DNA of 64,000 nucleotides from Hamadaea flava (lineage in GTDB: Bacteria > Actinomycetota > Actinomycetes > Mycobacteriales > Micromonosporaceae): assembly GCF_024172085.1 (NCBI RefSeq), contig NZ_JAMZDZ010000001.1:1736001-1800000 (forward strand). Direction: 5' to 3'. Numbering within the stretch: position 1 is the first letter of the stretch; each line of letters opens with the position of its first letter. The notes beneath the pieces were generated by a model. The model was given only the letters and a program-made list of their open reading frames with translations. It was not told the origin of the DNA and searched no databases. The position numbers were made by a program, and so were the translations under genes. Below are positions 1 through 64,000 of this stretch, in pieces.

Positions 1-358
1 CGGTCGGCAATTCATAGTGGTACGCCGCCAGCGCCCCCGGAGCCAGCGACCTGACCTGGATCCGGCGCGTCTCGGCGCCCACGCGGTCCTCGACGGTGAA
101 CGCGGCCAGCCACCGGTGCGCTGGGTTGCGTACGACGAGCGACGCCAACGCGGGCCGCCCCCGCTCGACCCGCTCGGGATCGACGGTCCTGCTGAGCTGG
201 ACCGCCGGGCGGAATCGCGCGAGCAGCAACGCCAGCGACACCGCGCCGACGGCGGCACCGCCGATCATCCGCACCACGGCGAACCCTGCGTACTCGCCCA
301 GCAGGTAGCAGCCGATCCCACCGGCGAGCAGGGCCACGCCACGACGCGTGAGCCGCAC
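1..358 (-). CDS. DUF58 domain protein, N-terminal part only
   Basis: Membrane-anchored DUF58 protein cut by the window edge; about 119 residues are visible. It begins VRLTRRGVALLAGG, has two hydrophobic segments (about residues 7-20 and 24-45), then enters the beta-rich region that precedes the DUF58 domain. The GTG start lies two bases after the stop codon of the MoxR ATPase gene, so the two are almost certainly co-translated. DUF58 proteins commonly accompany MoxR AAA ATPases; their substrate is not known here. The C-terminal part lies outside the window. Confidence 0.8.
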   Translation of the reverse strand, partial: MRLTRRGVALLAGGIGCYLLGEYAGFAVVRMIGGAAVGAVSLALLLARFRPAVQLSRTVDPERVERGRPALASLVVRNPAHRWLAAFTVEDRVGAETRRIQVRSLAPGALAAYHYELPT

Positions 359-360
359 GG

Positions 361-1311
361 CTACCGGCCGGCCAGGGCCGTCGGCACCGCCGTGTCGGCC
401 AGCAGTTCGGCCACGATGTCGTCGGCCTGCCGCTGCCGCAGCTCCGCCTCCGGGGTGAGCACCAGCCGATGGTGCAGCACCGGCCGGGCCATGTCCTTCA
501 CGTCGTCCGGGGTCACGAAGTCGCGCCCGTGCGTGGCGGCGAACGCCTGCGCGGCCCGGATCAGCGCGATGCTTCCCCGGGGACTGGCGCCGTACCGCAC
601 ATGCGGGTGCTCCCGGCTCGCCGCGGCCAGCCGGACCGCGTACGAGACGACCTCGGGGTCGACGTGACCGGCCCGCACGGTGGTGATCACCTGTTGAAGT
701 TCGTCGAGGGAGAGCACCGGCTCCAGCCGGTGGGGCGAGATCCCGGCTCGGTCGCCCTGGACGGCCCGGGTCTCGGCGTCATGATCGGGGTAGCCGATGG
801 ACAGTCGCATCAGGAATCGGTCGAGCTGGGCCTCCGGCAGCCGATAGGTGCCTTCCATCTCGATCGGGTTCTGCGTCGCCACGACCATGAAGGGGCGCGG
901 GACGTCGTGGCCCACCGAGTCGACCGTCACCCGGTTCTCCGCCATCACCTCCAGCAGCGCGGCCTGGGTCTTCGGCGTACCGCGGTTGATCTCGTCGGCC
1001 AGCACCACGTGAGCGAAGATCCCGCCCGGGTGGAACTGGAACTGCTCGGTGCTCTGGTGATACACCATCACGCCGGTGATGTCGCTGGGCAGCAGATCCG
1101 GGGTGAACTGGATCCGGTTCCACGCGCCGCCGACACTGGCGGCCAGGCACCGGGCGAGCGTGGTCTTGCCGACGCCGGGCACGTCCTCGATGAGCAGGTG
1201 GCCCTCGGCGAACAGCGTCGTCACGGCCAGCCGCACCGCGTCCGGCTTGCCGTGCAGCACCTGCTGCACGTTGCCGGCGATCAGGTTGTACGCGTCACCG
1301 GGGGCCGTCAT
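361..1311 (-). CDS. MoxR family AAA ATPase
   Basis: MoxR-type AAA+ ATPase of 316 residues, a cytoplasmic chaperone-like ATPase. A Walker A GVGKTTLA follows the start of the AAA core, and a Walker B region ADEINRGTPKTQAALLEVM is present, as expected for the family. The protein starts MTAPGDAYNL at an ATG whose ATGA overlaps the stop codon of the upstream fibronectin-III gene. The following DUF58 gene begins two bases after its stop, so the three genes form one minus-strand operon. The neighbouring EccE gene hints at a link with type VII secretion, but nothing in the sequence proves it. Confidence 0.93.
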   Translation of the reverse strand: MTAPGDAYNLIAGNVQQVLHGKPDAVRLAVTTLFAEGHLLIEDVPGVGKTTLARCLAASVGGAWNRIQFTPDLLPSDITGVMVYHQSTEQFQFHPGGIFAHVVLADEINRGTPKTQAALLEVMAENRVTVDSVGHDVPRPFMVVATQNPIEMEGTYRLPEAQLDRFLMRLSIGYPDHDAETRAVQGDRAGISPHRLEPVLSLDELQQVITTVRAGHVDPEVVSYAVRLAAASREHPHVRYGASPRGSIALIRAAQAFAATHGRDFVTPDDVKDMARPVLHHRLVLTPEAELRQRQADDIVAELLADTAVPTALAGR

Positions 1312-3074
1312 GGCATCGGCACGACGGCGGGGATCAGCGCGCTGCCGGTCCCGCCCTTGATCTGCGACCCGGATCCGTAGCGCGTCACCGCGTACACCGT
1401 GACCGTGATGGCCGCCGTGGTGTTGAAGATGTTGGCGTAGGCGGCCTTCTCGGTCGTCACCGTCTGATCGGGCTGGTCGGGCACCTTCACAACGTAGTGC
1501 ACCAGGGTGGCTCCGTGCAGGGCCGGACGGGCCCAGACCACGGTGATCGGCCGGGTTCCGAACCACACGCTGGGCACCTGCACGGTGATCACCGGCTTCC
1601 CGGCGGCCGGCGAGGGCATCGCGACTCGGACGCCGGTGCCGGGACCGCGGCCGGACCCGTTCTCCGCGGTCACCGTGATGACGTGGGTCGTCCCGTTGGC
1701 CAGGCCGGTCACCGTGGCGGACGTGGCCGAGCCGCCGACCCGGGTCGACCCGCCCGGCCAGGACAGCCGGTACGCCGTCACCGGCGAGCCGTTCGAGGCG
1801 GGCGGCGACCATCGGACGGTCGCGGTACGGTCCCCGGCCGTGGCGGTCACGTTGCGAGGCGCGCCCGGCACGGAGGGCCCGCCGGGTTGGCCCGGCGCGG
1901 TGGTGGTCCCGGTGGTCGGGGTCTGCCTGGGCGGCGTCGACGTCGTGGTCGGGTGTGGCGACGTGCCGCCCACCGCCACCTTGGTCACGACGCCGTTCTC
2001 CCCGTTGACCACCAGCACATGGGTGCCGTCGGCGCCGTCGAGGTAGATGCGGTTGTCCTCGCCCCGGACCGGTTCGGACGTCGTGGCGTCCACCAACGGC
2101 ACCCGGCCGCGGACGACGCCGGAGCTGTCGTAGGTGGTCAGCTCGTTGTTGACCTGATCGAGCACCGCGATGACCTGCGGCGTCGCGACGGGATCGGCGA
2201 AGCGGCCGCCCGGGGGCAGGTCGACGGCCACGGGCTTGGCGACCGGGCGGCTCTGCAGACCGGCCGTGTCGATCAGATGCAGCTTGCCGCGTTCGGGGTC
2301 GACGATCGCGAGCCGGCCGGCGGCCACGCCGCTGGCGACCTGCGCCGTCGAGGGCAGGTCGACGCCGATCGGCACCGCCTTGCCGAGCCCCTCCTTGCCG
2401 AAGGTCTGCAAGGTGTCCGCGGTGGTGTCGACCAGCACCGGTCGATCGTCCACAATCGTCACCGCGCCGGTGTGGCCCTGAGCCGCCTGCGCCACACAGG
2501 TCATCCGGGTCGCGCCGGACGCCAGTTCGCACAGCGAACCGGTGTCGATCCGGTGCAGCCACACCGAACCGTGGCTCGTGACGGCGGGCCGGGACAGCGG
2601 GCCGCCCGCCGGGACCGTCGCGGTCGGATCGCCGAGCCGCACGACCTGACCGGCGTTGCGGTAGACCAGATACGGGCCGCCCGCGACCTCGAGGACCTCC
2701 GGGCGCTCGGTCGCCGGCGGCGTCTGGCTCGCCTCCACGGTCAGCGTCGACTTGTCGAACTCGGTGATCCGGGACCGCCCCACCACGTAGCCCGACTGGT
2801 CGCCCTGCGCCACGAGGCTGCCCGCCTCGCCGCCGGGCACCGAGACCTGGACGTCGACCTGACTGGTCGAGCCGTCGACGTGATACGCGGTCTCCCGGCT
2901 GTCGTTGTAGACCCAGTGGCCCGCCTGGGCGAACTGCAGGTTGCTGGCGGCGGGCGACCGGTCGGTCAGTACCAGCCCGAGCAGACCGGCCGACGCGAGG
3001 ACCAAGACCGCCACCACGAGCCGGGGCCGCATCCCGGCCAGCCTGCCGCGTTCTGGCGTCTCATCCGTGGTCAT
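1308..3074 (-). CDS. Membrane-anchored protein with fibronectin type III domains
   Basis: 588-residue protein with one N-terminal membrane anchor (about residues 17-36, LVVAVLVLASAGLLGLVL) and a large extracytoplasmic part. Residues about 45-370 look like a beta-propeller-style region without recognisable catalytic motifs. A Pro/Thr-rich linker (about 385-410) leads to two C-terminal fibronectin-III-like domains; the first begins APRNVTATAGDRTATVRW. The start MTTDETPERG was chosen because it directly precedes the hydrophobic anchor; an in-frame extension of 81 codons has no protein-like character. It is first in an operon with MoxR and DUF58, divergent from eccE. Function is unknown; a cell-surface role in the type VII secretion neighbourhood is inference. 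Confidence 0.8.
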   Translation of the reverse strand: MTTDETPERGRLAGMRPRLVVAVLVLASAGLLGLVLTDRSPAASNLQFAQAGHWVYNDSRETAYHVDGSTSQVDVQVSVPGGEAGSLVAQGDQSGYVVGRSRITEFDKSTLTVEASQTPPATERPEVLEVAGGPYLVYRNAGQVVRLGDPTATVPAGGPLSRPAVTSHGSVWLHRIDTGSLCELASGATRMTCVAQAAQGHTGAVTIVDDRPVLVDTTADTLQTFGKEGLGKAVPIGVDLPSTAQVASGVAAGRLAIVDPERGKLHLIDTAGLQSRPVAKPVAVDLPPGGRFADPVATPQVIAVLDQVNNELTTYDSSGVVRGRVPLVDATTSEPVRGEDNRIYLDGADGTHVLVVNGENGVVTKVAVGGTSPHPTTTSTPPRQTPTTGTTTAPGQPGGPSVPGAPRNVTATAGDRTATVRWSPPASNGSPVTAYRLSWPGGSTRVGGSATSATVTGLANGTTHVITVTAENGSGRGPGTGVRVAMPSPAAGKPVITVQVPSVWFGTRPITVVWARPALHGATLVHYVVKVPDQPDQTVTTEKAAYANIFNTTAAITVTVYAVTRYGSGSQIKGGTGSALIPAVVPMP

Positions 3075-3204
3075 GGCGGGCCCCCACATCTGCTCCCACA
3101 GCCGGAGTCGATCGTAGGTCGAATTGTGCCCACAGTAGATGATCGCCGGCGCGGGGTGGCAGCATCGTGCCATCGTTCGCCCGGTCGCCTGATCCGGCCG
3201 GATA

Positions 3205-4470
3205 GTGTGGTCCGTGACAGGCGCCGGGTGGGCACAGAGCGCGGAGAACCTCGCGGCCGGGCCGCCGCTGCCCGTCCAGCAGGCGCGCCCGGCCACCGAT
3301 GTGGACGCCGCGCACATCGCTCGGGCGCAGGCGTTGGCCGCACCCAGAGCCGAAGCTCGCGAGGCGGCGTACGCAGCACTGGCCGCCGCTCAGGCCGCTG
3401 CCGCTGCCCCGCCCGCTCCCGTCGAACAGCAGCCGGCAGCCACCGTGCGGCCGAGTCCGGCACCTGCCATCGTGTCACCCGGCGTACGCCGTCCCCGCCG
3501 GGCGGTGCTGGTCCAGATCATGTGCTGGCAGCTCGGGCTGATCGCCGGGGTCGTCGCACTCCGTCAGCCGTGGCCGCTGGCCATCGCGGTGATCACCGTG
3601 GCGGCGGCGTTCATCGCGGTCACCGCGATCCCGGTACGCGGTCGCCGGGCGTACCAGTGGCTTGTGCTTTGGCTCGGTTTCGTACGCCGTGACCGCGACC
3701 GTGACCTGACCGATCAGGCCGGAGCGGCGCTGTTGCGGTTCTTGGCGCCCGAGGCGGTGACCGTCCCGGGTGAGCTGTTCATGGTGAGCCGCGCAGCCGG
3801 AGCGACCGCCGTCCTCCAGCCGACCGGCGAGCCCGGCGCGATTCCGTCCGCCACCGACCTGCTGCCCGGCGCGGGCGAGGCCGTCGCGTTCGCCGTGCAG
3901 GTCGTGCGGCATGCCGGGACCGACCGCAGCCGTCCACCTCGGACCTGGATCGCGCTCGAGGCTAGACGCACGGTCGACGTCCACCGCGATCCGGACGTGC
4001 ACCGCGTCCTCAGCAACGCGGTTCGGCGGGTCCTGCGCCGGCTTCGCCAGGAGGGCCTGCCCGCACGAGTCCTCGTCGAGCACGAGGTGCTCAGTACGCT
4101 CGCGGCGCTGGCGCACGTCAACGCCGGACGCGGCCAGATCCGGGAGACCTGGCGTCATTGGCGCAGCGGGCCGATCACTCAGATCACGTTCCGGATCGGT
4201 GATGCCGCAGCGCTCGCCGATCAGCTGCCGGTCCTGGCGCCCGGGGTCGCTGTCACGCTGGCCGTGACGGCGCACCGGCGACCGGGCCGGGCCGAAGCGG
4301 CGACGGAAGCGGTGGTACGCCTCGCGGCGCTCGATCACGGCGCGGTGGAGAAGGCGGCCGTCGAGTTTGAACGGATCGCCGGCGAGCGCGGGGTCGAGGT
4401 GGAACGTCTGGACGGGCGCCACGGCAAGGGTGTGGCCGCGACGCTGCCGATCGGCGGGCCGGACCGCTGA
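3205..4470 (+). CDS. eccE: Type VII secretion protein EccE-like
   Basis: EccE-like component of an ESX/type VII secretion system, 421 residues from the GTG at 3205 (418 from the in-frame GTG at 3214). An Ala/Pro-rich cytoplasmic N-terminus (about 1-95) precedes two closely spaced transmembrane helices (about 107-145) and a cytoplasmic alpha/beta domain, the usual EccE layout and length. EccE is a membrane subunit of the ESX core complex in mycobacteria. The rest of the ESX locus (EccC, EccD, MycP, WXG100 proteins) is not in this window, so the call rests on architecture and similarity of the membrane segment. Confidence 0.65.
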   Translation: MWSVTGAGWAQSAENLAAGPPLPVQQARPATDVDAAHIARAQALAAPRAEAREAAYAALAAAQAAAAAPPAPVEQQPAATVRPSPAPAIVSPGVRRPRRAVLVQIMCWQLGLIAGVVALRQPWPLAIAVITVAAAFIAVTAIPVRGRRAYQWLVLWLGFVRRDRDRDLTDQAGAALLRFLAPEAVTVPGELFMVSRAAGATAVLQPTGEPGAIPSATDLLPGAGEAVAFAVQVVRHAGTDRSRPPRTWIALEARRTVDVHRDPDVHRVLSNAVRRVLRRLRQEGLPARVLVEHEVLSTLAALAHVNAGRGQIRETWRHWRSGPITQITFRIGDAAALADQLPVLAPGVAVTLAVTAHRRPGRAEAATEAVVRLAALDHGAVEKAAVEFERIAGERGVEVERLDGRHGKGVAATLPIGGPDR

Positions 4471-4546
4471 GGCGGACCGAGTGCCGCGGTCGATCGTGGC
4501 GGCTGAAGGCGAAAACCGGGCGACGCCGGGTCGCATCCCCGGGACA

Positions 4547-5305
4547 ATGGTCGCCGTGGATGAGGTCGAAGTCGTCATCGCGCATGACGAGCGCGCGACC
4601 TTGCGGGTCGGCGAGGTCTTCCTGAAGATCGACGCCGATCGGGCGCGCCTCGATGCCGAGGTCGAGGCGATGACCTTGGCGCCGATCCCGACTCCCCGGA
4701 TCCTGTGGCGAAAGCCGCCCGTGCTCGCCCTCGCTGCCCTTCGCGGCACCACCCTCGGCACGTTGGGCCAGCCGTCGACCGCGTCCCCGGCGGCCTGGGC
4801 GGCGGCGGGAGCCGCCCTCCGATCGCTGCATGACGCACCGCTTCCGCCGTGGCCCGGCCGGAGCGTCGACAAGCTCGCCGCGGACCTCGAGGACGAATGC
4901 GAGTGGCTCCTCGCCAACGAGGTGCTTCCCACCGGCGTGCTTCCCGCAGACGTCGTCACGCACAACCGCCGGATCGCCGAAACCGTGCTGCGGCCGTGGA
5001 CCCCGGCGTTCACGCACGGCGACCTGCACGTGGCCCACGTGTTCGCCGAGGGCGACACGATCACCGGCGTGATCGACTGGTCCGAGGCCGCTCCGGGCGA
5101 CGCCCTCTTCGACCTCGCCAGTCTGACCCTCGGACATCCCGAACGCCTGGACGATGTGCTCGCGGGCTACGGCGACGCCGATCGCGACTTGATCCGCGCG
5201 TGGTGGTCCATGCGCTGCCTGCTGGCGATCCGCTGGCTGGCCGAGCACGGCTTCGACCCGAACGCGCCCGGCTGCGAGATCGACGTGCTGAGAGCCCAGA
5301 TGTAG
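4547..5305 (+). CDS. Aminoglycoside phosphotransferase (APH) family kinase
   Basis: 252-residue APH-fold small-molecule kinase. The catalytic loop HGDLHVAHVF (H157-D159) and the metal-binding IDWSEA (D177) are intact, so the enzyme is probably active. The N-lobe is short (about 30 residues before the hinge), so the protein lies near the lower size limit for the family. The ATG at 4547 is chosen; a GTG at 4556 is a possible alternative. The substrate cannot be read from sequence; members phosphorylate aminoglycosides, choline, homoserine and other amino- or hydroxyl-bearing compounds. Confidence 0.85.
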   Translation: MVAVDEVEVVIAHDERATLRVGEVFLKIDADRARLDAEVEAMTLAPIPTPRILWRKPPVLALAALRGTTLGTLGQPSTASPAAWAAAGAALRSLHDAPLPPWPGRSVDKLAADLEDECEWLLANEVLPTGVLPADVVTHNRRIAETVLRPWTPAFTHGDLHVAHVFAEGDTITGVIDWSEAAPGDALFDLASLTLGHPERLDDVLAGYGDADRDLIRAWWSMRCLLAIRWLAEHGFDPNAPGCEIDVLRAQM

Positions 5306-5310
5306 GACGC

Positions 5311-5471
5311 CTGGCACGACAGGCATTCGGCCGAACCGTGTCACGGGCGTGACACGAGTCAGGCTGCGCAAACGTGCCAGAACGTGCCAGGGCGTCGGGT
5401 GCGGACCAAAGTTCGTACGAATAGGTAACCCCTCGGAATTGTTCGGACGTTTCGTCCGAGCTGTCTGACAG
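5311..5471 (+). promoter_or_regulatory. Repeat-rich control region upstream of the exopolysaccharide operon
   Basis: The 287-base gap before the operon holds several separate symmetric elements. An 18-bp perfect palindrome, GTGTCACGGGCGTGACAC, lies at 5338-5355. Two perfect 10-bp tandem repeats AACGTGCCAG occupy 5371-5390, and an inverted copy CTGGCACG sits at 5311-5318. A hairpin CGGACG-TTT-CGTCCG lies at 5444-5458, and a short palindrome CTGTCTGACAG at 5461-5471. The sites are seen directly; the regulator is unknown. I could not match them to a riboswitch consensus or assign a -35/-10 pair with confidence. Confidence 0.55.
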
Positions 5472-5592
5472 CATCGTCTTCCGACCGACCTTGCCTATTT
5501 GCGTGTCTCGGGAGTTTTGTCGCCCCACCCAGTCATGGGTGCGATGGCGGCTGCCCGACGAACGTCCTCATCCATGTTCGAAGGAGCCCACG

Positions 5593-7755
5593 GTGCGATT
5601 CAGCCGTGCAGTCATTTCTCGTCCGCGCCGGCACGCGGCCCGATGGCTCACCGTGGCCATCGCGGCGGCGCTGGCGATCGTGTCCACGACGGCCAGCCCC
5701 GGTGCCGCACGCCCGAAGTCCCCCACGGGTACGACGGTCGTCGCGCCGTCGATCGTCGGCTATCCGCCGGTCGCCGCACCTCAGACGCCTGCCCCGAACC
5801 CGTTGCCCAAGAAGGGCGGCTCCGTCAAGCTCGACAAGTCCGCTCGCGTCAGCCCGAAGGCCGGCGCGTCGACGCTGGCCACCCCGGCCACCGCGAAGGT
5901 CGCCCTGCGCGCGCTGGTGGTCGCCACCACCAGCGACGATTTCGGCGTGCCGACATGGACCTCGACGCTGGACCAGGTCGGCGCGGCGTACGACGTGCTC
6001 TACACGGCGACCACGCCGCTGGCCGGCACGACGCTGGTGCGGCCGGACGGCACCGGCAAGTACAACGCGATCCTGCTCACCAGCACGATGCTCCTGTACT
6101 CCGACGGCGGCGGATACACCGCCGGGCTGACCGGCGACGAGTGGAACCTGCTGTGGGCGTACGAGCGGGACTACGGGGTTCGCCAGGTCTCGCTCTACGG
6201 CAGCTACGGCAGCTGGCCGGAGGACTACTGCCTGCGCGCGCGTACCGAGGGCAGCGTCGGCGACACCGCCCTGACCGCGACCCTGACGACCGACGGCGCG
6301 GCCGCGCTGGACTACCTCAACCCGGCCGCGAACATCCCGATCCTGCAGTCCTACGTGTATCGCAACCAGCTCGCGGCCGGCTGCGCCGCCCAGCCGGTGC
6401 TGCAGATCGGGTCGGACGTCGTCGGCGTACGCAGCACCTCCACCGACGGACGCGAGCGGATGACCCTCACGTTCACCTCGAACCAGTACCTGCTGCAGGC
6501 CCGCCTGCTGACCTACGGCCTGTTCCGCTGGGCCAGCAAGGATCTGTTCCTCGGCGATCAGCGCCACTACCTCAACATCGACGTGGACGACTGGTTCAAC
6601 ACCTCCGACGAGATGTTGCCGAACGGTCAGCTCAACAGCGACCCGGGCTACCAGATGAGCGGGCACGACGCGTACAACGCGTACCTCCGGCAGACCGGGC
6701 TGCGCAGCTCCTATCCGCTGGCCTCGCAGCTCACCTTCGGCATGGCCATCAACGGCGGCGACGCCAACCTCACGGCCGCTTCCCAGTGCTACCCCACCGG
6801 GGGCATCAATCGGTTGACCTCCACCACCCGCTGCCTGCGCAACAACTTCCGGTGGATCAACCACACGCTGACGCATCCGAAGATGAACTCCACGCCGTAC
6901 GCCACCAACGTGGCCGAGATCAGCCAGAACCTCACCGTCGCCCAGCGGCTCGGGTTGCCGGTCGACCGGACCGTGCTGAAGACGCCCGAGTACTCGGGTC
7001 TGGGCGTCTACAACCCGGACGCCACGAACGACGTCGACCCGCCCACCGACTTCGGGCTGAACGCCTCCAACCCCGACCTGTTGCGCGCCGCCACCGATCT
7101 CGGGGTGAAGTACCTGCACGGCAACATGTCGTTCCCGAGCCACCAGCCGCCCTGCTTCAACTGCGTGATCGCGCATCCGATGGCGCCGAACCTGAGCATC
7201 GTGCCGGACTGGCCCACGAACATCGCGTACTTCTCGACCACGCCCGACGAGGAGACCTACTTCTACAACTCGTTCTACGGGCCGAACGGCAAGTTCCCGT
7301 ACTGGTCGACCAACCTGACCTACAGCCAGATCATCGCGTACGAGACCGATCAGGCGCTGCTGCGGCTCGCCGCCGGGTCGTCCTACACGACCACGTTCCA
7401 CATCGGCAATCTGCGCGACTACGGCAGCGGCCAGACGCTGCTCACCGATTGGGCCCAGCAGCTGCTGGCCAAGTACAGCTCGTACTACTCCGTGCCGGTG
7501 CTCAGCCCTGGCTGGCCCGCCCTGGCCGCCTACGCCCAGGCCCGCACAGCACACTTCGCGCAGCTCAGAGCCGGTGTGGACGCCGTTTACGACGCCGCGA
7601 CCGTCACGGTCACGCTGACGTCGCCCACCGCGGGCACCCTCACGCTGTGCGGCGCGCAGACCGCCGGCGCCACCACCTACGGCAACGACGTCTCGGCACA
7701 GCTCACGCTCGCGGCGAACACGCCGCTCACCGTGTCGATGCGGCCCCGGCTATGA
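5593..7755 (+). CDS. Secreted CE18/Agd3-like exopolysaccharide deacetylase
   Basis: 720-residue secreted polysaccharide deacetylase resembling family CE18 (fungal Agd3), which de-N-acetylates galactosaminogalactan. A Sec signal (RRHAARWLTVAIAAALAIVSTTASPGAA) is followed by a Pro-rich linker and an alpha/beta domain to about residue 300. The catalytic NodB-like domain carries DVDDWF (D330, D332, D333) and NHTLTHP (H424, H428), which fit the metal-binding Asp and HxxxH motifs. A small C-terminal beta domain ends the protein. Start: GTG at 5593 with AAGGAG at 5581-5586; the frame is open further upstream but without protein-like sequence. Its stop overlaps the pelF start (ATGA), so it heads an operon. 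Deacetylation would make the polymer cationic and adhesive (known for Agd3 and PelA). Confidence 0.82.
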   Translation: MRFSRAVISRPRRHAARWLTVAIAAALAIVSTTASPGAARPKSPTGTTVVAPSIVGYPPVAAPQTPAPNPLPKKGGSVKLDKSARVSPKAGASTLATPATAKVALRALVVATTSDDFGVPTWTSTLDQVGAAYDVLYTATTPLAGTTLVRPDGTGKYNAILLTSTMLLYSDGGGYTAGLTGDEWNLLWAYERDYGVRQVSLYGSYGSWPEDYCLRARTEGSVGDTALTATLTTDGAAALDYLNPAANIPILQSYVYRNQLAAGCAAQPVLQIGSDVVGVRSTSTDGRERMTLTFTSNQYLLQARLLTYGLFRWASKDLFLGDQRHYLNIDVDDWFNTSDEMLPNGQLNSDPGYQMSGHDAYNAYLRQTGLRSSYPLASQLTFGMAINGGDANLTAASQCYPTGGINRLTSTTRCLRNNFRWINHTLTHPKMNSTPYATNVAEISQNLTVAQRLGLPVDRTVLKTPEYSGLGVYNPDATNDVDPPTDFGLNASNPDLLRAATDLGVKYLHGNMSFPSHQPPCFNCVIAHPMAPNLSIVPDWPTNIAYFSTTPDEETYFYNSFYGPNGKFPYWSTNLTYSQIIAYETDQALLRLAAGSSYTTTFHIGNLRDYGSGQTLLTDWAQQLLAKYSSYYSVPVLSPGWPALAAYAQARTAHFAQLRAGVDAVYDAATVTVTLTSPTAGTLTLCGAQTAGATTYGNDVSAQLTLAANTPLTVSMRPRL

Positions 7756-9290
7756 AGATCGCGCTCGTCTCGGAGGGGACCTACCCGTACGCGGTCGGCG
7801 GCGTCAGCACCTGGTGCGACCAGCTGATCCGCGGGTTCCCCGAATACCGGTGGGACATGGTGGCACTCACCGTGGACGGCACCGAACGACCGCTGTGGAG
7901 CACCCCGGCCAACCTCGACGCACTGCACCGGATACCGGTCTGGGGCTCGAGGCGGCCGGGGCGGGCTCCGGCCGGCGCCCAGGCCGAGCGGTTCGCCGCC
8001 GCGTACGAGACGCTGCTCGCGGCGATGCTGACGCCACCGGAGATCCGCTCCAGCGCGACAGCGGTGTGGCAAAGCCGGTTCCTGCTGGGTTTGCGGGCGG
8101 TCTACGACTTCGCGACGGCCGGCGGCGACCCGTACGCCGCCGTCACCACGAACCAGTCCATCAGCCAGCTCCTCGACGCCGCCCGGAAGCTGCGCGGCTG
8201 GGAGCTGGAGCTGGCCGAGGCGGCGTACGCCGCCGACGTCCTCGGTCACCTGCTGCGTCCGCTGGCCGCCGCGCCGCCGCGCTGCGATCTCGTCCATGCC
8301 TCCATGAACGGGTTGAGCATGCTGGTGGCGATGGCCGCCAAGTGGCGCGACGGCACCCCGGTCGTCATGAGCGAGCACGGCATCTACCTGCGTGAGCGGT
8401 ATCTCGAGTACATGGACTGCGACGCGCCGCCCGCGGTGCGGACACTGCTGCTGGGGTTCTTCCGCTCGCTGGCCGCGGCCGGTTACCTGATCTCGGACGT
8501 GCTCGCCCCGCATTCGGACTACAACCGGCGCTGGCAGCATCAGTTCGGCGCCGACCCGGACCGGATCTGGACCATGTACAACGGCGTCGAACTCGATCAG
8601 TTCCCGGTCGCCGAGGGCGAACCGGCCGAGCCGACGGTCGTCTACCTCGGCCGGATCAATCCGCTCAAGGACGTGCACACGCTCATCCGGGCGTTCGCCA
8701 CCGTGCGTACCCGGGTTCGGGGCGCCCGGCTGCGCATCTTCGGCGCCGCCGGTCCCGGTGACGAGGCGTACGCGGCGAGCTGCCGGCAGCTGGCCGAAGA
8801 CCTCGGGCTCGCCCGGTGGGTCACGTTCGAGGGTTCGGTGGACTCGCCGGTCACGGCGTACCACGCGGGCACCGTCGTCACCCTGACCAGCATCTCCGAG
8901 GGCTTCCCGGTGGCGGTCGTCGAGGCGATGGCGTGCGGCCGGGCGATGGTCTGCACGAACGTCGGCGGCGTGTCGGAGGCGGTGGCCGACGCCGGTTTCG
9001 TCGTGGCTCCGCGTGACCCGCTGGCCGTCGCCGACGCGCTGACGAAGCTCCTCACCGATCACGGGCTGCGGCGCCGGATGGCGCGGACGGCCCGGGAACG
9101 GGTCACGCAGTGGTTCACGCTGGCCGATTCGCTGCACGCGTATCGGCAGGTATACGAGGCGCTGGTGGCGCAGCCGCATCCGGCTGTCGCGGCACAACAG
9201 CGTCAGCTTCCCGTCGCCACGGTCCGGCCGGCGACCCGGTTACGCGTGATCGGCCGGGTGCCGCTGGCACACATCGAGGAGGTCGCATGA
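7752..9290 (+). CDS. pelF: GT4 glycosyltransferase PelF
   Basis: 512-residue GT4 glycosyltransferase of the PelF type. The N-terminus MKIALVSEGTYPYAVGGVSTW is the characteristic PelF donor-fold opening. The C-terminal Rossmann domain has YLGRINPLKDVHTL and the EX7E motif SISEGFPVAVVEAM (E383, E391). In Pel systems PelF polymerises UDP-N-acetylhexosamine at the cytoplasmic face and works with the membrane protein PelG. Here it overlaps the deacetylase gene upstream and the membrane protein gene downstream by four bases each, strongly indicating a joint assembly role. Confidence 0.92.
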   Translation: MKIALVSEGTYPYAVGGVSTWCDQLIRGFPEYRWDMVALTVDGTERPLWSTPANLDALHRIPVWGSRRPGRAPAGAQAERFAAAYETLLAAMLTPPEIRSSATAVWQSRFLLGLRAVYDFATAGGDPYAAVTTNQSISQLLDAARKLRGWELELAEAAYAADVLGHLLRPLAAAPPRCDLVHASMNGLSMLVAMAAKWRDGTPVVMSEHGIYLRERYLEYMDCDAPPAVRTLLLGFFRSLAAAGYLISDVLAPHSDYNRRWQHQFGADPDRIWTMYNGVELDQFPVAEGEPAEPTVVYLGRINPLKDVHTLIRAFATVRTRVRGARLRIFGAAGPGDEAYAASCRQLAEDLGLARWVTFEGSVDSPVTAYHAGTVVTLTSISEGFPVAVVEAMACGRAMVCTNVGGVSEAVADAGFVVAPRDPLAVADALTKLLTDHGLRRRMARTARERVTQWFTLADSLHAYRQVYEALVAQPHPAVAAQQRQLPVATVRPATRLRVIGRVPLAHIEEVA

Positions 9291-10720
9291 GCGCCGGGGC
9301 TTTGATGCCGCGGGCGCGCCAGGCCGCCGACGACGCCACGGCCGACGTCGGCTCCGTGCTGGCACGGATCAGCGGGTCCGATCCGGTGGACTACCTGGTG
9401 GAGCGCAGCCGCGCGGTCGCCGTACGCGCGGTCGACCCGCTGCAGATCGCCGCCTGGCTGGAGACCGACGGCGTGACCGACCGGGTGGCGCGGGTGGAGT
9501 TCGGCTACGCCGACGTGTTCGCGCTCGCCGAGGAGGTCTTTCGCCGGGCCGGTCCGCCGCCCTCGGTCGAGCGGCCCGCTCCCCCGGCGCTGGTCCGGGG
9601 TGCCCGCGATCTCGGCCACGGGGCGTTGTACCTGCTGCCCACGGCGATCTTCCCGGCTGTGCTGACGATGCTCGGCGCGAACGCGCTCCTGCGGGGTGTC
9701 CTCCTGGTCGGCTGGGTGAGCTGGGTCTTGAGCGGCAGCGCGGCGTGGCTCGGATATCACCTCGTCGGCGTCGGCCGGCCCGAGTCCGCCGGGCGGATTC
9801 TGCGGTGGTCGACGCTGGCCTCGCTTCCGGTCAGCGGACTGCTCGGCGCACTCGTCGTCGGGCGGAACGGCGGCGCGATCATCCTCGCGGTGGGGCTGAC
9901 GGCATACCAGATGAGCGTGACGACGCTGGTGTTCTACCGGCACGAGCAGTGGATCTTCGCCGCCATGGCACCCGCCGCGCTGGCCGGGATCCTCTGCCTG
10001 ACCGTCGGGCCCCGGCTGCTCGGGCCGGCGGTGGTCCTCGCGATGACGGCGGTCGCGTTCACCCTCGGCGCCGCGCTGCACGCCACGACGCATCCGGAGG
10101 CCCGGCCCGAGCCGCCACTGTGGCCGATGATCCGGATGAACCTCCGCCGGCTGACCTTGGTCGTGGCGTTCACCGCCCTGACGGCGGCCTACTTCCTTTA
10201 TCCACAGGCCTATCTGCTGTCCGGCGACCTGGTCATCGCGCTCGGCGCACTGCCGGTGGTCGCCGGGATGGGCATCGTGGAATGGCAGGCGCATCGCTTC
10301 GGCGACCGCGCGCACGCGTTGCTGGCCGAGGTGGGGCGGCCCGACCAGTTCGCGGCCAGGGCCGGCCGGCTCATGCTGATCGGGCTGGGAACCTGCCTGG
10401 CCGGCGTCGGCCTGCTCGCGGCCGGGCTGCTGGCGGCACTCGCCGTCGCCGGCAGGCTCAGCCCGCCGGTCCTGGCCATGTCGGCCGCGTCAGTGCTGCT
10501 CGCCGGCGCGTACTTCGTGACGTTCCTGCTCGCCAACCTCGGCCGGCAGGCGTGGCTGTGCGTCAGTCTGCTCGGCTGCCTGGTCGCGTTCACCGCCGCG
10601 GCCGGCAGCGGCTCGGCGGCTCGGGCCGCGGAGGTCTTCGCCGCCACGACGGCCCTTCTGCTGCTCCTGACGCTGGTCGCCGCGTACCGCCGGATCGGCC
10701 AGGTCTGGGGGCACCGGTGA
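9287..10720 (+). CDS. Polytopic membrane protein in the PelG position
   Basis: 477-residue protein with a cytoplasmic N-terminal domain of about 110 residues and about 12 predicted transmembrane helices (from about residue 112 to the end). PelG, the inner-membrane partner of PelF, also has about 12 helices, and this gene overlaps pelF (ATGA), so it is the natural candidate for exporting the nascent polymer. I do not see a PelG sequence signature such as the GIGFELR opening, so homology is not established; a MATE/MOP-like flippase or an unrelated exporter remain possible. Confidence 0.7.
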   Translation: MSAGALMPRARQAADDATADVGSVLARISGSDPVDYLVERSRAVAVRAVDPLQIAAWLETDGVTDRVARVEFGYADVFALAEEVFRRAGPPPSVERPAPPALVRGARDLGHGALYLLPTAIFPAVLTMLGANALLRGVLLVGWVSWVLSGSAAWLGYHLVGVGRPESAGRILRWSTLASLPVSGLLGALVVGRNGGAIILAVGLTAYQMSVTTLVFYRHEQWIFAAMAPAALAGILCLTVGPRLLGPAVVLAMTAVAFTLGAALHATTHPEARPEPPLWPMIRMNLRRLTLVVAFTALTAAYFLYPQAYLLSGDLVIALGALPVVAGMGIVEWQAHRFGDRAHALLAEVGRPDQFAARAGRLMLIGLGTCLAGVGLLAAGLLAALAVAGRLSPPVLAMSAASVLLAGAYFVTFLLANLGRQAWLCVSLLGCLVAFTAAAGSGSAARAAEVFAATTALLLLLTLVAAYRRIGQVWGHR

Positions 10721-10848
10721 CGACGTCCGATCATCCGCACACGACTCAGCCGTACGCGACTCATCCGCACCTGACTCAACCGCACACGGCTCATCCGCAC
10801 ACGACGAAGGAGGTCCGCCGTGCACGCTGTGATCCTGGCGGGCGGTAA
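10717..10848 (+). CDS. Possible 43-residue pentapeptide-repeat mini-protein
   Basis: A GTG at 10717 overlaps the stop of the membrane protein gene (GTGA) and opens a 43-codon frame. Its middle part repeats a His/Pro/Thr pentapeptide (DHPHT, TQPYA, THPHL, TQPHT, AHPHT). The frame ends at 10848, overlapping the start of the nucleotidyltransferase gene by 29 bases. No convincing ribosome-binding site is seen other than the coupled position. It may be a real coupled mini-protein, possibly metal-binding through its histidines, or only a by-product of the DNA tandem repeat that fills the gap. Confidence 0.3.
   Translation: MTTSDHPHTTQPYATHPHLTQPHTAHPHTTKEVRRARCDPGGR
10729..10803 (+). repeat. Five tandem 15-bp units
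   Basis: Five head-to-tail 15-bp units at 10729, 10744, 10759, 10774 and 10789 with consensus ACTCATCCGCACACG; units differ at one to three positions. The array fills most of the only real gap inside the operon, just upstream of the AAGGAGGT ribosome-binding site of the nucleotidyltransferase gene. The unit length is a multiple of three, so unit-number changes would keep the mini-frame open. Confidence 0.9.
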
Positions 10849-11557
10849 GGGAACCCGGCTCCTGCCATACACGACCGTGCTGCCGAAACCTCTGGTACCC
10901 ATCGGCGACAACCATTCGATTCTCGACATCATCCTGTGCCAGCTGGCCGGCGCCGGCTTCACCTCGGCCACCCTCGCGATCAACCACCTGGGCCGGCTCA
11001 TCCGGGCGTTCGCCGGGGACGGGTCTCGCTGGGGCATCACCATCGACTACGCCGAGGAGAACAGCCCACTGTCCACAGTGGGACCGCTGTTCGGGCTCAG
11101 GGACCGGCTCCCCGAGACGTTCCTGGTGATGAACGGCGACGTGCTGACCGACCTGAACTACGCCGATCTGCTCACCACCCACCAACGCAGCGGTGCTCCG
11201 CTGACCGTCGCCACGTCACCACGCACGACCCACATCGAGTTCGGCGTGCTGACCCTGGAGAACCGCAGAGTCGTCGGATTCACCGAGAAGCCGGCGTTCA
11301 CCTATCGGGTCAGCATGGGCGTCTACGGCATGTCCCGCGACACGTTGCAGCCGTATGCCCTCGGCCAGGCGCTCGGCTTCGACCGGCTGATCCTCGACCT
11401 CATCGACCGGCGGCTGTTCCCGGCCACCTACGACTTCGGCGGCTTCTGGCTCGACATCGGCCGGCCCGATGACTACGACGTGGCCAACCGGGACTTCGCC
11501 AAGTTGCAGGATCTGCTGCTGCCCGAACCAGTTCGCACGCTGGTGGAGGCGAGATGA
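10820..11557 (+). CDS. NDP-sugar pyrophosphorylase (nucleotidyltransferase)
   Basis: 245-residue nucleotidyltransferase that would make an NDP-sugar from a sugar-1-phosphate. The N-terminal signature LAGGKGTRLLPYTTVLPKPL with GD motifs, and NGDVLTDLNY, identify the glucose-1-phosphate thymidylyltransferase/mannose-1-phosphate guanylyltransferase superfamily. It lacks the long C-terminal beta-helix of GlmU. GTG start with AAGGAGGT at 10806-10813. The stop overlaps the next gene (ATGA). In this operon it probably supplies an activated precursor; base and sugar specificity are not readable. Confidence 0.88.
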   Translation: MHAVILAGGKGTRLLPYTTVLPKPLVPIGDNHSILDIILCQLAGAGFTSATLAINHLGRLIRAFAGDGSRWGITIDYAEENSPLSTVGPLFGLRDRLPETFLVMNGDVLTDLNYADLLTTHQRSGAPLTVATSPRTTHIEFGVLTLENRRVVGFTEKPAFTYRVSMGVYGMSRDTLQPYALGQALGFDRLILDLIDRRLFPATYDFGGFWLDIGRPDDYDVANRDFAKLQDLLLPEPVRTLVEAR

Positions 11558-12450
11558 ACCGAATCCTGCTGCTGGGCGCGTCCGGCTTTCTCGGCGGTCA
11601 CGTGCACCGGGCGCTGCTGGACCACCCTCGGCTCAACGACGTCAGCTGTCCCGGCCGCGATCGGTGCGACCTGATCACCGCCTCGGTCGGCGACATCACG
11701 CGGCTGCTGAACGACGAGCGCCCAGCCGCCGTCGTCAACTGCACCGGGCGGCTGGACGGGGACCTCGCCGACCTGGTGCTCGCCAACACCGTCGTCACGG
11801 CCAAGCTGCTCGACGCCATCGCCGTGACGAACGCGCCGATCCGCCTGGTACGCCTCGGCTCGGCCGGCGAGTACGGGCCGATCCCGTTCCATCATTCGGT
11901 CACCGAGACCCATCCGGCCCAGCCGGTCGGCGCATACGGGCTCAGCCACCTCACGGCTACGCACCTCGTGTCCATGGCGGCCGCCGCCGGACGAGTCGAC
12001 GGCGTGACGCTGCGGGTGTTCAACCCGATCGGCACCGGGTCAGGCGATGCCAGCCTGCTCGGACGGGCCACAACGCAACTGCGCCAAGCCGTTTCGGGGG
12101 GATGGACGTCGATGACGTTCGGCCCGCTGTCGGCGTACCGCGACTTCGTGGACGCCCGCGACGTGGCGAGTGCGGTCGTCGCCGCGCTCCTCGCGCCCCG
12201 GCTGCCGGTCCGGGTGCTCAACGTCGGCAGCGGCCGGGCGGTGCAGACGCGGGCCGCCGTCCAGACGTTGGCTCGCCTGGCCGGGTTCACCGGTGAGATC
12301 AAGGAGACCGGTGCGAGTTCCGCGCGCTCCGCCGAGGTGAGCTGGACCTGCGCCGACATCAGCCATGCCGGGTCGATTCTGGACTGGCGACCGGCGCACG
12401 ACCTGGATGAGTCGCTCAAGGCGTTGTGGGCGGGATCGGCCGGCGCATGA
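11554..12450 (+). CDS. NAD-dependent epimerase/dehydratase
   Basis: 298-residue extended short-chain dehydrogenase. The Rossmann motif GASGFLGG lies at residues 7-14, and a catalytic Ser/Tyr region is found around GSAGEYGPIPF. The active-site YxxxK appears degenerate (AYGLSHL instead of Y-x3-K), so the catalytic lysine may be missing; the enzyme could be a reductase relative rather than a true 4-epimerase. It overlaps the genes on both sides by four bases, so it belongs to the exopolysaccharide operon and most likely modifies an NDP-sugar. Confidence 0.8.
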   Translation: MNRILLLGASGFLGGHVHRALLDHPRLNDVSCPGRDRCDLITASVGDITRLLNDERPAAVVNCTGRLDGDLADLVLANTVVTAKLLDAIAVTNAPIRLVRLGSAGEYGPIPFHHSVTETHPAQPVGAYGLSHLTATHLVSMAAAAGRVDGVTLRVFNPIGTGSGDASLLGRATTQLRQAVSGGWTSMTFGPLSAYRDFVDARDVASAVVAALLAPRLPVRVLNVGSGRAVQTRAAVQTLARLAGFTGEIKETGASSARSAEVSWTCADISHAGSILDWRPAHDLDESLKALWAGSAGA

Positions 12451-13334
12451 AAGGCATGTGTCCCACCGTCGTGGTGCTGACGCTGACCCTGGTCGCCAGC
12501 GGCTGCGGCGAGCCGCCGGCCACCTCGGCTGCCGCCGACAGCGGCTGGATCTACCAGTTGCAGGGTTATCCGGGTGGCAGGCTCGACGAGATCGCGGCCC
12601 GCAGACCACCGTACGCCGTGATCGACCTGGCTCGCGACAACTCGACCGGCTACTTCCGAGCCGACGAGATCGCGGCGCTCCGGGCCGCCGGAACGACGGC
12701 CTTGGCCTACTTCGAGATCGGCAGCATCGAGAACTTCCGGCCCGACTTCCCGGCCGTGCAGGATCGCGGGCTGCTGCTCAACGAGTGGCCGGACTGGCCC
12801 GGCGAGCGGTTCGGCCGCTACTGGGAACCGGCTTGGTGGGACACCGTCGTCCGGCCCCGGTTGGACCGGGCGCTGGCGGCCGGGTTCGACGGCGCCTATC
12901 TGGACACCCCGCTCGCCTACGAGGAGATCGACCTCGCGCGCGTACCGGGATGGGATCGCGGACGGCTCGCGCGGGCGATGGCGGACCTCGTCGTGCGCAT
13001 CAGCCGGTACGCGAAGGCTCACCGCCCCGGGTTCCGCATCGTCCCGCAGAACTCGCCGGAACTGCGTCACCAGGGCGGCTACACCGAGGCGATCGACGGT
13101 GTCGGCGTCGAAGAGCTCTTCTATCAGGCCACCGACGTGCCCTGCGAGCAGCGCTACTGCGCCGAGAACCTCGCCGACGTGAAGGCGTTGCGCGACGGCG
13201 GCAAGTTCGTGCTCGCCGTCGATTACGCGGTGAAGCCGGAGCACGTCCAGGCGTTGTGCACCCGCTACCGAAAAGAACAGTTCGCCGGCTATGTCGGCGT
13301 ACGCGAGCTGGACCGCATCGGGGTCAGCTGCTGA
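12447..13334 (+). CDS. GH114-like endo-alpha-1,4-polygalactosaminidase lipoprotein
   Basis: 295-residue secreted lipoprotein: signal peptide with lipobox ending VASGC (C20), then a TIM-barrel domain of the GH114/TM1410 type. Family landmarks are AYFEIGS (E90), GFDGAYLDT (D153), PQNSPE and GVEELFY (E222/E223). In fungal Ega3, which cleaves alpha-1,4-galactosaminan, the catalytic pair is an Asp and a Glu in equivalent strand-end positions; D153 and E222/E223 are the likely counterparts (inference). A polymer-cleaving hydrolase inside a synthesis operon parallels PelA and Ega3. ATGA overlap with the upstream epimerase. Confidence 0.85.
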   Translation: MKGMCPTVVVLTLTLVASGCGEPPATSAAADSGWIYQLQGYPGGRLDEIAARRPPYAVIDLARDNSTGYFRADEIAALRAAGTTALAYFEIGSIENFRPDFPAVQDRGLLLNEWPDWPGERFGRYWEPAWWDTVVRPRLDRALAAGFDGAYLDTPLAYEEIDLARVPGWDRGRLARAMADLVVRISRYAKAHRPGFRIVPQNSPELRHQGGYTEAIDGVGVEELFYQATDVPCEQRYCAENLADVKALRDGGKFVLAVDYAVKPEHVQALCTRYRKEQFAGYVGVRELDRIGVSC

Positions 13335-13356
13335 TCACTGTAGGAGGATCTGGAAA

Positions 13357-14658
13357 GTGCCGAAGAACATCGGGATCATCGGGCTGGGCTATGTCGGGCT
13401 CACCCTCACCGCCGCGCTCGCCCGGGCCGGGCACACCGTTCACGCCGTGGACGTGCAGCCGGACGTCGTCGACGAGCTGGCCCGCGGCCGGACGCACATC
13501 TACGAGCCGGGCGTGGACGAGGTGCTCCGCAGGTACGCCGGCACCCGCATCCTCGTGGGCCGGCAGCTGCCCCGGGACGGGCTGGACGCCGCGGTCATCT
13601 GCGTCTCGACGCCCGTGGATCCGCTCACCCACGAGCCCGACCTGCGAAACGTCGCCGCCGCGACCGCCGACGTCGCCGAATGGTGTGCACCCGGCACGCT
13701 CGTGGTCGTGCGCAGCACGGTGCCGATCGGCGCCTGCCGGCGGGTCGTCCTGCCGATCCTCGCCGCCACCTGGGAGACCCCGTTGCTGGCGATGGCGCCG
13801 GAACGGACGATCCAGGGCCAGGCGCTGCGGGAGCTCGTCGAGTTGCCGCAGATCGTCGGCGGCCTCGACGACGGCAGTGTCGCCGCCGCCGTCGAGGTGT
13901 TCGGACAGCTCGCCAACGTCGTGGTGCCGGTCTCCAGCCTTGAGGTGGCCGAAATGGTCAAGCTGGCCAACAACTGCCACACCGATCTGATCTACGCCTT
14001 CGGCAACGAGGTGGCGCTGATCGCCGAACGGCACGGGATCGATCCGCTGGAGCTGATCCACGCCGCGAACGTCGGCTATCCGAGGCCGGATCTGTCCCGC
14101 CCTGGATACGTCGGCGGCGGCTGCCTGTCCAAGGACCCGTACCTGATGCTCGCCAGCTCCGCCGGCGAGGGGACGTTCCTGATCGACCGGGCGCGCGAGC
14201 TCAACGAACACCTTCCGCTGCACGTGGCCCGCCAAGTGGTGGAGCTCCTCGCGGAGCGTCACGGCTCCACGGCCGGCAAGCGGCTGGCCGTGCTGGGCTG
14301 GGCGTACAAGGGCACCCCGCCGACTGACGACATGCGCGGCACGCCCATCGCGACGATGATTCCGGTGTTCCGCGAGGCTGGGCTGACCGTGCTCGGGCAC
14401 GATCCGATGGTGACCCCAGAGGTGATCCGGGCCTTCGGCGGCGAGCCGATCAGTCTGGAGAAGGCGTTCAGCGACAGCGACGCCGTTCTGGTCGTCACCG
14501 ACCATCCGGACTATCGCGCGCTGCGCGTCGAGGACGTGGTCACCTACGGGCAGCCGGAGCTGGTCTACGACTCCTGGCGGGTCCTGAACGAGAAGGCGCT
14601 GACGGCGGCGGGCATCCGATACGCCGGGCTCGGCTATCGAGTGGGGGCGCCGGCATGA
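13357..14658 (+). CDS. UDP-glucose/UDP-N-acetylhexosamine 6-dehydrogenase family
   Basis: 433-residue nucleotide-sugar dehydrogenase that oxidises C6 of a UDP-sugar to the uronic acid. The N-terminal GLGYVGL (residues 7-13), the KLANNCHTDLIYAFGNE helix and the catalytic cysteine motif GGCLSKD (C256, K259) are present, followed by the C-terminal UDP-binding Rossmann domain. GTG start with AGGAGG at 13342-13347; 22 bases separate it from the previous gene. It suggests that the polymer, or a second sugar, contains a uronic acid, which Pel and galactosaminogalactan do not have. WecC-like ManNAc and UDP-GalNAc dehydrogenases are alternatives. Confidence 0.88.
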   Translation: MPKNIGIIGLGYVGLTLTAALARAGHTVHAVDVQPDVVDELARGRTHIYEPGVDEVLRRYAGTRILVGRQLPRDGLDAAVICVSTPVDPLTHEPDLRNVAAATADVAEWCAPGTLVVVRSTVPIGACRRVVLPILAATWETPLLAMAPERTIQGQALRELVELPQIVGGLDDGSVAAAVEVFGQLANVVVPVSSLEVAEMVKLANNCHTDLIYAFGNEVALIAERHGIDPLELIHAANVGYPRPDLSRPGYVGGGCLSKDPYLMLASSAGEGTFLIDRARELNEHLPLHVARQVVELLAERHGSTAGKRLAVLGWAYKGTPPTDDMRGTPIATMIPVFREAGLTVLGHDPMVTPEVIRAFGGEPISLEKAFSDSDAVLVVTDHPDYRALRVEDVVTYGQPELVYDSWRVLNEKALTAAGIRYAGLGYRVGAPA

Positions 14659-16319
14659 GGACACTGCTTCTGGGCGGCGCGGGGTTCATCGGGCTGCACC
14701 TGGCCCGCCGGCTCGCCGCCGACGGCCACCAGGTCTGCATCGTCGACGACTTCTCTCGCGCCCGCCACGACCAGGATCTCACCGCCGTCTGCGAGCATCC
14801 GGCGGTCACGGTGGTCTCGGCCGACCTGACGTCGGCCGAGGCGTGGGCCGACCTTGAGCACGGCTGGGATCAGGTCTACCTGCTCGCGGCGGTGGTGGGC
14901 GTACGCAATGTGGAACGCGATCCGGCTCGGGTCATCCGGGTCAACACCATGACGGTGATGAATCTGCTGGACTGGATCCACCCTGTAGAGGACGGCCGGG
15001 TGTTCTTCGCCTCGACCAGCGAGGTGTACGCCGGCGGTGTCGAAGCGGGCGTCGTCGGCATCCCGACCGCCGAGAACGTTCCCCTGATGATCTCCGACAT
15101 CGCCGCGCCGCGGTTCGCGTACGCCGCGAGCAAGCTGCTCGGCGAGGCGGCCCTGCTCCACGCCGCCTCCGCGAAGCGGTTCGACCTGGTCATCGGCCGG
15201 TTCCACAATGTATACGGGCCCCGCATGGGCAGCGACCACGTCATTCCCGAGATGCTGATGCGAGCCGTGAACGGGGAGGAGCCGTTCGCCGTCCCGGGTG
15301 CCGACCAGTATCGCGCCTTCTGCTACATCGACGACGCGATCGAGGCCATGCTGCGGCTGATGGAGAGCCCCAAGGCGAGCCGGCGGATCGTGCACATCGG
15401 CAACGACACCGAGACCACCAAGATCGTCGATCTGGCGGCGCTAGTCCTGGAGGCGACCGGGCACACCGCCACTGTCCACGCCGAGCCCGCGCCGTCGGGA
15501 TCCGTGAGCCGCCGCTGGCCCGACCTGTCGCTGCTGCGACGGCTGACGGGCTACGAGCCGAAGGTCTCCCTCGCCGAGGGCGTCATCCGCACCCGAGACT
15601 GGTACGCGGCATGGATGCGGCCAGGCCGCAAACGTAAGCCGATCGCCTTCTACTACGGCAACGGGCAACTCGACCGGCTGACCGAATACCGCACAGTGGT
15701 GCTGCAACCAGACTTCTACCGGGCCCGTGATCTGCTCTACCTCGGCCAGCGGGGCGTACGCACCCTGGCGTACCTGTCGCTGTCGGAGGACCAGGGCCCA
15801 CCGGCGCCCTGGCAGCGCGACGACCGCAACCCGGACTGGGGCGGCCACTTCGTCCACGTCGATCATCCCGGCTGGGTCGACCATGTCCTGAGCCAGGCGG
15901 ACACCGCGTTGGCGATGGGCTTCGACGGTCTGTTCCTCGACACGCTCAACGTCGAGCTGACCTATCCGGAGGACGTCCCGCATCTGATCTCCCTGATCAC
16001 CGCGATGCGGGCGATGGCCGGTTCGGCGTACATCCTGGCCAACCGGGGTTTCGGCATGTTGCCGGAACTCGCCGAACTGGTGGACGGGGTGCTCTTCGAG
16101 TCCTTCTCGGTGCGGTGGGTCGAGGACGGGTACGCCCCGTGGCCGCAGGACGTGCTGGAGCACCATGCGCAGATCGCCGAGGGCCTGGCCGACCTGGAAC
16201 TGGACCTGTACGCGCTCGACTACGCCGACAGCGACGGGCTCGCCGCCTTCGCCGCCCGGCGGGCGGAACAATTCGGATTGGAGGTGTTCGTCAGCGACCG
16301 GGCCCTCTCCCAGCTGTGA
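14655..16319 (+). CDS. NAD-dependent epimerase fused to a GH114-like domain
   Basis: 554-residue two-domain protein. Residues 1 to about 315 are a UDP-sugar 4-epimerase-type SDR: GGAGFIG near the N-terminus and YAASK (Y156, K160) intact. Residues about 325-554 are a second GH114-like TIM barrel beginning IAFYYGNGQL, with GFDGLFLDTLN (D429), ANRGFG and LFESFSVRW (E482), like the lipoprotein encoded two genes upstream. No signal peptide is present, so the hydrolase-like half should be cytoplasmic. This is unexpected for an enzyme that cuts the mature polymer and suggests a role on precursor or nascent chain, or a purely binding role. ATGA overlap upstream; last gene of the operon. Confidence 0.85.
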   Translation: MRTLLLGGAGFIGLHLARRLAADGHQVCIVDDFSRARHDQDLTAVCEHPAVTVVSADLTSAEAWADLEHGWDQVYLLAAVVGVRNVERDPARVIRVNTMTVMNLLDWIHPVEDGRVFFASTSEVYAGGVEAGVVGIPTAENVPLMISDIAAPRFAYAASKLLGEAALLHAASAKRFDLVIGRFHNVYGPRMGSDHVIPEMLMRAVNGEEPFAVPGADQYRAFCYIDDAIEAMLRLMESPKASRRIVHIGNDTETTKIVDLAALVLEATGHTATVHAEPAPSGSVSRRWPDLSLLRRLTGYEPKVSLAEGVIRTRDWYAAWMRPGRKRKPIAFYYGNGQLDRLTEYRTVVLQPDFYRARDLLYLGQRGVRTLAYLSLSEDQGPPAPWQRDDRNPDWGGHFVHVDHPGWVDHVLSQADTALAMGFDGLFLDTLNVELTYPEDVPHLISLITAMRAMAGSAYILANRGFGMLPELAELVDGVLFESFSVRWVEDGYAPWPQDVLEHHAQIAEGLADLELDLYALDYADSDGLAAFAARRAEQFGLEVFVSDRALSQL

Positions 16320-16348
16320 GTCGGCGGGCACGTCCGGTCGGCGAGTCT

Positions 16349-16379
16349 CGCCGGGAGCGCACGCAGCGCGCTCCCGGCG
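16349..16379 (+). terminator. Strong hairpin ending the exopolysaccharide operon
   Basis: Perfect 12-bp stem CGCCGGGAGCGC (16349-16360) / GCGCTCCCGGCG (16368-16379) with a 7-base loop, 30 bases after the last stop codon. There is no T-tract, as is common for actinomycete terminators. Confidence 0.8.
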
Positions 16380-16473
16380 CAGACACGCGGGCCGCTCTTG
16401 ATCGACGATCTTGTGTGCGGAGATTCCCGGCGTCTACTTTGTACAGATCATTTTCCACTTGGGGAGGATCTGT

Positions 16474-17823
16474 ATGGGACACGAGGACCGGGGCGGCTTG
16501 AGCCGCCGGGCCCTGACACTCGGGCTGGGCGCGGTCGGCGGTGCGAGCGCCGCCGCGCTGCTGGGCGTCGAGGCCGCCGCCGCCAACACCGACCCCTCGG
16601 TCTACACGGTGGACGTGAAGACCTTCGGGGCCAAAGGCGACGGCGTGACCGACGACTCCGCGGCCATCAAGGCAGCGGTGACCGCCGCGATCGCCGGCCG
16701 GGCCTCCGGCGTGGCGCAGAAGGAGATCTTCTTCCCGCCGGGCAACTACCGCATCACGCAGAAGGACACCCTCATGTGGTCCCCGACCACCGGCACCGCC
16801 GACCAGGTCTTCGGCCTGCGTTACCGCGGCTCCGGCGTACGGGTCACGACGATCACGTTCGACACCACGTTCGCCGCGAACGCCGACCCGCGGGAGAACA
16901 ATCTCATCACCGCGGCGGTACGCCTGCGCTACACCACGTTCGAGGACATGAGCGTCAGCTCGACCAATCCGAACAACAACTTCGCGTACTACTGGTCGGT
17001 GATCTCGGTCGCCGGCGACTCGGTGTATCCGCAGTACGGGGCCGGGCAGAACCAGTACTTCGTCTACCGCAACGTCGAATGGCGTGGAAAGTGGAACCGG
17101 GTCATCGGGCTCGACGGCGACAAGTACGCCAACAACAACAGCGAGCACCACTTCCTGCTCTGCTCGACGGACACCGTCTCGGCGTACACCGACGCGTTCC
17201 TGCACTGCGGCGTGACCAACCCGGCCGGGAGCAAACAACAGGACCAGTTCCTCAACTACTTCTTCCTGTCCTGCAACTTCGCCCTGGCGGGCGGAGACCT
17301 GCTCAAGTTCGACCGGGGCGGCTCCATCAACGTCTTCGGCGGCTCGTGGTCGATGGTCGGCACCGCGCCCGCGCGCTACTTCGCGCTCTCCAACACCGCC
17401 GACGGCGACATCACCGACGCGCGTCTCAACGTCAACGGCGTACGGTTCGAACCCAAGAAGGGAGCCGAGCAGAAGGTCATCGACTGCGACTGGAACCGGG
17501 GCAACGTCACCTTCACCTCCTGCTCCGACGTCGCCGCGATCCAGGACTCGGCCGGATTCCTGAACTTCCACCGCTACACCGGCGGCGGCACGGGCAGGCT
17601 GCCGATCGTGCGCTACCAGGATTGCGTCCTGGGCGGCTATCACGTGGTGGCGGCCGACGGGGCCACCCTCACCAACGGCAAGCTGATCTACGAAGGCTGC
17701 CGGTTCCACCACACCTCGACCGCGGTGAGCGCCTCGACCGGGACGGCCTTCCTCCGTTACGACGCCAACCCCAAGCGGTACGCCTTCCGCGACTCCTGGG
17801 CGACCGCGGACGTCACGGCGTAA
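16474..17823 (+). CDS. Tat-exported pectate-lyase-like beta-helix protein
   Basis: 449-residue exported protein. A twin-arginine signal (SRRALTLGLG followed by an Ala-rich hydrophobic stretch to about residue 35) precedes a Pfam pectate-lyase-superfamily opening, VKTFGAKGDGVTDDSAAIKAAV. The rest is a right-handed beta-helix rich in N, T and aromatic residues. Such folds bind or cleave polysaccharides. ATG start with GGGGAGGATC just upstream. It has its own upstream gap after the operon terminator and ends at its own strong terminator, so it is a separate unit, but its position suggests a role in processing or anchoring the same polymer. No catalytic residues could be assigned. Confidence 0.8.
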   Translation: MGHEDRGGLSRRALTLGLGAVGGASAAALLGVEAAAANTDPSVYTVDVKTFGAKGDGVTDDSAAIKAAVTAAIAGRASGVAQKEIFFPPGNYRITQKDTLMWSPTTGTADQVFGLRYRGSGVRVTTITFDTTFAANADPRENNLITAAVRLRYTTFEDMSVSSTNPNNNFAYYWSVISVAGDSVYPQYGAGQNQYFVYRNVEWRGKWNRVIGLDGDKYANNNSEHHFLLCSTDTVSAYTDAFLHCGVTNPAGSKQQDQFLNYFFLSCNFALAGGDLLKFDRGGSINVFGGSWSMVGTAPARYFALSNTADGDITDARLNVNGVRFEPKKGAEQKVIDCDWNRGNVTFTSCSDVAAIQDSAGFLNFHRYTGGGTGRLPIVRYQDCVLGGYHVVAADGATLTNGKLIYEGCRFHHTSTAVSASTGTAFLRYDANPKRYAFRDSWATADVTA

Positions 17824-17832
17824 CCGAATCGG

Positions 17833-17868
17833 CCTCGTGGCCGGGCCTGATGTCGCCCGGCCACGAGG
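17833..17868 (+). terminator. Hairpin terminator
   Basis: Perfect 14-bp stem CCTCGTGGCCGGGC (17833-17846) / GCCCGGCCACGAGG (17855-17868) with an 8-base loop, nine bases after the beta-helix gene. Confidence 0.85.
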
Positions 17869-17894
17869 AATGACGGCCCCACGCGACCAGCCCA

Positions 17895-17945
17895 CTATTC
17901 GGTACTACCGGATAGCGGTATCTGGTGCTACCGTATAGTGGTACC
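17895..17945 (+). promoter_or_regulatory. Probable PadR autoregulatory operator
   Basis: Near-perfect palindrome CTATTCGGTA-C-TACCGGATAG (17895-17915). An 18-bp element CTACCGGATAGCGGTATC (17905-17922) is repeated as CTACCGTATAGTGGTACC at 17928-17945 with three changes. The elements lie 40-90 bases before the padR start and cover the likely promoter, which suits autoregulation by a PadR dimer. Regulator assignment is inference from position. Confidence 0.6.
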
Positions 17946-17985
17946 CGGTAGCACGGGATACCGCGGAGACGAAGAAGGGGCCGCG

Positions 17986-18312
17986 ATGGAAGACCTGACG
18001 GAGATGTTGAAGGGCACGCTCGAGGGCTGCGTGCTCGAGATCATCGGCCGCGAGGAGACCTACGGGTACGCCATCACGCGCCGGTTGAACGAGCTCGGCT
18101 TCGCCGACGTCATCGACGGGACGGTGTACACGATCCTGCTGCGGCTGGAGCGGAACGGGCTCGTCGAGGTGACGAAACGGCCGTCCGATGTGGGCCCGCC
18201 GCGCAAGTTCTACGCGCTCAACGACGCTGGGCGTACGGAGCTGGCGACGTTCTGGGCGAAGTGGCAGTACGTCTCATCACGCATCGACAGGCTCAGGGAG
18301 GGCGGGAGATGA
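17986..18312 (+). CDS. PadR family transcriptional regulator
   Basis: 108-residue PadR-type winged-helix repressor: the first half, LEGCVLEIIGREETYGYAITRRLNELGF, is the recognisable PadR opening, followed by a wing (VYTILLRLERNGLVEV). Short form with a single C-terminal dimerisation helix. ATG start at 17986; its stop overlaps the next gene (ATGA). PadR followed by DUF1048 proteins is a recurrent arrangement, and the inducer is unknown. The repeat array upstream suggests autoregulation. Confidence 0.9.
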   Translation: MEDLTEMLKGTLEGCVLEIIGREETYGYAITRRLNELGFADVIDGTVYTILLRLERNGLVEVTKRPSDVGPPRKFYALNDAGRTELATFWAKWQYVSSRIDRLREGGR

Positions 18313-18665
18313 GCTTCTGGGAGACGATCACAGGCAGCGACCTCACGAGGGACTGGAAGGCGTTCGAGGCTCGGGCGCAGGTGCTGCCGGCCGACTACCA
18401 GGCGGCCTGGGAACAGATCAAGGGCAACCTCTTCCCGTACGCGGGCTTCACGGGTCGCGACCTGACGCCGATCGTCGACGCCGCCCTGGGACTCCTGGAG
18501 GAGGCTTCGGCGGACGGGCTGAGCATCGGCGAGGTGCTCGGCGACGACATCCCCGGCTTCTGCGCGGCGCTGGCCGGTGGGAAGGGCGCTCGGACCTATC
18601 GCGACCGGTGGCGCGAGCAGTTGAACCGGAACGTCGCCCGGAAACTGGGCCGGCTGGGAGGCTGA
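18309..18665 (+). CDS. DUF1048 protein (first copy)
   Basis: 118-residue soluble helical protein. The opening SFWETITGSDLTRDWKAFEARAQVLPADYQAAW and the closing SRTYRDRW-like region match the DUF1048 type seen next to PadR regulators. It overlaps padR by four bases. Function is unknown; its role may be as an effector or sensor for the PadR unit. Confidence 0.75.
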   Translation: MSFWETITGSDLTRDWKAFEARAQVLPADYQAAWEQIKGNLFPYAGFTGRDLTPIVDAALGLLEEASADGLSIGEVLGDDIPGFCAALAGGKGARTYRDRWREQLNRNVARKLGRLGG

Positions 18666-18666
18666 C

Positions 18667-18993
18667 GTGGGCATTCAGGACATCATCGAGGGCAAGCGGC
18701 AGTGGCGGGCGCACGTGGCCCGGGTCAAGGCGCTCCCGCCCGACTACCAGATCGTCTACCAGGAAATGCAGCGGTACTTCTTCAAGGTCGGACCGGTCGA
18801 CCTGGCGGACGGGAGTCTGCTCCCCGAGCTGGTCGACTTCTTCGAGGAGGGCGTCGTCGCCGGCAAGGGAGTGCTCGAGCTGATCGGCGACGACGTCGCC
18901 GCCTTCGCGGACGGTCTGATCAAGGACTCGCGCACCTACGCCGACGCCTATCAGGAGTCCCTGAGCACGAAGCCCGGCGCGGACGGGAAGTAA
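18667..18993 (+). CDS. DUF1048 protein (second copy)
   Basis: 108-residue paralogue of the preceding protein: GIQDIIEGKRQWRAHVARVKALPPDYQIVYQEM aligns with the same region of the first copy, and both end in a (S)RTYADAYQ/RTYRDRW motif. GTG start one base after the upstream stop codon. Third gene of the PadR unit, followed by a terminator. Confidence 0.75.
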   Translation: MGIQDIIEGKRQWRAHVARVKALPPDYQIVYQEMQRYFFKVGPVDLADGSLLPELVDFFEEGVVAGKGVLELIGDDVAAFADGLIKDSRTYADAYQESLSTKPGADGK

Positions 18994-19005
18994 CACCTCG
19001 TGAAG

Positions 19006-19032
19006 GCCGGCGAGCCAGGTTGGCTCGCCGGC
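19006..19032 (+). terminator. Hairpin terminator
   Basis: Perfect 12-bp stem GCCGGCGAGCCA / TGGCTCGCCGGC with a 3-base loop. It sits between the convergent DUF1048 and SDR genes and can serve both strands. Confidence 0.85.
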
Positions 19033-19048
19033 GCTTCCGGCATACGGC

Positions 19049-19834
19049 TCAGGCGGTCAGGACGCGGCGGGTGACCATCTTGCTGACGAGCGCCAACAGT
19101 TTGCGTGGGCGGCGCGGCTGAAGGTGGGCGCTGGCGAAGTTGCTCAGGCCCGGCACCAGGTAGCCGCGGTTGCGCTCGAGTGCCTTGAGCGCCTTGCCGA
19201 CCACCAGTTCAGGGGTGACCATCCGGCCGCTGACGGCCGCGTCGCGGGTGCCGATCACGGTGAAGAACGGCGTTTCCACGGGCCCAGGGCACAGTGCCAG
19301 CACCTTGATTCCGCGATCGCGATACTCGCTCCACAGGGCGAGGCTGAAGTTCAGCACGTACGCCTTGGCCGCGCTGTAGACCGCGAAGTACGCCGCCGGT
19401 TGGAATCCGGCCGTGGACGCGACGTTGACCACTGCCCCGCTGCCGCGGCGCAGCATGTGCGGCACCAACGCGTGAGTGAGGTCGGTCAGCGCCACCACGT
19501 TGACCATCAGTTGATCGTGGTCGCGGTCGGTGTCGATCTGCTCGAACCGGCCACAGGTGCCGAACCCGGCGTTGTTGACGAGCAGATCGACCGCCAGGTT
19601 CCGGTCTTCCAGTTCCCGCGCGATCCGGCGGGCGGCATCGGGTTGAGCCAGATCCTGGCCGAGCACCTCCACGCGTACGCCGTGGGCCTGCCGCAACTGT
19701 GCGGCGAGTTCCTCCATCGGCGCCACGGATCGGGCGGTGAGGACCAGGTCGTAGTCCTCGGCGGCGAGCTGCCGGGCGAAGGCGGCTCCGATGCCGGAGG
19801 AGGCGCCGGTGATCAGTGCGGTCTGGCGTGCCAT
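19049..19834 (-). CDS. Short-chain dehydrogenase/reductase
   Basis: 261-residue classical SDR. Cofactor motif TGASSGIG at residues 9-16, NNAG, and catalytic S and YSAAK are in place, so it should be an active NAD(P)-dependent oxidoreductase of unknown substrate. ATG start 19834. It diverges from a TetR gene, with a palindrome in the shared gap; regulation by that TetR is likely. Confidence 0.9.
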   Translation of the reverse strand: MARQTALITGASSGIGAAFARQLAAEDYDLVLTARSVAPMEELAAQLRQAHGVRVEVLGQDLAQPDAARRIARELEDRNLAVDLLVNNAGFGTCGRFEQIDTDRDHDQLMVNVVALTDLTHALVPHMLRRGSGAVVNVASTAGFQPAAYFAVYSAAKAYVLNFSLALWSEYRDRGIKVLALCPGPVETPFFTVIGTRDAAVSGRMVTPELVVGKALKALERNRGYLVPGLSNFASAHLQPRRPRKLLALVSKMVTRRVLTA

Positions 19835-19893
19835 GCAAACTCCCAAGCTGGAGGGGTAACTGCGATTCAACGTAGCCGTTCGTCGACTTAACC

Positions 19894-19908
19894 GCAACAT
19901 CGTGTTGC
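19894..19908 (+). promoter_or_regulatory. Palindrome in the SDR/TetR divergent promoter
   Basis: Inverted repeat GCAACA-TCG-TGTTGC between the divergent SDR and TetR genes, 42 bases before the TetR start. Its symmetry and place suit a TetR operator controlling both genes. Confidence 0.55.
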
Positions 19909-19949
19909 AGTTCTTCATAGCAACAGTGGCGTCGTGTAGCATCTCCGTC

Positions 19950-20510
19950 GTGACGGCAACGGGACGGCGGCTTCGAGCGGACGCCGAACGCAGCGTGCAG
20001 GCCATCCTGGAGGCGGCCGAACGGGTGCTCAAAGAAGATCCGGCGGCCACCCTGGAGCAGATCGCCGAGGCGGCCGGCGTCGCGCGTACGACGGTCCATC
20101 GGCGCTTCGCCAACCGGGACGCGTTACTGGCCGCGCTGGCGGAGTCAGCCTGGCGGCAGATCGCCGGCGCGGTCGAAGGCGCGCGCCCGGCGACCGCGCC
20201 GCCCTTGGTGGCGTTGCACCAGGCGACGGCCAACATCCTCGCCATCAAGTCCGGCTGGACGTTCGCACTGGGCCAGCCGGCCACCAATGAGGAGATCGGC
20301 CGCCTGCAGCAGGCCGTCTACGCCGCCTGCGACGAGGTGTTCCGGCGCGCCCAGCAGGCCGGCGACATCCGAGCGGGGGTCGACCTGGCCTGGGCCCGGC
20401 AGGTCTACCTGGCGCTGATCAACGAGACCGCGCACGGGCCGACCGGCGGCGGCGAGCCCGACGCGGCCGCCGCCCGAATCCTCGACGTGCTCTTCCACGG
20501 CATCGGCTGA
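19950..20510 (+). CDS. TetR/AcrR family regulator
   Basis: 186-residue TetR repressor: N-terminal helix-turn-helix with ATLEQIAEAAGVARTTVHRRFANRDALLAAL, then a helical ligand domain. The GTG at 19950 (MTATGRRLRADAERS) is preferred; an in-frame ATG at 19902 would add 16 residues and lies inside the palindrome. It probably controls the divergent SDR gene and itself. Confidence 0.9.
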   Translation: MTATGRRLRADAERSVQAILEAAERVLKEDPAATLEQIAEAAGVARTTVHRRFANRDALLAALAESAWRQIAGAVEGARPATAPPLVALHQATANILAIKSGWTFALGQPATNEEIGRLQQAVYAACDEVFRRAQQAGDIRAGVDLAWARQVYLALINETAHGPTGGGEPDAAAARILDVLFHGIG

Positions 20511-20516
20511 CGGCTG

Positions 20517-21191
20517 ATGGGCCAAGTCACCCGCGGCGATCTGCTCGGCCGCTTGGCCGAGGCAGTCGGATCCATCGCCGTCGCGCACCCGACGCGGGTC
20601 GCCGTCGACGGACCGCCCGCCGCCGGCAAGACCACCCTCGCCGACGAACTGGCCGCCGTCTTGCGCGAACGGGGCCGCGACGTCATCCGCGCGACGATCG
20701 ACGATTTCCTGTTCCCCCGGGCACAGCGCTATCCGCGCGGCGAGTACTCGGCCGAAGGCTGCTACTTCGACGCCCATGACTACGAGGCGCTGAACCGGGT
20801 TCTGCTCGATCCGCTCGGTCCGGGCGGCGATCGAAGGTTCCAGCCCGCGGTCTACGACCGGACCACGGATACCGTGCTGTCCCCGCCCGTCACGACCGCG
20901 CCAGCGGATGCCGTGCTGGTCTTCGACGGCGTCTTCCTTCTGCGCCCGGAACTGAACGACCGATGGGATCTACGCGTCTTCGTGTCGACGGACCTGGAGA
21001 AGACCGTGGATCGCGCCGTGATCCGAGAGCGCCCCGTGTCCGCTCCGGCCGCCGTCGAACGGCGCTGGCGCGAGCGATACATCCCTGCCCAGCAGCTCTA
21101 TGTCGCCACGGTCCGCCCGGTCGAGCACGCCGACGTCATCGTGCGCAACGACGAGCCCTCTCGGCCGATCTGGGAGACCCGAACCCACTGA
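20517..21191 (+). CDS. Uridine kinase-like P-loop kinase
   Basis: 224-residue P-loop kinase of the uridine kinase/phosphoribulokinase type. Walker A DGPPAAGKTTLADEL, then ATIDDFLFPRAQRYPRG resembling the nucleoside-binding region, and VLVFDGVFLL as Walker B. It starts six bases after the TetR stop, so it is likely co-transcribed. Substrate unassigned. Confidence 0.8.
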   Translation: MGQVTRGDLLGRLAEAVGSIAVAHPTRVAVDGPPAAGKTTLADELAAVLRERGRDVIRATIDDFLFPRAQRYPRGEYSAEGCYFDAHDYEALNRVLLDPLGPGGDRRFQPAVYDRTTDTVLSPPVTTAPADAVLVFDGVFLLRPELNDRWDLRVFVSTDLEKTVDRAVIRERPVSAPAAVERRWRERYIPAQQLYVATVRPVEHADVIVRNDEPSRPIWETRTH

Positions 21192-21295
21192 CGGCACATA
21201 CGTCGGCGACCGGCACCGGGTGGCATCCGCGCGCGGAATGAAGAACATCGCGGCTGCGGGCGAGTACTGGGTGACCGCTCACCACGGAGGAGCCA

Positions 21296-21853
21296 ATGTC
21301 CGTCGACACCGACGCCCATCCCCTCGCCCGGGACGACCCCGAGTGGTTCACCTCGCTGTACGACCGATACGCCGAGGACATCCACCGGTACATAGCCGGA
21401 CGGCTGGGCTGGGAACCCGCCGGCGACCTGACCGCCGACGTCTTCCTGGTCGCGTTCCGGAAGCGGGCGTCTTTCAACCCCGACCGCGGCGAGATCAAGC
21501 CGTGGCTCTTCGGGATCGCGACCAAGGTCGTGTCCCACCACCGGCGTGCTGAGGGACGCCGGCTCAAGGCGCTGTCCCGGGTCAGCGCCGAGCACGCCGC
21601 CGACGGCCACGAAGACCATGTGGCCGCGCGGGTGGCGGCCCAGCGAGCCGGGCCGCGGCTGGCCGGCGCCATCAAAGGGCTGGCCCGGGCCGACCGTGAC
21701 GTGCTGTTCCTGACCGCGCTGGGCGGACTGAGCTACCAGGAGGTCGCCGAGGCCCTCGGCGTTCCCGCCGGGACGGTCGGCTCCCGCCTCAACCGAGCCA
21801 AGCGCGAACTGCGCCGGGTGCTGGGCGACGTGAACCCCTTGAAGGAGAACTGA
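21296..21853 (+). CDS. Sigma-70 family (ECF-like) RNA polymerase sigma factor
   Basis: 185-residue sigma factor with only regions 2 and 4: region 2 (FTSLYDRYAEDIHRYIAGRLG ... DVFLVAFRKRASF) and region 4 with the helix-turn-helix LSYQEVAEALGVPAGTVGSRLNRAKREL. Good ribosome-binding site GGAGGA upstream. Its stop overlaps the next gene by one base, which encodes the membrane protein that probably regulates it. Confidence 0.92.
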   Translation: MSVDTDAHPLARDDPEWFTSLYDRYAEDIHRYIAGRLGWEPAGDLTADVFLVAFRKRASFNPDRGEIKPWLFGIATKVVSHHRRAEGRRLKALSRVSAEHAADGHEDHVAARVAAQRAGPRLAGAIKGLARADRDVLFLTALGGLSYQEVAEALGVPAGTVGSRLNRAKRELRRVLGDVNPLKEN

Positions 21854-22836
21854 TGGACGAGATCGAGATCGTGAAGCGGGTGTTCGCCGAACCCGCGCCC
21901 ACACCGTCGGCGCTGGCCGACGGCCGGCAGCGGATGATCCGCGGAATACGTGGCCGACGCCCACGCCGGGCACCGCTCCGGGTCGCCGTGCTGGCGCTGG
22001 GCGCGGCTGCGGTCGTCGCCGTCGTCGCCGTGGGCGGCATCGGATCCGGCGACCCCAGCAGGCAGCAGGCTCCCCAGCTGAGCGCAGCGCAGCAGGTGCT
22101 GACGAACGCGGCGTGGACCGCGGAAGGGCTGCCGGCGCTGACGCCCGAGCCGAACCAGTGGATCCATTACCGGTACGCCGGCTACGACCCCAAGAGCAAG
22201 GACCCGGTGTATCGAGGTGAGGCGTGGCAGCGACTCGACGGCCGGCAGGACGCGAGCGTGGTCGGGGGCAGGATCGTCGTCGTCAGTGGACCGGCCGGTT
22301 CGGAGCCTGAGGTCTACACGCCGCTGGGCGCGTGGCAGCGGCTCGCGGGGCTGCCGACCGAGCCCGCGGCGATGGTGACAGCCCTCGGCGACCAGCCGGA
22401 TCTGTCCTCGAACACGACCGGATCGCCCGGCGAGCGAGCCTTCGCCAACGCCGGTGTGCTGCTGTGGAACTCGCCGCTGGGAGCGCCGCCCTCGGTACAG
22501 GCGGCTCTGTACCGCGCATTGGCCACCCTGCCCGGCATCCGCGTGGACACCGCGACCGATGTCGTGGGGGAACCCGCCGTCGGGCTCTCGCTGCCCGGTA
22601 CGCCGGAAATCCTCTTCGATCCGGCGACCTACCGGTACCTCGGCGAGCGCGTGGTGAGCGACGGCGTACGGAAGCAGCGTCCGCAGCCGCCCGCCGGGCT
22701 GTCCGCGGACAAGCGCGCGGCCTGGCAGCAGTGGGCCGACGACCCGGCGAACCAGCAGGTCCCGGCGGCGGGATCGCTCGTCAGCTCGCGGCTCCGGCTC
22801 ATCGTGACCCTTGTCGACGAGCCAGGAAGCCGGTGA
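21853..22836 (+). CDS. CU044_5270-type membrane protein, probable sigma partner
   Basis: 327 residues: a short cytoplasmic N-terminus (about 1-45), one transmembrane helix (about 46-67, VAVLALGAAAVVAVVAVGGIG) and a large extracytoplasmic domain. The arrangement, next to and overlapping an ECF-like sigma gene, is typical of actinomycete CU044_5270 proteins, which are thought to act as anti-sigma-like or sensing partners. No zinc-binding anti-sigma motif (HxxxCxxC) is seen, so direct sigma binding is inference. Confidence 0.75.
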   Translation: MDEIEIVKRVFAEPAPTPSALADGRQRMIRGIRGRRPRRAPLRVAVLALGAAAVVAVVAVGGIGSGDPSRQQAPQLSAAQQVLTNAAWTAEGLPALTPEPNQWIHYRYAGYDPKSKDPVYRGEAWQRLDGRQDASVVGGRIVVVSGPAGSEPEVYTPLGAWQRLAGLPTEPAAMVTALGDQPDLSSNTTGSPGERAFANAGVLLWNSPLGAPPSVQAALYRALATLPGIRVDTATDVVGEPAVGLSLPGTPEILFDPATYRYLGERVVSDGVRKQRPQPPAGLSADKRAAWQQWADDPANQQVPAAGSLVSSRLRLIVTLVDEPGSR

Positions 22837-22884
22837 CGACTGATGAACGCAGCACCGATGTCCACAAAGGAGAAGGGAATCACC

Positions 22885-24102
22885 ATGTCGATCGGACGGC
22901 ACGCCTTGGGCGTCCTGGCGATCGTGTCGGTCGCCTTGACGGCGGCCGCACCGGCCGCGTCGAGCCACCCACCGAGGAACGGCATTTCCACCGGCACGGC
23001 CTCGCCGAGCGGCGAGGAGTCGGCCGGGCCGCGGTGGCAGCCGTTTGACCTGCCCGTCCTGGAACACGCCAACCTGACCGGTGTCACGGCGATCGGCCGA
23101 GACGACGCGTGGGCCGTCGGCTTCACCGTCCCGGACAAGACGATCGCCGGCCCCGCCGCCGCCGAGGCGGACCAGTGCGACGCCGGCGGCCTTCCGTCCC
23201 TGGCGCTGCACTGGGACGGGGCCTCGTGGAGTCAGGTGCCGGTTCCCAACCTGGGGCGTATCAACTCCGTCAGCGCGTCGGGCCGCCGCAATGTCTGGGC
23301 AGCGGCGGACTGCGGTGTGCTGCGCTGGGACGGCCAGACGTGGACGCGGACCACGCCCGTGCCGATCCCGGGCACGGACGGGTACTTCCTCAGCGGGATC
23401 AAGGCGATCAGCGCGTACGACGTCTGGTTGTCCGGGTTCGCGTGGGACGGGACGACCGGCGACGACCGTGGCTTCGTGCAGCACTGGGACGGCGTACGGT
23501 GGCAGCTCGTCGCCCTGCCCGCGCTCGGCGACAACTTCGACATCAGCAGCGTCGACGCGGGCGGACGGCAGGATGTCTGGATCGCCGGCACCGACTACAC
23601 CGGCAAGGACACCACTGGCGAGAAGCTGCTGATCCTGCACTGGAACGGTTACGGCTGGAAGCAGTTCCCCGCGCCCGCCATCACCATGGTGATCCAACGG
23701 GTGGCCCGCGTACGCGTAGTCGCCGCGAACGACGTGTGGATCGCCGGCCGGGGCCAGCGCGACCCGTACGGCTGGGACATCAACCGTCCGCTCGTCCTCC
23801 ATTGGGACGGCGCCGCCTGGACCGATACGCACGCGCCGGAGGAGCGCGGCGACCTGCGCGACATCGCATCCGATGGCCGCATGGTCCTGGCGGCCGGTGA
23901 CACCTATTCGCCGCTCGACGACACCTACGAGGCCTACGCACGCCGCTGGACCGGGGCCGGCTGGATCCCGGCTGCTGTTCCGGCGCCCGGTCTGGCCTCG
24001 ATCAGCGCGCTCGCACCCAGCCCGGACGGCGGGATGTGGGCAGTCGGATCGGTCGGCGACGAGACCACCATGCGTCCGTTCATCGCCCGCACCGCGCACT
24101 GA
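22885..24102 (+). CDS. Secreted WDG-repeat (propeller-like) protein
   Basis: 405-residue exported protein with a Sec signal (MSIGRHALGVLAIVSVALTAAAPAASS). The mature part repeats a WDG motif followed by W (HWDGASW, RWDGQTW, HWDGVRW, HWNGYGW, HWDGAAW, RWTGAGW), with V/I-W-A/I-x-G strands between, suggesting a six-bladed beta-propeller. ATG at 22885 is chosen because GGAG (22869-22872) sits upstream and the signal peptide starts there; an ATG at 22843 would add 14 residues. It follows the sigma/CU044_5270 pair and may be a target of that sigma factor. Confidence 0.75.
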   Translation: MSIGRHALGVLAIVSVALTAAAPAASSHPPRNGISTGTASPSGEESAGPRWQPFDLPVLEHANLTGVTAIGRDDAWAVGFTVPDKTIAGPAAAEADQCDAGGLPSLALHWDGASWSQVPVPNLGRINSVSASGRRNVWAAADCGVLRWDGQTWTRTTPVPIPGTDGYFLSGIKAISAYDVWLSGFAWDGTTGDDRGFVQHWDGVRWQLVALPALGDNFDISSVDAGGRQDVWIAGTDYTGKDTTGEKLLILHWNGYGWKQFPAPAITMVIQRVARVRVVAANDVWIAGRGQRDPYGWDINRPLVLHWDGAAWTDTHAPEERGDLRDIASDGRMVLAAGDTYSPLDDTYEAYARRWTGAGWIPAAVPAPGLASISALAPSPDGGMWAVGSVGDETTMRPFIARTAH

Positions 24103-24189
24103 ACCCACGCATCGACCGGGTATCCGCAGGATGCGTCATCTTGCGGATACCCCTACCGGGACGGGCCGACGAATGCTGTGCTGGATTTC

Positions 24190-25020
24190 ATGAACGCGAT
24201 CGCAGACCAGGACGGCGGGCGTACCCGTGTGTTGTCCGACGGAAACCGGATTCCGGTGCTCGGGCTCGGCGTGTGGCAGGTGCCGAACGGGCCCGATTGC
24301 GTCAACGCGGTCCGGTGGGCGCTGGAGGTCGGATACCGCCACATCGACACCGCTCAGGCGTACGGCAACGAGGAATCCGTCGGACAGGCGCTGCGCGAGA
24401 GCGAGGTGCCTCGCGACGAGGTGTTCCTGACGACCAAGTTCCATCCGCGCGGCGACGACCCGGTCGAGCAGGCGCGGCGGAGTCTTCGCCGGTTGGGCGT
24501 GGATCAGGTCGATCTGTACGTGATCCACTGGCCGGCCGGCGGGCCGACCTGGGCGTGGTCGGGCATGGAACGCACCCGCGAGCTGGGTCTCGCCCGCTCC
24601 ATCGGCGTCTCCAACTTCAGCGCCGCCGAAGTCGACTCCGTGGTCGCGGCGAGCACCGTCCCACCCGCCCTGAACCAGGTCATGTTCAACCCGTGGCACC
24701 GGCGTACGCGCCTGGTCGAGGCGTGCGACCGGCATGGCGTCGCGGTCGAGGCGTACAGCCCGTTGGGCACCGGCCGTTACCTCGACGATCCGACGGTGGC
24801 CGAGATCGCCCAGCGGATCGCCCGGACACCTGCGCAGGTGCTGCTGCGATGGGCGGCGCAGCACGGGCTCGTGGTCATCCCCAAGTCCACCCATCGCGAC
24901 CGTATCGCCCAGAACGCACAGATCTTCGACTTCGTGCTGTCGGCCGCGGATATGGGCGTACTCGACGGGCTGGATCAGACGAGCGGCACCGACCAGGCTC
25001 AAGAACACAAGTGGTGGTGA
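24190..25020 (+). CDS. Aldo/keto reductase
   Basis: 276-residue aldo/keto reductase (2,5-diketo-gluconate reductase-like). Family signatures are present: GYRHIDTAQAYGNEESVG (catalytic Asp and Tyr), LTTKFHP (Lys), VIHWPAGG (His) and IPKSTHRDRIAQN (NADPH-binding). An ATG at 24190 is preferred; a GTG at 24178 is possible. NADPH-dependent carbonyl reduction; substrate unknown. Confidence 0.93.
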   Translation: MNAIADQDGGRTRVLSDGNRIPVLGLGVWQVPNGPDCVNAVRWALEVGYRHIDTAQAYGNEESVGQALRESEVPRDEVFLTTKFHPRGDDPVEQARRSLRRLGVDQVDLYVIHWPAGGPTWAWSGMERTRELGLARSIGVSNFSAAEVDSVVAASTVPPALNQVMFNPWHRRTRLVEACDRHGVAVEAYSPLGTGRYLDDPTVAEIAQRIARTPAQVLLRWAAQHGLVVIPKSTHRDRIAQNAQIFDFVLSAADMGVLDGLDQTSGTDQAQEHKWW

Positions 25021-25163
25021 CCGGGCCCGGTCTGAGGTCGGCAGGGAAGGCCGCCGGGAATGTCGGCGAAGCCGACCGCCCGGCGACGAGGTCGGCTAAC
25101 GTTGCCACCGAGGGAGCATCTGCATCCGCCGCCGGCTGACGCGGTGGATGCGTTCCCGTTCTA

Positions 25164-25180
25164 GGCCGTGCATCACGGCC
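25164..25180 (+). promoter_or_regulatory. Palindrome upstream of the DUF1269 gene
   Basis: Perfect 7-bp inverted repeat GGCCGTG-CAT-CACGGCC, 35 bases before the start of the DUF1269 gene. It could be an operator or a 5'-leader hairpin. The rest of the 195-base gap shows nothing else I can name. Confidence 0.35.
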
Positions 25181-25215
25181 GAACCTCGACCTTCGCGTGA
25201 CAAGAAGGGAAGATC

Positions 25216-25722
25216 ATGGCCCAGAAGAATGATACATTTCTACTCGTTGCTACGTATCCCGACGAGGCGGCGGTCCGAGCCGATTACCTCTCCGTCAAGG
25301 AACTGCACGACGCCGGGCTGATCGGCTCGTACGACGCGGCCGTCATCACCAGAGACACCAACGGCAAGATCCACGAGAACAAGGACGAGACGGCGACGCG
25401 TCACGGCGCTTGGTGGGGCGCTGCGGCCGGGGCCGCCGTCGGCCTGCTCTTCCCACCGGCCATCCTCGCCACGACAGCGGTCGGCGCGAGCGCCGGAGCA
25501 GTCAGCGGCCATCTCGCCAAGGGCATGTCCCGCTCCGAGGTCAAGCGGCTCGGCGATCTGATCGAACCCGGCGAGGCAGGTCTGGTCGTAGTCGGCGAGA
25601 GCAAGGTCGAGGAGGCGATCCAGAACGCCTTGGCCCGAGCCGAGCGGGAGACCGCGGAGGAACTCGGGGTGAATCCGAAGGACATCGACCGCGCGCTGGA
25701 TGAGGCTGCGCGAGAGATGTGA
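25216..25722 (+). CDS. DUF1269-type general stress protein
   Basis: 168-residue protein with a ferredoxin-like N-terminal half (TFLLVATYPDEAAVRADY...VKELHDAGLIGSYDAAVI), a Gly/Ala-rich hydrophobic centre (HGAWWGAAAGAAVGLLFPPAILATTAVGASAGAVSGHL) and a C-terminal half that repeats the fold. This is the DUF1269 pattern, often induced by stress in actinomycetes. Monocistronic, with a palindrome upstream and a strong terminator downstream. Confidence 0.8.
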   Translation: MAQKNDTFLLVATYPDEAAVRADYLSVKELHDAGLIGSYDAAVITRDTNGKIHENKDETATRHGAWWGAAAGAAVGLLFPPAILATTAVGASAGAVSGHLAKGMSRSEVKRLGDLIEPGEAGLVVVGESKVEEAIQNALARAERETAEELGVNPKDIDRALDEAAREM

Positions 25723-25728
25723 CGACGG

Positions 25729-25761
25729 CTGCCGGGTCTGTCCTTCGGACAGGCCCGGCAG
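25729..25761. terminator. Bidirectional hairpin terminator
   Basis: 15-bp stem CTGCCGGGTCTGTCC / GGACAGGCCCGGCAG with one G-T wobble and a 3-base loop, between the convergent DUF1269 and ABC ATPase genes. Confidence 0.85.
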
Positions 25762-25768
25762 ATCCGTC

Positions 25769-26782
25769 TCAGGAGGTGGAGCTGTCGGCCGGTTCGCGCT
25801 GGGCGAGGTGGCAGGCCGCCGCCCAGCCGCCGCCGACGCTCAGCATCTGCGGCTGCGTCGTGGCGCATTCGGCGACGGCGATGTGGCAGCGGGTGTGGAA
25901 CCGGCAGCCGGAGGGTGGGTTGGTGGGGTTGGGCGGGTCGCCGGCGAGGACGATGCGGTCGGCCAGACGCCGGCGGCGGGTGGGGTCGACGACGGGTGAG
26001 GCGGACAGCAGCGCCTGGGTGTAGGGGTGCGCCGGTGAGTCGAACACGTCGGCGGTGTCGCCGGTCTCCGCTAGGCGGCCGAGGTACATCACGGCCGTGC
26101 GGTCGGCGATGTGGCGGACGACCGACAGATCGTGCGCGATGAACACCAAGGCGATGCCCATCCGGCGTTGCAGGTCGCGGAGCAGGTTGACGACCTGCGC
26201 CTGCACCGACACGTCCAGCGCGGACACCGGCTCGTCGCAGATCAGTACGCGCGGCTCCAACGCGAGGGCGCGGGCGATGCCGATCCGTTGCCGCTGGCCG
26301 CCGGAGAACTGGTGCGGATAGCGCGCCATCATCTCGGGCGACAGCCCGACGAGCCGGAGCAGCTCGGCGACCCGGTCGCGACGCTCGGCGGCGGTGCCGA
26401 TCCGGTGCACCGTGAGCGGTTCGGAGATCAGCTCCTGCACCGTCATGCGGGGATCGAGGGACGTGTAGGGGTCCTGGAACACCATCTGGACGTGGCGGCT
26501 CAGCTCGCGGCGGTTGTCGCCGATCGGCCGGCCCGCGATCTGTATGTTCCCCGAGTCCGGGCTCTCCAGCCCGACGAGCATCCGGGCCAGGGTGGACTTC
26601 CCGCAGCCGGACTCGCCGACGATGCCCAGCGACTCGCCGGCTCGCAGCCGGAGGCTGACCCCGTCGACCGCGCTGACCTTGGTCCGGCGCAGGCCGGCCC
26701 GGCCGGTCGCGAAGGTCTTGCGGAGATCGGTCGCTTCGAGCGCCCAGGGCTCGGCGGACGGCGTCGGATCAGGCGACGGCAT
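25769..26782 (-). CDS. Peptide ABC transporter ATP-binding protein (DppF/OppF type)
   Basis: 337-residue ABC ATPase with the C-terminal oligopeptide-binding-ATPase tail (CRFHTRC). Walker A GESGCGKST, signature FSGGQRQR, Walker B VLICDEP and the H-loop HD are intact. The ATG at 26782 overlaps the upstream ATPase gene by 14 bases; an in-frame start 12 codons earlier is possible. It energises the peptide permease whose other parts are encoded divergently from 29.2 kb. Confidence 0.9.
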   Translation of the reverse strand: MPSPDPTPSAEPWALEATDLRKTFATGRAGLRRTKVSAVDGVSLRLRAGESLGIVGESGCGKSTLARMLVGLESPDSGNIQIAGRPIGDNRRELSRHVQMVFQDPYTSLDPRMTVQELISEPLTVHRIGTAAERRDRVAELLRLVGLSPEMMARYPHQFSGGQRQRIGIARALALEPRVLICDEPVSALDVSVQAQVVNLLRDLQRRMGIALVFIAHDLSVVRHIADRTAVMYLGRLAETGDTADVFDSPAHPYTQALLSASPVVDPTRRRRLADRIVLAGDPPNPTNPPSGCRFHTRCHIAVAECATTQPQMLSVGGGWAAACHLAQREPADSSTS

Positions 26783-27767
26783 GCATAACCTCCTCGGCAC
26801 GGTGGCAGGCGGCGGCACGATCGCCCGGCAGCGAGCGAAGTGCGGGCCGTTCGCTGCGGCACAGGTCGACGACCTGGTCGCAGCGGGGGTGGAACGGGCA
26901 GCCCGAGGGCTGGCGGCGCGGGTCCGGCGGGGTGCCGGGGATGGCGTACAGGTCGTCGCCGATCTGCCCGGCCTGCGGAACCGAGCGCAGCAGCGCCTGG
27001 GCGTACGGGTGGGCGGGTGCGCCGAGCAGTTGTTCGGTCGTGCTCGCCTCGACGATGCGCCCGGCGTACATGACCATGGTCCGGTCGGCGACCTCGGAGA
27101 CGACGCCCAGATCGTGGGTGATCAGCAGGACCGCCATGTTCAGCTGGCGGCGCAGGTCGTCGAGCAGTTCCAGGATCTGGGCCTGAACGGTCACGTCCAA
27201 CGCGGTCGTCGGCTCGTCGGCGATGACGAGTTCGGGCTCCAGCGCGATGGCCATCGCGATCAGGATGCGCTGGCGCATGCCGCCGGAGAACTGGTGGGGA
27301 TAGTCGCCGACCCGCTGGGTGGGCGCCGGGATGCCGACCAAGCCGAGCAGGTCGGTCGCCTGCTGCCGGGCCGCCCGCCGGGACATGTCGCGATGCTCGC
27401 GGAACAGCTCGCCGATCTGGTCGCCGATCGACAGCACCGGGTTGAGGGCCGACAGCGCGTCCTGGAAGACCATGCTCATCCGGCTGCCGCGAAGCGCGCG
27501 CAGGTCGCGGTCGGGCAGCGTGCGCAGGTCGGTCCCGGACAGCGCGATGCGGTCGGCCCGGACCTCGGCGGACCCGGTGTGCAGACCCATGACGGCCCGC
27601 GCGGTGACCGATTTGCCTGATCCGGACTCGCCGAGCAGGGCGACGAGTTCACCGGGGGCGACGTCGAAGCCGACGTCGGCCACGGCGGGGATGTCGCCGC
27701 GGCGGCTGTGGAACGTCACCGACAGCTTCCGGACCGACAGCGCCGGGGTGGGGGTCGGTTCGGTCAT
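26769..27767 (-). CDS. Peptide ABC transporter ATP-binding protein (DppD/OppD type)
   Basis: 332-residue ABC ATPase: Walker [10 protein letters not shown], signature FSGGMRQR, Walker B LVIADEP, and the oligopeptide family tail with CPFHPRC. ATG at 27767 with a GAGGAGG ribosome-binding site (27773-27779). First gene of a two-gene minus-strand unit that diverges from the dipeptidase/permease operon. Confidence 0.9.
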
Positions 27768-27846
27768 GGGCACCTCCTCGCCGTGCTCTCTCGCTGGCCC
27801 GTGAAGCGTCTCCGGGGGCGAGCTATGGTCTGACCTGCACCTCTAT

Positions 27847-27930
27847 AAGATCACTGCCTGATCTTCACTCACATCTTGACTTCTACGCCGGATTATTGCA
27901 ACCCTTGGTTACAGCACGCCGGATCATTGC
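27847..27930. promoter_or_regulatory. Operator-like elements between divergent peptide operons
   Basis: Perfect palindrome AAGATCA-CTGCC-TGATCTT at 27847-27865. Further on are two direct copies of ACGCCGGATYATTGC at 27885-27899 and 27916-27930, start-to-start spacing 31 bases (three helical turns). The elements lie between the ATPase pair and the dipeptidase operon. The double-length Lrp/AsnC protein encoded at the end of the operon is the obvious candidate to bind the phased repeats (inference). Confidence 0.6.
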
Positions 27931-28016
27931 GAGTCTGTTACGGCGTCGAACCGGTTTCGCGCGGTTGGCACCCCCAAGGACCACTGCGACGGGCCGAAAA
28001 CGAAGGGAAGTCACTC

Positions 28017-29225
28017 ATGCTCGAACCGGCGAAGCGCTACACCGGATACACCGCGTACGACTATCTGGAAGCCGGCAAGGACTACAAGGAGTTCGCGTAC
28101 GCCCAGCAGATCGGCCGCGTCGCCCCGTACGCCGGGCTGGACCTCTCGGACAGCCAGAAGGAGCGCACGACGCGTCTGCTGCGGGAGGAGATCGTCATTT
28201 CGCTGCACGACCACGTGCAGGTGTTCCCGCAGGACATGACGCAGTTGCGCGACCACATCCGCCAGGGCCGCGAACCCACCGGCTACGAGGGCCTGTCCCG
28301 CTCGGGCATGACCGCCGTGTTCGACAACGGGATGGACGGCACCTGCTGCATCTCCAGCGACGCCGGCTGGAAGTACCAGGACGTGCTGTTCGACCTCGGC
28401 GTACGCATGGCCGACCTGGCCCACCAGGACTTCGTCGTCAAGGCCGAGACGCTCAAGGACATCTACCGCGCTCACGAGACCGGCCGGGTGGCGCACGTGT
28501 TCGCCCTCGAAGCCGCCACGATGATCGAGAACGAGGTCGACCGGCTCGACGTGCTCTACGGATTCGGCGTACGCCAGATCGGCATCGCCTACTCCGAGGC
28601 CAACATGCTCGGCAGCGGTCTGAAGGAGCGCGGCGACGGCGGCCTGACCTACTTCGGCGAGAAGGCCGTCGAGCGGATGAACAAGCTCGGCCTGGCCATC
28701 GACATCTCCCACTCCGGCGACCGCACCGCGCTGGACGTGGTCAAGCACTCCACCAAGCCGGTCTTCATCACCCACTGCGGCTCCCGCACGGTGTGGCCGA
28801 TCAACCGCATGAAGCCCGACGACGTCATCAAGGCGTGCGCCGAGCGTGGTGGCGTACTGGGGCTGGAGGCCGCGCCGCACACGACCCTCTCCCACGCCCA
28901 CCCGGCCCACAGCCTGGAATCGGTGATGGACCACTTCGTGCACTGCGTCGACCTCATCGGGATCGATCACGTCACGTTCGGGCCAGACACGCTGTTCGGT
29001 GATCACGTCGGCCTGCACGACGCGTTCGCGGCGAACCTGTCCACCAAGGAGGCGCACGGCGCCGTGCAGTTCCCGAAGGTGGAGTACGTCGACGGCCTGG
29101 AGAACCCGGCCGAATGCTTTTTCAACATCATCGGATGGCTGGTCAAGCACGACTACTCCGACGACGAGATCCGCAAGGTCGTCGGCGGCAACACCATCCG
29201 GGTCCTCGAGGAGGTCTGGGTCTGA
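28017..29225 (+). CDS. Membrane dipeptidase-like (M19) peptidase
   Basis: 402-residue M19 (renal dipeptidase) family metallopeptidase that hydrolyses dipeptides. Recognisable metal-site regions: ISLHDHV (H64, D65, H66; the family usually has HxD, here HxH), a Glu in FALEAATM, the His of DISHSG and the His of ITHCGSR. The ATG at 28017 follows GAAGGGAAG. The last codons overlap the binding protein gene by one base. No signal peptide, so cytoplasmic, acting on peptides imported by the neighbouring transporter. Confidence 0.88.
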   Translation: MLEPAKRYTGYTAYDYLEAGKDYKEFAYAQQIGRVAPYAGLDLSDSQKERTTRLLREEIVISLHDHVQVFPQDMTQLRDHIRQGREPTGYEGLSRSGMTAVFDNGMDGTCCISSDAGWKYQDVLFDLGVRMADLAHQDFVVKAETLKDIYRAHETGRVAHVFALEAATMIENEVDRLDVLYGFGVRQIGIAYSEANMLGSGLKERGDGGLTYFGEKAVERMNKLGLAIDISHSGDRTALDVVKHSTKPVFITHCGSRTVWPINRMKPDDVIKACAERGGVLGLEAAPHTTLSHAHPAHSLESVMDHFVHCVDLIGIDHVTFGPDTLFGDHVGLHDAFAANLSTKEAHGAVQFPKVEYVDGLENPAECFFNIIGWLVKHDYSDDEIRKVVGGNTIRVLEEVWV

Positions 29226-30820
29226 TGAGAAGACGTGCCCTCATATTCGGCGTCGCCGCCGTGCCGCTCGCCGCGGTGGTGGGCTGTAGCCCGAGCGCGC
29301 CAAGCGAGACGGGCGGCGCCGGCAGCGACACGCTGACCATCGCCACCACCACCGACGTGGTGAACTACAACCCCCTGGTCGGCAACAGCCGGACGGACTA
29401 CTGGGTCTCCAACCTCATGTATCCCCGGCTGCTGACGATCGACGCGAACGGCGCCAAGTCGCCGATGCTGGCCGCGGAGTACGGCTACGCCGACGACAAG
29501 ACCGGCTACTACACCATCCGGTCGGACATGAAGTGGAGCGACGGCCAGCCGGTGACGGCCGAGGACGTCGCGTACACGATCAACGCGATCAAGCAGTACA
29601 AGCCGACCGGCAACACCACCTACGGGCAGCTGGCGAACGTGGAGTCGGCGACGGCGGCCTCGGCCACCCGGGTCGAGCTGCACCTGAGCAAGCCCGACGC
29701 GACCGTCATCCCCGAGGTCGGCTACTGGATGAACGTCGTGCCCAAGCACGTGTTCGAGAAGCAGGGCGACGTCTCCAAGTTCGCCAACAACTCCGCCTGG
29801 GTCAGCGCCGGACCGTACAAGCTGGTCAGCGCGGTCAAGGGACAGAGCTACACGCTCGAGCGCGTCACTCCGTACCCGTTCGCCCCCGACAACACGCCGA
29901 CCCTGGCGAAGGTCGTCTTCCGCGTCTACCCCGACGTCAACACCGAGATCCTCGCGCTCAAGAACGGCGACGTGGACGCGATCGCCAACGCGCTGCCCCC
30001 GGCTCAGGTGAAGAACCTCAAGTCGACCAGCGGCATCACGGTGGAAGAGGTTCCCGGCCTCGGGTACGCCCACATGACCTACAACATGTCGCGCAAGCCC
30101 CTGGAGAACCTCAAGGTACGCCAGGCTCTCGCGGCCGCCGTCGACTACGAGTCGATCCGCACGGTGGTCCTCCAGGGTCAGGGCGTGACGACCGGGTCGA
30201 GCCCGATCCCGCCGGTGCTCAAGGACTTCGTCAACCCGTCGCTCAAGGAGTACGTGTTCGACGTCGACAAGGCCAAGCAGTTGCTGCAGGAGGCCGGGTA
30301 CAAGGCTGACGGCAGCGGCAGGTTCCCGCTGAACCTCACGATGATCTACTCGCTGCAGGACGCGGTGACGTCGCAGTGGGCGTCCATGGTCAAGGACTCC
30401 GCGGCCAAGGCCGGCATCACGATCACCCTTCAGGGCCTGGACCGCAACACCTACCTGGCCAAGACGGCGGCCGGCGAGTACGACATCTACGCCGGCAACT
30501 TCGCCATCATGGACGACCCGGCGACCAACATGGCGCTGACGTACCTGCCCAAGGGTGCGATCAACTACACGCTGGTCGACGACCCGGCGCTGTCCGCGCT
30601 GATCACCCAGGCGCAGGCCGAGACGGACGAGGCCAAGCAGAAGGACCTGGTCTGGCAGGCGGCGACGCTGGTCCACGACAACGTGTACGACAACGTCATG
30701 TACATGCAGAACCTCTACGTCGCACACAGCGCCAAGTGGACGGGGTTCATCGTCAAGCCGAGCGAACTGATGTCGATCATCGACCCGCAGTCGCTGGCGA
30801 ACGTCAAGAAGACCAGCTGA
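29225..30820 (+). CDS. Peptide ABC transporter substrate-binding lipoprotein
   Basis: 531-residue solute-binding protein of family 5 (DppA/OppA type). Lipoprotein signal with lipobox AAVVGC (C21), then the extracellular two-lobed fold; MKWSDGQPVTAEDVAYT is the family signature region. Shares one base with the dipeptidase stop, and is followed by the two permease genes. Confidence 0.92.
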   Translation: MRRRALIFGVAAVPLAAVVGCSPSAPSETGGAGSDTLTIATTTDVVNYNPLVGNSRTDYWVSNLMYPRLLTIDANGAKSPMLAAEYGYADDKTGYYTIRSDMKWSDGQPVTAEDVAYTINAIKQYKPTGNTTYGQLANVESATAASATRVELHLSKPDATVIPEVGYWMNVVPKHVFEKQGDVSKFANNSAWVSAGPYKLVSAVKGQSYTLERVTPYPFAPDNTPTLAKVVFRVYPDVNTEILALKNGDVDAIANALPPAQVKNLKSTSGITVEEVPGLGYAHMTYNMSRKPLENLKVRQALAAAVDYESIRTVVLQGQGVTTGSSPIPPVLKDFVNPSLKEYVFDVDKAKQLLQEAGYKADGSGRFPLNLTMIYSLQDAVTSQWASMVKDSAAKAGITITLQGLDRNTYLAKTAAGEYDIYAGNFAIMDDPATNMALTYLPKGAINYTLVDDPALSALITQAQAETDEAKQKDLVWQAATLVHDNVYDNVMYMQNLYVAHSAKWTGFIVKPSELMSIIDPQSLANVKKTS

Positions 30821-30834
30821 GGACGGCCACCCCC

Positions 30835-31800
30835 ATGCCACCAGTCATCGGTTTCGCCGTCCGCAGGCTGCTCCGCGGCCTGGTGACGCTGTGGTTCGCC
30901 GCATCCGTCACCTTCCTGCTGCTGCGACTGCTGCCCGGTGATCCGGCATTGGCGGTGGCCAGCCCCAACATGACCCCCGAATCCCGGCAGATCCTGCTCC
31001 AGCAGTACGGCCTGGACGAGCCTCTGTTCGTCCAGTACGGCAAGTACCTGTGGCAGTTGCTGCACGGCAACCTCGGGATCTCCTTCACCCAGCAGGTGCC
31101 GGTGACCACGGTGCTGATGGACCGGCTGCCGTGGACGCTGCTGCTGGCCGTGTCGTCGCTGCTGGTGACGATGGCGGTGGGCATCCCGCTCGGGGTGCTC
31201 GCCGCCACCCACCCGCGCGGCCTGCTGGACCGTCTGGTCCAGGTCAGCGGGGTCGTCGGGCAGTCGCTATTCATCCCCAGCGTGGGCATCTTCCTGCTGT
31301 TCACGCTGGGCCTGCAACTGCACTGGCTGCCCATCGGCGGCGCGTACTCGCCGGGGGTCTACGGCTCCGCCTGGTACGGCGACGTGGCGCTGCATCTGAT
31401 CCTGCCGTGCCTGAGCCTGGTCCTGGTGCAGATCGGCACCTATGTGCTGACCTTGCGGGCGACCTTGATCGAGGCGCTCGGCGAGGACTACTGCGCGCTG
31501 GCCACGGCCAAGGGACTGCCGAACCGGAAGGTGGTGTGGAAGCACGGGCTGCGCAACGCCCTGCTGCCCACCACCACCCTGGTCGGGCTGCAACTCGGTT
31601 TCGTGGTCGGCGGCGCGGTGCTCACCGAGACCGTGTTCGCGTACCCGGGCATCGGGCGCGGCATCTACGAGGCGGTCACCCAGCTCGACTTCCCGGTGCT
31701 GCAGGGCGCGTTCGTCCTGCTCGCCGCGACCGTCGTGATCGCCAACATCCTGACCGACCTCGCGTACGGTCTGCTCGACCCGAGGGTGCGTACGTCATGA
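30835..31800 (+). CDS. Peptide ABC transporter permease (DppB type)
   Basis: 321-residue inner-membrane permease with about six transmembrane helices; VIGFAVRRLLRGLVTLWFA opening and the EAA loop (EALGEDYCALATAKGLPNRKVVWKHGLRNALLP) place it in the DppB/OppB group. It follows the binding protein after 14 bases and overlaps the next permease (ATGA). Confidence 0.93.
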   Translation: MPPVIGFAVRRLLRGLVTLWFAASVTFLLLRLLPGDPALAVASPNMTPESRQILLQQYGLDEPLFVQYGKYLWQLLHGNLGISFTQQVPVTTVLMDRLPWTLLLAVSSLLVTMAVGIPLGVLAATHPRGLLDRLVQVSGVVGQSLFIPSVGIFLLFTLGLQLHWLPIGGAYSPGVYGSAWYGDVALHLILPCLSLVLVQIGTYVLTLRATLIEALGEDYCALATAKGLPNRKVVWKHGLRNALLPTTTLVGLQLGFVVGGAVLTETVFAYPGIGRGIYEAVTQLDFPVLQGAFVLLAATVVIANILTDLAYGLLDPRVRTS

Positions 31801-32678
31801 CAGCGACAGCGACAACCCTGGACACCGTCGTCGCCGACCAGCCGACCGCCGCCTCGGCGACCTGGCGGGCGTTCCGGCGCAATCCGCTCGGCCTCGGCGC
31901 GGTCCTCATCATGCTGCTGCTCGTCGCGGTGGCGGTGCTGGCTCCGCTCCTCGCCGACTACCCCAGCGGCTACGGGTCGGAAGTGCTGCAACCGCCCTCG
32001 GGCGAGCACTGGTTCGGCACCGACAACCTCGGCCGGGACATCTTCGCCGAAGTCGTCTGGGGCACCCGGATCAGCATGATCATCGCGGCCGCGTCGTCGG
32101 CGCTGGCCATCGTGATCGGCGTGGTCGTGGCGGTCTTCGGGGCTTACTTCCCGAAGGTCGACGGGGTGATCGGCACGATCGTCGACCTGTGCCTGTCGCT
32201 GCCGGTGCTGCCGCTGATGATCCTGGTCGCGGCGCTGGCCGGGCCGAGCCTGCCGACCGTGGTGCTGGTCATCGCGTTCTTCGCCTGGCCCGAGGTCACC
32301 CGGGTGGTGCGCTCACAGGCGCTGTCGGTGGTCCAACTGCCCTACATGGACGCCGCCCGGCTCACCGGCGGCTCGCACCTCTGGATCATGCGCAAACACC
32401 TGGTCCCGGCGGTCGCCCCGGTCGTCGTCGTGTCGGTCGTGCTGACCGCCTCACGCGCCGTCCTGTCCGCCGCCGGGCTCGCGTTCCTCGGCCTGGGCGA
32501 CCCCAACAGCTGGTCGTGGGGACGCATCCTCTACGAGGCCCAGCAGTCCGGTGCGATGTCGAGCGCCTGGTGGACCACGTTGTTCCCGTCGCTCGCGATC
32601 CTCGCTCTGGTCGTCTCGGCCACCCTCGTCTCCATCGCGTACAACGACGCGCGCAATCCGCGTACCAGAGAGGAATGA
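31797..32678 (+). CDS. Peptide ABC transporter permease (DppC type)
   Basis: 293-residue permease with an N-terminal OppC-type segment (FRRNPLGLGAVLIMLLLVAVAV), the GTDNLGRDIFAEVVWGTRIS signature and the EAA loop YMDAARLTGGSHLWIMRKHLVP. Overlaps the DppB-type gene by four bases; pairs with it to form the transmembrane channel. Confidence 0.93.
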   Translation: MTATATTLDTVVADQPTAASATWRAFRRNPLGLGAVLIMLLLVAVAVLAPLLADYPSGYGSEVLQPPSGEHWFGTDNLGRDIFAEVVWGTRISMIIAAASSALAIVIGVVVAVFGAYFPKVDGVIGTIVDLCLSLPVLPLMILVAALAGPSLPTVVLVIAFFAWPEVTRVVRSQALSVVQLPYMDAARLTGGSHLWIMRKHLVPAVAPVVVVSVVLTASRAVLSAAGLAFLGLGDPNSWSWGRILYEAQQSGAMSSAWWTTLFPSLAILALVVSATLVSIAYNDARNPRTREE

Positions 32679-32683
32679 CCATC

Positions 32684-33853
32684 ATGGGCTTCGCGCAGCG
32701 GCTCCCGGTCCACTTCTACACCGATCTTCAAGATGTTGTACGCGCAGCGACCGAACAGGCCGGCTTCGCCGCCCTGCTGACGGACGACCCGGAAGACGTC
32801 GCCTACCTGACCGGCTTCTTCCACCACCCCTGCGAACGACCGGTGGCCGTGCTGCTGCCGGTCGACGGGCCGGCCGTCCTGCTGCTGCCCGAGCTGGAGG
32901 CCGAGCACGCACAGGTGCAGAACGCGGCCGCCGAGCTGATCGCGTACCCGGAGTTCCCCGGAATCCGCGAGCCGTTCGCCTTCCTGACGGACCGAGCCCA
33001 CGGGCGGGTCGGTTTTCCCCCGAGCATGTCCGTCGGCCGGCTGGAGCTCGTCCGGGCGGCCCTGCCCGGCGCCGAGCTGAGCCCGACCGATCTGGTCATG
33101 CGGATGCGTTACCGCAAGCGGCCGGAGGAGGTCGCGCTGCACCAGGAGGCGGCCCGGATCACCGACCTGATGCTGGTCGAGGGCCGGAAGCTGGTCGAGG
33201 ACGCGATCGCGGCCGGCGGCGAGCTGCCCAGCGAGGCCGAACTCGCCGCGCACGTCTCCTCGGTCGGGACCGGCACCATGTACGCCGACCATGACGACGT
33301 CGTGGTGGTCTCGTTCCTGGCCGGTGGCCTGGTGTACGCGGCGCGCAACAGCGCCCGGCCACACGGCCTGCCGTCGGCCTACCGGTTGCGGCCGGGCGAC
33401 ACCTTCGTTCTGTCGCTCGGTTGCGCGGTGGGTGGCCGGTTCGTCGAAGGCGAGCGGACCTTCGTCCTCGGCGAGCCCACCGCCGAGCAGGAGCGCTACT
33501 ACACCGCCGTCCAGCAGGCGCAGCAGACCGGAACCGAGGCGCTGCGACCCGGGTTGACCTGCGCGGAGGCGAACAAGATCTGCCTGGACGTCATCCGGTC
33601 GGCGGGTCTGGGCCAGTATCTGCGCCACCGTCAGGGCCATGGCATCGGGCTGGGCATGCACGAGCCGCCGTGGCTGGAGGACGGCGATCCGACCGTGCTC
33701 GAGCCGGGCATGGTCGTCTCCAACGAGCCGGGCATCTACGTCCCGGACCACGGCGGCTACCGCATCTCCGACTCGATGCTGATCACCGAGGAGGGCGCCC
33801 GCCCGTTCACCGCGTACCCGCGCGGCCTCGCCGACGTCATCGTGCCCGTCTAG
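32684..33853 (+). CDS. M24 (pita-bread) peptidase-like protein with altered metal ligands
   Basis: 389-residue creatinase/aminopeptidase P-fold protein. Two conserved ligand positions are kept: H319 (GHGIGLGMHEPP) and E348 (NEPGIY). The two Asp ligands appear replaced by S244 (VLSLG) and E255 (FVEGERT), and the last Glu by S362 (RISDS). It may therefore be a metal-independent enzyme of the creatinase/ectoine-hydrolase kind rather than an Xaa-Pro peptidase. The ATG at 32684 is preferred for its AGAGGA spacing; one at 32675 overlaps the permease stop (ATGA). Inside the peptide operon, so it probably acts on an imported amide substrate. Confidence 0.8.
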   Translation: MGFAQRLPVHFYTDLQDVVRAATEQAGFAALLTDDPEDVAYLTGFFHHPCERPVAVLLPVDGPAVLLLPELEAEHAQVQNAAAELIAYPEFPGIREPFAFLTDRAHGRVGFPPSMSVGRLELVRAALPGAELSPTDLVMRMRYRKRPEEVALHQEAARITDLMLVEGRKLVEDAIAAGGELPSEAELAAHVSSVGTGTMYADHDDVVVVSFLAGGLVYAARNSARPHGLPSAYRLRPGDTFVLSLGCAVGGRFVEGERTFVLGEPTAEQERYYTAVQQAQQTGTEALRPGLTCAEANKICLDVIRSAGLGQYLRHRQGHGIGLGMHEPPWLEDGDPTVLEPGMVVSNEPGIYVPDHGGYRISDSMLITEEGARPFTAYPRGLADVIVPV

Positions 33854-33881
33854 AACCGTCCACAATCTCAAGGGGGAGCCA

Positions 33882-34736
33882 ATGCGGCTGACCATCAACG
33901 ACAACGAGCTGGAAGTCGAGACGTTCGGCGACGCCGACGCGCCGGTGCTGATCGCCCACCACGGCGCGCCCGGACTCGGTTCCCGAGCCGAACCGCGGGC
34001 CACCTTCGCCCCGTTCGCCGACACCTTTCGGGTCATCGTCTTCGACGCTCGTGGTTCCGGCGTCAGCGAAGGCAACGGGCCGTTCACGCACGAGCAGTGG
34101 GTCGCCGACGTCGACGCGCTGCGTGCGTGGGCCGGTGTCGAGACGTTCGTGATGGCCGGCGGCTCCTACGGCGGATTCATCTCGATGGAGTACGCCATCC
34201 GCCACCCGGAACGCGTACGCGCTCTCGTGTTGCGGGACACCTCGGCCGATCACGAGAACGAGAAGGCCGCCGAGCAGAACGCGCTCTCCTCGACCCGGGT
34301 CACCATCGACCGGGCCAAACTCGACCGGATCAACAGCGGTACCGTGCGCGACGACGCCGATCTGAGAGACTGCTGGCGGGAGATCCTCCCGCTCTACGAT
34401 CACGTGTACGACCCGGCCGCGGTGGAGGCGAAGGTGGAGGCGACGTACTACCGGTACGCGACGCACAACTTCGCCTTCGCGGTGAACCAGCCGAACTACG
34501 ACATCAAAGCGCAGTTGTCCCGGATCACCTCCCCCACCCTGGTGACCGTCGGCCGCAGCGACTGGATCACCCCGGTCGCCAGCAGCCAGACGATCGTCGA
34601 CCTGATCCCGGACAGCCGGCTCGTCGTGTTCGAGAACTCCGGGCACTCACCGCAGATCGAAGAGGCGGACCTGTGGCGCGCGACCGTACGCGAGTTCCTG
34701 TCCGAAGTGGGCGCGGACCGGCCGGCAAAGGCATGA
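33882..34736 (+). CDS. Alpha/beta hydrolase, proline iminopeptidase-like
   Basis: 284-residue S33-type alpha/beta hydrolase. Oxyanion motif HHGAPGLGS, nucleophile elbow GGSYGG (S95) and catalytic NSGHSP (H255) are intact. Good ribosome-binding site AAGGGGGAG. In this operon it probably removes N-terminal residues from imported peptides or hydrolyses a related amide/ester; exact substrate unknown. Its stop overlaps the regulator start (ATGA). Confidence 0.85.
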   Translation: MRLTINDNELEVETFGDADAPVLIAHHGAPGLGSRAEPRATFAPFADTFRVIVFDARGSGVSEGNGPFTHEQWVADVDALRAWAGVETFVMAGGSYGGFISMEYAIRHPERVRALVLRDTSADHENEKAAEQNALSSTRVTIDRAKLDRINSGTVRDDADLRDCWREILPLYDHVYDPAAVEAKVEATYYRYATHNFAFAVNQPNYDIKAQLSRITSPTLVTVGRSDWITPVASSQTIVDLIPDSRLVVFENSGHSPQIEEADLWRATVREFLSEVGADRPAKA

Positions 34737-35749
34737 CATGGAGCGGACCTGTGGCTGACGGCATCGCACGGCTCGACCCGCTGGACCGGCGCATCGTCGC
34801 CGCCCTTCAGTCGAACGGCCGGGCAAGCTGGACCGAGATCTCCGAACTGTGCGAGACCTCGGTCGCCACGGCCGCCCGGCGTGGGCAGCAGTTGCTGCGC
34901 GACGGCATCGTCCGGGTCGCCGTCGTCCCCGACATCAACCATGCGGGCGCGGCCGACCTGTACGACCTGCGCCTCGGCTGCCGCCCAGGCAGCCAGGTCA
35001 AGGTGTGCCTGGAACTGGCCAAGCATCCGGCGATCCGATTCGTCGCGCTGGTGAGCGGGGCGGACGACATCTTCTGCGAACTCAACGTCCGCAAGGATCA
35101 GACGCTGCAGGACATGATCAACGAGATCCAGGTCATCGACGGCGTGCAGCGCTGCCGGACCGATCTCAACCTGCACACCTACAAGGTCGCCGCCGACTGG
35201 AGCCGGCAGCTGCTGTCGGCCGACGCGGAAGTCGTCGTCCCGGAGCTGCACGAGTGCGACCCGAGCCACTTCGACCCGGTGGACCACCAGATCATCGAGG
35301 TGATGCGGGAGGACGGCCGGGCCAGCTTCTCCACCGTGGCCGAGGCGATCGGGGTCAACGAGAGCACCGTGCGCCGCCGGTTCGAGACGTTGCAAGGCCG
35401 CGGCTGCATCCTCGTCACGACCCTGGTGCCGGCTCCCGCGCTCGGGTTCGAATCGGAACTGCTGTTCAACATCACCGTGGAGCCGCCGTCGCTCGACGCG
35501 GTGGCCCGGAAACTGAGCACCTACCGGGGCGTACGCTTCGTCGCCGCGATGCTCAGCGAGAACACCCTGATGTGCGAGGTCATCCTGCCGACGACCAAGG
35601 ACATCTTCGATTTCACGACCAACACGCTGGGCCACCTGGAGGGCGTACGCGGCTGGACGGCCAACATGGTCCTGCTGACCTTCCGCCGAGGCTTCGTCGA
35701 GACCCCGTGGTGGCCGCGCAGCGTCGTCACATTGTCGCGGCAGAAATAG
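34733..35749 (+). CDS. Double-length Lrp/AsnC family regulator
   Basis: 338-residue regulator containing two Lrp/AsnC units in tandem: a helix-turn-helix at about residues 15-60 (LDPLDRRIVAALQSNGRASWTEIS...) plus a RAM-like domain, and a second helix-turn-helix at about 181-230 (FDPVDHQIIEVMREDGRASFSTVAEAIGVNESTVRRRFE) plus a second RAM-like domain. Ordinary Lrp is half this size. It closes the peptide operon and probably senses an amino acid or peptide to control it; the phased repeats at 27885-27930 are candidate sites. Confidence 0.88.
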   Translation: MTWSGPVADGIARLDPLDRRIVAALQSNGRASWTEISELCETSVATAARRGQQLLRDGIVRVAVVPDINHAGAADLYDLRLGCRPGSQVKVCLELAKHPAIRFVALVSGADDIFCELNVRKDQTLQDMINEIQVIDGVQRCRTDLNLHTYKVAADWSRQLLSADAEVVVPELHECDPSHFDPVDHQIIEVMREDGRASFSTVAEAIGVNESTVRRRFETLQGRGCILVTTLVPAPALGFESELLFNITVEPPSLDAVARKLSTYRGVRFVAAMLSENTLMCEVILPTTKDIFDFTTNTLGHLEGVRGWTANMVLLTFRRGFVETPWWPRSVVTLSRQK

Positions 35750-35767
35750 CCTCGGACGCCGCAAACC

Positions 35768-35786
35768 CCTGCCGCGCGGTGGCAGG
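35768..35786 (+). terminator. Short hairpin after the peptide operon
   Basis: 6-bp stem CCTGCC / GGCAGG with a 7-base loop, 19 bases after the Lrp-type gene; a plausible but modest terminator. Confidence 0.5.
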
Positions 35787-35856
35787 CATCGGATAATCGG
35801 AAGGGATACGCCGGGCGCCCGGGGCCGCCCGCACCGGACGACGAGAACGGATCCTG

Positions 35857-37335
35857 ATGTCTTCTTCCGCGCAGCAAACCGGTCAGGCGAACATCGGCGT
35901 GGTCGGACTGGCCGTCATGGGGTCGAACCTCGCCCGCAACCTCGCCTCGCGAGAGGGCAACACGGTCGCGGTCTACAACCGTACCTACGCCCGCACCGAG
36001 GAGTTGCTGCGAGAGCATGGCGACGCCGGTTTCCTCGCGGCGGAGACGGTCGACGACTTCGTCGCCTCGCTGGCCAAACCGCGTACGGCGATCATCATGG
36101 TGCAGGCCGGCGCCGGGACCGACGCCGTGATCGAGCAGCTCGCCGCGCGGTTCGAGCCGGGCGACATCATCGTGGACGGCGGCAACGCCAACTTCCACGA
36201 CACCATCCGGCGTGAACGGGACCTGCGTGAGCTGGGGCTCAACTTCGTCGGCACCGGCATCTCCGGCGGCGAGGAGGGCGCCCTGCACGGGCCGTCGATC
36301 ATGCCGGGCGGGTCGGTCGAGGCGTGGGAGACGCTCGGCCCGATCCTGAAGAGCATCGCCGCGGTGGCCGAAGGCGAGCCGTGTGTGACCCATATCGGCA
36401 CCGACGGCGCCGGTCATTTCGTCAAGATGGTGCACAACGGCATCGAGTACGCCGACATGCAGCTCATCGCCGAGGCGTACGACCTGCTGCGGCGGGTGGG
36501 CGGGTTCTCCGTCGAGCAGCTCGTCACGATCTTCCAGCAGTGGAACTCCGGCGACCTGGAGTCGTACCTGATCGAGATCACCGCCGAGGTGCTCGGCAAG
36601 ACCGATCAGAAGACCGGCAAGCCGCTGGTCGACGTGATCCTCGACCAGGCCGGCTCCAAGGGCACCGGGGTCTGGACCGTGCAGAACGCGGTCGGCCTGG
36701 GCATCCCGGTCTCCGGCATCGGCGAGGCGGTCTTCGCCCGGGCGGTCTCCTCCAAACCGGAGCAGCGTGCGGCGGTCCGCTCGACCGTCCACAGCGCCAC
36801 GTTCGGGCCGAGGCCGACCGAGCAGGCGATGCCGGATTCGTTCGTCGACGACGTACGCGCGGCGCTGTACGCGTCGAAGGTGATCGCGTACGCCCAGGGC
36901 TTCGACCTCATCGTGGCCGGGGCGAAGGAGTTCGGCTGGGACATCGACCTCGGTGCGCTCGCCAAGATCTGGCGGGCGGGCTGCATCATCCGGGCCCGGT
37001 TCCTCAACCGCATCGTCGACGCGTACGCCCACCAGCCGGACCTGCCGACGTTGCTGGTCGATCCGTACTTCGCCGAGGCGGTCGCCCAGGGCGAGGCCGC
37101 CTGGCGGCGGATCGTGGGCATCGCGGCGGCGTCGGCCGTCCCCGCGCCCGGTTTCTCCTCGGCGTTGGCGTACTTCGACTCGCTCGCCTCCGACCGGCTG
37201 CCGGCGGCTCTCATCCAGGGCCAGCGCGACTTCTTCGGCGCGCACACGTACAAGCGGGTCGACCAGGACGGGACCTTCCACACCCGGTGGTCGGAGGACG
37301 GGCAGGAGGTCGAGGTCGCACCCTCGACCCACTGA
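35857..37335 (+). CDS. gnd: 6-phosphogluconate dehydrogenase (decarboxylating)
   Basis: 492-residue enzyme of the pentose phosphate pathway: oxidises and decarboxylates 6-phosphogluconate to ribulose 5-phosphate with NADP+. Rossmann motif GLAVMGSNLARNLA at the N-terminus, then GTGISGGEEGALHGPSIMPGG and HFVKMVHNGIEYADMQLIAEAYDLL, the diagnostic catalytic segments. Length matches the long dimeric form. Monocistronic; the next gene starts 70 bases downstream. Confidence 0.97.
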   Translation: MSSSAQQTGQANIGVVGLAVMGSNLARNLASREGNTVAVYNRTYARTEELLREHGDAGFLAAETVDDFVASLAKPRTAIIMVQAGAGTDAVIEQLAARFEPGDIIVDGGNANFHDTIRRERDLRELGLNFVGTGISGGEEGALHGPSIMPGGSVEAWETLGPILKSIAAVAEGEPCVTHIGTDGAGHFVKMVHNGIEYADMQLIAEAYDLLRRVGGFSVEQLVTIFQQWNSGDLESYLIEITAEVLGKTDQKTGKPLVDVILDQAGSKGTGVWTVQNAVGLGIPVSGIGEAVFARAVSSKPEQRAAVRSTVHSATFGPRPTEQAMPDSFVDDVRAALYASKVIAYAQGFDLIVAGAKEFGWDIDLGALAKIWRAGCIIRARFLNRIVDAYAHQPDLPTLLVDPYFAEAVAQGEAAWRRIVGIAAASAVPAPGFSSALAYFDSLASDRLPAALIQGQRDFFGAHTYKRVDQDGTFHTRWSEDGQEVEVAPSTH

Positions 37336-37405
37336 CCGGCGTATCTCAATTCCTCGGCGAGGCCGTGCTGAACGGGGAAAGAGTCGCATCGGGCAGACTG
37401 GCGGC

Positions 37406-39889
37406 ATGGTGCCCGACGTCGACCTGCCCGTACGTGCCGCGCTGCCGGAACTGCTCGCCGCGCTGAGCGGGGCCGGCACCGCCGTCCTCGTCGCGCCGCC
37501 GGGCTCCGGCAAGACCACGCTGGTCCCGCTCGCGCTCGCCGAGGAGGTCGACGGCCGCGTGATCGTCGCGGAGCCCCGGCGCATCGCCGCCCGCGCGGCC
37601 GCGTCCCGGATGGCTCAGCTGACGGGTACGCGAGTCGGCGAGCTGGTCGGCTACACGGTTCGGGGCGACAGCCGGACCAGCGCCGCCACCAAGGTGGAAG
37701 TCGTCACGACGGGCGTCCTGGTCCAGCGGCTGCACCGCGATCCGGAGCTGTCTGGCGTCGCGGCGGTCGTCCTCGACGAATGCCACGAGCGCCATCTCGA
37801 CACCGACCTCGCCCTCGCCTTCACCCTCGACTCCCGTACGCACCTGCGTCCGGACCTGATGCTGCTCGCCACCTCGGCGACCGCCGAGGCGGAGCGGCTC
37901 GCGGCGGCGATGGGCGCCGGCACCCAGATCGTCAGCGCGGCCGGGATCACCCATCCAGTCGAGGTGTTCTGGACCCCGCCCACCGGCCCGGTCGACGCGC
38001 CCTACGGGCTGCGGGTCGACCCTCGGCTGCTTGATCATGTCGCGGCCGTCATCCGGCGCGCCCTGGCGGACGGATCCGGCGACATCCTCACTTTCCTGCC
38101 GGGGGCGGCGGAGATCGGCGGGGTCGCCCACCGGCTCGGCGGTCTGCGTGAGGTCGACGTCGTGACCCTGCACGGCCGACAGGACTCCTCGAAGCAAGAC
38201 GACGCGCTGCGCCCCGGCGTACGCCGACGGGTCGTGCTCGCCACTGCCGTCGCGGAGAGCAGCCTCACCGTCCCGGGTGTCCGCATCGTCGTCGACGCTG
38301 GACTGGCGCGGGTACCGCGTACCGACCATGGCCGTGGTCTCGGTGCGCTCGTGACCGTGCGGGCTTCGCGGGCCGCCGCCACCCAGCGGGCCGGCCGGGC
38401 GGGCCGGGAAGCGCCGGGGCGGGTCTACCGATGCTGGTCCGAGCATGACCATGCGCGGCTCCCGGCGCAGGCCGACCCGGAGATCGCGGGCGCTGACCTG
38501 ACTGCCTTCGTGCTGCATCTGGCCTGCTGGGGCCGGACCGACGGAGCCGGGCTCGCCCTGCTCGATCAGCCGCCCGCGGCCGCCGCGCAGGTGGCCAGAG
38601 AAACCCTGACCGCGATCGGCGCGCTCGACGACGCCGGCCGGGTCACCGTGCGGGGCCGTGACATCGCCGACGTCGGCGCGCATCCGCGGCTGGCCCGGGC
38701 CCTGCTCGACGGGTCCAAGATCGTCGGCAGCACGGTCGCCTCGGAAGTGGTCGCGATGCTCTCGGCCGACGTGCGGACGACCACCGATGACCTGCCGGCG
38801 GCGCTGCGGCGGTTGCGCGGCAACGCTGAACCGGGGGCCACCGCCGCGTGGCGGACTGAAGCTCGCCGGCTGGCCGGCGGCATCGCCCCCCATCGGCCGG
38901 CCGGCAGCTCGTCGGCAGATCTGGCCGCCGCGCTGCTCGTCGGGCTCGCCTTTCCCGAGCGGATCGGACGGGTACGCAAAGCGGGCGGGCGGGTCTACCT
39001 GATGACCGGCGGCACCGCCGCGGAACTGGCCGCCGAGACGTCGCTCAGCGGCATGGAATGGCTGGCCATCGCCGATGCGGACCGCCAGCCCGGCAACGCC
39101 GCCGCCCGGATCCGGCTCGCCGCCCCGATCGACGCCGAGACGGCGAAGCTCGCCGCCGAATCGCTGTACGCCGACGGCGGCGAGGTGACCTGGACCGGCG
39201 GGGACGTGCTCGCCCGGCACCGCACCCGGCTGGGCGCGATCGTGCTCACCGAACGGCCGCTCACCAAACCCGATCCGCAGCAGGTCGCCGCGGCACTCGG
39301 CGAAGGGCTACGCCGCCAAGGACTCAAACTGCTGCGCTGGACTCCCGAAGCGACCGGCGTACGCGAACGCCTCGCCTTCCTGCACCACACGCTCGGCGAA
39401 CCGTGGCCGGCCGTGGACGACGCCGCTCTCCTCGCCGACCTGGGCTGGCTAGGTCCGGCGCTCGTCAACGCGCGCAACCGCGCCGACTTGGCGCGGATCG
39501 ACGTTGCCACGGCACTGCGCCGATTGTTGCCGTGGGCGCAGGCCGCCCAGTTCGACGAGTACGCACCCGACCGCATCGAGGTCCCGAGCGGTTCGCAGAT
39601 TCAGGTCGACTACACCGACCCCACCGCGCCGTTCCTCGCCGTGAAGGTTCAGGAGATGTTCGGCACGGCCCAGGCACCTACCCTCGCTGGCGGACGGGTT
39701 CCGCTCGTGCTGCACCTGCTGTCGCCGGCACGCCGCCCAGCGGCGGTCACCGCGGACCTCGAATCGTTCTGGCAGAACGGCTACCTGTCCGTACGCTCCG
39801 AGCTGCGCGGCCGATACCCGAACCATCCCTGGCCGGACAATCCCCTCAAGGCCAAGCCGTCGGGGCGTACGAAACCTAGTAAGCGTTGA
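37406..39889 (+). CDS. hrpB: ATP-dependent RNA helicase HrpB
   Basis: 827-residue DEAH/DECH-box helicase. Motif I APPGSGKTT (K36), motif II DECH (D124-H127), motif III TSAT, and motif VI QRAGRAGR are present, followed by the helicase-associated domain and the HrpB C-terminal domain (about residues 690-815). Start ATG at 37406. Role in RNA metabolism; exact function in bacteria is poorly known. Confidence 0.95.
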   Translation: MVPDVDLPVRAALPELLAALSGAGTAVLVAPPGSGKTTLVPLALAEEVDGRVIVAEPRRIAARAAASRMAQLTGTRVGELVGYTVRGDSRTSAATKVEVVTTGVLVQRLHRDPELSGVAAVVLDECHERHLDTDLALAFTLDSRTHLRPDLMLLATSATAEAERLAAAMGAGTQIVSAAGITHPVEVFWTPPTGPVDAPYGLRVDPRLLDHVAAVIRRALADGSGDILTFLPGAAEIGGVAHRLGGLREVDVVTLHGRQDSSKQDDALRPGVRRRVVLATAVAESSLTVPGVRIVVDAGLARVPRTDHGRGLGALVTVRASRAAATQRAGRAGREAPGRVYRCWSEHDHARLPAQADPEIAGADLTAFVLHLACWGRTDGAGLALLDQPPAAAAQVARETLTAIGALDDAGRVTVRGRDIADVGAHPRLARALLDGSKIVGSTVASEVVAMLSADVRTTTDDLPAALRRLRGNAEPGATAAWRTEARRLAGGIAPHRPAGSSSADLAAALLVGLAFPERIGRVRKAGGRVYLMTGGTAAELAAETSLSGMEWLAIADADRQPGNAAARIRLAAPIDAETAKLAAESLYADGGEVTWTGGDVLARHRTRLGAIVLTERPLTKPDPQQVAAALGEGLRRQGLKLLRWTPEATGVRERLAFLHHTLGEPWPAVDDAALLADLGWLGPALVNARNRADLARIDVATALRRLLPWAQAAQFDEYAPDRIEVPSGSQIQVDYTDPTAPFLAVKVQEMFGTAQAPTLAGGRVPLVLHLLSPARRPAAVTADLESFWQNGYLSVRSELRGRYPNHPWPDNPLKAKPSGRTKPSKR

Positions 39890-39935
39890 GGCGGGTGACG
39901 AACCCGCCGAGCTGCGGCACCCCGCCGGCCATGGG

Positions 39936-40440
39936 CTACGCCGTTGACCTTCTGAGTTCGCTCAGCCACTCGATGCCGATCCGGCGGCCGTCGGGGAATT
40001 GGTCGTCGCGATCCCAGCGCCACGTCGTGACCATCGCCAGCACCAGGGTCCGGCACTCTCGGAGCAGATGATGGTCGACGCCCGGGTAGTGGTCGGCGAC
40101 CTCGACCGGCGCGTGGGCCAAGTCGAACTCGATCGGTCCCCGACAGCACGTCTCGAAGTCGATGAAGAGCAGGCCGGCCTGGGTCGAGAGCAGGTTGCCC
40201 GGATGAGGTTCGCCGTGCAGGAGCTGTTCGGGCCGGCCGCTCTGGCTGAGCGACGTCGACCTCAAGTCGGGCGGACTGATCCGTCGTCGGGGCCACCCGG
40301 GCCAGGACGTCGCACGGTCGCAGGCGCACCGCGAGCTTGTTCGAGTTATGGAGTACGACGGCGTCGTGGGCGGCCAGGCCGAGCGACGAGGCGGTCGACA
40401 CGGCTGCCCTGATCGCGCGTTGGGTCTCGTCCGCATGCAT
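39936..40440 (-). pseudogene. Aminoglycoside phosphotransferase family remnant (deleted and frameshifted)
   Basis: The N-lobe start MHADETQRAIRAAVSTASSLGL...NKLAVRLRPCDVLARVAP is read in one frame from 40440. The catalytic part EQLLHGEPHPGNLL...LLFIDFETCCRGPIEFDLAH, down to the stop at 39936, is in another. The two meet near 40240-40260, and roughly 100 residues expected between N-lobe and catalytic loop are missing. A deletion with frameshift is the simplest reading. The gene starts nine bases after the HAD gene and was probably its operon partner. Confidence 0.75.
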
Positions 40441-40449
40441 CGGGGCACC

Positions 40450-41097
40450 TTAACCAGACGTTCGGCCAAGGACGATCTCCTTCACTTCCACAAGGGTATT
40501 GATTCGATAGCTGGCCTGCGAGAAGTCGCTCCCCTTCGTGAAGTCGTTGTGGACGATGGCACAGTCGATACCGGCCGCCACGGCCGAATTCAGGCCTCTG
40601 GCCGAGTCCTCCACCACCAGCGTCTCCTCTTTGGCCGCTCCGAAGCGCTTCAAGCCGGTCAAGTACGGTTCCGGGTGCGGCTTCGCGAGCTGGTAGTCCT
40701 CGCGCACAAGGACGAAGTCCATGAATTTGCGAATGTGCCGCTTCTCGTGAATGAGATCGAAATCCAGCCGCTTCGCCGTCGTCACGATGGCCATGCGGAC
40801 GTGCCGGGACAGCTCGGCGAGAGCCTCGACGACGCCCGCGATCTCAATGGCTTCCGTGCGCAGATATTCCTGGTAGTAGTCATTTCGAGCCGTACGCTGC
40901 CGGTCGATGGTCGCCTCGTCGACACCCGCCGCCCTGGCGTGTGCCCACGTCCCCAGTCCCTGGTTCATGTCCCGCAGGTATTGACCTCTACCCAAGGTCA
41001 CGCCGACGTCGGCCAGGGCTCGTTCGCCGGCTTTGTAGTACCAGAACTCAGTGTCCACCAGGACCCCGTCATGATCGAAGAGTATGTACTTCTTCAT
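40450..41097 (-). CDS. HAD-superfamily phosphatase
   Basis: 215-residue HAD hydrolase. Motif I DHDGVLVDTE (D8, D10), motif II VTTA (Thr), motif III Lys in AKPHPEPY, and motif IV VEDSARGLNSAVAAG are intact. The phosphoglycolate phosphatase/beta-phosphoglucomutase group fits by motif pattern, substrate unknown. The codon choice is somewhat less GC-biased than its neighbours. First gene of a minus-strand pair with the broken phosphotransferase. Confidence 0.9.
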   Translation of the reverse strand: MKKYILFDHDGVLVDTEFWYYKAGERALADVGVTLGRGQYLRDMNQGLGTWAHARAAGVDEATIDRQRTARNDYYQEYLRTEAIEIAGVVEALAELSRHVRMAIVTTAKRLDFDLIHEKRHIRKFMDFVLVREDYQLAKPHPEPYLTGLKRFGAAKEETLVVEDSARGLNSAVAAGIDCAIVHNDFTKGSDFSQASYRINTLVEVKEIVLGRTSG

Positions 41098-41331
41098 CCT
41101 CTTGATCCTCTCCGGCGGCGCAAGATCGAAACTCGCGCGCCCATTGTTCCTCGGCGACGCCGTGCGTCACGAGGCAGGTCTGGTCGCGGACTATGACCGC
41201 CGACGGTGATGCCGCACTCACACGGCTGCTTCACGGCCTCGTGGCCGCTCTGCTCACGTGGCTGAGGGACCACCCGGAGGGGGCCCAGTTGGGCCGCGGT
41301 AAACCCGGTGACGATGGCCCGACTCCGGCGT

Positions 41332-41475
41332 TAGAATCTTGAACCATGTTCAGCCTGCGCAGGGAATAGCTGTCGAGTCCGACGCGCAGGTGGAGTCTGC
41401 CCTTTTCCGGGCCATTTCTGACGGTGCCGCGCGTCCAGCGATCCCTTTGCCCGGTACTTCTGGACAGGACTCATC
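41332..41475 (+). promoter_or_regulatory. Possible leader-peptide attenuator of the MFS exporter
   Basis: A -10 box TAGAAT (41332-41337) lies 8 bases before the ATG of a 7-codon frame (41346-41369), so transcription would start at or next to that ATG. Between this frame and the exporter gene two hairpins compete: GACGCGC (41381-41387) with GCGCGTC (41429-41435), and GTCCAG (41433-41438) with CTGGAC (41460-41465). The second abuts the exporter ribosome-binding site AGGA (41466-41469). This is the layout of translational attenuation used by ribosome-targeting-antibiotic resistance genes; the function is inference. The remaining stretch 41098-41331 shows no gene I can support. Confidence 0.45.
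41346..41369 (+). CDS. Putative leader peptide MFSLRRE
   Basis: A 7-codon frame with the ATG immediately downstream of a TAGAAT -10 box, hence leaderless if used. The Arg-Arg-containing end recalls stalling leader peptides such as those with RLR motifs, but the match is loose. It ends 106 bases before the exporter start. Confidence 0.35.
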   Translation: MFSLRRE

Positions 41476-42720
41476 ATGGACACCCTCATCCCGGCGGAAC
41501 CCACCGCCGCTGCCCCCGTGCGTGGCCTGTGGCGCCGGCCCGACTTCCGGCTCCTGATCGGCGGTCGGCTCGTCTCCCAGGTGGGCGACCAGCTCCAGTT
41601 CCTCGCCCTGCCGTTGGTCGTCGTGGCGCTGACCGGCTCGGCGACCCAAGCCGGTCTGGTGCTCGGCGCGCAGACCATCACCTATCTCGTCTTCGGCCTG
41701 GTCGCGGGAGCGCTGGCCGACCGCTGGAACCGCAAGGCCACGATGATCTGGTGCGATCTCGGACGCGGCCTGCTGACCGCGACGATCCCGATCGCCGCGG
41801 CCGCCGACGCGTTGACCCTGCCCCAGTTGTACGCGGTCGCGATCCTCAACGGCCTGCTCGGCACGCTGTTCGGGGCGGCCAACAGCTCGGCGCTGCCGAA
41901 CATCGTCGGCCCGGCTGAGCTGCCCGGCGCACTGGGTGCGGTCGGTGCCCTAGCCAATCTGGTCCGTATCGGGGGCGCCTCCGTCGCCGGTGCCGCGTAC
42001 GCGTTGGGGCGGATGGTCCCGTTCGGCGTCAACGCCGTGTCGTTCCTGGTGTCGGCGGTGGCGTTGCGATCGATCCGGAGCGGCTTCCAGCAGGCGAATC
42101 CGACCGCGTCGGCATCACCACGGCAGCTGCTCGCCGACATCCGCGACGGCCTGGGCTGGCTGTGGCGACGGCGGGTCATCCGTACGCTGGCCCTGCTCGA
42201 CGCCGGGGACAGCCTGCGGTTCGGTGCCGGGTATCTACTCATCGTGATGCTGGCCCAGCGCCTGCACGCGAACCCGGCCCAGGTCGGCCTGGTGTTCACC
42301 GGCGCTGGAGTGGGCGCGTTCGCCGGCAGTCTGCTCGCCGGTCGGCTGGCCCGGCGGTTCCCGCTCGGCAAGCTGTCGATCGCCATGCTGTGGATCGAGG
42401 CGCTCGCCTTCCCGTTCTACGCCCTGGTGCCCACCTGGTGGCTGCTGCTGGCCGTCGCGTTCGCCGAATCGGTGGTCACGCCGGTCTACACGGTCGCCTT
42501 GGACTCCTATCGGCTCCGGGTCACCCCGGACGACCTGCGCGGCCGCGTGACCAGCGCCGTCGACACCCTCACCACCGGGGCCGGCGCAGTCGGCACGATG
42601 GCCGCCGGAGCCTCGATCGCCTTGATCGGCGCCCCGGCGTTGACCTACGCGTTGGCTGGATGGCTTGCCCTGCTGGCCTTGGCGGCGACACTGAGCCGCA
42701 CCGTACGCGCCGCACGGTAG
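41476..42720 (+). CDS. MFS transporter (drug-exporter type)
   Basis: 414-residue major facilitator with about 12 transmembrane helices, of the MFS_3 (macrolide-exporter-like) group. The opening FRLLIGGRLVSQVGDQLQFLALPLVVVALTGSATQAGLVLG and motif A-like loop GALADRWNRKATMIW are typical. ATG at 41476 with AGGA six bases upstream. Proton-driven efflux of an unknown compound; the leader arrangement upstream suggests an antibiotic. Confidence 0.88.
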   Translation: MDTLIPAEPTAAAPVRGLWRRPDFRLLIGGRLVSQVGDQLQFLALPLVVVALTGSATQAGLVLGAQTITYLVFGLVAGALADRWNRKATMIWCDLGRGLLTATIPIAAAADALTLPQLYAVAILNGLLGTLFGAANSSALPNIVGPAELPGALGAVGALANLVRIGGASVAGAAYALGRMVPFGVNAVSFLVSAVALRSIRSGFQQANPTASASPRQLLADIRDGLGWLWRRRVIRTLALLDAGDSLRFGAGYLLIVMLAQRLHANPAQVGLVFTGAGVGAFAGSLLAGRLARRFPLGKLSIAMLWIEALAFPFYALVPTWWLLLAVAFAESVVTPVYTVALDSYRLRVTPDDLRGRVTSAVDTLTTGAGAVGTMAAGASIALIGAPALTYALAGWLALLALAATLSRTVRAAR

Positions 42721-42725
42721 GCCCG

Positions 42726-42759
42726 CTTCCGGGTGGCGGCCCACGCCGTCACCCGGAAG
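42726..42759. terminator. Bidirectional hairpin terminator
   Basis: Perfect 10-bp stem CTTCCGGGTG / CACCCGGAAG with a 14-base loop, between the convergent MFS and LLM oxidoreductase genes. Confidence 0.75.
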
Positions 42760-42773
42760 ATCGTCCGCACCGC

Positions 42774-43760
42774 TCAGGCGTTGGCGGGCTGCATCGCCTC
42801 GGCCAGCAGGGCGACCGAGCGCAGCCGTGCCTCGCCGGTGGCGTGGTGGGCGACGATCAGCTCGTCGGCACCTGACTGCTTCACGAAACCTTCGAGGTAC
42901 TCGCGAACCTCGGCGGGGGTGCCGAGGGCGGAGTACTTCAGCATCTGGTCGACGTGCGCGCCCGCGCCCTGCGCCAGGAGCTGGTCGGCCTGCTCATCGG
43001 TGAAGCTCTGCCCGCGCCCGAACAGACCCGTGGCGAACGTCCGGCGCGTGGCCTGGAACTGCTCGCGGGCCGCGGCGGCGGTGTCCGCGGCCACGACGTT
43101 GACGCCGGCGATCACGTAGGGCCGGTCCAGCTGCTCGGACGGCCGGAAATCCCGCCGGTACGCGGCGACGGCCGCCTCCAGCGCCTGTGGTGCGAAGTGC
43201 GAGGCGAACGCGTACGGCAGGCCGAGCGCGGCGGCCAGGGTCGCGCCGAACAGCGACGAGCCCAGGATGTACAGCGGGACCTCGGAACCCTTGCCCGGCA
43301 CCGCGTCCACGCCCGGGATGCGCGACCGCCCAGCGAGGTACGCCTGCAGTTCCTGCACGTCCTGCGGGAACGCCTCGGCCGACTGCGCGTCGCGGCGCAG
43401 GGCGCGCATGGTGTTCTGGTCCGAGCCGGGAGCACGGCCCAGGCCGAGGTCGATTCGCCCCGGATACATCGCGTCGAGAGTGCCGAACTGCTCGGCGATG
43501 GTCAGCGGCGTGTGGTTGGGCAGCATCACCCCGCCCGCGCCGAGCCGGATCTTGCGGGTGGCCGTGCCGATGTGCGCGATCAGCACAGCGGGCGCCGAGG
43601 AGGCGATCGTCGGCATGTTGTGGTGCTCGGCGTACCAGACGCGCGCGTAGCCGTGCTCCTCGGCGGTGCGCGCGAGGTCGACGCTGGCCGCGATGCTCTC
43701 GCGCGCGGTCTCGCCGGGGCCGATGCGGGCTAGGTCGAGGATGGACAGCGGAGTGGGCAT
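42774..43760 (-). CDS. LLM-class flavin-dependent oxidoreductase
   Basis: 328-residue luciferase-like monooxygenase-fold protein (MsnO8/YhbW type) using FMN or F420. The family opening [39 protein letters not shown] and [13 protein letters not shown] are all recognisable. ATG at 43760 with AGAAGGA upstream. Diverges from a TetR gene, with two related palindromes between them. Confidence 0.92.
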
Positions 43761-43867
43761 GCGACGTCCTTCTGGCTCGAGCGAGCACCGCCGTGCGATG
43801 CCGGATCGGGCCGACGTGACCACGCTCGGTCCCGGCGGCCGGACCTGGTCGGCCCGCTCGACGTGAA

Positions 43868-43925
43868 GCGGAACACGTGCTCCGCCTATCTCGACCGTAG
43901 CACTGAACCGGAACGAGTGCTCCGG
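43868..43925. promoter_or_regulatory. Twin TetR operator-like palindromes
   Basis: GCGGAACACGTGCTCCGC at 43868-43885 and CCGGAACGAGTGCTCCGG at 43908-43925 share the frame GGAAC..GTGCTCCG and lie 40 bases apart in the gap between the divergent LLM and TetR genes. The second ends 12 bases before the TetR start. Position and symmetry fit a TetR controlling both genes. Confidence 0.7.
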
Positions 43926-43937
43926 TAGGGTGTGTGT

Positions 43938-44540
43938 ATGACATCACCGGCCATGCGCAGCGACGCCGCCCGCAATCGGGGCCGGCTGCTCGAAACCGCG
44001 GCCGGACTGATCGCCGAGCGCGGCAGCGACGTCGACGTACGCGAGATCGCCCGCCGCGCCGAGGTCGGCATGGGCACCCTCTACCGGCACTTCCCCACCA
44101 AGGAAGCGCTGCTCGACGCGGCATTGGAGCACGTGTTCACCTCCTGGGCCGAGCAGGCGACCGCCGCCCGGACCGGCCAGGCCTGGCTGGACCTGAGCTA
44201 CTTCCTCGGCGACGCGCTGACCCGGCAGACAGCCTCCCCCGGCCTGCTCGACGCGTACTGCCAGGCGCTGCCCGGCCAGGCCGGCAACACCGCGCGCCAG
44301 CACTGCCGCCAGCAGGTGGGACCGCTGATCTCGGAACTGGTGAACGCCGCACGGGAATCCGGCGAGCTGCGCACCGACGTCACCGCCGAGGACATCTCGC
44401 TGCTGCTCGTCGCACTGGGCCGGATCGCACCGGTCGTCCCCGAATCCGACTGGCGCAGGGTGCTTCAGGTCGCCCTCGACGGCCTACGCGCCGGCGCGGC
44501 GACACCCATGCCGACCCAACGGTCGTTCGGCATCAGATGA
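43938..44540 (+). CDS. TetR/AcrR family regulator
   Basis: 200-residue TetR repressor: N-terminal helix-turn-helix [47 protein letters not shown], with a C-terminal SbtR-like ligand domain. ATG at 43938 is used; 43953 is possible. It likely represses itself and the divergent LLM oxidoreductase. It converges with the next gene, their ends overlapping by eight bases. Confidence 0.92.
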
Positions 44541-45417
44541 CATGGGTTCCAGCCGGCCCGGCGAGGAACTCCCGGAGCACAGCCGCCAGCTGATCGGGCA
44601 CCTCCTCCGCGAGGTGGTGCCCGGAATCCAGAGCCACGCCGCGTACCGCGTCGGCCCAGCCCTGCCAGACCTCGACCGGATCGCCGTAGAGGTCGCCTAG
44701 ATCGTCCCGGGTGGACCAGACGACCAGCGTCGGGCAGCTGATCCGGCGCCCCGCCCGGCGATCCGCTTCGTCGGCCGCCCGGTCCACGGTCAGGCCGGCT
44801 CGATAGTCCTCACACATCGCGTGGACCGTCGCCGGATCGTGCAGCGCCGACCGCAGATCGGCGTACGCCTCCTCGCCCATCGTCGCCGCGTCGACCTGAT
44901 ACCAGGCGTCGGGATCGGCGTTGATCACGCGTTCGGCTGGTTTGGCGGTCTGGCCGAGGAAGAACCAGTGCCACCACCTCGCGGCGAACCGGGCGTCGCT
45001 TCGGGCCAGCGCCTCACCTATCGGCACCGCGTCCATGACCGCGAGACGGCTGACCATCTCCGGATGATCCGCAGCGAGCCGCTGCGCCACGTACGCGCCC
45101 CGGTCATGCCCGGCAACGGCGAAGTTCCGGTGACCGAGCTGCGCCATCACCGCCACGCAATCCCAGGCCATGGCGCGCTTGCTGTAGCCGGCGTGATCCT
45201 CGCCTGCCGGCGGTTTGCTGGACTGGCCATATCCGCGCAGGTCCAGGCAGACCACGGTGAAGCCGACTGCCAGCAGCGGTGCCACCCGGTGCCACGTCAC
45301 GTGCGTACGCGGGTGGCCGTGCAACAGCAGGACCGGCGGACCTGAGCCACCGGTCCGTACCCGCAGAGTGACGCCGCCGCCGACATCCACCCGTCGCAGC
45401 TCGAATCCGTCGAACAC
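44533..45417 (-). CDS. Alpha/beta hydrolase, haloacetate dehalogenase-like
   Basis: 294-residue alpha/beta hydrolase of the fluoroacetate dehalogenase/epoxide hydrolase group. HGHPRTHVTWHRVAPLL matches the oxyanion region, GHDRGAYVAQRLA is the nucleophile elbow with Asp rather than Ser, and DSGHHLAEEVPD supplies the His. A GTG at 45417 is chosen as the first in-frame start adjoining the domain; upstream sequence in frame is not protein-like. Confidence 0.8.
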   Translation of the reverse strand: MFDGFELRRVDVGGGVTLRVRTGGSGPPVLLLHGHPRTHVTWHRVAPLLAVGFTVVCLDLRGYGQSSKPPAGEDHAGYSKRAMAWDCVAVMAQLGHRNFAVAGHDRGAYVAQRLAADHPEMVSRLAVMDAVPIGEALARSDARFAARWWHWFFLGQTAKPAERVINADPDAWYQVDAATMGEEAYADLRSALHDPATVHAMCEDYRAGLTVDRAADEADRRAGRRISCPTLVVWSTRDDLGDLYGDPVEVWQGWADAVRGVALDSGHHLAEEVPDQLAAVLREFLAGPAGTHVI

Positions 45418-45595
45418 GCCGTGCCCGTTCCCATCCGGGCGCGGTGGGCAAACGAAGCGCAGCCGTCGGCTTCGGAATCGGCGACGCGTTGATCGTGTTG
45501 CGCAGCACGGGGACCCGAGGCGATCGCCGGCGGCGTCCCTGCCGCCACCGCCTCGGTGATGGTGGCGACTGCTTATCAAGGAACCGGAAGGAATC

Positions 45596-46063
45596 ATGCT
45601 CAGCTTCGAGATCACCCCGATCGGAACCGTCCAGAACGCGCGGACGGACATTCAAGACTCGGACAATTGGGGTGCCGTACGCAGCACCATCACCGTCGAC
45701 GAGCGCTTCGGCGACAAGTGTCTCCAAGGACTGGAGGATTTCTCCCACGTGGAGGTCCTCTTCCTCTTCGACCAGTTCCCGGACGGCGGCGACTTCCGCG
45801 AGCCCCGCCCCAACCGCGGACGCGCGGACCTGCCGCCCGTCGGCGTGTTCGCCGGCCGCGGCCCGCGCAGGCCCAACCGCATCGGGGTGACGTCCTGCCG
45901 CATCGAGTCCGTCCAGGGCCGCGAACTGACCGTGGTGGGCCTCGACGCGGTGGCGGGCACCCCGGTCATCGATTTGAAGCCGGTGATGGCCGAGTTCCTG
46001 CCGGACGACGTGAAGCAGCCGGAATGGGTCGGCCGTCTGATGTCGGAGTACTTCCAGTCCTGA
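45596..46063 (+). CDS. trmO: TrmO/TsaA-like tRNA methyltransferase
   Basis: 155-residue TsaA-fold protein. The FEITPIGTVQNARTD opening, FSHVEVLFLFDQ and RPNRIGVTSCRIESVQGRELTVVGLDAVAGTPVIDLKP are diagnostic. E. coli TrmO methylates N6 of t6A37 in tRNA-Thr with SAM. Shorter than E. coli TrmO (lacks its C-terminal extension), so the exact substrate in this organism is uncertain. Ribosome-binding site GGAAGGAA before the ATG. Confidence 0.75.
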   Translation: MLSFEITPIGTVQNARTDIQDSDNWGAVRSTITVDERFGDKCLQGLEDFSHVEVLFLFDQFPDGGDFREPRPNRGRADLPPVGVFAGRGPRRPNRIGVTSCRIESVQGRELTVVGLDAVAGTPVIDLKPVMAEFLPDDVKQPEWVGRLMSEYFQS

Positions 46064-46085
46064 GGAAGAGTCTCGGCGTCGGCCT

Positions 46086-47030
46086 TCAGGCCGTGGCGTG
46101 CTGTGCCCACGTCGGCAGCCACACCTTCTCGTCGGATGTGTCCGCACGTCTGGAGCCGAGGAAGTCGCGAAGCTCGACGAGCGCGGGATGCGGGTTGTCG
46201 CCACGCCAGATGATCGACATCGGGTAGACCGGCGCCGGGTCGAGCACCGGAATACGGCGCAGGTCGTAGCTGTCGGGCCACAGGTATCGCGTGCGTTCAC
46301 CGGCCAAGGTCGCCAGTTCCGCCGAGTCGGCGATCTCGGCCAGCAGCACCTCGTAGCCGAAGGTCGGCCCGACCCTGTCGATGGTGAGGCCGAACGCGGC
46401 GGCCAGTTCGTCGTAATAGGCGGCCCACTCGGTGCCGTCGGCCATGCCGGGCATCCAGATGCGATGTTCGGCGAGTTGGGTGGGCGTCACGGACTGGACG
46501 TTGGCGAGCGCATGGCGTGGCCCGACGAGGATCTCGTGGTGCTCGTCGATCACCCGGGCAGCCCTGATGCCGGTCGGCAACCGGCGCGCGGGGACGGTGA
46601 CGGCGTGGAAGGTGGCGTCGACCGTCCCCGCTTCGACGGCGGCGCTCGCCCCGTGCACGTCGGCGTCGAGGGTCACGACATCCAGCTCGATGCGCGGATG
46701 CGTACGGTGGAACTCTTGCAGCAGCACCCCCGGCGCAGTCCGTCGACTATGGACGTCGACCCGCAGCGCCCGCTGGCCCGGCCGCACCGAGGCGTCGGCG
46801 CGCGCCTCCACCCGGAGCAGCTCCCAGGCGTGCGGCAAGAACGCCTGGCCGTCGATCGTGAGCTGCGCGCCGCGAGCCGTGCGATGGAACAGCCGCACAC
46901 CTAAGTCCTTCTCCAGCGCGGCGATGCGCTTGGACACCGCCTGCTGGGTGATGGACAGGGCGGCCGCGGCGTCCTGGAACTGGCCGGCATCCGCGGCGGC
47001 GACGAACGTGCGCACAGCGTCGAGATCCAC
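46086..47030 (-). CDS. LysR family transcriptional regulator
   Basis: 314-residue LysR-type activator: N-terminal helix-turn-helix MDLDAVRTFVAAADAGQFQDAAAALSITQQAVSKRIAALEKDLGVRLFHRT and a periplasmic-binding-protein-like effector domain. It diverges from an MFS exporter/isochorismatase-like pair and probably controls them; TTTGATC occurs twice in the shared gap. Confidence 0.93.
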   Translation of the reverse strand: MDLDAVRTFVAAADAGQFQDAAAALSITQQAVSKRIAALEKDLGVRLFHRTARGAQLTIDGQAFLPHAWELLRVEARADASVRPGQRALRVDVHSRRTAPGVLLQEFHRTHPRIELDVVTLDADVHGASAAVEAGTVDATFHAVTVPARRLPTGIRAARVIDEHHEILVGPRHALANVQSVTPTQLAEHRIWMPGMADGTEWAAYYDELAAAFGLTIDRVGPTFGYEVLLAEIADSAELATLAGERTRYLWPDSYDLRRIPVLDPAPVYPMSIIWRGDNPHPALVELRDFLGSRRADTSDEKVWLPTWAQHATA

Positions 47031-47157
47031 GCCGAGACCCTACTCCCACAACGTTCGGTTGTGGCTCGCCGCCGGTGCAGTTGTTTGATCTGCCCTCTCC
47101 AGCCTTGCTTTGATCACCTCGGTCAACGGCGGGTTGTTCAAAGGGGAGGTGTGGGAC

Positions 47158-48444
47158 ATGGCGGCCAGACGGTCCCTGGGCCGGCAGTTCGGATGGCTAT
47201 GGGCCGCGTACGCGGTCAGCGCGTACGGCTCGGGGCTGGGATTCGGCGCGCTGCCGTTGATCGCGGTGCTGGTGCTGCATGCCAGCCCTGGTCAGGTGTC
47301 CGCGCTGTCAGCAGTAGGCCCGGCGATGGGCGCGCTGATCGCGGTGCCGCTCGGGCCATGGGTGGAGTTTCACCGCAAGCGGCCGGTCATGATCGCGATG
47401 GACCTGGCCCGGTTCGCGGCCATGCTGACGATCCCCGTCGCGTACGCCGTCGGCTGGCTCACCTTCGTTCAGCTGCTGGTCGTCTCGGCGGTGGTCGCCG
47501 CCGCCAAGATCGCCTTCACCGCGGCGAGCGGCTCCTACCTCAAGGCGCTGGTCCGGCCGGACGACCTGCTCGTGGCAAACGCGCGATTCGAGTCGACGAC
47601 GTGGAGCTCCATCGCGGTCGGTCCACCGCTGGGCGGCGCAGCCGTCGGCCTGCTCGGACCGGTGGCCACCGTAGCCACCGACGCGCTGAGCTACCTGCTC
47701 TCCGCGCTGGGTCTCACGGCGATTCGCGGCCACGAAGAGCATCCGCGGCGCTCCGACAAGCGCCCGGTCCAACCCGGCGAGCTGCTCGACGGCTGGCGGC
47801 ACCTCCTGAGCCATCCTGTCCTGCGGGCGCTCTACCTCAACCAACTGCTCGTCGGCGGACTGATCATGGCCACCGAGCCGCTACTGGCCGTGCTGTTGCT
47901 GGGCGAGCTTCACTTCCCGCCCTGGCAGTACGGCCTCGCCTTCGCCGCGCCATGTGTCGGCGGGCTGATCGGTTCTCGTCTGTCCCGGCGTGTCGTGGCC
48001 CGGTACGGCCGGCATCGGATCCTTCGCACCGTCGGCACGCTGCGGGCGGTCTGGCTCATCGGCCTCGTCATCGTCCAGCCCGGCGTCACCGGACTCGTGA
48101 CGGTCATCGCGGTCGAACTCGCGATCATCATCAGCATGAGCCTGTACAACCCAGTGCTCGCCACCTACCGGCTGGAACACACCCCCAAAGACCGCACCGC
48201 CCGCACCCTGTCCGCCTGGTCGATCAGCAGCAGCGCCGCCATCGCCGTTCTCAGCGCGCTCGGCGGACTGCTCGCCGAAGCCACCAGTCCACGCATCGCC
48301 ATCGCGGTCGCGGGACTGCTGCTCCTCGCCAGTCCCCTCCTACTGCCCCGCCGCCCGGATCCGCGCGACAACAACACCACTGGCCCCGAACTACTCATCA
48401 GACACCGCGGCCGAGCCGCCCAACCGCAAAGGCAGAACTCATGA
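47158..48444 (+). CDS. MFS transporter
   Basis: 428-residue major facilitator with about 12 transmembrane helices, again of the drug-exporter MFS_3 type (LGRQFGWLWAAYAVSAYGSGLGFGALPLIAVLVLHASPGQ). The ATG at 47158 follows GGGGAGGT; an in-frame ATG at 47110 lacks a site and precedes no membrane segment. Divergent from LysR; its stop overlaps the isochorismatase-like gene (ATGA). Confidence 0.88.
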   Translation: MAARRSLGRQFGWLWAAYAVSAYGSGLGFGALPLIAVLVLHASPGQVSALSAVGPAMGALIAVPLGPWVEFHRKRPVMIAMDLARFAAMLTIPVAYAVGWLTFVQLLVVSAVVAAAKIAFTAASGSYLKALVRPDDLLVANARFESTTWSSIAVGPPLGGAAVGLLGPVATVATDALSYLLSALGLTAIRGHEEHPRRSDKRPVQPGELLDGWRHLLSHPVLRALYLNQLLVGGLIMATEPLLAVLLLGELHFPPWQYGLAFAAPCVGGLIGSRLSRRVVARYGRHRILRTVGTLRAVWLIGLVIVQPGVTGLVTVIAVELAIIISMSLYNPVLATYRLEHTPKDRTARTLSAWSISSSAAIAVLSALGGLLAEATSPRIAIAVAGLLLLASPLLLPRRPDPRDNNTTGPELLIRHRGRAAQPQRQNS

Positions 48445-49037
48445 CAGTCTCCGCACTCGACCCGTCCAGCGCGTTGGTCGTCATCGACCTGCAGAACGCC
48501 ACGGTCAACGCCCCCGTCACGCCCGCCAGCGGCCCCGAGGTGGTCGCCCGCGCAGTCGAACTCGCCCACGCCTTCCGCGACCGCCAAGCGCCCGTCGTCC
48601 TGGTCCGGGTCACAGCCCGCGCGGACGGATCGGATGCCGCTCCGGGCCGCAACGAGCTCCCACCCCACCCCGGCTCCCTGCCGGAGAACTGGGATGCCAT
48701 CGTCGACGACCTCGCCGGGCACCCCGACGACATCGTCGTCACCAAGCGCACCTGGGGCGCCTTCCACGGCACCGATCTCGACCTGCAGCTACGCCGCCGC
48801 GGCGTCACCCAGATCATCCTGGCCGGGCTCACCACCAGCATCGGCGTCGAGTCGACCGCCCGCGCCGCGTACGACCACGGCTACCACGTCACGCTCGCGA
48901 CGGACGCCATGGCGGATCTGAACCCGGAGGCGCACCGCAACAGCGTCGAGCGGATCTTCCCGCTCCTCGGCCAGACCGGCTCCACCACCGAGATCGTCGA
49001 ACTCCTCGCCAAGGCCCACACCCACGGGTACGCCTGA
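48441..49037 (+). CDS. Isochorismatase-like hydrolase without the catalytic cysteine
   Basis: 198-residue isochorismatase-fold protein. D16 (VVIDLQN) and K102 (VTKRTWGAF) of the family triad are present, but the cysteine position is glycine (G135 in LTTSIGVESTARAAY). Glycine there occurs in true isochorismatases and in YecD-type proteins, so the protein is not a cysteine amidase. Overlaps the MFS gene; both are probably under LysR control. Confidence 0.85.
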   Translation: MTVSALDPSSALVVIDLQNATVNAPVTPASGPEVVARAVELAHAFRDRQAPVVLVRVTARADGSDAAPGRNELPPHPGSLPENWDAIVDDLAGHPDDIVVTKRTWGAFHGTDLDLQLRRRGVTQIILAGLTTSIGVESTARAAYDHGYHVTLATDAMADLNPEAHRNSVERIFPLLGQTGSTTEIVELLAKAHTHGYA

Positions 49038-49044
49038 CGCGACG

Positions 49045-49545
49045 TCAGATGTAGCCCATCGGGCAGCCGTGGCGCAACGCGTGCGCGGCTGCCTGCCGAT
49101 ACACCGCGACGTAGAAGGTGACCGGGTCCTCGATGCTGGTGCTCAACGCCAGCGGGCCGCGCGGCAGGTCGGCAAGCAGGCCGATCTCGGCGGCCATCGG
49201 CGCGACCATGTCCAGCAGCCGGTGAGCGCTGACAACCCGGGTGCTCTCCTCGTCGTACGCGTTGCCGACCGGCAGCGTGATCAAGCCGTCGAACACCGCC
49301 GGGACGAACAGGGCGGCGTCGAGCACATCCCTGGCCCCGTGTCGGTCGCACAGCTCGGAGAAGCCGTCCAGCTCTGGGGACATCTTCTCCTCGAAGCTCT
49401 CCTCAGGCGGCACCTCCCGCGACGACCCGGCGTACGGCCCGACACCCCGCTCGGCGAGGGCGCGGTCGAGCAGCGAGCCGATACCGTACGAGACCTCGTC
49501 CTGGGCCCAACTGTCAGCCGAGATGTCGACCAGGTAGATACCCAC
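49045..49545 (-). CDS. Hypothetical protein, actinomycete type
   Basis: 166-residue acidic soluble protein (VGIYLVDISADSWAQDEVSYGIG...), rich in Asp/Glu, with no motif I recognise. The C-terminal helix AVYRQAAAHALRHGCPMGYI is distinctive. A GTG at 49545 is chosen as the start because upstream in-frame residues are Arg/Pro-rich and unlike protein. A hairpin CCTCCGC-ATC-GCGGAGG at 49644-49660 lies in the divergent gap with the VOC gene. Confidence 0.65.
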   Translation of the reverse strand: MGIYLVDISADSWAQDEVSYGIGSLLDRALAERGVGPYAGSSREVPPEESFEEKMSPELDGFSELCDRHGARDVLDAALFVPAVFDGLITLPVGNAYDEESTRVVSAHRLLDMVAPMAAEIGLLADLPRGPLALSTSIEDPVTFYVAVYRQAAAHALRHGCPMGYI

Positions 49546-49747
49546 GCGCGCACGGTACCGACCCGGCAACGCAGGCGCGACCCAGGTCCGCCGGCGATGG
49601 TGTGGAGACCTGATCGAGGATGACTCGACAGCCGACAACGAGTCCTCCGCATCGCGGAGGCGTATGGGCCCTAAGGGTGATCAACACCACGCGTGCCTGT
49701 CCTATGGTGACTCACCGAGGCACGTCCGGCTGAGAGAGGAACACCCC

Positions 49748-50548
49748 GTGCGAGTTCGAGGCTATGCCGCAGCGACGCCGTGCTGGGCGGTGCACTACAG
49801 CGCCAATGTCGCCGCCACCACGGAGTTCTACGCCGGCCTCTTCGGCTGGACGACGGCGACGAACAACGGCGCCACCGTCTTCCTCCTGCGCGGCTTGGCC
49901 GTGGCCGGTCTCGCCGAGATCCGCGACGGCGGAGGCCAGCGGCCGGGTTGGCTGACGCACATCTCCACCGACGACATCGACACCACCTCGCAGCTGGTGC
50001 TCGAAGCCGGCGGCAACGTGCTGGGGCCGAGCACCGAGTGGGGCGAGCGAGGCCGGTCCGCGGTGTACGCCGACTCCCTCGGCGCCGTCGTCGGAGCCTG
50101 GCAACACGGAACGACCCTCGGCGTCTCGTTCGCCGGCGCCGAAGTCATCGACGAGCCTGGCGCGGTGACCTGGAGCGAGGTCGTCACACGGGACACGGCG
50201 GGGACCGCCGCGTTCTACGGCAAGGTTTTCGGCTGGACCCAGCAGGTCGGAACCGCTACCGAGGAGCACGAGTACTACGAGTGGATCTCGGCGAAACGGG
50301 TCGTCGGCGGGATCAGCATGATGGACGGCGGGCACTACCCGCCCGGTACGCCGCCGCACTGGCGCACGATCCTGCAGGTCGACGACTGCGCCGAAGTCGT
50401 GGCGCGTACGCCTGAGCTGGGCGGGCGAGTGCTCGCCGGGCCGGTGGACGCCGGCATCGGCACGGCGGCGTACATCGCCGACCCGACCGGAGGCACGTTC
50501 CTCGTCATCGAACCTCTGCCGGAGCTGATCGCCGCACTACGCGGATAG
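49748..50548 (+). CDS. VOC (glyoxalase/dioxygenase-fold) protein
   Basis: 266-residue protein with two VOC repeats: the first starts CWAVHYSANVAATTEFYAGLFGWTT, the second VTWSEVVTRDTAGTAAFYGKVFGWTQQ, each with a closing DP-GA-type strand. Such tandem VOC proteins are often glyoxalase- or antibiotic-binding-like; metal ligands could not be assigned. GTG at 49748 with AGAGAGGA upstream. Confidence 0.85.
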   Translation: MRVRGYAAATPCWAVHYSANVAATTEFYAGLFGWTTATNNGATVFLLRGLAVAGLAEIRDGGGQRPGWLTHISTDDIDTTSQLVLEAGGNVLGPSTEWGERGRSAVYADSLGAVVGAWQHGTTLGVSFAGAEVIDEPGAVTWSEVVTRDTAGTAAFYGKVFGWTQQVGTATEEHEYYEWISAKRVVGGISMMDGGHYPPGTPPHWRTILQVDDCAEVVARTPELGGRVLAGPVDAGIGTAAYIADPTGGTFLVIEPLPELIAALRG

Positions 50549-50611
50549 GCCACCGGCTGATTCGGCAATCGCGGCCGCGCCCGCTGGAACTCCACAGTGG
50601 ATGGCGATGGG

Positions 50612-50682
50612 AGGCCCCGACCGGAATCGAACCGGCGTAACACGCTTTGCAGGCGCGCCCCTCACCACTCGGGCACAGGGCC
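50612..50682 (-). tRNA. tRNA-Cys (GCA)
   Basis: 71-base cloverleaf: acceptor GGCCCTG / CGGGGCC with one wobble, anticodon loop CTGCAAA (anticodon GCA), T-loop TTCGATT, discriminator U as expected for Cys. Standard T8 and A14. CCA is not encoded (TCCC follows). Flanked by the VOC and M61-like genes; 1.6 kb from the other tRNAs. Confidence 0.9.
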
Positions 50683-50711
50683 ATGGACACCAGCTGGGTT
50701 AGTGTCACTCG

Positions 50712-52343
50712 ATGCATCTCTTGGTGACTTTGACGGTAGGGCCACGCGGAGTCCTGGTGACGTGGCGGCTGGACGGTGTCACCTTGAACACCGAGGAGAC
50801 ACTCGGACAACTGCCCCTGTCCATCGCCGGCGCGCCCACACTCCAGCTCGACGACGCGGCCGTGACCGCGAGAGACGCGCTCGGAGCCGTACCGCTCATC
50901 ATGAGCATTTCTGAGGACGACGACGGCGACCCTCGACGCCGCTGGAGCGTGCGGCGCTCCACTTCCGGACCGATCGAAGTGTCGTATCTGGCGGAGCCCG
51001 TGGCGAAAGAACCCCTGCCCGCCACCGCACCGCTCGAACTTCGCGCGGAGGGCGTCGGGCTTTCCGGAGCCCTGAAGTGCTTCCTGATCCTGCCGCCGGG
51101 ACCGGAGGACCTCACCTTCACGGTGCGATGGGACAGACCTGCCACCTCCGACAGCTGGATGGCTGTCACCAGCCTGGGTGAAGGCGACGGACACGACGGC
51201 GAACTGGCGGGTACCGGGCTCGAACTGCTCGGAGACACCTACATCATGTGCGGCGACCTGACGAACCATCATCACCGCGACGGCGAGCTGTCGACCTGGT
51301 GGCTGACGCCTCCGGGCATCGACGTCGAAGCCTTCAGCGCGCAGCTGGGAGCGACGTACCAGGTCATGTCCGAGGCGTTCGACGCACCGGCACACCCCTA
51401 CCGGGTCTTCCTGCGTACCCACCCGCACCAAGGTGCCAACGCCTCTGCTCATCCGGCGTCGTTCGTGATGGCCGTGAACCCGGCCAACCCCCTCGATGAG
51501 GCGTCGCTCTACGAAACCATCGCCCACGAACTCGTCCACGAATGGCTACATCTGGACGGACCGGCCGACGAGGTGACCTGGTTCTCCGAAGGGGCCGCCG
51601 ACTACTACTCCCTCGTCCTTCCCCTCCGCGAAGGAATGCTCGACGAGGAAGCGTTCCTGCGCGCAGTCAACCTCGAAGCCCGGGAGGCCTATGCCAACCT
51701 GCGGCGCGACCTGCATCTCCGGCAGGCGCACCAACTGTTCTTCTCGGACTTCCTGGCCCACCGGCTCCCGTACGCACGCGGCATGTTCTATCTCGCAGAC
51801 CTGGACGCCCGCATCAGGCTCGCGACCTCAGGCGAACAGTCTGTCGACGACGTCGTCCGATACGTCGTGCGAAGCCGCCAGGCCGGCGCACGCGTCGGCG
51901 TCGAGCGATGGTGCGCCCGTGTTCAGGAAATCCTCCCTGACGCCGAGATGCCCATCCTCGACCGCATGGTCTTCACCGGCGTAGGCCGACCGGGCAAGGG
52001 CTGCTTCGGACCACGGTTCGAGGCGGAGACAGTCCAGGTTCCCATCCTCGACCTCGGGTTCGACCCGTCCACACTCGTGACGCGTCGCGTCCGAGGGCTG
52101 GTCCCCGGCGGAGCCGCCGAACGCGCCGGACTCCGCGACGGCGAGCGCATCGAACTTCCCCGATACCCGGACATCATCCGCCTCGACGTCGGCGACATGC
52201 TCCGCATCGGGCTGACTCGGGACGGCGAGACAACCCATATCAGCATCCCCTTGATCGGGAAGACAGCACCTGTGCCGCAATGGCGTACGCGATCCGGTGC
52301 CGAAACAAATGTGGGTGGGCGCGGAGGGAATCGAACCCCCTAA
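50712..52343 (+). CDS. M61-like gluzincin metalloprotease with PDZ-like end
   Basis: 543-residue protein: an N-terminal beta-rich region (1-160), then a gluzincin catalytic domain with HELVHEW (H272, E273, H276) and the downstream Glu of EGAADYY (E293), then a C-terminal PDZ-like segment with VRGLVPGGAAERAGLRDGERI. This arrangement resembles M61 glycyl aminopeptidases. No signal peptide is evident. The last nine residues (GGRGGNRTP) are encoded antisense to the 3' part of the tRNA-Tyr gene, so the true end may differ or the overlap may be recent. Confidence 0.75.
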   Translation: MHLLVTLTVGPRGVLVTWRLDGVTLNTEETLGQLPLSIAGAPTLQLDDAAVTARDALGAVPLIMSISEDDDGDPRRRWSVRRSTSGPIEVSYLAEPVAKEPLPATAPLELRAEGVGLSGALKCFLILPPGPEDLTFTVRWDRPATSDSWMAVTSLGEGDGHDGELAGTGLELLGDTYIMCGDLTNHHHRDGELSTWWLTPPGIDVEAFSAQLGATYQVMSEAFDAPAHPYRVFLRTHPHQGANASAHPASFVMAVNPANPLDEASLYETIAHELVHEWLHLDGPADEVTWFSEGAADYYSLVLPLREGMLDEEAFLRAVNLEAREAYANLRRDLHLRQAHQLFFSDFLAHRLPYARGMFYLADLDARIRLATSGEQSVDDVVRYVVRSRQAGARVGVERWCARVQEILPDAEMPILDRMVFTGVGRPGKGCFGPRFEAETVQVPILDLGFDPSTLVTRRVRGLVPGGAAERAGLRDGERIELPRYPDIIRLDVGDMLRIGLTRDGETTHISIPLIGKTAPVPQWRTRSGAETNVGGRGGNRTP

Positions 52344-52399
52344 GCCATGCGGCAACTGGGTTACAGCCAGCCCCGACTCTCCAACGTCGGCGCGCGCCC
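52316..52399 (-). tRNA. tRNA-Tyr (GTA), atypical
   Basis: 84-base class II-like tRNA: acceptor GGGCGCG / CGCGCCC, anticodon stem GCTGG / CCAGT, loop CTGTAAC (anticodon GTA), a small extra arm GCC-GCAT-GGC, and T-arm GGGGG-TTCGATT-CCCTC. Positions 8 and 14 are both C instead of the usual T8 and A14, so tertiary folding would be unusual. Member of the tRNA array; overlaps the 3' end of the M61-like gene antisense. Confidence 0.7.
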
Positions 52400-52436
52400 T
52401 TGAACGGCCGATCGTCGACGCTTCATACCGACCGGT

Positions 52437-52511
52437 TGGTGGCGGGAGCCGGAGTCGAACCGGCGACCTCTGGGTTATGAGCCCAGCGCGCTACCACTGC
52501 GCCATCCCGCA
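52437..52511 (-). tRNA. tRNA-Met (CAT), initiator-like
   Basis: 75 bases including an encoded CCA. The anticodon stem carries three G:C pairs next to the loop (CTGGG / CCCAG, loop CTCATAA), and bases 1 and 72 (T and C) do not pair; both are initiator features. The D-stem GCGC/GCGC lacks the A11:T24 pair of usual bacterial initiators. Member of the array. Confidence 0.85.
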
Positions 52512-52513
52512 AG

Positions 52514-52586
52514 TACGCCGCCAGGGACTCGAACCCTGAACCATGAGATTAAAGGTCCCGTGCTCTGCCAGTTGAGCTAGCGGCGC
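52514..52586 (-). tRNA. tRNA-Lys (TTT) with non-standard position 33
   Basis: 73 bases: acceptor GCGCCGC / GCGGCGT, normal T8 and A14, D-arm GCTC/GAGC, T-arm CAGGG/CCCTG. In standard numbering the anticodon loop is CCTTTAA (anticodon TTT), with C at position 33 instead of the near-universal U and a mismatch at 27:43. Shifting the loop by one base would read TTA, a stop-codon anticodon, but leaves a worse stem. Only two bases separate it from the tRNA-Met gene. Confidence 0.75.
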
Positions 52587-52673
52587 GAGGTGTACAACCG
52601 AGGGAGATGGTGCGCCGTGCAGCGCGATTCGGAATACGGCCGGCGGGGAGCGAAAGCCCGCCCGCCGGCCGGA

Positions 52674-53117
52674 TCAGTGTGCGTACAGGACAGCCCATGA
52701 CGGAGCCTGCGGGACGACCCGCAGTGGCATCCGCGCCTCGGCCGGCGTCCTGTCGCCCTTGCGCTGATTGCACGTGCCGCACGCGGCGACCGTGTTCTTC
52801 CAGGTGTTCTTGCCGCCACGCGACCGCGGAAGGATGTGGTCGATGGTGGTGGCGTGGCCGCCGCAGTAGCCGCACCGGCCCTCGTCACGGGAGAGGATTC
52901 CCGGCCGTGACCAGGCGGGCCCGTGGCTGAAGCGCCACCGGGTCACCACGTAATGCACGAGCCGTACGACCTTCGGCATCGGGTAGACACCGATGAGCCG
53001 GTCCGGCTCGGCCTCGTGGATCTCCGCGACCTGCCGGAGCACCATTCGGATCGCGTGTTTCAGGCTGACCCGGTGCAGCGGCCCCAGGTCGGCGTTGACG
53101 ACGAGTACAGCGTTCAC
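52674..53117 (-). CDS. HNH endonuclease inside the tRNA array
   Basis: 147-residue HNH nuclease. The C-terminal half holds CGYCGGHATTIDHILPRSRGG, then NTWKNTVAACGTCNQRKGD: the HNH signature with two CxxC-type zinc pairs. GTG start at 53117 with AAGGAGG eight bases upstream, so it is expressed in its own right. It lies between tRNA-Gly and tRNA-Lys on the same strand. HNH genes have been reported in actinomycete tRNA arrays; the biological role is not known. Confidence 0.9.
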   Translation of the reverse strand: MNAVLVVNADLGPLHRVSLKHAIRMVLRQVAEIHEAEPDRLIGVYPMPKVVRLVHYVVTRWRFSHGPAWSRPGILSRDEGRCGYCGGHATTIDHILPRSRGGKNTWKNTVAACGTCNQRKGDRTPAEARMPLRVVPQAPSWAVLYAH

Positions 53118-53153
53118 CGGGTCACCTCCTTCAGTCTGTCTGGCCGGTGGATG

Positions 53154-53228
53154 TGGAGCGGCTGCGGGGAGTCGAACCCCGGTCTTCGCCATGGCAAGGC
53201 GATGCACTGACCGTTGTGCTACAGCCGC
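53154..53228 (-). tRNA. tRNA-Gly (GCC)
   Basis: 75 bases including encoded CCA: acceptor GCGGCTG / CAGCCGC, perfect anticodon stem TCGCC / GGCGA with loop TTGCCAT (anticodon GCC), normal T8 and A14. Member of the array, just upstream of the HNH gene. Confidence 0.92.
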
Positions 53229-53252
53229 AAGTAGGGAATGGAGTTACCTGAG

Positions 53253-53325
53253 TCGGGAACCGGGGAGTCGAACCCCGCACGTCCTGGTCCCAAACCAGGC
53301 CCGGTCGCCGAGCCGGTCGTTCCCG
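53253..53325 (-). tRNA. tRNA-Pro (TGG) with G8-C14
   Basis: 73 bases: acceptor CGGGAAC / GTTCCCG, anticodon stem CCTGG / CCAGG with loop TTTGGGA (anticodon TGG), T-arm CGGGG/CCCCG. Position 8 is G and position 14 is C, in place of T8 and A14; the two could still pair with each other. No CCA is encoded. Member of the array. Confidence 0.85.
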
Positions 53326-53331
53326 AAGTGA

Positions 53332-53364
53332 CCGGTCGCCGGCCGGCGTGAGGCCGGCGACCGG
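53332..53364. terminator. 13-bp hairpin between tRNA-Trp and tRNA-Pro
   Basis: Perfect stem CCGGTCGCCGGCC (53332-53344) / GGCCGGCGACCGG (53352-53364) with a 7-base loop in the 101-base gap between the two tRNA genes. It could terminate the tRNA-Trp transcript or serve as a processing hairpin in a longer array transcript. Confidence 0.55.
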
Positions 53365-53426
53365 ATATGCCATCCACTGTGAAGTTCTCAATGCTCACGA
53401 CCGCCGGCCGTAGCCGGGGTGATGCG

Positions 53427-53500
53427 CAGGGGCGACAGGAGTCGAACCTGCAACACGCGGCTTTGGAGACCGCTGCTCTGCCAAGTTGAGCTACGCCCCT
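53427..53500 (-). tRNA. tRNA-Trp (CCA)
   Basis: 74 bases: acceptor AGGGGCG / CGCCCCT, D-arm GCTC/GAGC, anticodon stem GCGGT / GCCGC with loop CTCCAAA (anticodon CCA), T-arm GCAGG/CCTGT, discriminator G as expected for Trp. First gene of the array in the direction of transcription. Confidence 0.92.
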
Positions 53501-53528
53501 ATGTGGTTGATGCCGTTGTCCTGCAACG

Positions 53529-53561
53529 AAAAACCGCCCGGTCCCCTTGCGGGTCGGGCGG
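53529..53561 (-). terminator. Minus-strand terminator with T-run
   Basis: Read on the minus strand: stem CCGCCCG / CGGGCGG (with an inner CCC/GGG stem) followed directly by TTTTT. It ends transcription coming from the 44-residue gene upstream, before tRNA-Trp. It is one of the few T-run terminators in the window. Confidence 0.75.
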
Positions 53562-53586
53562 CTCCGTGACGTTCTGGGTCAGATCG

Positions 53587-53721
53587 TCATGGCCGCCTTC
53601 GCCGCGAGTCGGGGCTACCGCTCTCCGGCTTTCCACAGAGGACCGATTTGCGATCTACCATGGCGAGCGCAGCAGCGAACACCGGCAGGTGCCGGGTCTG
53701 CTTCGCATACCAGGTGTTCAC
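53587..53721 (-). CDS. Small 44-residue protein, unknown
   Basis: A GTG at 53721 has AAGGAG seven bases upstream (53729-53734) and opens a 44-codon frame, MNTWYAKQTRHLPVFAAALAMVDRKSV...SRRRRP, basic at the C-terminus with a short hydrophobic patch. A strong T-run terminator follows the stop within 30 bases on the same strand. Ribosome-binding site plus terminator argue for a real gene; I do not recognise the protein. The rest of 53722-53884 shows nothing I can name. Confidence 0.5.
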   Translation of the reverse strand: MNTWYAKQTRHLPVFAAALAMVDRKSVLCGKPESGSPDSRRRRP

Positions 53722-53884
53722 GGTCGGTCTCCTTACGAGTGGATGTTGCTTGTTCGTGAGGGACGATACCGGCCGGACGGTGTGCTGCCGACTGATTTTC
53801 TCGGCCAGGTCGGATGGGGGCTTGAGGGGGTGATCGCGCTACCGTGAGGCTGCGATCGCTGACTACGACCCGGCGTGGCCGGTC

Positions 53885-54361
53885 ATGGCGGAGGCGGCCA
53901 TGACCGAACTCCGGACGGCGTTGCCCGACACCATTCTGGAGCTTGAGCACATCGGCTCGACTGCCGTTCCGGGCCTTGCCGCCAAGCCGGTGATCGATCT
54001 GATGGCGGCGGTAGTGTCATTGGACACTGTGGAGGGGGCCACGCTGGGAAGGCTCGGCTATCGGCGCCACTTCAACGGTATGGAGGATCGCCTGCTCTAT
54101 GTCCGTGAGCGCGACGAGCGGCGTACGCACATTCTGCATGTCGTGACTTCGGCGAGCTGGCCTACGCGCAACCAGCGCATCCTGCGTGACTATCTGCGCG
54201 AGCATCCCGCCGACGCGGACCGGTACGCCCAGCTGAAACGGGAGATCGCCGGGCTGCCCGGCTACTCCGGCCGTAAGACCGCACTGATTCAGGAACTCAC
54301 CGACGGGGCGCGGGCAGAGCGAGGGCTGCCCTCCGTCCCCGTGTGGGAGAAGGGGCGCTGA
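53885..54361 (+). CDS. GrpB (UPF0157) nucleotidyltransferase-fold protein, N-terminus irregular
   Basis: 158 residues from the first in-frame ATG. LEHIGSTAVPGLAAKPVIDLMAAV is the GrpB/UPF0157 signature, related to the nucleotidyltransferase fold. The conserved N-terminal YDPAWP motif is encoded in frame just upstream (53864-53881), but that extension contains no ATG, GTG or TTG before the in-frame stop at 53831. A GTG at 53844 is in another frame. A one-base frameshift, a non-standard start, or a sequencing error near 53846-53860 is likely. Confidence 0.75.
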   Translation: MAEAAMTELRTALPDTILELEHIGSTAVPGLAAKPVIDLMAAVVSLDTVEGATLGRLGYRRHFNGMEDRLLYVRERDERRTHILHVVTSASWPTRNQRILRDYLREHPADADRYAQLKREIAGLPGYSGRKTALIQELTDGARAERGLPSVPVWEKGR

Positions 54362-54371
54362 TCTCGCGGCG

Positions 54372-54677
54372 TCAGCGGGCCACGTCCTGCGGCAGCAGCG
54401 TGCCGAGCGGGCCGAGATCCAGGTTCAGGTCCTCCGGCCGCAGTCCGAAGTGATCGCAGAGTGTGGTCATCTGCTCGTCGAGCGCCATCAGCGTCGACCC
54501 GATCCGTTCGATCTGGTCGTCGGTGAGGTCGCCTTGGTCGACGCGTCGCAGTGCCTGGCGCTCCATGAGTTGCCGGATCAGTTCGACGATCGTGAGGACG
54601 AGTGCGGCGAAGCCTCGCTCGGCGGAGTCGCGATCGAGTTCGATGCGGCCGCTGAGCGGCTGATCGGTGGCGGTCAT
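54372..54677 (-). CDS. gvpK: Gas vesicle protein GvpK
   Basis: 101 residues. GvpK core: IELDRDSAERGFAALVLTIVELIRQLMERQALRRVDQGDLTDDQIERIGSTLMAL. GvpK is a small helical accessory protein of gas vesicle assembly, always encoded in gvp clusters. Last gene of the minus-strand operon, overlapping gvpS by four bases and converging with the GrpB gene. Confidence 0.93.
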   Translation of the reverse strand: MTATDQPLSGRIELDRDSAERGFAALVLTIVELIRQLMERQALRRVDQGDLTDDQIERIGSTLMALDEQMTTLCDHFGLRPEDLNLDLGPLGTLLPQDVAR

Positions 54678-54874
54678 CGGTGATCCTCGCCGCCGACCGC
54701 AGACGCGAGCAGCGCGTTCAGTGATAGGTGGATCAGGTCGACTTCGGCGATGGAGATCGTCACGTCTCCGGTGATGACGACGCCGCTGGCCAGGACGCGG
54801 TCCAGGATGTCGACCAGCGACGTCTGCGCGGCCGGAGTGATGATCGATTGTCCGGCGGAATCATAGGGCTGCAC
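54674..54874 (-). CDS. gvpS: Gas vesicle GvpA/J-family protein (GvpS position)
   Basis: 66-residue member of the GvpA/J family: SLVDILDRVLASGVVITGDVTISIAEVDLIHLSLNALLAS is the conserved alpha-beta-beta-alpha core. Short form without a tail. GTG start with GGGGAGG upstream; overlaps gvpL by 14 bases. Named GvpS from its place between gvpL and gvpK, as in Streptomyces clusters; it could nucleate or cap vesicle assembly. Confidence 0.85.
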   Translation of the reverse strand: MQPYDSAGQSIITPAAQTSLVDILDRVLASGVVITGDVTISIAEVDLIHLSLNALLASAVGGEDHR

Positions 54875-55667
54875 GATCCGCCTCCCCTCTCACTTGGGCT
54901 TCATCCAGGCTCATTTCGGCGAACGAGTACGCAGGCCAGGGCCCGGTGATGTCGACGCGTACCTCCGGGTTGGCCGCGCGCAGGCCGTCGACCGTGCCCA
55001 GGAAGACGCCGATGTCGCGGTCGTAGACGAGGAAGGCTCCGTTGAGTAGCGGTACTTCCGCTCGCGGTACCCGGCCGACCGGATTCTGCTGGGCCCGCTG
55101 GCTGTGCCGGGCCAGCACGCGATAGATCGTCTGGGCGGTCGCGGCGGTGCGGGCGGCGGCTCTGCGGCCGGCGTCCAGCTCGGCACGTCGCCGTTGGAGA
55201 TATCGCGCGCCCGCTCCGGTCGCGGAATCGTCGCCGGCCGGGTCGGTGACGTCGGTTGGCGTGGCTCCCGGAAAGATCTTGACCCCGAGTTCGGTACGCC
55301 CGGCGACCTGGTCGAGTGCGGCGTGCAGCCGCGGCCGCCGGTCAGCCAGCAGGCGGTCGAGGCTTTCGTCGTCGGAGATGATCGTGGCCAATCGCGCCGG
55401 CAGCGTGGCGCCGGTCCACGCGACGGTGGCGATGACCGCGTGGTGGGCGCGCGCGATGGGCTCGAGGGTCGGCAGGTCGTTCAGTGCCGTCTCCAGGTCC
55501 GCCGTCGGCGACTCGTCCAGGTCCAGCATCGTCGTGACCGCGACGAGATCGCCGGCGTCCCGGAGGGTCACCGGCAGGCCCCTGATTCCGCTGGGCATGA
55601 GCAGCCCGCTCAACTCCTCGGAGCGCCGGGTGACCGCGTACAGCCAGAGTCCTGATGAGCTAGGCAT
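54861..55667 (-). CDS. gvpL: Gas vesicle protein GvpL (GvpF/L family)
   Basis: 268-residue GvpF/L protein: GLWLYAVTRRSEELSGL opening and the C-terminal GAFLVYDRDIGVFLGTVDGLRAANPEVRVDITGPWPAYSF closing motif are diagnostic. Accessory assembly protein thought to work on GvpA. Overlaps gvpJ by eight bases. Confidence 0.92.
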   Translation of the reverse strand: MPSSSGLWLYAVTRRSEELSGLLMPSGIRGLPVTLRDAGDLVAVTTMLDLDESPTADLETALNDLPTLEPIARAHHAVIATVAWTGATLPARLATIISDDESLDRLLADRRPRLHAALDQVAGRTELGVKIFPGATPTDVTDPAGDDSATGAGARYLQRRRAELDAGRRAAARTAATAQTIYRVLARHSQRAQQNPVGRVPRAEVPLLNGAFLVYDRDIGVFLGTVDGLRAANPEVRVDITGPWPAYSFAEMSLDEAQVRGEADRAAL

Positions 55668-56055
55668 CGTCCGGCTCCTTGGTGTACCGCTCCTGGGTGA
55701 TCGGCTCCTGCGGGAGCCGTTCGTCGGCGACATGGTCGCCGTCCGCGATCGCCTCCCGGTGGGCGCCCGTGAGCGGCGTACGCGTCGTGCCTTCGGCGGC
55801 CGGGCGGGCGTCGGAGGTGAGCCACGGATCGTGCTGCCACCAATCGATGCCCAGCTGGCGGGCGGTTTCGACCGACGCGACGAGGAGCCGGAGCTTGATG
55901 GTGAGCAACTCGATGTCGAGCAGGTTGACCTTGATGTCGCCGACGATCACGATCCCCTTGTCCAGGACCCGCTCCAGAATGTCGCCGAGGTTGGTCGACT
56001 GCCCCATCGTGTTGGTGCCCGTGGTTTGTGGCGTCCCGGCGGTCGGTCCGGTCAT
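55660..56055 (-). CDS. gvpJ: Gas vesicle protein GvpJ (GvpA/J family)
   Basis: 131 residues: an N-terminal Thr-rich lead of about 22 residues, then the GvpA/J core NLGDILERVLDKGIVIVGDIKVNLLDIELLTIKLRLLVASVETARQLG, and a charged C-terminal tail. Minor vesicle component that sets shape in other organisms. An internal ATG (MGQSTN) is a possible start. Overlaps gvpO by four bases. Confidence 0.9.
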   Translation of the reverse strand: MTGPTAGTPQTTGTNTMGQSTNLGDILERVLDKGIVIVGDIKVNLLDIELLTIKLRLLVASVETARQLGIDWWQHDPWLTSDARPAAEGTTRTPLTGAHREAIADGDHVADERLPQEPITQERYTKEPDDA

Positions 56056-56375
56056 GAGGTGGTCCCGTCGTCGCCGTGGCCTCGCGAGTAGCGGCGGACG
56101 CGCCGGTAGGACAGCAGCTCGCCGTCGAGGTCGATATCGGCCGTGTATAGCGCCAGAACGTCGGTCGAGGAGGGGACACGCCGCTCTTCGACGGTCTCCA
56201 CGCCGATCACCCAACCCTGGTCGGACGGTTCCACCGAGACGATCCCCACGGTTTCGTTCCCGGTCAAGTCTGCGACGTGCTTCAGGCCCGCCTGGGCGGC
56301 CTGGCCCGTGGTCATTTCCTGGTCCGGCTGCTTTCGGCGGCCGGTGGTGGCGTCGGTGTCGTGGTCGGTTCTCAT
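56052..56375 (-). CDS. gvpO: Gas vesicle protein GvpO
   Basis: 107 residues: charged N-terminus, then the GvpO core GQAAQAGLKHVADLTGNETVGIVSVEPSDQGWVIGVETVEERRVPSSTDVLALYTADIDLDGELLSYRRVRRYSRG. Accessory gas vesicle protein. Overlaps gvpG by four bases. In Streptomyces gvpO usually heads the cluster, so its place after gvpG differs. Confidence 0.93.
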   Translation of the reverse strand: MRTDHDTDATTGRRKQPDQEMTTGQAAQAGLKHVADLTGNETVGIVSVEPSDQGWVIGVETVEERRVPSSTDVLALYTADIDLDGELLSYRRVRRYSRGHGDDGTTS

Positions 56376-56641
56376 CCTTGGCCCTCCTCACCGTTCTTGG
56401 TTTGTGCTTTGCCGGGCGGCGTGGCGACCAGCCGCCCGACGATCTCCCGTTCGGCCCGTTCGCGTTCCTCCGCCGACAGGTCGCCGGACCGCTCGGCGGA
56501 CTCCAGCTGCTCGAGTTGTCCCCGGGCGGCCCCCGGGTCGTATAGCTGCCGGTCCGCCTCGCTTTGGATGGCCTTGGCCACCGCGAGCAGCCCGCGGAGG
56601 GGTGCCAGCGGCAGCGTCGCCAGGGCCGCGAACAGGTCCAT
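56372..56641 (-). CDS. gvpG: Gas vesicle protein GvpG
   Basis: 89-residue GvpG: LPLAPLRGLLAVAKAIQSEADRQLYDPGAARGQLEQLESAERSGDLSAEERERAEREIVGRL carries the family pattern of a short hydrophobic helix and a coiled-coil-like helix. Accessory protein; sits one base after gvpF. Confidence 0.93.
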   Translation of the reverse strand: MDLFAALATLPLAPLRGLLAVAKAIQSEADRQLYDPGAARGQLEQLESAERSGDLSAEERERAEREIVGRLVATPPGKAQTKNGEEGQG

Positions 56642-56642
56642 G

Positions 56643-57416
56643 TCAGGTCTCCGGTGCGGCGACGAAGTCGTACGCCGCCATCGGGCCCAGCAGCCGGGGC
56701 GTGATCCAGCCGTCCCAGCGGTCCGCGAGGTCCTCCGCGTACTGTTCGAGTTCGTCGGAGCGCCCGGTCTCGGCCAGGACGGCGAGGTAGATCGCGTCGT
56801 CCTCATGGGTCGGGTCGCGAACGACCACCTCGCGGGCGTAGGGCTCCAGTTCCCGCTTGATCGTCTCGGTGTCCGCTTGACGCTTGGCCTCGACGGCCTG
56901 CTCGATGAACTCCCCCAGCTGTATGCGCGCATCCCGGCTCTGGTCCTCCGGCACGCCGTGGATCGCGTCTCGCAGCCGGGCGGCCGCAGGGTTCTCCTCC
57001 AGCACTGCCGCCAGGAGTGCGTCGGGGTCGTAGCGACCGTGCAGGACGTACTCGGCGTACCCCTCGATGTCGTCGAGGTCGGCGGCCAGTTCGTCCTGAT
57101 GCGCGTCGAGGAACTCGTCGGCGACGACCTCCGCGCTGGACGCCACCGCGCCGAAGCGCATCGGCAGGACCGGAGCCACCGCTGCCACCATGTCCAGAAC
57201 CTGCTTGTGCGCGACGAGGTCGTCGGGCCGGCCCAGCGGCCGGTCCACACCGACCTCACTGACCAGGCCGGCGACACGGCCGCGACGGATCACCTGTACG
57301 CGTGCCGGTGGTTCGGCCACGCCCTGCACGTCCTCGTCGAGTTCGACGTCGGCCGGCACCACGCCGTACACGTAGCAGACGCGTTCGACGCCGGTGTCCC
57401 GTTCAGAGTGCGACAT
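56643..57416 (-). CDS. gvpF: Gas vesicle protein GvpF (GvpF/L family)
   Basis: 257-residue GvpF/L protein: CYVYGVVPADVELDEDVQGV opening, LPMRFGAV, and WDGWITPRLLGPMAAYDFV at the end. Known GvpF binds GvpA and works at the growing vesicle edge. Second gene after gvpA. Confidence 0.93.
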   Translation of the reverse strand: MSHSERDTGVERVCYVYGVVPADVELDEDVQGVAEPPARVQVIRRGRVAGLVSEVGVDRPLGRPDDLVAHKQVLDMVAAVAPVLPMRFGAVASSAEVVADEFLDAHQDELAADLDDIEGYAEYVLHGRYDPDALLAAVLEENPAAARLRDAIHGVPEDQSRDARIQLGEFIEQAVEAKRQADTETIKRELEPYAREVVVRDPTHEDDAIYLAVLAETGRSDELEQYAEDLADRWDGWITPRLLGPMAAYDFVAAPET

Positions 57417-57425
57417 GCCTGTCTC

Positions 57426-57791
57426 CTAGCCTCCTTGGCGCGAGCCGAGCGACTCGGCCAGATGGTCGAGCGCCGAGCTGGCCGCGCCTATCGCGCTGTT
57501 GGCCGCGCGGCCCTTCGCCTGACTGGACGTCGCCGACTGGACCATCTCCGGCACACCGGTTCCGCCGGATTCCAGATGAAGCCGATCGGCTCGCTCGGCG
57601 AAGCGCAGATAGGTGTCGACGCTGGCGATGACCACCCGGGCGTTGACGGTCAGCAGTTCGATGCCGACGACCGACGCGCTGATGTACGCGTCGATCACCA
57701 GGCCCTTGTCGAGAATCGTGTCGACGACGTCGGCCAGCGACGACGAGCCGGAGCCCGAGCCGCCGCCGCCGTCACCGGTGGCGATCGTCAT
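57426..57791 (-). CDS. gvpA: Gas vesicle structural protein GvpA
   Basis: 121 residues: Gly/Ser-rich start, then the GvpA core [49 protein letters not shown] and a C-terminal tail of about 55 residues. GvpA forms the ribbed gas vesicle wall; the tail is longer than in most GvpA proteins. ATG at 57791 with GGAGG seven bases upstream. The gene starts four bases inside the SRPBCC gene region. Confidence 0.92.
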
Positions 57792-57793
57792 GA

Positions 57794-58807
57794 TCACGCC
57801 TCCGTTCGAGTTCGCCCGCCACGATCGTCGCGGGAGCGTTCGCGGGTGCTGGGCCGCTCATCGGTACGCCGGCCGGCAGGCGGCCGGCGGCGCGACTTGT
57901 TCTCCTGCGCCTCCCGGCGCTTGCGGCCTTCCGGCTCGGCTTCTTCGTCAGGCTCCGCGCCTTCATCGGCCTCGGTGTCTTCGGGCTCGGTGTCCTCGTC
58001 AGGCTCCGTGCCTTCGTCGGGCTCGGTGTCCTGGTCGGCCTCGGCCTGGCCGGGTTCAGCGGTCATCTCACCGTCGTGGATCTCGCCCCGCCAGCCGGTG
58101 ACGTCCTGCGGATGCAGAATCGTGTCGGTCATGACGTGCCGGGCGAAGTGTTTGAGCTCCAGGCGTACCCGTCTGCCCTGTGCCCGCCACAGATTCCCGG
58201 TGTACTCGAAGAATCCCTGCGGGTGGTATTCCAGGACCACGATGATCCGGGTCAGGTTCGGCCCGAGTTCGTGGAAGGTGACCGCCCCGTCGGGGTAGCC
58301 CTTCTCTCCCTGCGAATGCCACACGATCCGCTCGTCGGGAACCTGCTCGACGATGTCGGACTCCCAGCTGCGATGCGACCAGAGGATCTGCGCCTTCCAG
58401 GAGAGCTTCTGCGGCTCATCGCCCTGTTCGACCGATTCCACCTTCTTCATGAAGCTGGGGAAGTCGGTGAACTGCGTCCACTGGTTGTACGCGACGCTGA
58501 TGGGCACCCCGACGTCGATGCTCTCCACGATGTTGGTGACCTTGCCCTTGCTCTTGTCGCCACCACTGCCGCCACCGCCGAGCTTCTCCTTGATCTTGCC
58601 GACGGCGCCTAGGGCCTTGCCCGCCGGCCCGCTGTTCTCCAGCACGGACTCCGTGACACCACCGGCCGCGTTCTTCGCGTAATCGCCCAGGCGCTCGGTC
58701 ACCGAACCCATCCGGTCGCCGATCGACGAGACGGCCTTCTTGCCTGCGGCGCTGACGAGGCTCTCGACGGCTTTGCCGAGGACGCCTCCTTGACTGTCGC
58801 CGGTCAT
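57794..58807 (-). CDS. SRPBCC-domain protein of the gas vesicle operon
   Basis: 337 residues: residues about 1-105 are a low-complexity Gly/Lys-rich segment, followed by an SRPBCC/START-like domain (about 105-245) beginning [34 protein letters not shown] with a [12 protein letters not shown] strand, and an acidic repeat tail (DTEPDE-type, about 255-310). An SRPBCC protein is usual in actinomycete gvp clusters. It may bind a lipid or hydrophobic ligand; role unknown. Seven bases before gvpA's reading start. Confidence 0.85.
57947..58053 (-). repeat. Degenerate repeats encoding an acidic tail
   Basis: Irregular tandem repeats built on GACGAAGGC/GAGCCCGA-type words encode a tail of (D/E)TEPDE units in the SRPBCC protein. 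A comparable stretch at about 58930-59080 encodes EPEDRE/DERE units in the neighbouring gene. Both are likely to vary in copy number between strains. Confidence 0.6.
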
Positions 58808-58813
58808 CGCGGA

Positions 58814-59389
58814 CTACCTTCCCCGCCGTCCGGCCGGTTCGGGCCGGCCTCGGCGTACCGGTTGCCGAGTGCGGGACTGCTCGCGAGGCTGTTCCTCCGG
58901 CTCTTCGACGTCCTCGTCCTCGTCGTATTCGTCGGTGTCCTCCTCCGGCTCCGGCTCTTCGCGCCGGCGCGCGGCGGATCGTCCGCGGCGGGTCTCGTCG
59001 GACTTCGATCGTTCACGCCGATCCTCGGGCTCCCGATCCTCGGGCTCGCGCTCGTCGGACTCCCGCTCGTCGGGCTCCTCGCCGGCGCCACCAAGGCTCG
59101 GCATGCCCTCGGTGAGACGGCCGCTGAGCTGGTTCAGGCGCCCGGTGAGCGCAGTCAGGGCGGCGCCCTTGGCCGCCTCCATGAGCCGTTGCCCAGGTTC
59201 GGTCAACTGCTTCAAGTCAGTCGACGATGTCAACGAACGCGCTCCGCGCTGCATCATCTCGTTGGCCGGGCCGGCGTACTTGCCCGCAGCAGCCGCGGCT
59301 CCCAGCAGGATGGCGAGCTTCAGCTTGTGAGTTCGTCCCAGTACGTAGCCGACGCCGACGGCGAGCGGAATTGCCACTGACGGTTTCAT
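58814..59389 (-). CDS. First gene of the gas vesicle operon, Gly-zipper/acidic tail protein
   Basis: 191 residues: an Ala/Gly-rich hydrophobic start (IPLAVGVGYVLGRTHKLKLAILLGAAAAAGKYAG), a helical middle (residues about 40-95), then a highly charged disordered tail with EPEDRE-like repeats. ATG at 59389 with GGGAGGA upstream and a sigma-B-like promoter 100 bases further up. It heads the operon. Actinomycete gvp clusters contain a similar accessory gene (GvpY-like), but I cannot name it with certainty. Confidence 0.75.
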   Translation of the reverse strand: MKPSVAIPLAVGVGYVLGRTHKLKLAILLGAAAAAGKYAGPANEMMQRGARSLTSSTDLKQLTEPGQRLMEAAKGAALTALTGRLNQLSGRLTEGMPSLGGAGEEPDERESDEREPEDREPEDRRERSKSDETRRGRSAARRREEPEPEEDTDEYDEDEDVEEPEEQPREQSRTRQPVRRGRPEPAGRRGR

Positions 59390-59491
59390 CGATGTCCTCC
59401 CATCAGAAGTACGGCTGGACGCACCGAGAGGAGCTGAGTTTTCGCAGGTGAGAGTCTAGTTAGCGAGCCCAGCCGCCAGATTTGGCGACGC

Positions 59492-59516
59492 GTACCCGAG
59501 CACCTCGCCAGCAAAC
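59492..59516 (-). promoter_or_regulatory. Sigma-B-type promoter of the gas vesicle operon
   Basis: On the minus strand GTTT (59516-59513), 15-base spacer, GGGTAC (59497-59492), an exact match to the GNNT-N14-16-GGGTA(C/T) sigma-B consensus of Streptomyces. It is about 100 bases upstream of the first gvp gene. The rest of the 303-base gap 59390-59692 shows no gene I can support. Confidence 0.75.
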
Positions 59517-59692
59517 GGGTCTGGCCCGGCGAACTCGCGGGGATGTGCTGGTTGGTGTGGCCCTGGGGTCAAGTCAGCGGGATATCCCCATCAGGAGGTC
59601 ACACCGACGATGTCCGCCGACGTTCCGCGCATCAGCCGACCTCGGCATCGCAGGATCCGCGCCGAACCCAGGCACGGCATGCAAAGGGTGCG

Positions 59693-60088
59693 TCAGCGGT
59701 CGTCGTCGGGACGAGCCGAGTGCCAGCCTTGAAGGAAGGCGTTGAGGTCGTCCGGCACCGACGGCTCTGGTGATCGACTGCACTGGAGCCGATCATCGGG
59801 CAACTCGCGCACAGCCGCCTCGACCGCTCTCAGCCGATCTTCGATCCGGTCCAGGTCTTGTCGGCGGACAGCCGGCGGTTTGCGGGAAGTCATCCAGCCG
59901 AACGCAGCCGCGCCGAACAGGAACAAGACGACCGCGAGCGCCGCCGCTTTCCCGGCGATGTGCGGCCCGGCGAACAGCGCCCAGCTCAGGCAGGCCACCG
60001 CACCGGAGGTGGCGCTGATCGTGAACAGAACGGTCGCTTCATCACGCCTGCGGCGTGTGTCGAAAGGGATGTCAGCCTGCTGGCCCAT
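59693..60088 (-). CDS. Small membrane protein, unknown
   Basis: 131 residues with two transmembrane helices (about 22-42 ATVLFTISATSGAVACLSWAL and 48-68 AAALAVVLFLFGAAAFGWM), then a charged cytoplasmic tail with a coiled-coil-like segment (LDRIEDRLRAVEAAVRELPDD). Between two sigma-B-like promoters. No family recognised. Confidence 0.6.
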   Translation of the reverse strand: MGQQADIPFDTRRRRDEATVLFTISATSGAVACLSWALFAGPHIAGKAAALAVVLFLFGAAAFGWMTSRKPPAVRRQDLDRIEDRLRAVEAAVRELPDDRLQCSRSPEPSVPDDLNAFLQGWHSARPDDDR

Positions 60089-60127
60089 TGATTCCCCGCC
60101 CGGCGTCTAGATCGATGTGGCTCGCGC

Positions 60128-60153
60128 CTACCCGGCGGGCTGACCGGCCAAAC
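60128..60153 (-). promoter_or_regulatory. Sigma-B-type promoter for the small membrane protein
   Basis: Minus strand GTTT (60153-60150), 16-base spacer, GGGTAG (60133-60128); last base differs from consensus. About 40 bases upstream of the start at 60088. Confidence 0.5.
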
Positions 60154-60168
60154 ACCCGGCGTCGACGG

Positions 60169-61695
60169 TCAGGCCAGGTCGCGGGGTTCCAGCGGCTGGT
60201 TCGCCGGTCCGTGCAGGACTGCACCGTCCACATCGAAGCGCGAACCGTGGCAGGGACAATCCCAGGTGCGTTCCACGTCGTTGAAGCCGACGGTGCAGCC
60301 CAGATGCGTACAGGTGGCCGAGACGGCGTGCATCGCGCCGTCGTCGTCGCGATAGACGGCGCAGCGCTGGCCGTGCACTCGCAGCACGGCACCCTGACCG
60401 GGGGCCACGTCCGCCGGTTTGTCCACGTGGGACGAACGGAGCCGGCCCGCGACGAACTCCTTCGCGACGAACGCCGTGTTCTTGACGAACGAGGGCGCCT
60501 CCGCGAGCAGGTTCAGGCGCTTGGGTGTGTAGAGGCCGGCCCACGGCGGCGGCGCCGCACCGGTGATGAGCGCCGTGAGCAGCCGTGACGCCATGACTCC
60601 GTTGCTCATCCCCCAGCCGCCGAAGCCGCCGGCGACCCAGGTGTGCTCGGCGCCGAGCCGCAGCGGCCCCACGAACGGCAGGCCGTCGGTGCTCACGTTG
60701 TCCTGCGCGGCCCAGTGGTACGTGATCTCCTCGACGTCGAACATCCGGCGGGTCCAGCCGACCAGCCGCCACAGCCGCTCGGTCACTCCAGAGCTGCCCA
60801 GCGCGAACTTCTCGCCGGTGACGATCACCAGCCGCCGTCCGTCGCCGAATGGCGCGGTGCGTACCGAGCGGGTGTCGTCCTCGCGGGTGATGAACATGCC
60901 CGCGGGATCGTCGCTGTCCGCGATGGTCCCGGCCACGACCAGCTCCCGGTGCGGGACCAGGCGGGTCATCAACTGGCCTCGGTCGAACACCGGATAGTGG
61001 GTCGCCACGACCACGTCGCGCGCGGTCACCGTGTGGCCGGTCTCCGTGGTCACCCGGCAGTCACGATCCTCCGCCAGACCGACCACACGGGTACGCTCAA
61101 AGATCATCCCGCCGTGGGCGACGAGGTCGGCGGCGAGCCTGAGCAGGTATTTGCGTGGATGGAACTGGGCCTGCCCGTCCACCCGGACCGCGCCGGCGAT
61201 CGGGAACGGCAGCGCGGTGGTCGTGACGAACTGTGCCGGGAGTCCTGCGTCGGCCGCCGCCTCGGCCTCGGCCCGCACCGCCTCGACGCCGTCGTCCTCG
61301 GTCACATACGTGTACGCCGGACGGATCTCCAGGTCGCAGTCGATCCCCAGCTCGGCGACGACCTCATGGACGCGGCCGAGGGCGTCCTGCTGAGACGTCG
61401 CGTAGTGCCGAGCCGCGTCGGCCCCCAGGTCGCCGCTGAGCCGGTCATAGATGAGCGTATGCAGCGAGGTCAGTTTCCCGGTGGTGTAGCCGGTGGTGTT
61501 GGCGACGATCCGGTCGGCCTCCAGCAGAGCTACCGAGCGCCCGGTCCTGGCCAGTTCCCACGCCGTGCTGATGCCGACGATGCCCGCACCGATCACGGCG
61601 ACGTCGACCTGGATGTCCTCACTGAGCGCCGGGTAGCCGGTCGCCGTGGTGGAGTCCATCCAATACGACTCGGCCCGGCCGGGCATGACGGTCAT
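60169..61695 (-). CDS. FAD-dependent oxidoreductase with C-terminal Rieske domain
   Basis: 508 residues: a DAO/glycine-oxidase-type FAD domain beginning VDVAVIGAGIVGISTAWELARTG, with GGFGGWGMSNGVMAS near its end, then a Rieske [2Fe-2S] domain (about 405-505) with CTHLGC and CPCHGSRF. This fusion is common in actinomycetes; substrate unknown. The ATG at 61695 is preferred for its position behind the promoter; 61686 is a possible alternative. Confidence 0.9.
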   Translation of the reverse strand: MTVMPGRAESYWMDSTTATGYPALSEDIQVDVAVIGAGIVGISTAWELARTGRSVALLEADRIVANTTGYTTGKLTSLHTLIYDRLSGDLGADAARHYATSQQDALGRVHEVVAELGIDCDLEIRPAYTYVTEDDGVEAVRAEAEAAADAGLPAQFVTTTALPFPIAGAVRVDGQAQFHPRKYLLRLAADLVAHGGMIFERTRVVGLAEDRDCRVTTETGHTVTARDVVVATHYPVFDRGQLMTRLVPHRELVVAGTIADSDDPAGMFITREDDTRSVRTAPFGDGRRLVIVTGEKFALGSSGVTERLWRLVGWTRRMFDVEEITYHWAAQDNVSTDGLPFVGPLRLGAEHTWVAGGFGGWGMSNGVMASRLLTALITGAAPPPWAGLYTPKRLNLLAEAPSFVKNTAFVAKEFVAGRLRSSHVDKPADVAPGQGAVLRVHGQRCAVYRDDDGAMHAVSATCTHLGCTVGFNDVERTWDCPCHGSRFDVDGAVLHGPANQPLEPRDLA

Positions 61696-61705
61696 GTGCC
61701 GGCCG

Positions 61706-61730
61706 GTACCCCGATCTGGCCGGGCTACTC
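61706..61730 (-). promoter_or_regulatory. Sigma-B-type promoter of the FAD/Rieske gene
   Basis: Minus strand GAGT (61730-61727), 15-base spacer, GGGTAC (61711-61706). Only ten bases before the ATG at 61695, so the transcript would be leaderless or nearly so. Confidence 0.5.
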
Positions 61731-61733
61731 CGC

Positions 61734-61758
61734 GCGTACCAGCCTGCTTGCCGGGTAT
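61734..61758 (+). promoter_or_regulatory. Sigma-B-type promoter of the SDR gene
   Basis: GCGT (61734-61737), 15-base spacer, GGGTAT (61753-61758); 49 bases upstream of the SDR start. Divergent from the FAD/Rieske promoter, both within 53 bases. Confidence 0.55.
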
Positions 61759-61807
61759 CCGCCTCATCAGACGCAGCGAAGCTGCGCCCGGAACGGAGGG
61801 GTGTGCC

Positions 61808-62641
61808 ATGTCCGAGCCACAACAACAGCCTCCAGGTCTGCTGACCGCGATGCGAACCAAGCCCGATCACGGCGAGGACTCGTATCGTGGCTCCGGCCGT
61901 CTGGTGGGGAAGAAGGCGATCATCACCGGCGGTGACAGCGGCATCGGCCGGGCGGTCGCGATCGCCTTCGCCCGGGAAGGCGCCGACGTGCTGATCGCGT
62001 ACCTGAGTGAGGATGAGGATGCCCGAGACACGGCGAGACTGGTCGAGGAGACGGGGCGGCGTGCGGTCCTGGTCGCCGGGGATCTGGCCGATCGCGGGCA
62101 GTGCGAGCAGGTCGTCGCCACCGCCGTGGACGCCTTCGGGGACATCGACGTGCTGGTGAACAACGCGGCGTTCCAGATGACGCACGAGACGATCGAGGAG
62201 ATCACCGACGAGGAATGGACGCGGACGTTCGACATCAACATCACCGCGATGTTCCGATTGGTGAAGGCAGCCATGCCGCACATGGGCGCCGGCGGGTCGA
62301 TCATCAATACGAGTTCCATCAACTCCGACATGCCCCGGCCGACACTGCTGCCGTACGCGACGACCAAGGGCGCGATCGCGAACTTCACCGCCGGGCTGGC
62401 GCAGTTGCTGGGTGATCGCGGAATCCGGGTCAACGCGGTGGCTCCCGGCCCGATCTGGACGCCGCTGATTCCGTCCACGATGCCACCGGTGCAGGTCGAG
62501 GAGTTCGGCAAGAACTCGCCGCTGGGCCGGCCCGGCCAGCCTGCCGAGGTGGCCCCGGCGTACGTGCTGCTGGCCTCGGACGAGGCAAGCTACATGTCGG
62601 GTGCGCTCATCCCGGTCACCGGCGGGAAACCGATCTTGTGA
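61808..62641 (+). CDS. Short-chain dehydrogenase/reductase, stress-type
   Basis: 277-residue SDR: GGDSGIG cofactor motif, NNAA, catalytic Ser-Tyr-Lys with YATTK, and the C-terminal GGKPIL. The N-terminal extension (MSEPQQQPPGLLTAMRTKPDHGEDSYRGSGRL) is typical of general-stress SDRs. It sits in the sigma-B-like promoter cluster and ends at a terminator. Substrate unknown. Confidence 0.9.
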   Translation: MSEPQQQPPGLLTAMRTKPDHGEDSYRGSGRLVGKKAIITGGDSGIGRAVAIAFAREGADVLIAYLSEDEDARDTARLVEETGRRAVLVAGDLADRGQCEQVVATAVDAFGDIDVLVNNAAFQMTHETIEEITDEEWTRTFDINITAMFRLVKAAMPHMGAGGSIINTSSINSDMPRPTLLPYATTKGAIANFTAGLAQLLGDRGIRVNAVAPGPIWTPLIPSTMPPVQVEEFGKNSPLGRPGQPAEVAPAYVLLASDEASYMSGALIPVTGGKPIL

Positions 62642-62646
62642 GCACT

Positions 62647-62671
62647 CGCCGCCGCGCCTTCAGCGGCGGCG
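62647..62671 (+). terminator. Hairpin after the SDR gene
   Basis: Stem-loop CGCCGC...GCGGCG with a longer GC-rich extension (GCCGCCGC/GCGGCGGC), immediately after the SDR stop. Confidence 0.55.
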
Positions 62672-62751
62672 CTTCAAAGCGGGCAGCCCCGTACCCAGCC
62701 GGATCAGCGACCATGCCAGCCGCGTGATCGCTTCACCCGGGAGGACGGTCA

Positions 62752-63003
62752 ATGCTCGGAGCCGGAGAACGGCTGCGGCGGGTCCTGATCCTCACGCGGA
62801 TCGGAGTTCGGCTCTTGGTCTTCGCGCTCACGGGCCAGATCGCGTTCGGTCTGCTCCTGCTGGTGCTGGAGTTGCGGATCGTCGTGCGGCCCGGCGACGA
62901 GGGTCGCCTGCTGCTCCGGTTCCTGGTCGTCCCGGTCCGGTCGTTGCCTGCGGTCAGTCATGAGATCACGCGGTACCCCATGATCCACCGCCGCAAACCG
63001 TGA
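62752..63003 (+). CDS. Possible 83-residue protein with hydrophobic stretch
   Basis: An ATG at 62752 with GGGAGG seven bases upstream opens an 83-codon frame: a Leu/Arg-rich segment (LLLVLELRIVVRPGDEGRLLLRFLVV) without a clear transmembrane helix. On the opposite strand a 70-79-codon acidic, Gln-rich frame (62749-62988) overlaps it; its GC3 is lower and it lacks a good ribosome-binding site, so the plus-strand frame is slightly favoured. Neither is recognised. The whole 447-base gap 62642-63088 otherwise holds only the terminator and a promoter. Confidence 0.35.
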   Translation: MLGAGERLRRVLILTRIGVRLLVFALTGQIAFGLLLLVLELRIVVRPGDEGRLLLRFLVVPVRSLPAVSHEITRYPMIHRRKP

Positions 63004-63035
63004 TCATGACCGCCACCCGCTCAAGATCGGCTCAG

Positions 63036-63060
63036 GTTTGCACCCGGCCGTGCGGGGAAT
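63036..63060 (+). promoter_or_regulatory. Sigma-B-like promoter of the GPGG gene
   Basis: GTTT (63036-63039), 15-base spacer, GGGAAT (63055-63060), one change from GGGTAT. 29 bases upstream of the GPGG start at 63089. Confidence 0.5.
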
Positions 63061-63088
63061 ACCTCGATCAGAGGGAGGGATCGAGATT

Positions 63089-63232
63089 ATGGAATTCATT
63101 CTGTGGCTCCTGGCGGTCATCCTGGTGGTGTCCGGCGTGGTGGCGTTGGTACGCCGCCAGTTCCTGTGGGGCATCGTCCTCATTGTCGTGGGCCTGCTGG
63201 TCGGGCCGGGCGGCGTCAGCATCTTCACGTGA
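63089..63232 (+). CDS. GPGG-motif small membrane protein
   Basis: 47 residues with two hydrophobic segments (EFILWLLAVILVVSGVVALV and WGIVLIVVGLLVG) and the closing GPGGVSIF. This matches the actinomycete GPGG-motif small membrane protein family, function unknown. ATG at 63089 with GAGGGAGGGA upstream. Confidence 0.8.
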   Translation: MEFILWLLAVILVVSGVVALVRRQFLWGIVLIVVGLLVGPGGVSIFT

Positions 63233-63269
63233 CGGCCACTGAGCACACACCCCTGATGCGCAACTGAGG

Positions 63270-63342
63270 CGTTCGCATCCAGGCTGGGCAGGCTGGACTC
63301 GGTGAGGAATCGGGAAGGGCTTCGCCTACCTGGATGCGAACG
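63270..63342 (+). repeat. 14-bp inverted repeat between GPGG gene and molybdoenzyme
   Basis: CGTTCGCATCCAGG (63270-63283) and its perfect complement CCTGGATGCGAACG (63329-63342) bracket 45 bases. It can form a long-loop hairpin, 58 bases upstream of the molybdopterin oxidoreductase. It may be a terminator for the preceding gene, a short mobile-element remnant, or a leader element. Confidence 0.6.
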
Positions 63343-63365
63343 GCCGAACGACTCGCGCCGTGCCC

Positions 63366-63390
63366 GCCTAGCCGCGATCAGAACGGGTAT
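63366..63390 (+). promoter_or_regulatory. Sigma-B-type promoter of the molybdopterin oxidoreductase
   Basis: GCCT (63366-63369), 15-base spacer, GGGTAT (63385-63390), nine bases before the GTG start, so a leaderless or near-leaderless transcript is expected. Confidence 0.45.
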
Positions 63391-63399
63391 CAACGCCGC

Positions 63400-64000
63400 G
63401 TGACGGATCGTATTTCGGACATCTGGGGCGATAGAACACCGTACGCACAGGGCGGCGAGTGGCCTGACCGCGTCGACATCCACCTCCTCGACGGGGTCCG
63501 CCCGGACGAGGTCCGGTGGGTCCAGTCGGCGTGCGTGCTGTGCTCCAACGGCTGCGGGATGGACACCGGCGTACGCGACGGGAAGATCGTCGGAGTGCGG
63601 GGGCGGGCCGTCGATCGGGTCAACCATGGCCGGCTCGGCCCGAAGGGGCTGTTCGGCTGGCAGGCGAACGCCGCAGCGGATCGGCTGACGACGCCGCAGA
63701 TCCGTCGCGACGGGCGCCTCGTCGACGCGAGCTGGGACGAGGCGATGACCCTGGTCGCCGACCGGTCCCGGCAGATCCTGGCCGAGTCCGGGCCGCTGGC
63801 CATGGGTTTCTACACCAGCGGTCAGCTGTTCCTGGAGGATTACTACGCGCTGGCGGTGCTGGCCCGCGGCGGCATCGGCACGCCACACCTGGACGGCAAC
63901 ACTCGCCTGTGCACGGCGACCGCCGGAGCCGCCTTGAAGGAGTCCTTCGGCTGCGACGGCGACCCGGGCTCGCTCACCGACATCGACGCCTGCGACACCC
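63400..64000 (+). CDS. Molybdopterin oxidoreductase, N-terminal part only
   Basis: About 200 N-terminal residues of a large molybdopterin-dependent oxidoreductase (nitrate reductase/formate dehydrogenase superfamily), running off the window. The iron-sulfur motif CVLCSNGCGMDTGVRDGKIVGVRG supplies three cysteines, while the fourth position is glycine (HGRLGPKGLFGW), seen in this actinomycete subgroup. GTG start at 63400. Specific substrate cannot be assigned from the N-terminus. Confidence 0.85.
   Translation, partial: MTDRISDIWGDRTPYAQGGEWPDRVDIHLLDGVRPDEVRWVQSACVLCSNGCGMDTGVRDGKIVGVRGRAVDRVNHGRLGPKGLFGWQANAAADRLTTPQIRRDGRLVDASWDEAMTLVADRSRQILAESGPLAMGFYTSGQLFLEDYYALAVLARGGIGTPHLDGNTRLCTATAGAALKESFGCDGDPGSLTDIDACDT

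Follow-up and report, generated by a model that had tools for sequence, protein, structure and literature searches.

What does an actinomycete build with an operon that places a Pel-type synthase next to an Agd3-like deacetylase, and which steps of that assembly take place inside the cell? We addressed this question for a locus of Hamadaea flava contained in a stretch of 64,000 nucleotides (the window). An earlier note had described eight genes here, most of them overlapping by four bases. Indeed, all eight open frames were found in place on the plus strand between 5593 and 16319, and 5 of the 7 gene junctions are 4-bp overlaps. The operon encodes, in order:

5593..7755, plus strand: CBM87-CE18 (Agd3-like) polysaccharide deacetylase with an N-terminal signal-like segment (Pfam, 6nwz, motifs)
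7752..9290, plus strand: PelF, a GT4 family glycosyltransferase (NCBIfam PelF equivalog, DUF3492 and GT4-type domains)
9287..10720, plus strand: 12-helix membrane protein (MemP) with a MOP-transporter fold, not PelG by sequence
10820..11557, plus strand: sugar-1-phosphate nucleotidyltransferase (Pfam NTP_transferase; GTG start behind GGAGG)
11554..12450, plus strand: SDR, epimerase/reductase-like, with histidine for the YxxxK lysine (Pfam Epimerase, E 7.6e-31)
12447..13334, plus strand: GH191-type lipoprotein, start moved from 12426 (9ep5, lipobox-like VASGC)
13357..14658, plus strand: nucleotide-sugar 6-dehydrogenase, start moved from 13291 (NCBIfam NDP-sugDHase)
14655..15620, plus strand: fusion protein, N-terminal SDR domain (UXS/ArnA/LegB-like, YxxxK intact; family searches)
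15621..16319, plus strand: fusion protein, C-terminal GH166 (PelA-hydrolase-like) domain

The overlaps join the deacetylase to PelF, PelF to MemP, the nucleotidyltransferase to the SDR, the SDR to the GH191 gene (given its ATG at 12447) and the dehydrogenase to the fusion. Spacers of 99 bp between MemP and the nucleotidyltransferase and of 22 bp between the GH191 gene and the dehydrogenase (given its GTG at 13357 behind AGGAGG) make up the remainder. Operon membership was rejected for four flanking genes, among them a beta-helix gene downstream, as none had a tblastn match at E 1e-5 in 78 named loci with flanks of up to 10 kb.

Gene content, gene order, protein families, folds, catalytic residues and signal-like segments were all computed. 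A survey of gene order, proposed in the earlier note, began from 94 loci, of which 91 were kept after removal of the duplicates L021, L023 and L032; 55 of these have a CE18 score above 800, two of them from one genome (Nonomuraea soli). Nine modules occur in one order and on one strand in 37 of the 55, the window included, as counted with HMMs built from these same loci. Because so many loci keep this order and strand, the operon arrangement is far beyond chance. PelF is present in 55/55 loci and a MOP-fold exporter in 54/55, the remaining locus being a contig that ends in PelF. These counts bear on the idea that the locus is catabolic and serves to break down fungal galactosaminogalactan or Pel. 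While such a locus could account for a deacetylase beside two galactosaminidase-like proteins, the constant presence of a synthase and exporter, with CE18, PelF and MemP genes that overlap here, makes it very improbable. Through the survey, many Micromonosporaceae, Streptosporangiaceae and Thermaceae emerge as probable producers of galactosamine polymers.

The first gene had been called a CE18/Agd3-like deacetylase, and both Agd3 domains were detected in its product (CBM87_Agd3, 42.7 bits; Agd3_CE, 34.3 bits; PF25116 and PF25115 both above cut-off), along with a match to the Agd3 structure 6nwz (E 4.7e-13). Additionally, the Asp-Asp, HxxxH and His motifs expected of CE18 (D332 D333, H424xxxH428 and H603) are invariant in 12 sequences including that of the window, and the N-terminus is hydrophobic. 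With Pfam scores as a proxy for closeness to fungal CE18, the 34.3 bits of Agd3_CE can be set beside those of ten other bacterial CE18s, six of which score 92–131 and four 23–52. By this measure the lineage of the window is not the most Agd3-like among bacterial CE18s.

The second gene is PelF, as claimed: it scores 167.5 bits against the NCBIfam equivalog NF038011 (cut-off 100), carries DUF3492 plus GT4-type domains in Pfam, and its EX7E glutamates E383 and E391 are at least 95% conserved among 62 sequences. Its partner had been described as a 12-helix PelG-like protein. The 12 long helices and the MOP fold (the 12-helix MATE/Wzx/MurJ fold) were confirmed, and PelG is itself a MOP protein. 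By sequence, however, MemP forms a separate family, marked by a conserved domain of some 60 residues at the N-terminus. The PelG model PF16933 matched neither MemP nor seven relatives, whereas the PelGs of L034 and L035 score 464 and 475 bits; it had no match in the H. flava genome, and hhalign of MemP against PelG profiles (shallow, at 5 and 4 sequences) gave a probability of 0.1%. We therefore rejected MemP as PelG and keep the likeness of fold as an analogy. In a quick PelF tree with flagged long branches, three PelG-linked rows lie on one side and 65 MemP-linked rows on the other, separated by a single change, with five more rows having no detected exporter. This suggests that PelF is able to work with another exporter family.

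The earlier note had seen no PelD, and a PF16963 search of the whole genome likewise gave nothing above cut-off (best E 0.42). This result weighs on whether this could be an ordinary Gram-positive pel operon plus accessory genes. The Bacillus cereus operon is described as pelDEADAFG (PMC7112168, PMC13254593) and shares with the window PelF, a deacetylase with alpha/beta/alpha and CE domains, and, in the vicinity, an epimerase and a homologue of the PelA hydrolase. Known Gram-positive pel loci are likewise flanked by accessory GH and epimerase genes (PMC7112168). In contrast, PelD and PelG were not found here, CE18 replaces PelADA, and the GH166 lacks a signal peptide whereas PelAH of B. cereus carries one (PMC7112168). 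Canonical Pel was thus rejected, with no PelG in the genome and no PelD above cut-off, and we give this explanation little chance.

Two hydrolases had been assigned to GH114. The lipoprotein passes the Pfam GH114 cut-off at 113 bits. Its nearest solved structure, however, is Env-GH191 (9ep5) at E 1.4e-72 versus 7e-7 for Ega3, and the active-site Asp and Glu are present in 44/44 GH191 proteins; closest to TM1410/Env-GH191 and carrying the Asp/Glu pair, it is placed nearest GH191. Strong GH114 matches occur instead in L027 and L029, relatives of a second, Streptomyces-like cluster type. The available part of PMC12054363 describes the GH191 enzymes Env-GH191 and TmGH191 without an operon role, whereas here GH191 is an operon gene. 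The lipoprotein carries a lipobox-like VASGC, and a lipobox pattern fits 21 of the 44 GH191 proteins, so that lipidation is predicted for some members rather than for all.

For the supposed epimerase-GH114 fusion the assignment had to be replaced. The hydrolase domain has no Pfam GH114 match and resembles the PelA GH166 structure 5tcb (E 3.7e-14; Foldseek E 2.9e-18), making the protein an SDR-GH166 fusion. D107 and E160 (domain numbering) align to PelA D160 and E218, and both catalytic residues are kept in all 53 cassette GH166 proteins, which comprise 49 from the 55 loci, one from L022 (its contig begins downstream of PelF) and three from Thermus.

To judge signal peptides we used Kyte-Doolittle windows rather than SignalP. 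Under a uniform rule (13-residue mean of at least 1.8 within 45 residues of any allowed start), a hydrophobic N-terminus was found in 51 of 53 CE18 and 38 of 41 GH191 proteins scored, and in 0/53 cassette GH166 proteins; three CE18 and three GH191 proteins had no allowed start and were left unscored. An earlier hydropathy test on unequal regions of 50, 80 and 95 residues had given 54/56, 39/44 and 0/53. Among the matches listed, GH166-like genes outside the cassette had a hydrophobic N-terminus in 12/12. Eight of these were phylum matches reaching 2.48–3.15, with at most seven candidates per genome scored, and the others were three Thermus second copies and one in L118, at 2.1–2.6. Of five outside copies within the loci, only that of L118 was positive under the uniform rule; the other four were negative because some 220 residues precede the domain, and their positive scores come from a separate hydropathy test. 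Thus, by hydropathy, the extracytoplasmic location of characterised GH166 enzymes does not extend to the cassette GH166, and one polymer-cutting enzyme of this operon appears to be intracellular.

PelA works in the periplasm (PMC12022489), and B. cereus PelAH, which has a signal sequence, was expressed without it (PMC7112168). By analogy, the cassette GH166 could be exported non-classically and work outside like these characterised hydrolases. We consider this improbable: in the window, L049 and L051 GH166 is fused to an NAD-type SDR, a nucleotide-cofactor domain, and the 50 unfused proteins have a start codon no more than 14 residues from the domain start, except L076 (up to 31). The fused SDR N-termini themselves reach a hydropathy of 1.68–1.79, owing to a Rossmann strand, which is just under the cut-off.

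GH166 is present in cis in 49 of the 55 loci. Four of the six exceptions run off their contig; Longispora has dehydrogenase-SDR-GH166 elsewhere in its genome, and Micromonospora fulviviridis gave no GH166 match, so the enzyme is not strictly required. Searches of two Streptomyces genomes with the second cluster type found no GH166. The smallest version, L100, consists of four genes (CE18-PelF-MemP-GH166), Thermus L115 reads CE18-PelF-MemP-like-GH166, and in L033 a MemP-type operon is adjoined by a secreted GH166-like protein. A cytoplasmic GH166 is likely to be a core part of this synthase branch. Pel-type hydrolases in the cited literature, as far as its text was available, act after export; our search, which mostly covered other than subscription papers, found no report of a cytoplasmic GH166, and the signal-less enzyme looks new.

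The predicted cytoplasmic location would also fit salvage, in which GH166 degrades re-imported oligosaccharides rather than nascent chains and the fused SDR processes the released sugars. The nine conserved modules include no importer, however, and L100 keeps GH166 with CE18, PelF and an exporter, leaving salvage unlikely, if the least so of the alternatives.

The remaining genes concern nucleotide sugars. The nucleotidyltransferase was identified correctly (Pfam NTP_transferase, E 2e-33). At the YxxxK lysine position of the SDR at 11554..12450, 56 homologues have H in 47, R in 4 and K in 5, and the lysine-less protein is inferred not to be a working epimerase; in the fused SDR domain Y and K are present in 49/49. 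The putative UDP-sugar dehydrogenase does belong to the nucleotide-sugar 6-dehydrogenase family (NCBIfam NDP-sugDHase, 300.9 bits, cut-off 189.8), but neither the family searches nor the nearest solved structures (4r16, CalS8 and Cap5O) single out a substrate. As the same holds for the SDR, the monomer could be another sugar.

We favour, as fairly probable, a galactosamine exopolysaccharide operon of the synthase-dependent, PelF type, in which the exporter is a non-PelG MOP protein and a GH166 lies inside the cell. We infer the polymer from the enzyme families, and the model also proposes a direction of transport, a role for GH166 and an extra sugar. PelF would polymerise GalNAc, probably alpha-1,4-linked, from UDP-GalNAc in the cytoplasm, and MemP, with its own N-terminal domain, would take the job of PelG and export the chain in a system without a PelD c-di-GMP receptor. 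Outside the cell, CBM87-CE18 would remove acetyl groups and the GH191 lipoprotein would cut deacetylated stretches. The partly deacetylated galactosamine polymer suggested earlier is thus probable, and it is probably like the Pseudomonas and Aspergillus biofilm polymers. Inside, the signal-less GH166, fused here to a nucleotide-sugar SDR, would attack a chain that is still growing or has stalled. The simplest role would be to limit chain length or to clear the chain once export stops, although a retaining hydrolase could also work as a transglycosidase. An accessory contribution may come from the nucleotidyltransferase, dehydrogenase and SDR in the form of another nucleotide sugar, which could be a uronate or something made from it. 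More tentatively, actinomycetes and Thermaceae may possess a distinct class of galactosaminoglycan synthase without the PelD c-di-GMP receptor. In it, PelF and a non-PelG MOP exporter would be joined by a GH166 endo-galactosaminidase that stays in the cytoplasm, is tied to nucleotide-sugar metabolism and edits or terminates the chain at the inner membrane face before export, and the altered SDR may replace PelD as regulator. A PelA-type hydrolase kept in the cytoplasm, even in the four-gene version, offers a direct way to ask if the chain, while being made, is under endo-hydrolase control.

The pairing of a Pel synthase with fungal-type enzymes had been considered unusual; the hydrolases proved nearest to GH191 and GH166, and the gene combination was largely known before. 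Bamford et al. 2020 (PMC7229062) reported Agd3 homologues in actinobacteria and Deinococcus-Thermus, described bacterial operons in which agd3 is accompanied by genes for a cytoplasmic glycosyltransferase, a membrane protein with multiple spans and GH114, and argued that these favour bacteria as the source of the fungal cluster. The window shares CE18, the glycosyltransferase, the membrane protein and a GH114-like gene with them. The passages of its main text compared here neither set the membrane protein apart from PelG nor separate GH166 or GH191 (proposed in 2025) from GH114, and they do not mention a signal-less GH166; here MemP is separate by sequence. PMC12345266 and PMC9894940 completed the literature base. 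No Pfam match to spherulin-4-like Sph3 (GH135) occurs among the eight proteins. The Aspergillus galactosaminogalactan cluster (PMC4817252) shares CE18, an epimerase-like SDR, an endo-galactosaminidase-like enzyme and one glycosyltransferase with the window. In contrast to it, the hydrolases here are probably not of the fungal types, since the lipoprotein is nearest GH191 and the fusion is SDR-GH166, CE18 scores low against the Agd3 model, and the glycosyltransferase and membrane protein are separate genes.

The window is part of one 8.86 Mb contig and holds the following features.

3205-5302: EccE-like (type VII secretion) gene and APH-family phosphotransferase gene, upstream of the operon
5593-16319, plus strand: eight-gene operon, open frames
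16474-17823: right-handed beta-helix protein (Pfam Pect-lyase_RHGA_epim), immediately downstream of the operon
50610-53500, minus strand: seven tRNA genes

The earlier note described eight genes, most overlapping by four bases. Indeed, all eight lie on the plus strand, and 4-base overlaps occur at five of the seven junctions once two starts are revised (GH191 gene to 12447, dehydrogenase gene to 13357). Among the best 80 of 126 relatives and further regions, the nearest copy, on a contig labelled Hamadaea sp. (L049), has a 90% identical deacetylase. The operon is real and well conserved, and it belongs with known Pel/galactosaminogalactan-type systems as a variant. In tblastn searches of 78 loci, neither the beta-helix gene nor the EccE-like and APH-family genes had a match near the cassette.

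These loci came from a CE18-alignment scan of named genomes, which confirmed 126 relatives; the best 80 were retained, corresponding to 78 distinct loci, and were searched with HMMs together with the window and 15 fetched regions. CE18 of the window's type was found in 55 loci. The survey of gene order proposed earlier revealed all nine modules in a single order and strand in 37 of the 55; five lack GH191 alone, the final four modules are inverted in three, and the remaining 10 are shorter, rearranged or cut by a contig end. Nonomuraea dietziae (L100) has just CE18, PelF, the membrane protein and GH166. In Symbioplanes lichenis (L061, 7.3-12.0 kb), a tandem pair of CE18 genes precedes the cassette. 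The 55 loci come from Micromonosporaceae and Streptosporangiaceae, plus two members of the Thermaceae (L097, L099; CE18 identity 48-52%), namely Meiothermus granaticius and a MAG. The latter two carry a near-whole actinomycete cassette, with the dehydrogenase and SDR on the opposite strand and no GH191 seen, likely reflecting inter-phylum transfer.

The interest of the operon rests mainly on its GH166, which is predicted to be cytoplasmic. We compared 53 cassette GH166 proteins for architecture, hydropathy and catalytic residues. GH166 is the C-terminal domain of an SDR in three (window, L049, L051), with the YxxxK and GxxGxxG motifs of the SDR part conserved, and a separate gene in the other 50, starting at most 14 residues from the domain (up to 31 in L076). 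Both catalytic residues are retained in all 53. By a single hydropathy rule, a proxy for signal peptides, 51/53 scored CE18 and 38/41 scored GH191 proteins were positive as against 0/53 cassette GH166 (54/56, 39/44 and 0/53 using unequal regions); the nearest to positive were the three fused SDR N-termini (1.68-1.79). By comparison, portions of PMC7112168 and PMC12022489 describe a signal sequence on B. cereus PelAH and periplasmic action of PelA, respectively.

GH166-like genes outside the cassette show the reverse, with a hydrophobic N-terminus in 12/12: eight distant genes from a phylum search (2.48-3.15), an additional copy in each of three Thermus loci (2.55-2.6) and one gene in L118 (2.1). 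In Thermus L101, L102 and L115, the signal-bearing protein lies near 4 kb, upstream of the cassette, and the signal-less one within it. One of the eight distant genes adjoins a MemP-type PelF operon (L033; MemP is the putative 12-helix exporter), indicating that signal absence is a trait of this cassette type and not of every MemP operon. GH166 occurs in cis at 49/55 loci, and four of the six exceptions are cut by a contig end. Longispora encodes GH166 elsewhere, adjoining dehydrogenase and SDR genes; no match was found in the Micromonospora fulviviridis genome.

The middle SDR keeps Y128, while the YxxxK lysine position is H in 47, R in 4 and K in 5 of 56 homologues. This recalls the altered epimerase domain of some Gram-positive PelD proteins, noted in part of PMC7112168, as a parallel rather than demonstrated homology. 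The dehydrogenase is closest to UDP-ManNAc and UDP-Glc dehydrogenases, and the fused SDR to decarboxylase, LegB and epimerase types.

The earlier headline, an unusual fungal-type/Pel combination bearing on the origin of the fungal cluster, is not new, since portions of PMC7229062 already cover bacterial operons that pair agd3 with GH114, a cytoplasmic glycosyltransferase and a multi-spanning membrane protein, and link them to a bacterial origin of the fungal cluster; such a transfer was raised in 2016 (PMC4817252, in part). In the literature cited, we found nothing on an exporter distinct from PelG, on a fixed order of the nine modules, on assigning the hydrolases to GH191 and GH166, or on a signal-less GH166.

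A second, Streptomyces-like cluster type combines CE18-like and PelF proteins with MemP; in the two members examined with Pfam (L027, L029; both of the window's family) the hydrolase is a strong GH114. CE18 is paired with PelG in L034, L035, L104 and a deltaproteobacterial MAG, the first three being true PelF-PelG-CE18 triplets in Rubrobacter-type genomes (L104 is titled Rubrobacter). The MAG (L113) carries PelF, PelG and six consecutive CE18-like stretches. On a 73-row PelF tree, the three PelG-linked rows fall to one side and exporter type switches once.

MemP matched in 11/61 relatives. Loci of this kind are rare across the wider phylum: CE18 was present in 6/396 genomes, PelG exceeded the cut-off in 7/396, and GH166-like matches occurred in 9/386. 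CE18 also appears in L105, L107, L110 and L117, MAG contigs that bear the title Akkermansia muciniphila or Klebsiella pneumoniae and may be binning errors.
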